15,940 nucleotides of DNA from Gammaproteobacteria bacterium (GTDB lineage: Bacteria; Pseudomonadota; Gammaproteobacteria; Pseudomonadales; Azotimanducaceae_A), in the NCBI GenBank assembly GCA_012960755.1, contig DUAT01000137.1, forward strand, positions 1 through 15,940, read 5' to 3'. The notes under the pieces are model-generated. The model was not told the origin of the DNA and searched no databases. It was given only the letters and a program-made list of their open reading frames with translations. Shown here one piece after another: positions 1-15,940 of the stretch. The translations under genes were made by a program, and so were the position numbers. Every line of letters begins with the position of its first letter. Position 1 is the first letter of the stretch.

Positions 1-8
1 CTCAGTTA

Positions 9-25
9 CAGCACACTGACAGCAC
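9..25 (-). repeat. Arm-type 11-bp-period repeats, left copy (GTGCTG core)
   Basis: Read on the minus strand, the hexamer GTGCTG occurs twice (25-20 and 14-9), exactly 11 bp apart, with 5-bp variable spacers. The same hexamer with the same 11-bp period occurs three times in the opposite orientation at 10009-10036. Short repeats at one-helical-turn spacing near element ends are typical of arm-type binding sites for tyrosine integrases. That role is inferred here; the repeats and spacing are seen directly. Confidence 0.5.
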
Positions 26-301
26 AGTCAATATTTGAAGTTCGATTTTTTGATAGGGGTCCCATCCCCTTCTCCCAGGTGATTCCCCTTTTTACTGGAA
101 CGATGCCTGTCCCTTAAGGCATTGAAATAAAAACACACACAGATAATCCAGCTGATGAGTTATAAGAATTTAAGAGCCGAGGGTATGGTGGAAAGATTGG
201 GATGGCCTGTCTTGCTGAGAGGTAATCAGTAGCGACTCGCGCAAACCTAGCAATCAATACGGCCACCCGATCGTGGCTTGATGAGCCGAACTCCTTGCCG
301 C

Positions 302-317
302 TGTGACCCACCTCACA
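302..317. promoter_or_regulatory. CRP-like palindromic operator (TGTGA-N6-TCACA)
   Basis: The sequence TGTGA, six bases, TCACA is a perfect match to the core CRP consensus and is part of a symmetrical CTGTGA-N6-TCACAG. It lies about 65 bp upstream of the ATG at 384, which has a consensus Shine-Dalgarno sequence, so it could control transcription of that stub. The match is seen directly; CRP or a relative (Vfr, FNR family) binding here is inferred. I could not assign a clear -10 box downstream. Confidence 0.5.
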
Positions 318-383
318 GACAGGAGTATTTTTATCGCTACAGTTTTCTGGTCTCGCAGCCCTAATCCCAACAGGAGGCATAGC

Positions 384-707
384 ATGGCAGCTTTAAACAA
401 AGCCGTATTGATGGCCCTTATCGCCTTGAGCGTTACGCCGGTACCGGTCGTGGCCTATTCAGGAACCCTATCGTACGATTGCGTACGCTGGCTGGCGTGG
501 GTCAGCGCCAGCCCGGATAAATCCCGGCTGTGGTTCCGCTACAATGACCTCAACCGCCGCAGCATTCCTGGTGTAGTCAGGATATATATCCAGACGGTGG
601 CCTCGGCTCTCCAGTACCTGACGGACCCCTTCGTCAATGCGGCCTTCCAGGCTTACTACCGCGGGGAAATGCCGAAAGGGGGCGAAGGAAGACGGGAAAC
701 TGTGTGA
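384..707 (+). pseudogene. Stub of a truncated secreted-protein gene (signal peptide only)
   Basis: The ATG at 384 follows a perfect AGGAGG (372-377) at a 6-base spacing. The first 25 or so residues form a plausible Sec signal peptide: a lysine at position 6, a hydrophobic core (VLMALIALSV) and a small-residue cleavage region ending VVAYSG. After about position 465 the frame runs antisense through the end of the transferase gene (468-2153, minus strand) and reads like chance translation to its stop at 707. I read this as the 5' end of a gene whose remainder was lost by a rearrangement near 465. A CRP-like palindrome lies upstream. Alternatively, the frame is a real 107-residue overlapping gene, which I consider less likely. 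The original product cannot be named. Confidence 0.35.
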
Positions 708-2153
708 GGTTATGCGCGGTGCGTCGATAGCTTCCTGAATATCCATACCAAAATGGAAAATATTAAGAAAGACCTGAAGCATAGATTGCACCTGAGCATC
801 ACCGCCGGGGGCGCCAAAAGGTACGACAGTGCCGTCATCACGCCGAGCAATTGCCGGGTTGGGAGTAAGGCGAGGCCGTCGGCCCGGACCTACGCCGCTG
901 GGGTGGTTCGGGTCGGTCCGTGACTGGGTGCCTCGTGGCGACGGAATAAGACCGAGCCCAGGAACAACGGGGGAGCGCCACATCCCATCTGAAGGCGTCG
1001 CTGAGAATGCATTACCCCATTTGTCGACCGCACAAAGGTACGACGTGTCGGGATCACGTACTGGTAGACCTTCGGTTGCTGGATAGCGAAAAGGTTCGTT
1101 AACACCATGTGGTACCGGCATGTCAGGCATGGCCTTTTTCGGATCAATTTGTTTGAGCCATTCATTGATATTGGCCTCGCTATGTAGTCGCTCAAGAGGA
1201 ACGTCTACAAAATCCGGGTCACCATAGTAATATTCACGGTCTGCAAAGACGCATTTGATGACTTCAATCAGCAGATGGAGATAATCTGCGCTGTTCTGGC
1301 GCAGCCCGTCCAGGCCTGCCTTTTCCATCATGAGCAGAGATTGAATCAGAGTTGGTCCCTGACACCATGGCCCGCAAGTGAAAAGCTCGAAATCGCGCCA
1401 GCGCCCCTGTACGGCCGGTCCGATTCTACTGCGAAAATTAGCGAGATCATCACGCGAGAGATAACCGCCTTCGCTCTGCATGTGCGCAACAATGCGCTCG
1501 GCAATGTCGCCGACATAAAATGCCGCCCGGGCCGCTTCCAGCCCCGCTTCACGTCCGAGATGAGTGGCCGCCTGCTCCTCATCGACCATGAACTGGATTG
1601 TTGCTGCCAAATCGGTCTGTACGAAACGGTCGCCAAGGCGTGGTGGCCGGCCATTGGGGAGAAAGAGTGCCGCACTGGCGGGCCAGCGGTGGTGCTTCGC
1701 ATTATGTTCGAATGCCGACGCAAGAAATTGAAATACCGAAAAGCCATCGCGTGCGAACTCGATCGCCGCCGCCGCCACATCGCCAAATGTCATCGTTCCA
1801 TATTCGCGCAGCGCCGTGATCCAGGCGTCCGGCGCTGCTGGCACAACAGTCCGCAGCACCCCATAGGGCAGCTCGCCACCATACTCACGCATGAAAATAT
1901 CGGCTGGGATCGACAAGGGCCAATGTCCCAAGCCCGCAATCGTGACAACCTTGCCATCTGCCGTCCGGATTATGATTGGCGCGACACCAGCGAAATTTAC
2001 TTCGTCTGGATGTAGGACAGCGAGCGCCATCCCTGCACAACAACCCGCATCGATCGCATTTCCACCTGCGTTCAGGATCGCATTTCCCGCCTCAGCAGCA
2101 AGATAATGACCGGCGGACACAGCATGGCGGTTACCGTAAAGCGTTGGGCGCAT
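468..2153 (-). CDS. Gamma-glutamyltransferase-family hydrolase (Ntn fold)
   Basis: A 561-residue protein of the gamma-glutamyltranspeptidase family, whose proenzymes self-cleave to expose an N-terminal threonine that attacks gamma-glutamyl or related amides. N-terminal family features are the AGHYLAAEAGNAILNAGGNA segment and NFAGVAP. The predicted nucleophile is Thr370 in PDTSYLCAVD, giving a large subunit of about 369 residues and a small one of about 192, normal for the family. GAPGG at 447-451 matches the oxyanion-hole glycine motif. The classical arginine-glutamate motif that binds the alpha-carboxylate in typical enzymes is not seen; AGLGHWP occupies that region (73-79), so the substrate may not be glutathione. 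No signal peptide is visible, suggesting a cytoplasmic enzyme. The frame stays open upstream to 2387, but I chose the ATG at 2153 because homology starts there and a GGGGGA ribosome site precedes it. It is the last gene of the minus-strand cluster with the importer. Confidence 0.88.
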   Translation of the reverse strand: MRPTLYGNRHAVSAGHYLAAEAGNAILNAGGNAIDAGCCAGMALAVLHPDEVNFAGVAPIIIRTADGKVVTIAGLGHWPLSIPADIFMREYGGELPYGVLRTVVPAAPDAWITALREYGTMTFGDVAAAAIEFARDGFSVFQFLASAFEHNAKHHRWPASAALFLPNGRPPRLGDRFVQTDLAATIQFMVDEEQAATHLGREAGLEAARAAFYVGDIAERIVAHMQSEGGYLSRDDLANFRSRIGPAVQGRWRDFELFTCGPWCQGPTLIQSLLMMEKAGLDGLRQNSADYLHLLIEVIKCVFADREYYYGDPDFVDVPLERLHSEANINEWLKQIDPKKAMPDMPVPHGVNEPFRYPATEGLPVRDPDTSYLCAVDKWGNAFSATPSDGMWRSPVVPGLGLIPSPRGTQSRTDPNHPSGVGPGRRPRLTPNPAIARRDDGTVVPFGAPGGDAQVQSMLQVFLNIFHFGMDIQEAIDAPRITSHSFPSSFAPFRHFPAVVSLEGRIDEGVRQVLESRGHRLDIYPDYTRNAAAVEVIVAEPQPGFIRAGADPRQPAYAIVR

Positions 2154-2441
2154 GTGAAATTTTCCCCCGTGGATGAGTAGCGCAAATTTACCGAAAAAGA
2201 CATCCGCTTTTACCCCAGTTCGGAAGTTCTGAGCGTGCGGATTTTTGCCAGCAGTTACAATATCTCCCTGCCGTCCTTGCTTACCATATAGCCATGAAAC
2301 ATTACCGAAATATAAAGTAGCGGCCTGCCAGCACAGAGTCGCTACTGCGAAGCAATCTTGTCGACGGGCAAAACAAGGTGACACCACTTGCGGTAATAAT
2401 CACACCTATGGGCACATTAGCGTTCTTGTCGAATCGAGCAT
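2154..2441. other. Intergenic gap between phosphoesterase and transferase genes
   Basis: This 288-bp gap is long for an operon. The transferase reading frame stays open through most of it (to 2387), but the translated stretch is rich in Cys and Trp and lacks family features, so I treat it as non-coding. The only functional element I see is the purine-rich ribosome site just before 2153. No clear terminator or promoter could be assigned, so independent transcription of the transferase gene is possible. Confidence 0.4.
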
Positions 2442-4472
2442 CTATTCCTGGTTGAGGGTGAGTAACATCGGAGGCGGTGGCTTATCCTCACCAACTATTT
2501 TTTCGCTTAACGTGCGGTAGTTCGTGTCCCACTCCTCTCCGGTCACGAGGTTGACCAACCTTCCTTGTTGGTTAAATACCTTATCGGGGAGGTGATCGTT
2601 GGGCTCAGTTGAAGCTGTTTCATTGTTTGCAACAATCAACAGCACTTGCCCAGTGTCACATTCGGTCACTACAATTCTGTACTGTTTAGTCTCATAGGTG
2701 GATGGATTCGTAAGATGCCGAGGCAATAGGTGATCCAGTGAAGACAAGACTCGACTGCCGTCTTGTGGATTGTAGAGCCTATCTACCAGTCCGTAGCAAT
2801 TGAAATATCCTCGGTCTAGTTGAACAAAATTATCTACAACGACAGAGACGCTGGGATTGGCTCGTGCCAGCAACGCTGCTTCAGCAACTCTAGTTAGCTC
2901 ATGCATCCGTGATGCTTCATCTGTCGGAGCACTAATCGGATCAAACCCAACGCAGGGTACATGCAATATAAACTGATAACCTGTGCCATTAAGAATACCT
3001 CCTACTGCTTCAAAACCGTCGTAGGGACGAACATCCTGCCTGACGCCAAAGACGAATCCGTCTACAGCCTGGCCCAAATCGGGCCGACTCAAGACCCAAT
3101 CAATTTCCTCTACCAGATCAGTGTGCAATCCATGATGAGATGTCCAGCCTTGAACTTCCGGTCGAACTGGATTGAGGTAAATCTGATAGTCCGAGTGTTC
3201 CCGCAGCTTGGCCAGTGGTTCGATTAACCCCTGCCATTCACTGAACAAAGCTACGACTTCTATTGCCGTTATTCCCTTTCCATGAGAAGCCAGTGCTGCA
3301 CGGCGATCTTCGTTGGGCATGCCGAACATAACCACAGTAAACTTGTGTCCCAAACCCATGAGCTGGGCTACCCGCGTCGAAAGCCGTGCGTTCGTTATGT
3401 CTGAAATTGAAATACGGAAATTCCTGATCCCCATTTCCCATAATGCTGACAATGGATAGTCATTTCGCACAAGCTTGCGTTCAAATATCTCAACGCCCCA
3501 AGGGGTCGAGATATCTGCCTCATCACACCATGGCATCCTCAAATCCATAGTTAGCGACCCACCGTGATTGCGCCAAGAGTGAGTTAGGTGGCGATGTTCG
3601 CCATTCGTACGGACCAGATGTGGCACATGCCCATCAGCAAATACGTCTATCCAGAAAAAACCCGTTTTAGCTGTGTCGAAACGTCCCATTTCACGATTCG
3701 GCGTAGTTCGGAAAAATTCAAGGTAATCGTGCCTAACAATACTCGTCGACGGCAAGACAAATTGGTGCATGCCATCGAGGTAATTGTAGAAAAAATTATG
3801 GACGTGCCCTGCGTAGAAACCTTCAACGTTAAACCGTTGCAGCAGGTCAAGCATACGGGACCGCCCAGGCTCATCAACATTGTCATAATGTGCGGGCTCG
3901 TCTTTGGCCGAGAGATAGAGCGGGTAATGTGAAAATACAAACACCCTGTCTCCTGCGCGAATTTGCAATGTCTGTTCGAGCCAGTCCCACTGTTCTTGCT
4001 CTTCTTCGAGGCCCGAATTGATCAGCATAGAATTAACAACGATGAACAGACAATCCTGATGCTGAAAACTGAAACGCTGTCGGCCAAAATGCTGCTCATA
4101 CAGGTCAATGTTGTATCTCGTTATGGTAACTTGCTGGTCTGGTTTAGGTAGTGCTGGAAATATTTTCTCCCCTACATCGTGATTACCGGGTACCAGGTAG
4201 TACGGCATAGAAAAGATTTCAGACGCCTTATGAAAAGCCAGTGCAGTCTCCCCATAATCGGGGGAGTTTGGTGTCGGGTGGGTAATATCGCCTAAGTGAA
4301 CAACAAAAGCAGGCTCCATCGAATTCACACGCTCAATCAGGTCGCAATACACGCTCGCGACATTGTTGCCGGTTTTGTAACTGTCAACAATCACCCGCCC
4401 CTCTTCATCAGTGATGTGTGTGTCTGCAATGATCACGAAACTGAAGAGGGGCCGTCCGGCATCACCGATCAT
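2442..4472 (-). CDS. Two-domain calcineurin-like metallophosphoesterase with TIM-barrel-like C-terminus
   Basis: A 676-residue protein. Residues 10-290 carry the full dimetal phosphoesterase set: D17-x-H19, GD at 61-62, GNHD at 96-99, H182 in SHYP and GHVH at 222-225. This domain should hydrolyse a phosphomonoester or phosphodiester with two bound metals. Residues 320-580 show repeating hydrophobic strands followed by helices (FRISIS, FTVVMFG, IEVVALF, YQIYLNP, DGFVFGV, FILHVPC, VSVVVDNF), which I read as a TIM-barrel-like fold. The last 90 residues look like a beta-sandwich tail. Most bacterial calcineurin-like enzymes are 250-350 residues, so the C-terminal half is an unusual addition. No signal peptide is apparent, so it is probably cytoplasmic. 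The ATG at 4472 follows AGGAG at an 8-base spacing. It lies 180 bp downstream of the ATPase gene and is probably co-regulated with the importer. The substrate is unknown. Confidence 0.85.
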   Translation of the reverse strand: MIGDAGRPLFSFVIIADTHITDEEGRVIVDSYKTGNNVASVYCDLIERVNSMEPAFVVHLGDITHPTPNSPDYGETALAFHKASEIFSMPYYLVPGNHDVGEKIFPALPKPDQQVTITRYNIDLYEQHFGRQRFSFQHQDCLFIVVNSMLINSGLEEEQEQWDWLEQTLQIRAGDRVFVFSHYPLYLSAKDEPAHYDNVDEPGRSRMLDLLQRFNVEGFYAGHVHNFFYNYLDGMHQFVLPSTSIVRHDYLEFFRTTPNREMGRFDTAKTGFFWIDVFADGHVPHLVRTNGEHRHLTHSWRNHGGSLTMDLRMPWCDEADISTPWGVEIFERKLVRNDYPLSALWEMGIRNFRISISDITNARLSTRVAQLMGLGHKFTVVMFGMPNEDRRAALASHGKGITAIEVVALFSEWQGLIEPLAKLREHSDYQIYLNPVRPEVQGWTSHHGLHTDLVEEIDWVLSRPDLGQAVDGFVFGVRQDVRPYDGFEAVGGILNGTGYQFILHVPCVGFDPISAPTDEASRMHELTRVAEAALLARANPSVSVVVDNFVQLDRGYFNCYGLVDRLYNPQDGSRVLSSLDHLLPRHLTNPSTYETKQYRIVVTECDTGQVLLIVANNETASTEPNDHLPDKVFNQQGRLVNLVTGEEWDTNYRTLSEKIVGEDKPPPPMLLTLNQE

Positions 4473-4652
4473 TCATATATCTCCTAAAGTTGATCTAGTG
4501 CGCTCGACAAACGCTGACGAATCGTTGTGTGCATACGCGGCCGCGGTGTCTTGGCACAAAATGATTGGTGGTGTTGTATTGCCCATTATTTGTATTCAAA
4601 TTATTGACTATTACCAAGCAACCATAAGTTAAACCAAATTGAGGACTCCACA
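4473..4652. other. Intergenic gap between ATPase and phosphoesterase genes
   Basis: This 180-bp AT-rich gap contains the AGGAG ribosome site for the phosphoesterase (4481-4485, minus strand) and a GCGGCCGC palindrome. I see no convincing terminator or small gene. A separate promoter for the two hydrolase genes could lie here, but I cannot define one. Confidence 0.3.
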
Positions 4653-5753
4653 CTACGAAGTCAACAACAGGCCACTCTCTACCGGCCACACCACCCACAC
4701 CTCCTCGACACTGTCTATCCTCAAGCGTGTGGAGCTTTGGCGTTCATTCAGGTTCGCCACGGTCAGTTGACGTGACAACCCTTCAATGTCAAGGAAGTAA
4801 TAGCTGCGATCGCCGGCATAGGACTCGGCTATCAGTTTTCCGCGGAGGCCGTTGTAGTCGCCATCGGGCACCTCGCTCGCGATCCGCAACTTCTCCGGCC
4901 TGATTGCTAGCACTGCTTTCTCGCCCGGGCGGGCCTGGGACTGCCCCACCGGCACCCTTAATCGGCCCGTAGAGCCCGTGTCGATCACAACGCTCTCCCC
5001 GACCGATTCCACCGTTCCTGGTAGCAGATTGATGTTTCCGATGAATTCGGCAACCGCGGTGCAAGAAGGAGCCTCATAGAGTGCACTCGGAGTGTCAACC
5101 TGGACGATCTTCCCACTCATCATCACGGCGATGCGATCGGCCATGGTCAGGGCCTCTTCCTGATCGTGCGTCACGAACACGAACGTGATACCCACTGTTC
5201 TTTGTAACTGACGAAGCTCGACCTGCATCTCCTCGCGAAGCTTCTTGTCCAACGCACCAAGCGGTTCATCGAGTAGCAGCACCTTCGGTTGACATACCAG
5301 GGCTCGCGCCAGAGCCACTCTTTGGCGCTCCCCACCCGACAGTTGATGCGCAGCGCGTAGCCCATAACCTGGCAGCTGGATCAAGTCGAGCATTTCATCC
5401 ACCGTATCGTGGATCTGATCTTTAGTCATCCCTTTATTCAACAGGCCATAAGCGATATTTTCGCTGACGTTGAGATGAGGAAAGATGGCGTAATTCTGAA
5501 ACACCATGTTCGTGGGGCGCTGATTCGGTAGAATTTCCGATACGGGTTCGCGGTCGAGGAAGATCTCACCGGCGTTGGGAATCTCGAACCCGCCAAGCAG
5601 GCGAAGCAGTGTCGTCTTGCCGGAGCCGGATGGACCTAGAATGGCGAAGAACTCGTTCCGCGCGATGTCCAACGTCACGTTATCAACGGCCCTCACCGGG
5701 CCGAACAACTTGGATACTCCAGAAATCGAGATCATCGCCTCAAGCGGGGGCAT
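4653..5753 (-). CDS. PotA-like ABC transporter ATP-binding protein
   Basis: Cytoplasmic ATPase of a polyamine/spermidine-type importer. Counting from the upstream ATG at 5765 (370 residues), it has Walker A GPSGSGKT (44-51), Q-loop Gln90 in FQNYAIFPHL, signature LSGGERQ (142-148), Walker B VLLLDEP with D166/E167, D-loop GALD and switch His200 in THD. The C-terminal 130 residues form a TOBE-type regulatory domain (IRPEKLRI region), usual for PotA, FbpC and UgpC relatives. I chose the ATG at 5753 (366 residues) because GGAG lies 6 bases upstream; the ATG at 5765 has a weaker site. It follows the PotC-like permease stop by 17 bases and is clearly in the same operon. PotA-type sequence does not fix the substrate: opines, putrescine, spermidine and other cations are all possible. 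Confidence 0.93.
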   Translation of the reverse strand: MPPLEAMISISGVSKLFGPVRAVDNVTLDIARNEFFAILGPSGSGKTTLLRLLGGFEIPNAGEIFLDREPVSEILPNQRPTNMVFQNYAIFPHLNVSENIAYGLLNKGMTKDQIHDTVDEMLDLIQLPGYGLRAAHQLSGGERQRVALARALVCQPKVLLLDEPLGALDKKLREEMQVELRQLQRTVGITFVFVTHDQEEALTMADRIAVMMSGKIVQVDTPSALYEAPSCTAVAEFIGNINLLPGTVESVGESVVIDTGSTGRLRVPVGQSQARPGEKAVLAIRPEKLRIASEVPDGDYNGLRGKLIAESYAGDRSYYFLDIEGLSRQLTVANLNERQSSTRLRIDSVEEVWVVWPVESGLLLTS

Positions 5754-5770
5754 TACTTTCTCCATTGACG

Positions 5771-6562
5771 TTAGGCCTTATCTTTCCCACGGCGTAGCCA
5801 TTCTGCGATCGAGACCAGAACGGCTGATACGACGAGAATGCAACTACCCAGCGCCAACACGCCCGGCAGAAATTGGGGAAAACGAAGAAGACTGTACATG
5901 TAGACTGGTAGAGTGGGCTGGTTGCCGCTTAGGAAAAACGCCTTTAGGAACTCATCGAATGAGACCAAAAAGCAGAGTAACAGGCTGGCCAGCACGCCGG
6001 GCATCGCCAGGGGCAACGTCACCCGCCGCAACGTCTGCCAGGTGCTCATCCCAAGGTCATAGGATGCCTCCTCCAGGTTGCGGTCGAAACCTTCGAGCCT
6101 GGCGATGAGGACCAGCATTGAAAACGGAATACTTAACAGCACGTGTGCCGATCCAACGGTCCACAGAGTTAATTCGATGTCGAGGAATTGCCTGAAGAAA
6201 CTGAGCAGGGACGCACCTAGAATAATGGACGGAATAATCAGAGGCAGCATGATGAACCCAAAAATCACGCCTCTTCCGCGCATTCCGTACCGTGTCATCG
6301 CCTTAGCTGCTAGAAATCCGAGAATGGTGCTGATGATGGCCGAGAACACGGCGATTTTCACACTTGCCCACAGCGCCTTCATCATTAAAGTATCTTCAAT
6401 CATCAACACATACCATTTGGTTGTGAATGATTGCAGGGGAAAGTTCATATAAATGCTGTCGTTGAATGAAAACAGCGGTAGAAGCAGCACGGGAGCGTAG
6501 AGAACAAAAATGTAGAACCCCAGGATAAGGGGCACCAGGCCGGGTGTGCGCAATCGCTCCAT
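5771..6562 (-). CDS. PotC-like ABC transporter permease
   Basis: Inner-membrane permease of 263 residues with about six hydrophobic segments and a conserved EAA coupling loop (LEEASYDLGMSTWQTLRRV followed by TLPLAMPG, about residues 163-190), which docks onto the ATPase. Family resemblance is to PotC/YdcV-type permeases. The frame stays open upstream to 6616, but I chose the ATG at 6562. It overlaps the stop of the preceding permease as TGATG, a usual arrangement for translational coupling, and AAAGGCG precedes it. It forms a heterodimer with the PotB-like permease encoded immediately upstream. Confidence 0.92.
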   Translation of the reverse strand: MERLRTPGLVPLILGFYIFVLYAPVLLLPLFSFNDSIYMNFPLQSFTTKWYVLMIEDTLMMKALWASVKIAVFSAIISTILGFLAAKAMTRYGMRGRGVIFGFIMLPLIIPSIILGASLLSFFRQFLDIELTLWTVGSAHVLLSIPFSMLVLIARLEGFDRNLEEASYDLGMSTWQTLRRVTLPLAMPGVLASLLLCFLVSFDEFLKAFFLSGNQPTLPVYMYSLLRFPQFLPGVLALGSCILVVSAVLVSIAEWLRRGKDKA

Positions 6563-7512
6563 CAGGTTACGCCTTTTAATCGCTTGTGCCCGCCGGCAAG
6601 GAGTACAAACGCGCACACGATCAATGTTATCGACACCATCATTGCGATGGAGACTGCGGCAGCCAAAGGTTCGTTAGACATTTCAGTGAACAAAGACACG
6701 ATGATGTTGCCCAGCATCGTACCGGAGACACCACCGACCAGGGCCGGCGTCACGTAATCGCCCACGTTACGAATAAACAAAAGTAGAGCAGCCCCAAGAA
6801 CGCCGGGCATGGAGAGTGGCAGAGTGATGCGCCAAAAGCGACGCATAAATCCATCACCCAGATCGGACGCAGCCTCCAGTAACGAGCGGTTGATTTTCTC
6901 CAGTGAGAGATAGATCGGTAGAATAGCGAAAGCTGCCCAGGCATGGGTCAGCGTCACAATGACGGCAGAACGGTTGTGCAGGAAAATATCGAGCGGTTCG
7001 TCGATGAACCCGAGTGTCATGAGCATCCAATTTAGCACCCCGTTATATTGAAGGATGACCTTCCACGAGAACACACGGAGGAGATAGCTGGCCCAGAACG
7101 GAATGGTGATGACGATCAGCCAAAATATCTTGTGCTTGTGAATGTGGAAGGCCATGACATAGGCGATGGGATAGCAAAACAGGATCACGCTGACCGTTAT
7201 CATTAGTGACATCCACAGTGAGCGCAGCAGCAGGGCTCTGTATATCTCGCCTTCAGGCGTGAGCAGAAGCGAGTAATTGGCGAGCGTGTATTGCACGGCC
7301 TCGCCCGGCGCGGTGTCCACCCAGAAACTCTGCACGACCAGCGTCGCAAGCGCGACCATCAGCATGAAAAACATGAACAGCAGAGTCGGCAACAACAAGA
7401 AATAGCCGCGAAGATCTTCGTTTAGGTACCACAGCCGCCAAAGCCGACGTCTCAGGTTCAGCGGAGTACGATCCACCGGCGTTTGAATCAGGGTTTCGTT
7501 GGAATCTCCCAT
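6562..7512 (-). CDS. PotB-like ABC transporter permease
   Basis: Inner-membrane permease of 316 residues. An N-terminal cytoplasmic stretch of about 35 residues rich in Arg is followed by about six membrane segments and an EAA loop (EAASDLGDGFMRRFWRIT then LPLSMPG, about residues 213-238). This matches PotB/PotH-type subunits of polyamine-class importers. Its stop overlaps the start of the PotC-like permease. It lies about 100 bp downstream of the binding-protein gene, with a terminator-like hairpin between them. The ribosome site (TAGG close to the ATG) is weak, which may further lower permease output relative to the binding protein. Confidence 0.92.
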   Translation of the reverse strand: MGDSNETLIQTPVDRTPLNLRRRLWRLWYLNEDLRGYFLLLPTLLFMFFMLMVALATLVVQSFWVDTAPGEAVQYTLANYSLLLTPEGEIYRALLLRSLWMSLMITVSVILFCYPIAYVMAFHIHKHKIFWLIVITIPFWASYLLRVFSWKVILQYNGVLNWMLMTLGFIDEPLDIFLHNRSAVIVTLTHAWAAFAILPIYLSLEKINRSLLEAASDLGDGFMRRFWRITLPLSMPGVLGAALLLFIRNVGDYVTPALVGGVSGTMLGNIIVSLFTEMSNEPLAAAVSIAMMVSITLIVCAFVLLAGGHKRLKGVT

Positions 7513-7538
7513 CTGCCTAAAAGACGCTACCTTGTGGG

Positions 7539-7579
7539 AAAAAGGCGCGCCCGGGGCATTGTTTCAGCCCCAGGCGCGC
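7539..7579 (-). terminator. Terminator-like stem-loop between binding-protein and permease genes
   Basis: Bases 7545-7557 pair with 7567-7579 to form a 13-bp GC-rich stem with one C-A mismatch and a 9-base loop. On the minus strand it is followed at once by five T residues (7543-7539). It begins about 30 bases after the binding-protein stop. Such intercistronic hairpins in ABC importer operons partially terminate transcription or protect the upstream mRNA, giving more binding protein than membrane subunits. The structure is seen directly; the effect is inferred. Confidence 0.75.
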
Positions 7580-7610
7580 GAGGATCTTACTCTATGAGAT
7601 CGTGCGAAGA

Positions 7611-8726
7611 TCAGAAGCCAGACTTCACGCGATTGTAAAGATCGACCATCTTATCCTTGGTTTCCTTCGGGACGGCCCTGGACCACAATCCCTTTTCAAC
7701 CGCCTCGTTAACATCCCCGATACCGATACTCGCGATCGCTTCCGGGCTTGCGACATCGAAGGACTTTTGGTTCGCGGCTCCATATCCCAGTTCTTCAATG
7801 ATGGCGGCACCTGATTCAGCCGTAAGAATAGCGTCAAGAAAATCGTACTTTTCCTGCTCCGGTGCCGAGCCGCCCTTGATCATCATGTAGCCATCGACCC
7901 AGGTCGGCGCCCCTTCTTTTGGCATCATGAAGCCAACCGGCACACCTTGCTTCTTCAGCGTCGCATAAGTGCTATTCCAGCCGCTCATAACAGCAATCTC
8001 GCCACTGGCCAGTGCCTGCTGCGCATCGGCAGATGACGTCCAGTAGAAACGAACCAATTCGCGCTGTTTCCGCAGCATGTCACCGGTCATTTCGATTTCA
8101 TCATCGGTCATATCGTAGGCGTCTTTGGCACCCCCATACAGGGCAGCAGGGAGCATCGCCCCCATAAATGCATCACGAATTGCGATCTTTCCCTTGAGTC
8201 TCTCATCCCAGAGGATGCCCCAAGTGGCGTTCTCAGCGTAGTCAGCAGGCACCAGATCGGTGCGGTATACCACGGCCGTTTGACCCCATGCCCAAGGCAC
8301 GAAATGCCTGTTGCCATCAGTCTCAAGCGCCTTTAAGCGATCAAACAACATGTGCCAGTTTGAAAGGCGTGAAGTATCAATTTTCTCAACCAGACCTTCG
8401 TCCATCCAGAATGGCGCATGACTCCATGAGGGCACGGCCAAGTCCGGTTGGTAGCCGCTGCGAACTTTCGCTCGAGCCTTGCCGTTTGACGAGAGCAGGG
8501 AAATCTCGGGTGACTTGCCATACTTATCTGTAAAGCTTTTGTGCAGTTTCGGATTATCGTAGCCAGCCCAAGTGAAAACCTGGAGCACCGGGTCCGCCGC
8601 CAATGCCGACCGGCCAAGCCCGAACCCGGAGGCGGAAAGTATGCCAATCGATGCCAGTATTTTGTTGACCTCACGACGGGTTAACGCCCCAGAACTCAAC
8701 TTAGTTTTAAAGTCTTTGGAATTCAT
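7611..8726 (-). CDS. PotD-like periplasmic substrate-binding protein, Tat-like signal
   Basis: A 371-residue extracellular solute-binding protein of the spermidine/putrescine (PotD/PotF) class. The N-terminus has LTRREVNKIL (about 15-24), close to a twin-arginine signal, then a hydrophobic stretch and SALAAD, giving a likely cleavage near residue 43. The mature protein starts with LQVFTWAGYDNPKL, typical of this class where strand 1 precedes ligand contacts, and contains LAVPSWSHAPFW and GWNSTYATL segments. The frame is open to 8810, but the ATG at 8726 has GGAGAA 6 bases upstream and gives a clean signal sequence. It is the first gene of the minus-strand operon, divergent from the XRE-type regulator. 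The ligand cannot be decided from sequence by eye; polyamines, opines or other amines fit the family. Confidence 0.92.
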   Translation of the reverse strand: MNSKDFKTKLSSGALTRREVNKILASIGILSASGFGLGRSALAADPVLQVFTWAGYDNPKLHKSFTDKYGKSPEISLLSSNGKARAKVRSGYQPDLAVPSWSHAPFWMDEGLVEKIDTSRLSNWHMLFDRLKALETDGNRHFVPWAWGQTAVVYRTDLVPADYAENATWGILWDERLKGKIAIRDAFMGAMLPAALYGGAKDAYDMTDDEIEMTGDMLRKQRELVRFYWTSSADAQQALASGEIAVMSGWNSTYATLKKQGVPVGFMMPKEGAPTWVDGYMMIKGGSAPEQEKYDFLDAILTAESGAAIIEELGYGAANQKSFDVASPEAIASIGIGDVNEAVEKGLWSRAVPKETKDKMVDLYNRVKSGF

Positions 8727-8974
8727 AGTGTTTTCTCCCGAATTTATAAAGAATTTTTGACTTGTGCTCAGTGAGGTTAGCACTACTAGTAAAATCGAAA
8801 TAGTGTTCACATTTGAGCAGAATTGTGCATCTTAGAGCAGTAAATGCGTCATACTGATCAATTTATGTGGCAGCTTGAAAATTTTATCTATTTCGATAAG
8901 CAGAATTTTCTCTAACTTTGCTGCGCCAAGCTAACTAGCGAAATTTTGAAACTTTGTGAGGAAAAAACTGGACA
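8727..8974. promoter_or_regulatory. Divergent control region of importer operon and XRE regulator
   Basis: This 248-bp AT-rich region lies between two divergent starts and should hold both promoters. An interrupted inverted repeat spans 8877-8910: GAAAATT pairs with AATTTTC, with an inner TTATC/GATAA pair around TATTTC. The motif AGCAGAATT occurs at 8816-8824 and again at 8900-8908, and GAGCAG recurs at 8815 and 8835, 20 bp (about two helical turns) apart. These are good candidates for operators of the adjacent regulator. I could not assign confident -35/-10 boxes for either direction. Confidence 0.5.
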
Positions 8975-9817
8975 ATGAAACACGAGCTCCCAATTCAATT
9001 GCCAGTTGACAATTTTGTTCGAAATCTACGGACTCTATGTACCGCGCACCGCTCGGTTTCGGAGATTTGCCGACTGACTGGAATCAATCGCCAACAGTTT
9101 GGCCGATACCTAAATGGCAGCTATCGGCCATCTCGTTTCAATATGCGGCGTATATGTGAATTTTTTGGTGTTCATGAATCTGATCTCATGTTACCTAGCT
9201 CCGATTTCGAAACATTTTTCAATTCGCACTTCATGGAAATCAGACAAGGCGGTGGTGCAGGTTGGCTCGGAAGGACCTTAGAGAATATAGTGACAATGAA
9301 TGATCCCAGTCTCCGCAAGTACATAGGCTGGTATCATTCTTACTCATACTCTTTTGGATGGCCCGATTGGGTCATTCGGTCGTTGGTAAGTGTTTACGAA
9401 CATCAAGGACGGCTACTTAGCAAGACGATAGAACATCTAAGAGACCCATTACATGGTGCGCGTTTCGTGTACAAATACAATGGTATAGTAACCACGAGTG
9501 CAAATCGAATATTCATCGCTGAATATGACGCATTACAACATGATGACTTTTCGCTAAAGATTCTATTTCACACCCACCGAAGTCACGTTAACTTTCTATC
9601 CGGCCTGGTGACAGGCACGTCTAGTCGGCCGCATCGCCAACCAGCCTCCGCGCGCATTGTCTTTCAGTATCTGGGAGGAACAATCGACACAAGAGCGGAG
9701 TTAAGGAAATGCGGGATGTTCGTCCCAACCCATTCCAACATCAATCCGAAAATATTGTCACTTATTGACAATACGTTCGCCGAGGGTGAAACGGTCCTCA
9801 ATGCCGTAGCCCACTGA
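8975..9817 (+). CDS. XRE-type helix-turn-helix transcriptional regulator
   Basis: A 280-residue protein with an N-terminal XRE/Cro-like DNA-binding domain at about residues 13-75; the helix-turn-helix is SVSEICRLTGINRQQFGRYL followed by NGSYRPS. The remaining 200 residues are a mixed alpha/beta domain that I do not recognise, presumably a ligand-sensing or oligomerisation module. It is divergent from the binding-protein gene, so it most likely controls the importer-hydrolase operon and possibly itself. The ATG at 8975 follows GTGAGG at a rather long spacing, so initiation may be weak. Whether it represses or activates cannot be told from the sequence. Confidence 0.82.
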   Translation: MKHELPIQLPVDNFVRNLRTLCTAHRSVSEICRLTGINRQQFGRYLNGSYRPSRFNMRRICEFFGVHESDLMLPSSDFETFFNSHFMEIRQGGGAGWLGRTLENIVTMNDPSLRKYIGWYHSYSYSFGWPDWVIRSLVSVYEHQGRLLSKTIEHLRDPLHGARFVYKYNGIVTTSANRIFIAEYDALQHDDFSLKILFHTHRSHVNFLSGLVTGTSSRPHRQPASARIVFQYLGGTIDTRAELRKCGMFVPTHSNINPKILSLIDNTFAEGETVLNAVAH

Positions 9818-9841
9818 GGAAAGGTCTCGAGAGAGATTGCC

Positions 9842-10000
9842 GTGAGATTAGATCCCGCTCGCGAGGCTTGGGCGAGAAGAAGATACATACTGTCAACAAA
9901 AATTACAGCAACTGGATCGAGTCTCAAGCGGACACAGGAGGCCTTTTTTGATCCCTGCGAGGTGTTGTCAAAATCAGGTTTAGATCGATTTGAAGGTTAA
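9842..10000 (+). CDS. Possible 52-residue small ORF, unknown
   Basis: A GTG-initiated frame follows GAGAG at a 6-base spacing and encodes a basic, helix-prone peptide (VRLDPAREAWARRRYIL near its start). It ends 8 bases before the GTGCTG repeats. I do not recognise the product. It may be a small gene, a fragment of an element-borne gene or chance. Confidence 0.18.
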   Translation: MRLDPAREAWARRRYILSTKITATGSSLKRTQEAFFDPCEVLSKSGLDRFEG

Positions 10001-10008
10001 ATGTTGGT

Positions 10009-10036
10009 GTGCTGAAACTGTGCTGAAACTGTGCTG
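10009..10036 (+). repeat. Arm-type 11-bp-period repeats, right copy (GTGCTG x3)
   Basis: GTGCTG starts at 10009, 10020 and 10031; the two spacers are both AAACT, giving a perfect 11-bp tandem period. The same core lies inverted at 9-25. The repeats sit about 90 bp from the anticodon arm of the tRNA-like copy, a reasonable distance between integrase arm and core sites. The integrase-binding role is inferred. Confidence 0.6.
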
Positions 10037-10104
10037 ATTTCTGACCACTCAGGGCTAATCAGGGAACTTTGCGTGGAGTTGATGCCTGATAATAAAAGGG
10101 TTTT

Positions 10105-10176
10105 TGGGCTGTTAGTTGGTAGAGCACTGCCTTCGGGAGGCAGGGGCCGGAGGTTCGAATCCTCTCACCCCGACCA
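10105..10176 (+). tRNA. Degenerate tRNA-Pro(CGG) copy, likely attachment-site scar
   Basis: The 3' three-quarters are canonical: anticodon stem CTGCC/GGCAG (10127-10131, 10139-10143), loop TTCGGGA with anticodon CGG at 10134-10136, a five-base variable loop, T-arm GGAGG-TTCGAAT-CCTCT and the 3' acceptor strand CACCCCG followed by A and encoded CCA (10174-10176). The 5' part is faulty. The best acceptor strand, TGGGCTG (10105-10111), has one C-C mismatch and a T-G end pair, and the 5' strand of the D stem (expected GCTC) is missing, so the total is 72 rather than about 77 bases. It is probably not a working tRNA but the tRNA-derived attachment site left by an integrative element; a tandem recombinase remnant lies 58 bp further on. 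Confidence 0.6.
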
Positions 10177-10233
10177 TTAACTCATTGATTTATCGCTCGT
10201 TCTACAGTTTTTAACGCCTGTTTCATCTACAAC

Positions 10234-10655
10234 TCAACGGGCACTGTGCCCAGAATGTGCCCGAAACTTCTCTAACTTATGTACTGCATCGTGTAAATCT
10301 GTTGGGTCACTGTGCATGTACCGATCTGTCATGGTGACACTGCTGTGACCTAACAAGTCTCGAATAGTTAGGGCTTCTACACCTGACATCTGCCCCAACC
10401 AGGACGCACAAGTATGGCGAAGGGTGTGAAAAGTAACACCCGTCAGCCCTGCCCTTTTACAGGCCGACTGCATGGCTGTCTTCACGATCACCCACTTCCG
10501 TGTTTCTACACTTCTCGATGCGAAAGAACACCCAAGGCGTGGAGGGACAGTGCTCAGACCGCACACTTGCTCTTCGAATCAATACAGACCGAACAGAAGG
10601 ATTGATAGGAACCTTGCGAGGCTTGGCTTCGCACCTATTCAGTCGACTTGATATT
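10234..10655 (-). pseudogene. Tyrosine recombinase (phage-type integrase) remnant
   Basis: The C-terminal catalytic part of a tyrosine recombinase is readable in the frame ending at 10234. HTLRHTCASWL supplies the H-x-x-R box, LLGHSS the second histidine region, and MTDRYMH contains the nucleophile tyrosine. Further upstream, in another frame, KPRKVPINPSV and STPWVFF match the segment normally preceding it. The two parts are joined only by a frameshift near 10495-10510. The N-terminal half, including the first catalytic arginine box, is missing where the LysR gene ends (10679). The gene points towards the tRNA-Pro copy, the usual orientation next to an attachment site. It cannot make an active enzyme as it stands. 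Confidence 0.75.
10239..10262 (+). repeat. GTGCCC repeats at the recombinase 3' end
   Basis: GTGCCC starts at 10246 and 10257, 11 bp apart, and an inverted copy GGGCAC lies at 10239-10244. The 11-bp period matches that of the GTGCTG repeats, but the core differs. The repeats overlap the last codons of the recombinase remnant. They could be arm sites of the second, decayed element; chance within coding sequence is possible. Confidence 0.3.
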
Positions 10656-10678
10656 TTTTCTAATCCTATGCATTCAAA

Positions 10679-11596
10679 TCAGTTTGAATTAATCAATTCG
10701 GCGCATTCAACAAAACGATGAACAGCGCGGTTGGTTTCTTGCACACGGTATCCAAGATAGAACAGGTCTTCGAAGGTATACGTTTCGGTACAAATCGCTC
10801 GCATTAGACCATTGTCCACCCAGTGCTGAGCAAAATGATCCGGTAGATAACCGATGTATTTACCAGAGAGTATCAACAGCGCAGTGCTTTCCATATGCGC
10901 TACTGCGGTACGCTGAGGAAAGTCAATTGTGGTCGGGGGTTTGGATTCAAGCAGGTATGAGCGACCGGCGTATTGAGAGTTGATAATCTCTTGGCCAAGA
11001 ATACGATCATCCTGTAGATGGAACAGGGTATTATCCTTGCCGCAATAGAGAAGCTGGCGTTCACTAAACATGTAGTTGTAGGTCACGCTCACGTGCTTAC
11101 GCAGCATTGGCGTCAAAACCACATGGTAACGCTCCTCCAACAGTCCCTGATGTAATAGCTGGGGTGAGCTGATATCAATATAGAGCGTTACTTCAGGAGC
11201 AGAGTTCGAGAACGAGGATATTACGCGGTCCATATGAATAGACGAATTCGTTGCAACAGCATCGACCACGCCAAAATGTAGGTCGCCAACCAATTGTCCT
11301 CGTGTACTACCTACGATTCCTCTAAAGTTCTCTATAGAAGTAAACAACCGCAGTATCGCGTCGTATATGACTTGCCCCTGTTCCGAGATATGAAACCCTT
11401 TCCTGCCACGCTCGCACAGTCTTACACCCAGGCGATTTTCCAGATTACGAATGTGAATGCTGATCGTTGAGGCTGAAATTCTGAGTTCATCCTGAGCAGC
11501 CGCGAAGCCACGATGTCGAATCACAGCCGCGAACACTCTCAACAACCTGAGGTCGATGTCAGATAAATCTGCGATTGGAGGTAGCTTTTTGGACAT
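10679..11596 (-). CDS. LysR-family transcriptional regulator
   Basis: A 305-residue protein with an N-terminal winged helix-turn-helix at about residues 13-75: FAAVIRHRGFAAAQDEL, then SASTISIHIRNLENRLGVRL, then GFHISEQGQVIYDAI. It continues into a linker helix and an effector-binding domain of about 200 residues (type 2 periplasmic-binding fold). Length is normal for the family. It is divergent from the second importer operon and probably activates it in response to the transported compound or a metabolite. The start at 11596 abuts a perfect palindrome at 11600-11613, suggesting autoregulation. No strong Shine-Dalgarno sequence is visible. Its 3' end runs directly into the recombinase remnant, sharing the same frame beyond the stop. 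Confidence 0.92.
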   Translation of the reverse strand: MSKKLPPIADLSDIDLRLLRVFAAVIRHRGFAAAQDELRISASTISIHIRNLENRLGVRLCERGRKGFHISEQGQVIYDAILRLFTSIENFRGIVGSTRGQLVGDLHFGVVDAVATNSSIHMDRVISSFSNSAPEVTLYIDISSPQLLHQGLLEERYHVVLTPMLRKHVSVTYNYMFSERQLLYCGKDNTLFHLQDDRILGQEIINSQYAGRSYLLESKPPTTIDFPQRTAVAHMESTALLILSGKYIGYLPDHFAQHWVDNGLMRAICTETYTFEDLFYLGYRVQETNRAVHRFVECAELINSN

Positions 11597-11599
11597 ACA

Positions 11600-11613
11600 T
11601 TGATATCTATCAA
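11600..11613. promoter_or_regulatory. Palindromic LysR-box candidate
   Basis: TTGATA-TC-TATCAA is a perfect 14-bp inverted repeat fitting the loose T-N11-A LysR box. It lies 3 bases upstream of the LysR start codon, where a bound regulator would block its own transcription. Confidence 0.5.
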
Positions 11614-11703
11614 ACTAAAGGTGGGTACACTAGTATTTATAAATGTTTCTGTTTTGTCTAGGATTTTTTTATTCGACCGATTCACCCCGAACCAGTGGGC
11701 TGT

Positions 11704-11732
11704 TTGAAGGGCATCTCGGCCGAATATATACA
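11704..11732 (+). promoter_or_regulatory. Putative sigma-70 promoter of the second importer operon
   Basis: TTGAAG (11704-11709) and TATACA (11727-11732) are separated by exactly 17 bases, matching the -35/-10 layout with four of six and five of six consensus bases. Transcription would start near 11739, leaving a leader of about 30 bases containing the GGAGG ribosome site. Confidence 0.5.
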
Positions 11733-11768
11733 AATACTCACTAATCACTGAAGTGGAGGATTAAAGAA

Positions 11769-12740
11769 ATGAAACGATTCTGTTTACAGTTGTTTCTCTC
11801 CTTTGTATTACTGTGCTCATTCAACATAGCTCAAGCCGAGACACTCGTATTAGGTCATTCAACATGGGTGGGTTATGGACCTTTTTATATCGCCCGTGAC
11901 AAAGGTTATTTCGAAGAAGAAGGCGTAGAGGTCAAACTCCAGGTGATGGAAAACACGTCACTGAAGATGGGGGCATTGATGGCTGGCAAAATCGACGCGG
12001 TTGCTTCAACTGCTGATGAGTTCCCGCTCTATATGAAGCCTGGTAGTTTGGTAAAGTACATTTTCGCAGTCGATAACTCTAAAGGTGGCGACGGAGTGGT
12101 TGCTAGGAAAGAGTTTGAGACCATTGCCGATTTAAAAGGCAAACAGGTGGCATTTGAAGAGGGTTCGGTTTCACAATTCTTCATCAACGCCTTGCTGAGG
12201 GAGGCCGGACTGACCCAAGACGACATCAACATGGTGAATATGACCGCAACTGATGCTGGCGTAGCGTTTACAGCGAATCGCGTCGATGCGGCTGTTACCT
12301 GGGAACCGCATTTATCTCAAGGTGCTGCCACCAGCCACGGTAAACTTTTGGTCACAAGTGCAGAAAAACCAGGGCTGATTGTTGACGTTGTCGCTGTAAC
12401 CCAGGAGACATGGGATAGTCGTCGTGCCGAACTTGAGGCCTTATGGCGAGGATGGAATCGCGCTCTTGCCTTTCTGCAGCAAAACCCTGATGAGGCTTAT
12501 GCGATTATGGCTAAAGGTGTGGGTGGATGGCTGGAGGATCCTAAAGAATTTGCTGCCACCGTTACCGGTATTGAATACCTTGATGAGGCGAAGAATCGAG
12601 AACTGTTTGGTCAGCCGAATTCGCCTGGGCAGCTATATCAAACCTTGAGTTATGCGCTCGATATCTGGCGAGATTTTGGGCGATTACAAGTGGATGTCAC
12701 AGGCGCCGATATTATCGAGCATTCTATCGTAGGAAATTAG
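11769..12740 (+). CDS. SsuA/TauA/NMT1-type ABC substrate-binding protein
   Basis: A 323-residue periplasmic binding protein. Residues 1-23 form a Sec signal (MKR, a hydrophobic core, then AQA before Glu24). The mature part has the family opening GHSTWVGYGPFYIARDKGYF, followed by a lobe with KMGALMAGKIDA and IADLKGKQVAFEEGS. This matches SsuA/TauA/ThiY-type proteins, which bind sulfonates, nitrate, pyrimidine precursors or other small anions. The ATG follows GGAGG at a 9-base spacing, the best ribosome site in this operon. First gene of a four-gene plus-strand operon. The ligand is not decidable by eye. Confidence 0.92.
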   Translation: MKRFCLQLFLSFVLLCSFNIAQAETLVLGHSTWVGYGPFYIARDKGYFEEEGVEVKLQVMENTSLKMGALMAGKIDAVASTADEFPLYMKPGSLVKYIFAVDNSKGGDGVVARKEFETIADLKGKQVAFEEGSVSQFFINALLREAGLTQDDINMVNMTATDAGVAFTANRVDAAVTWEPHLSQGAATSHGKLLVTSAEKPGLIVDVVAVTQETWDSRRAELEALWRGWNRALAFLQQNPDEAYAIMAKGVGGWLEDPKEFAATVTGIEYLDEAKNRELFGQPNSPGQLYQTLSYALDIWRDFGRLQVDVTGADIIEHSIVGN

Positions 12741-12752
12741 AACTATTTAGCC

Positions 12753-13553
12753 GTGGGTAGGCTCACACGAACACTTCTCACTCCTAAGAGAAGCCTTCCC
12801 GCTGTCCTAGAGATCAGCGTAAGCATCGCTTTTGGTGCTGCGCTGATCCTGGGATGGTGTGTGTTTACTTACGGCGGAATAGTAAGTGAGAACTTCTTGC
12901 CTCCGCCCCATATGGTGGTTATGGCATTTGTCAAAAAAATGGCGGATGGCTCATTACCCACACATATTGGCGTATCGTTGAGTGAGATTTATCTGGGTTT
13001 TGTTCTCGCCTCTGCCGCCGCAATCCCAATCGGTATTTTCATGGGTAGTTTTCGCATTGTTGCAGCAGCCATAGAGCCAATCATCAACTTCGTTCGTTAT
13101 CTGCCTGTTACCTCGATGATCCCATTACTAATTCTATGGATTGGGATCGGCTTGGAAGAAAAGGTGGCTGTCATTTTTATCGGAACCTTTTTCCAGCAGG
13201 TAGTGATGGTAGCCGACGTTTCAGCTCGTGTGCCGAGGGATCTATTGGATGCTTCCTACACACTGGGTGCTTCGTGGGGCCAAGTGGTAACCCGGGTATT
13301 ACTTCCGGCGACCCTGCCAGGAATTATGGATACCCTCCGGGTGACAATGGGCTGGGCCTGGACATTCCTGGTAGTGGCAGAGCTGGTCGCGGCTGATGCT
13401 GGACTGGGCTACATGATCCTGCAAGCAATGCGCGGCTTTCACCCGGATGTAATTTTTGTCGGCATTCTTGTGATCGGCATTCTCGGCTTACTTACCGATA
13501 GGTTCTTCAAATGGGTTCGAGATTACTATCTATCTTGGGCAAGTACGGACTGA
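12753..13553 (+). CDS. TauC/SsuC-type ABC transporter permease
   Basis: A 266-residue inner-membrane permease with about six hydrophobic segments. The motifs PPPHMVVMAF and FVRYLPVTSMIPLLILWIG are characteristic of nitrate/sulfonate/taurine permeases, and the coupling loop is LLDASYTLGASWGQVVTRVL then LPATLPGI (about 164-191). GTG start at 12753, only 12 bases after the binding-protein stop, with a poor ribosome site, so translation is probably coupled to the upstream gene. A homodimer is usual for this class. Confidence 0.92.
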   Translation: MGRLTRTLLTPKRSLPAVLEISVSIAFGAALILGWCVFTYGGIVSENFLPPPHMVVMAFVKKMADGSLPTHIGVSLSEIYLGFVLASAAAIPIGIFMGSFRIVAAAIEPIINFVRYLPVTSMIPLLILWIGIGLEEKVAVIFIGTFFQQVVMVADVSARVPRDLLDASYTLGASWGQVVTRVLLPATLPGIMDTLRVTMGWAWTFLVVAELVAADAGLGYMILQAMRGFHPDVIFVGILVIGILGLLTDRFFKWVRDYYLSWASTD

Positions 13554-13566
13554 GTGGCAATAGACT

Positions 13567-14346
13567 GTGGCCTCGTTATCAATTAACAACGTGACGCTGG
13601 AATTCAGTGACCGCAAACAGCCAACGGTTACTGCTCTGGACGGTCTATCACTCGATATTCCTGACAGACAATTTGAAGTAATCGTGGGCCCATCCGGTTG
13701 TGGTAAGTCAAGCTTACTGCATCTTTTAGCTGGACTTAGTGAACCAACATCCGGGGAATGCCGAATTGACGGGAAGTTGATTGAGGAACCCGGGGCAGAT
13801 CGCGGAATGGTGTTCCAGTCATATACTTTATTCCCGTGGCTAACAGTACGTAAGAATATAGAATTCGGCCCACGGTTGAGAGGAATGACCGTATCTGATT
13901 GCGCCAACACGGTTGATAGATTCCTTCGCTATATGCACCTCGAAGATTTTGGCGACTACTACCCCAACCAACTTTCAGGGGGAATGCGGCAACGCGTTGC
14001 CCTGGCTCGAACTTTCGCCAACGACCCAAAGGTGTTGTTAATGGACGAGCCGTTTGGGGCCTTGGATAGTCAAACGCGAACCGTAATGCAGGAATTATTG
14101 CTAGATATATGGAACAAAGACCAGAAAACTGTCTTATTTGTCACACATGATATCGATGAAGCTTTACTTCTCGGGAACAAGGTGCATGTGATGTCAGCAA
14201 GGCCGGGGCAAATAATTGAAACAATAGACGTTGAGGTTAAAGGTCCGAGAAAAGCTGAATTGATCACAAGCGACTATTTCGTCGAACATAAACGAAGAAT
14301 CATGGGTTTACTGCATGACGAAGTCATCAAGGCGATAAGATCATGA
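13567..14346 (+). CDS. TauB/SsuB-type ABC transporter ATP-binding protein
   Basis: A 259-residue cytoplasmic ATPase: Walker A GPSGCGKS (41-48), Gln84 in [13 protein letters not shown], signature LSGGMRQ (136-142), Walker B VLLMDEP with D160/E161, GALD, and switch His194 in THD followed by IDEAL. The FQ-x-x-x-LFPWLTV pattern and short length without a TOBE domain are typical of nitrate/sulfonate/taurine importers. It starts with GTG at 13567, 13 bases after the permease stop. Confidence 0.93.
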
Positions 14347-14374
14347 ACTCCGTAAATAATATGGTTTCGAAGCT

Positions 14375-15421
14375 ATGCCCCGTACACCCCTGAAAATCCC
14401 TCCCGCAACTATGAAAGCAGCGCTCCTAACAGCATATGCCGAACCGTTGGAGATCGTGGAAATGCCGATCCCTGAGCCTGCTCGAGGTGAAGTGTTAGTG
14501 AAGCTGGAGGCATGTGGGGTTTGCCACTCAGACCTCCACTTTTGGAGAGGGGAGCATAAATTACCCGGACCTTTGCCACAGGTTATGGGTCACGAGGGAG
14601 TTGGCCGCGTCGAAAAAGTCGGATCACAGGACTCTAAATTCGAGGTCGGAGACCGTGTCGGTGTGGGTTACGTATTCGACACATGTGGTACTTGTCCGGA
14701 ATGTCTTACTGGCCATGAAACCAATTGCCGAGCAGTGACCTGCACGGGCGTCAATGTTAATGGCTGTTTCGCTGAATATGTCGTTTTGAGGGAAAATTGG
14801 ACAACACGAATCCCAGAGCCTATCGCCACTATAGAGGCAGCACCATTATTATGCGCAGGTGTCGCCGCGTACAGCGCAGTGCTCAAAGCGAATCTTAAAC
14901 CCGGTGAGTTAGTACTGGTGTTTGGAGTCGGCGGTTTGGGTGCTTACGCTATACAATATGCGAAACTAAGTGGTGCCCGTGTTGCTGTCGTAGACATTGA
15001 TGACGCCAAGCTTAAGTTGGCGGCAGAACTAGGTTCAGACTACACATTTCGGGCTGATGATAATTTTGTCGAAACAGTTCAATCTCTAGGAGGGGCAAAC
15101 GCCTGTTTCAATTTCGCCCCAGTCGCATCCACCTGGCAGAAAATGTTAGCCAGCAGTGCTCCGCGGGGGCGTGTGGTACTGGTCGCGTTGCCTCCTGATC
15201 CTCTTAGTTTTGAAGCGCCTCAAATCATAGAGGCTGGACTTACTGTGATGGGTAGTGCGGATGGCACGCGACAAGAATTGCGACAACTGATGAATCTGGC
15301 TCACTACGAACGGGTTCGAAGCATAGTAGAAGCCATACCATTCCAGGAAATCAATACCGCCCTTCGACGGCTGGATGCCGGGGAACTGAGGAGTAGGCTG
15401 GTGTTAGACTTCGGTAAGTAG
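14375..15421 (+). CDS. Zinc-dependent alcohol dehydrogenase (MDR family)
   Basis: A 348-residue medium-chain dehydrogenase, expected to oxidise an alcohol (or reduce an aldehyde) with NAD(P). Catalytic zinc ligands are C50 in GVCHSDLH, H73 in GHEGVGRV and C160 in LLCAGVAAYSA. Structural zinc ligands are C104, C107, C110 and C118 (TCGTCPECLTGHETNC). The nucleotide-binding loop is GVGGLG at 184-189, followed by VVDID; an acidic residue at the strand end suggests NAD rather than NADP. Lengths and motifs match bacterial AdhP-like enzymes. The ATG at 14375 gives 12 extra residues before a second Met at 14411, which is also a plausible start. It lies 28 bases after the ATPase stop, so it is probably co-transcribed and acts on the imported compound or its product. 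Confidence 0.93.
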   Translation: MPRTPLKIPPATMKAALLTAYAEPLEIVEMPIPEPARGEVLVKLEACGVCHSDLHFWRGEHKLPGPLPQVMGHEGVGRVEKVGSQDSKFEVGDRVGVGYVFDTCGTCPECLTGHETNCRAVTCTGVNVNGCFAEYVVLRENWTTRIPEPIATIEAAPLLCAGVAAYSAVLKANLKPGELVLVFGVGGLGAYAIQYAKLSGARVAVVDIDDAKLKLAAELGSDYTFRADDNFVETVQSLGGANACFNFAPVASTWQKMLASSAPRGRVVLVALPPDPLSFEAPQIIEAGLTVMGSADGTRQELRQLMNLAHYERVRSIVEAIPFQEINTALRRLDAGELRSRLVLDFGK

Positions 15422-15423
15422 GC

Positions 15424-15491
15424 AAAGGATTCGCTTGTGTAATCCCAATCATTGCTCCAGCATCCTGGTTCGATGCTACTAACAATCCTTT
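15424..15491 (+). other. Nested inverted repeats after the dehydrogenase gene
   Basis: AAAGGATT (15424-15431) pairs with AATCCTTT (15484-15491), enclosing a smaller hairpin, AGCATC/GATGCT (15459-15464, 15472-15477). It begins just after the stop codon. There is no T-run, so it is at best a weak or rho-aided terminator or an mRNA end-protecting structure. Confidence 0.3.
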
Positions 15492-15940
15492 CGGTATAGC
15501 CTATCCATCTTCACAATAATAGTCTTCTGGACGATGTGCGCCTGGTGCTTCACGCAATTTATTTCAATGTATTTTTTTGAAACATACAAACTAATTTGGG
15601 GGGTCAAAAAGTTGTTACATCGAAATGTACTTTGGAGGTTTGACCCACTTTTGATGCAGATTTACTGCATTCCTCCATACATACATGGCCACGTAACAAT
15701 TCGTTTTTGATGTTTTTTGGATGGTTTTCTCAGTTTGCATGGTATTTACCATGGTTTCTGGGTATGGGGGGTCACAAAAAGCAGCCAAATTTGAAATGTA
15801 TGTATGTATGTTTGGTCCAGAAACCATTGTAAATATCGAGCAAATCTGGTTTTACATACAAACTAATTTTACTTTTCAGGCGTCGAAAAGTTCGAATTGA
15901 TCAATTGACACGTATTTTGCTATTTTGCTATTAAAGAGGG
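15492..15940. repeat. Gene-free, repeat-dense region
   Basis: No convincing coding sequence is seen. An exact 16-bp direct repeat (ACATACAAACTAATTT) occurs at 15582-15597 and 15854-15869. A 19-bp inverted repeat with one mismatch pairs 15743-15761 with 15817-15835. The string GGGGGGTCA occurs twice (15598 and 15766), the first forming an inverted pair with TTTGACCC downstream. CATA/TGTA tetranucleotide runs occur near 15675 and 15797. The layout suggests a small repeat-bounded insertion, a MITE-like unit or a structured RNA region, but no transposase or known family is recognisable. Confidence 0.5.

Follow-up and report, generated by a model that had tools for sequence, protein, structure and literature searches.

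A candidate cargo island without a recognised recombinase, bounded by phased repeats and a tRNA-Pro scar, in a probably marine gammaproteobacterium

Introduction

The movement of small transporter and catabolic gene sets among uncultured marine bacteria is, to our knowledge, poorly known. A contig of a probably marine gammaproteobacterium (DUAT01000137.1, assembly GCA_012960755.1) raises the question of how such a set comes to lie between ends that resemble those of an attachment site, with no recombinase recognised among its genes. The window, that is, the whole stretch of DNA that was analysed, has 15,940 nucleotides. We consider it likely (probability about 0.7) that positions 1-10176 form an integrated island of cargo genes that has attachment ends but no recombinase of its own, resembles cis-mobilizable elements, and would be moved in trans by tyrosine integrases that target tRNA genes. 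A literature search for Arenicellales together with genomic island found no paper.

Results

The reverse strand encodes a gamma-glutamyltranspeptidase-family protein (468..2387; PF01019, E 1.8e-98, under the NCBIfam equivalog cut-off), a calcineurin-like metallophosphoesterase (2442..4472; PF00149), and a PotABCD-like importer. The latter comprises an ATPase (4653..5765; TIGR01187, 361.1 bits versus a cut-off of 355.6), a PotC-like and a PotB-like permease (5771..6616 and 6562..7512; both PF00528, with PotC and PotB, respectively, as top NCBIfam match under the cut-off), and a PotD-like solute-binding protein (7611..8810; PF13416, top NCBIfam matches PotD and PotF, under the cut-off). An XRE-type HTH regulator (8975..9817; HTH_31) is located on the forward strand. 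Judging by the family names, this cargo probably serves the uptake and breakdown of nitrogenous compounds. A Pfam scan of nine ORFs of 1-10176 detected no integrase or other integration or transfer domain. The same nine ORFs included none of the relaxase or conjugation genes of an ICE or mobilizable element, none of the packaging, capsid, or replication genes of a phage satellite (PICI, VEIME type), and no tyrosine recombinase such as a tycheposon carries.

The exact pattern GTGCTG-N5-GTGCTG was found three times in the window, at 9-25 (−), 10009-10025 (+), and 10020-10036 (+), and thus at the claimed ends only. These pairs form a left group of two TGTGCTG repeats (9..26, reverse strand) and a right group of three (10008..10036, forward strand), both with an 11-bp period and inverted relative to each other. 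In windows simulated with an order-1 Markov model, exact pairs averaged 0.003 per window; at least one arose in 3 of 1000 runs and three in none. A chance origin of the end repeats was rejected on this basis, and the pairs bear out the first-pass annotation, which had described inverted repeats of this period at both ends of a 10-kb segment. In a weaker control with 2 mismatches allowed, 4 pairs were found against a mean of 1.32, and 10 of 200 shuffles reached 4.

It had been foreseen that GTGCTG repeats scattered genome-wide would argue against an island. For the bare exact pair this was observed in part, as 33 genomes contain 74 of them versus 17 for the reversed control. It does not hold for the island-type pair, whose spacer starts with AA: 18 of 25 distinct pairs lie at most 300 bp from a gene or copy of tRNA-Pro, tRNA-Val, or tRNA-Arg, versus 1 of 27 other pairs. 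In this count, many of the loci had been retrieved because of their ends, the window itself contributes 2 of the 25, a triple counts twice through its overlapping pairs, and three left-end-type pairs, none with a tRNA match in that test, were set aside. The window-type arm triple is present in 4 of 61 genomes, two of which (G044 and G057) are outside the family. The triple GTGCTG pattern also matches 58 viral stretches, so that arrays of GTGCTG at this spacing are common by themselves. In a rough scan, no tRNA T-loop was flagged at a distance of up to 200 bp from these 58 triples.

At the right end, a tRNA-Pro(CGG) is predicted at 10105-10176 with an Rfam score of 32.1 bits, barely above the threshold of 29. 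The alignment with intact tRNA-Pro(CGG) is confined to tRNA positions about 17 to 77 (10117..10176, forward strand); other sequence stands in place of the 5′ acceptor strand and of most of the D-arm. The segment therefore closes in a tRNA-Pro 3′ copy, as had been proposed, albeit a partial one, of the att scar type. Sixteen further partial tRNA copies, hand-picked for alignment, likewise lack the tRNA 5′ end, one of them (in G017) being N up to position 32. The phased arms precede this tRNA-derived core by about 90 bp, and between arms and core there is a TGCGTGGAGT-TGATGCC motif (10070..10086, forward strand) that recurs in the right ends compared. Of the 33 genomes of the same family, 7 carry the composite right-end pattern. 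The 76 genomes from elsewhere in the order lack it, its reversed control matched 0 of 109 genomes, and a class sample gave 1 of 369 genomes, namely, G001. Since the pattern was derived from family loci already known, what is informative is that it is missing elsewhere.

Comparison of right ends also revealed similar arms in front of either tRNA-Pro or tRNA-Val, depending on the island, with arm sides 87% and 81% alike across ends whose 3′ half differs. The switch follows CTGCCTTC (10127..10134, forward strand), which we infer to be the crossover segment from the alignments of copies and right ends. tRNA-Pro(CGG) and tRNA-Val(CAC) have it in identical form and tRNA-Arg(CCG) in almost identical form, and such a common segment would allow islands to use several genes and to accumulate in tandem.

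Sequence like the conserved left end (1..174) occurs at 6 places in the family, spread over 5 of its 33 genomes; at two of these places (G012 C83 and G013 C50) the similarity starts only at about base 50. The nearest genome, G001 (87% complete, 6% contamination), is 98% identical over 1-4700, where its contig ends, and in it the conserved left end precedes two different cargoes (C416 and C255). The left junction of the window island is known solely from G001. There, the position matching base 1 is preceded at about 90 bp by a tRNA 3′ end, and similar, oppositely directed arms are found about 100 bp past that end. The first-pass annotation had expected tRNA-Pro(CGG) and an integrase at this junction. 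A tRNA 3′ end is indeed next to the left end, but it is that of tRNA-Val(CAC), its last 23 bases also closing tRNA-Val(CAC) genes in G002 and G005, though the homologous left end in G017 adjoins a tRNA-Pro copy. As for the integrase, none was seen in the 116 bp that precede this left end in G001, and the remnant in the window sits beyond the right scar. The G017 left end aligns with the right end of the window island in inverted orientation over about 100 bp, at a score of 43 where the best of 200 shuffles reached 22, whereas the G001 left end scored 28 against the same right end, below the shuffle maximum of 31, which counts against our preferred explanation.

A C-terminal tyrosine-integrase remnant (10237..10627, reverse strand; PF00589, residues about 238-371), which the first-pass annotation had passed over, lies to the right of the scar. 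It is split into two frames, 89% and 92% identical to a G027 integrase, and probably belongs to a neighbouring element. Its 3′ end bears a GTGCCC pair with an 11-bp period (10246..10262, forward strand), and the same GTGCTGAAA-type pair was found at the 3′ end of integrase genes or fragments adjoining tRNA-Pro or tRNA-Arg in G029, G025, and G011.

Related genomes, mostly drafts whose contigs often stop at repeats, contain similar blocks, some in tandem, without a recognised recombinase of their own and with scars of different tRNA genes. In G012 (C11), a right end and a tRNA-Pro copy are followed by the flank that directly follows intact tRNA-Pro in G003 and G020. The alignment begins in the anticodon loop. 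The comparison shows one tRNA-Pro site occupied by this island in G012 and free of it in G003 and G020, where the site may not be pristine, given that G018 lacks several hundred flank bases common to both. The ends of both kinds recur in relatives and the sister island has its occupied and unoccupied site, in agreement with the island-type ends first proposed. The notion that the whole of 1-10176 travels as one unit found no support as written: G001 shares 1-4700 up to the end of its contig, and no empty site for the window's own island was found among the genomes compared.

Several sister stretches are small. G032 (C19) has a two-ended 2.9-kb island, with no recognised integrase, whose window-type left end with a Val copy and right end with a Pro copy are found on one contig. 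The same genome has a 5.2-kb scar-bounded stretch without a recognised integrase, whose left arm was not found, and G029 (C2) has two such stretches, with no arms at the scars between them by the arm motif used. A 1.6-kb island of G012, also without a recognised integrase, has arms pointing the same way at both ends, and integrase-side arms beside tRNA-Pro have the direction of right ends; this non-uniform orientation implies two left-end types and also counts against our preferred explanation. At tRNA-Arg sites of G013 and G011, the 3′ end of the gene carries right-end-like sequence in inverted orientation, for which we considered inverted integration via the palindromic CCTCCGGAGG region. 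A 368-bp piece of the window is 94% identical in G029, which belongs to another genus, where it lies beside a right end. Together with the 98% identity of 1-4700 in G001, it may point to recent exchange.

Carriage of the right end by phages was considered and discarded, as the composite pattern and a 21-base right-end word had 0 exact matches in IMG/VR. A 16-base left-end word was found in 9 stretches in the viral search. The phage search returned 39 records, of which the 20 listed match the tRNA part only, and the plasmid search returned 10, of which 9 match the tRNA part and 1 a piece of the ABC ATPase gene.

Discussion

The attP of lambda-type phages has short arm sites on both sides of the core, and the putative arm sites of the window are alike. 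We propose that the left and right arm groups would be the two arms of one attachment site. An integrase-bearing element residing at a tRNA gene would supply the tyrosine integrase in trans, and this partner enzyme, bound to the arms, would carry out strand exchange within the target tRNA's anticodon stem-loop. The incoming element would provide the replacement 3′ half, and the displaced 3′ half would stay at the right end as a scar. Excision and joint travel of 1-10176 would follow the same scheme; no excised form of the island was seen.

The locus could instead be the fossil of a larger prophage, ICE, or IME that was once autonomous and lost its integrase and transfer genes by deletion, with nothing mobile now. 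The broken remnant beside the scar fits this idea, as do the 10 of 31 family integrase matches that keep only the C-terminus and the decayed right ends of G001 (C197), G002 (C375), G029 (C25, L206:5168), and G032 (C113, L095:7313). We nevertheless regard it as unlikely, because small islands with coherent cargo and without a recognised integrase recur in G032, G012, and G029 and because the 94% and 98% identical sequences in G029 and G001 may point to recent exchange. Somewhat less probable still is that 1-10176 is not one unit but a fused remainder, with its left end from a tRNA-Val element and its right end from a tRNA-Pro element. The Val junction of G001 opposite the Pro scar of the window, and the Pro, Val, and Arg copies mixed in tandem stretches, agree with fusion. 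However, the 2.9-kb island of G032 pairs the same two tRNA types on one contig, the left end of G017 adjoins a Pro copy, and switching in the shared core accounts for mixed scars without fusion.

We give hardly any credence to an ordinary chromosomal operon that happens to lie by an unrelated tRNA pseudogene, with repeats due to chance. The bare pairs elsewhere in the 33 genomes and the viral triples would agree with it, but the Markov simulation, the end signature not found outside the family in the order and class samples, and the occupied and unoccupied sites of the sister island all go against it.

A cargo island moved in trans has relatives among described systems. It shares with CIMEs the attL/attR-type flanks (arms and tRNA-Pro scar on the right, arms on the left, the tRNA end there coming from the 98% identical G001 contig) and the lack of integration or transfer genes in the nine ORFs scanned by Pfam. 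In Dehalococcoides, 15 islands at ssrA are reported to lack an integration module, and the authors suggest possible cis-mobilizable elements moved with their neighbours by accretion (PMC3146451). Those, too, are tandem islands bounded by RNA-gene scars, but they use ssrA and a serine recombinase, whereas here the phased arms are of the tyrosine-integrase type, several tRNA genes are involved, and similar arms occur on different tRNAs. Methylophilaceae tycheposons and additive flexible islands are likewise tRNA-bounded cargo islands in small-genome aquatic bacteria, the additive island having tRNA 3′-end repeats (PMC10872708). The tRNA-bounded layout holds here with the right scar in the window and the left tRNA end from G001 only. 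The Methylophilaceae tycheposon has a tyrosine recombinase and none was recognised here, and the scars of the present family start around the anticodon arm, extend to the 3′ end, and come from several tRNAs. Islander tRNA islands resemble ours in the anticodon-centred crossover, the displaced tDNA fragment, and the known tandem arrays (PMC4383910). Islander matches fragments to the tDNA from which they derive and tests for an integrase gene; islands of the window type would tend to fail both.

Conclusions

The model predicts an integrase acting in trans with relaxed tRNA choice. More tentatively, and with rather less confidence than in the island itself, an integron-like cargo system may operate on tRNA genes in one marine gammaproteobacterial family. 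Its cassettes would be defined only by the conserved pair of attachment ends, and integrases resident at tRNA-Pro(CGG), tRNA-Val(CAC), and tRNA-Arg(CCG) would capture and exchange them through the anticodon-stem segment, passing them between tRNA loci. The findings suggest why island finders that require an integrase would overlook these islands, and the defined end signature makes them countable in draft genomes.

Phased Repeats and the tRNA-Pro Copy

Three exact GTGCTG-N5-GTGCTG pairs were found in the window, none outside the claimed ends of the island (1-10176), and their orientation is inverted between the ends. In 1000 simulations that kept the first-order composition, the mean was 0.003 exact pairs and none reached three; the phased inverted repeats that the first-pass annotation had placed at both island ends are thus borne out. 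A weaker control, with two mismatches allowed, gave 4 pairs in the window, a number reached by 10 of 200 shuffles. Across the 33 genomes of the family, the bare pair occurred 74 times and its reversed control 17 times. At the right end, ARAGORN reported a tRNA-Pro(CGG) at 10105-10176. Its alignment with the intact tRNA-Pro of related genomes is limited to tRNA positions about 17 to 77, which confirmed that it is, as proposed, a 3′ copy.

The Right End across Genomes

The right end has a recurrent layout in many cases, in which the arms (the phased repeats) are followed by the TGCGTGGAGT motif and this by a tRNA copy. The composite pattern was present in 7 of the 109 genomes of the order and its reversed control in 0 of 109. 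All seven belong to one family, and this count (7/33) is not independent since the pattern was built from loci already seen there. The class-wide sample of 369 genomes gave a single case, G001. Among the distinct exact GTGCTG pairs of the collected loci, a tRNA-Pro, Val or Arg gene or copy is no more than 300 bp away for 18 of 25 with an AA-initial spacer, compared with 1 of 27 other pairs; this set is enriched, many loci having been chosen for their ends, takes in the window's two right pairs and excludes three left-end-type pairs, all lacking a tRNA match when tested in this way. An inverted right-end-like sequence is located directly at the 3′ end of a tRNA-Arg(CCG) with a palindromic anticodon region, CCTCCGGAGG, in two loci (L106:4248-4409 and L107:4535-4696).

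Similar arms are joined to different tRNAs. Within genome G032, the right arms of contigs C19 and C113 are 87% alike (109/126), yet one is followed by a tRNA-Pro 3′ half and the other by a tRNA-Val 3′ half (57%). Between the window and G001 C197 the arm is 81% alike and the sequence after CTGCCTTC 47%, a figure lowered by the partial decay of the G001 copy. It was also possible to see a scar joining a Pro-like anticodon loop to a tRNA-Arg 3′ half (L099:799-845). CTGCCTTC is common to tRNA-Pro(CGG) and tRNA-Val(CAC), with CTGTCTTC in some genes, and its counterpart in tRNA-Arg(CCG) is CTGCCCTC. A crossover at this segment would account for the mixed scars.

The Left End

The nearest genome, G001, has 21% of the window's sampled words in common, so we infer the host identity of the window. 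Contig C416 of G001 matches window 1-4700 at 98% identity and extends 116 bp further left. The first 25 bases of C416 are a tRNA-Val(CAC) 3′ end including CCA, 99 bp ahead of the left arms. Two tRNA-Val(CAC) genes of G002 terminate in the final 23 of these bases, as is also the case in G005; since C416 begins there, gene and copy are indistinguishable. A second contig, C255, has this left end at its start (86%), followed by different genes (arginase-family, ornithine cyclodeaminase, D-serine-dehydratase-type and more). The left-end sequence was found at 6 places in 5 of the 33 family genomes, two of them partial. In G017 it adjoins a tRNA-Pro copy, and the intact tRNA-Pro lies about 300 bp away, beyond a run of N. 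This G017 left end aligns with the window right end as an inverted copy over about 100 bp (score 43, against at most 22 in 200 shuffles), while the same inverted alignment with the G001 left end was not significant (28; shuffle maximum 31). A 16-base left-end word is common to nine viral stretches (L404-L412), and the 368 bp at window 448-815 are 94% identical to L212:540-907 in G029, which belongs to another genus; there they adjoin a right end located at tRNA-Arg.

Islands without Integrase and Their Sites

On the 84.9-kb contig C19 of G032, a 2.9-kb island carrying one MarC-like and one dienelactone-hydrolase-like gene is enclosed by a Val copy and a window-type left end on one side and by a right end with a Pro copy on the other. 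The next 5.2 kb extend to another Pro copy with its right end and carry SDR-dehydrogenase, metallo-beta-lactamase-fold, RraA-like, PhyH-like and UPF0114 genes and a 92-aa ORF without Pfam match; a left arm of this stretch was looked for and not found. Pro, Val and Val copies delimit two stretches on G029 C2, coding for MFS, M20 peptidase, class II aldolase, L-PSP, DUF1330 and ureidoglycolate-lyase-type proteins and one ORF that had no match; no arms were detected at the intervening scars. Two integrase queries had no match at E 1e-4 in the stretches of either contig, and none of their kept ORFs (at least 90 aa) has an integrase domain.

At 14 tRNA-Pro(CGG) loci, the upstream side of every one matches others (only shortly in G026) and the downstream side is variable. 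In G003 and G020, TTCTTGATCTG and onward directly follows the intact tRNA-Pro. In G012 this flank comes after a tRNA-Pro copy, itself preceded by a right end and an island of 1.6 kb carrying one arylsulfotransferase-like gene, and the alignment with G003 and G020 begins in the anticodon loop. As the other G012 contig stops inside tRNA-Pro, the join there is presumed. The G012 arms point the same way at both ends, while those of the window are inverted. Since G018 is without several hundred bases of the flank common to G003 and G020, these two are sites without the G012 island, perhaps not virgin ones.

Integrases at tRNA Genes

Right of the window scar there is a C-terminal tyrosine-integrase remnant (10237-10627, minus strand), split over two frames and ending in a GTGCCC 11-bp pair. 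The frames match parts of residues 238-371 of a full-length G027 integrase (371 aa) at 89% and 92% identity. In G027 the C-terminus of this integrase lies against an intact tRNA-Pro; in G029 C40, a relative (78%) lies against tRNA-Val(CAC). Taking this into account, another element, now broken, seems to begin after the scar. Its cargo may be the genes at 10679-15421 (LysR regulator, SsuA-type substrate-binding protein, permease, ATPase and alcohol dehydrogenase), for which no match in the 33 genomes of the family exceeded 188 bp.

Integrase matches occurred in 17 of the 33 family genomes, and IMG/VR relatives are 36-46% identical (80 kept of 129). Ten of the 31 family matches (L294-L323) retain the C-terminus alone (starting at residue 283 or beyond), a count that profile conservation could bias and that includes at least one piece truncated at the edge of its contig; the sole N-terminal piece adjoins its other half. 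A second integrase type was noted downstream of tRNA-Pro and in its orientation in G032 (L199:1876-2862), with a similar match at the same place in G002. A GTGCTG-type pair overlaps the integrase 3′ end in 4 cases (L295, L298, L306 and L318, two of them C-terminal fragments) among 30 integrase loci and the window; it points opposite to the window left arm, which leaves the pairing of integrase with island putative.

The Islander work already describes crossovers centred on the anticodon, tRNA fragments displaced by them and islands in tandem arrays (PMC4383910), tandem islands without integrase at Dehalococcoides ssrA were suggested to be cis-mobilizable elements (PMC3146451), and Methylophilaceae have tycheposons and additive islands with tRNA scars (PMC10872708). 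In the portions consulted of the literature on tRNA-bounded or integrase-less islands, we found no description of a family-wide end signature or of similar arms joined to different tRNAs. The attachment site would consist of two arms and an anticodon core, and the simplest account is that tRNA-resident integrases would act on it in trans; excision and transfer of the islands are inferred.
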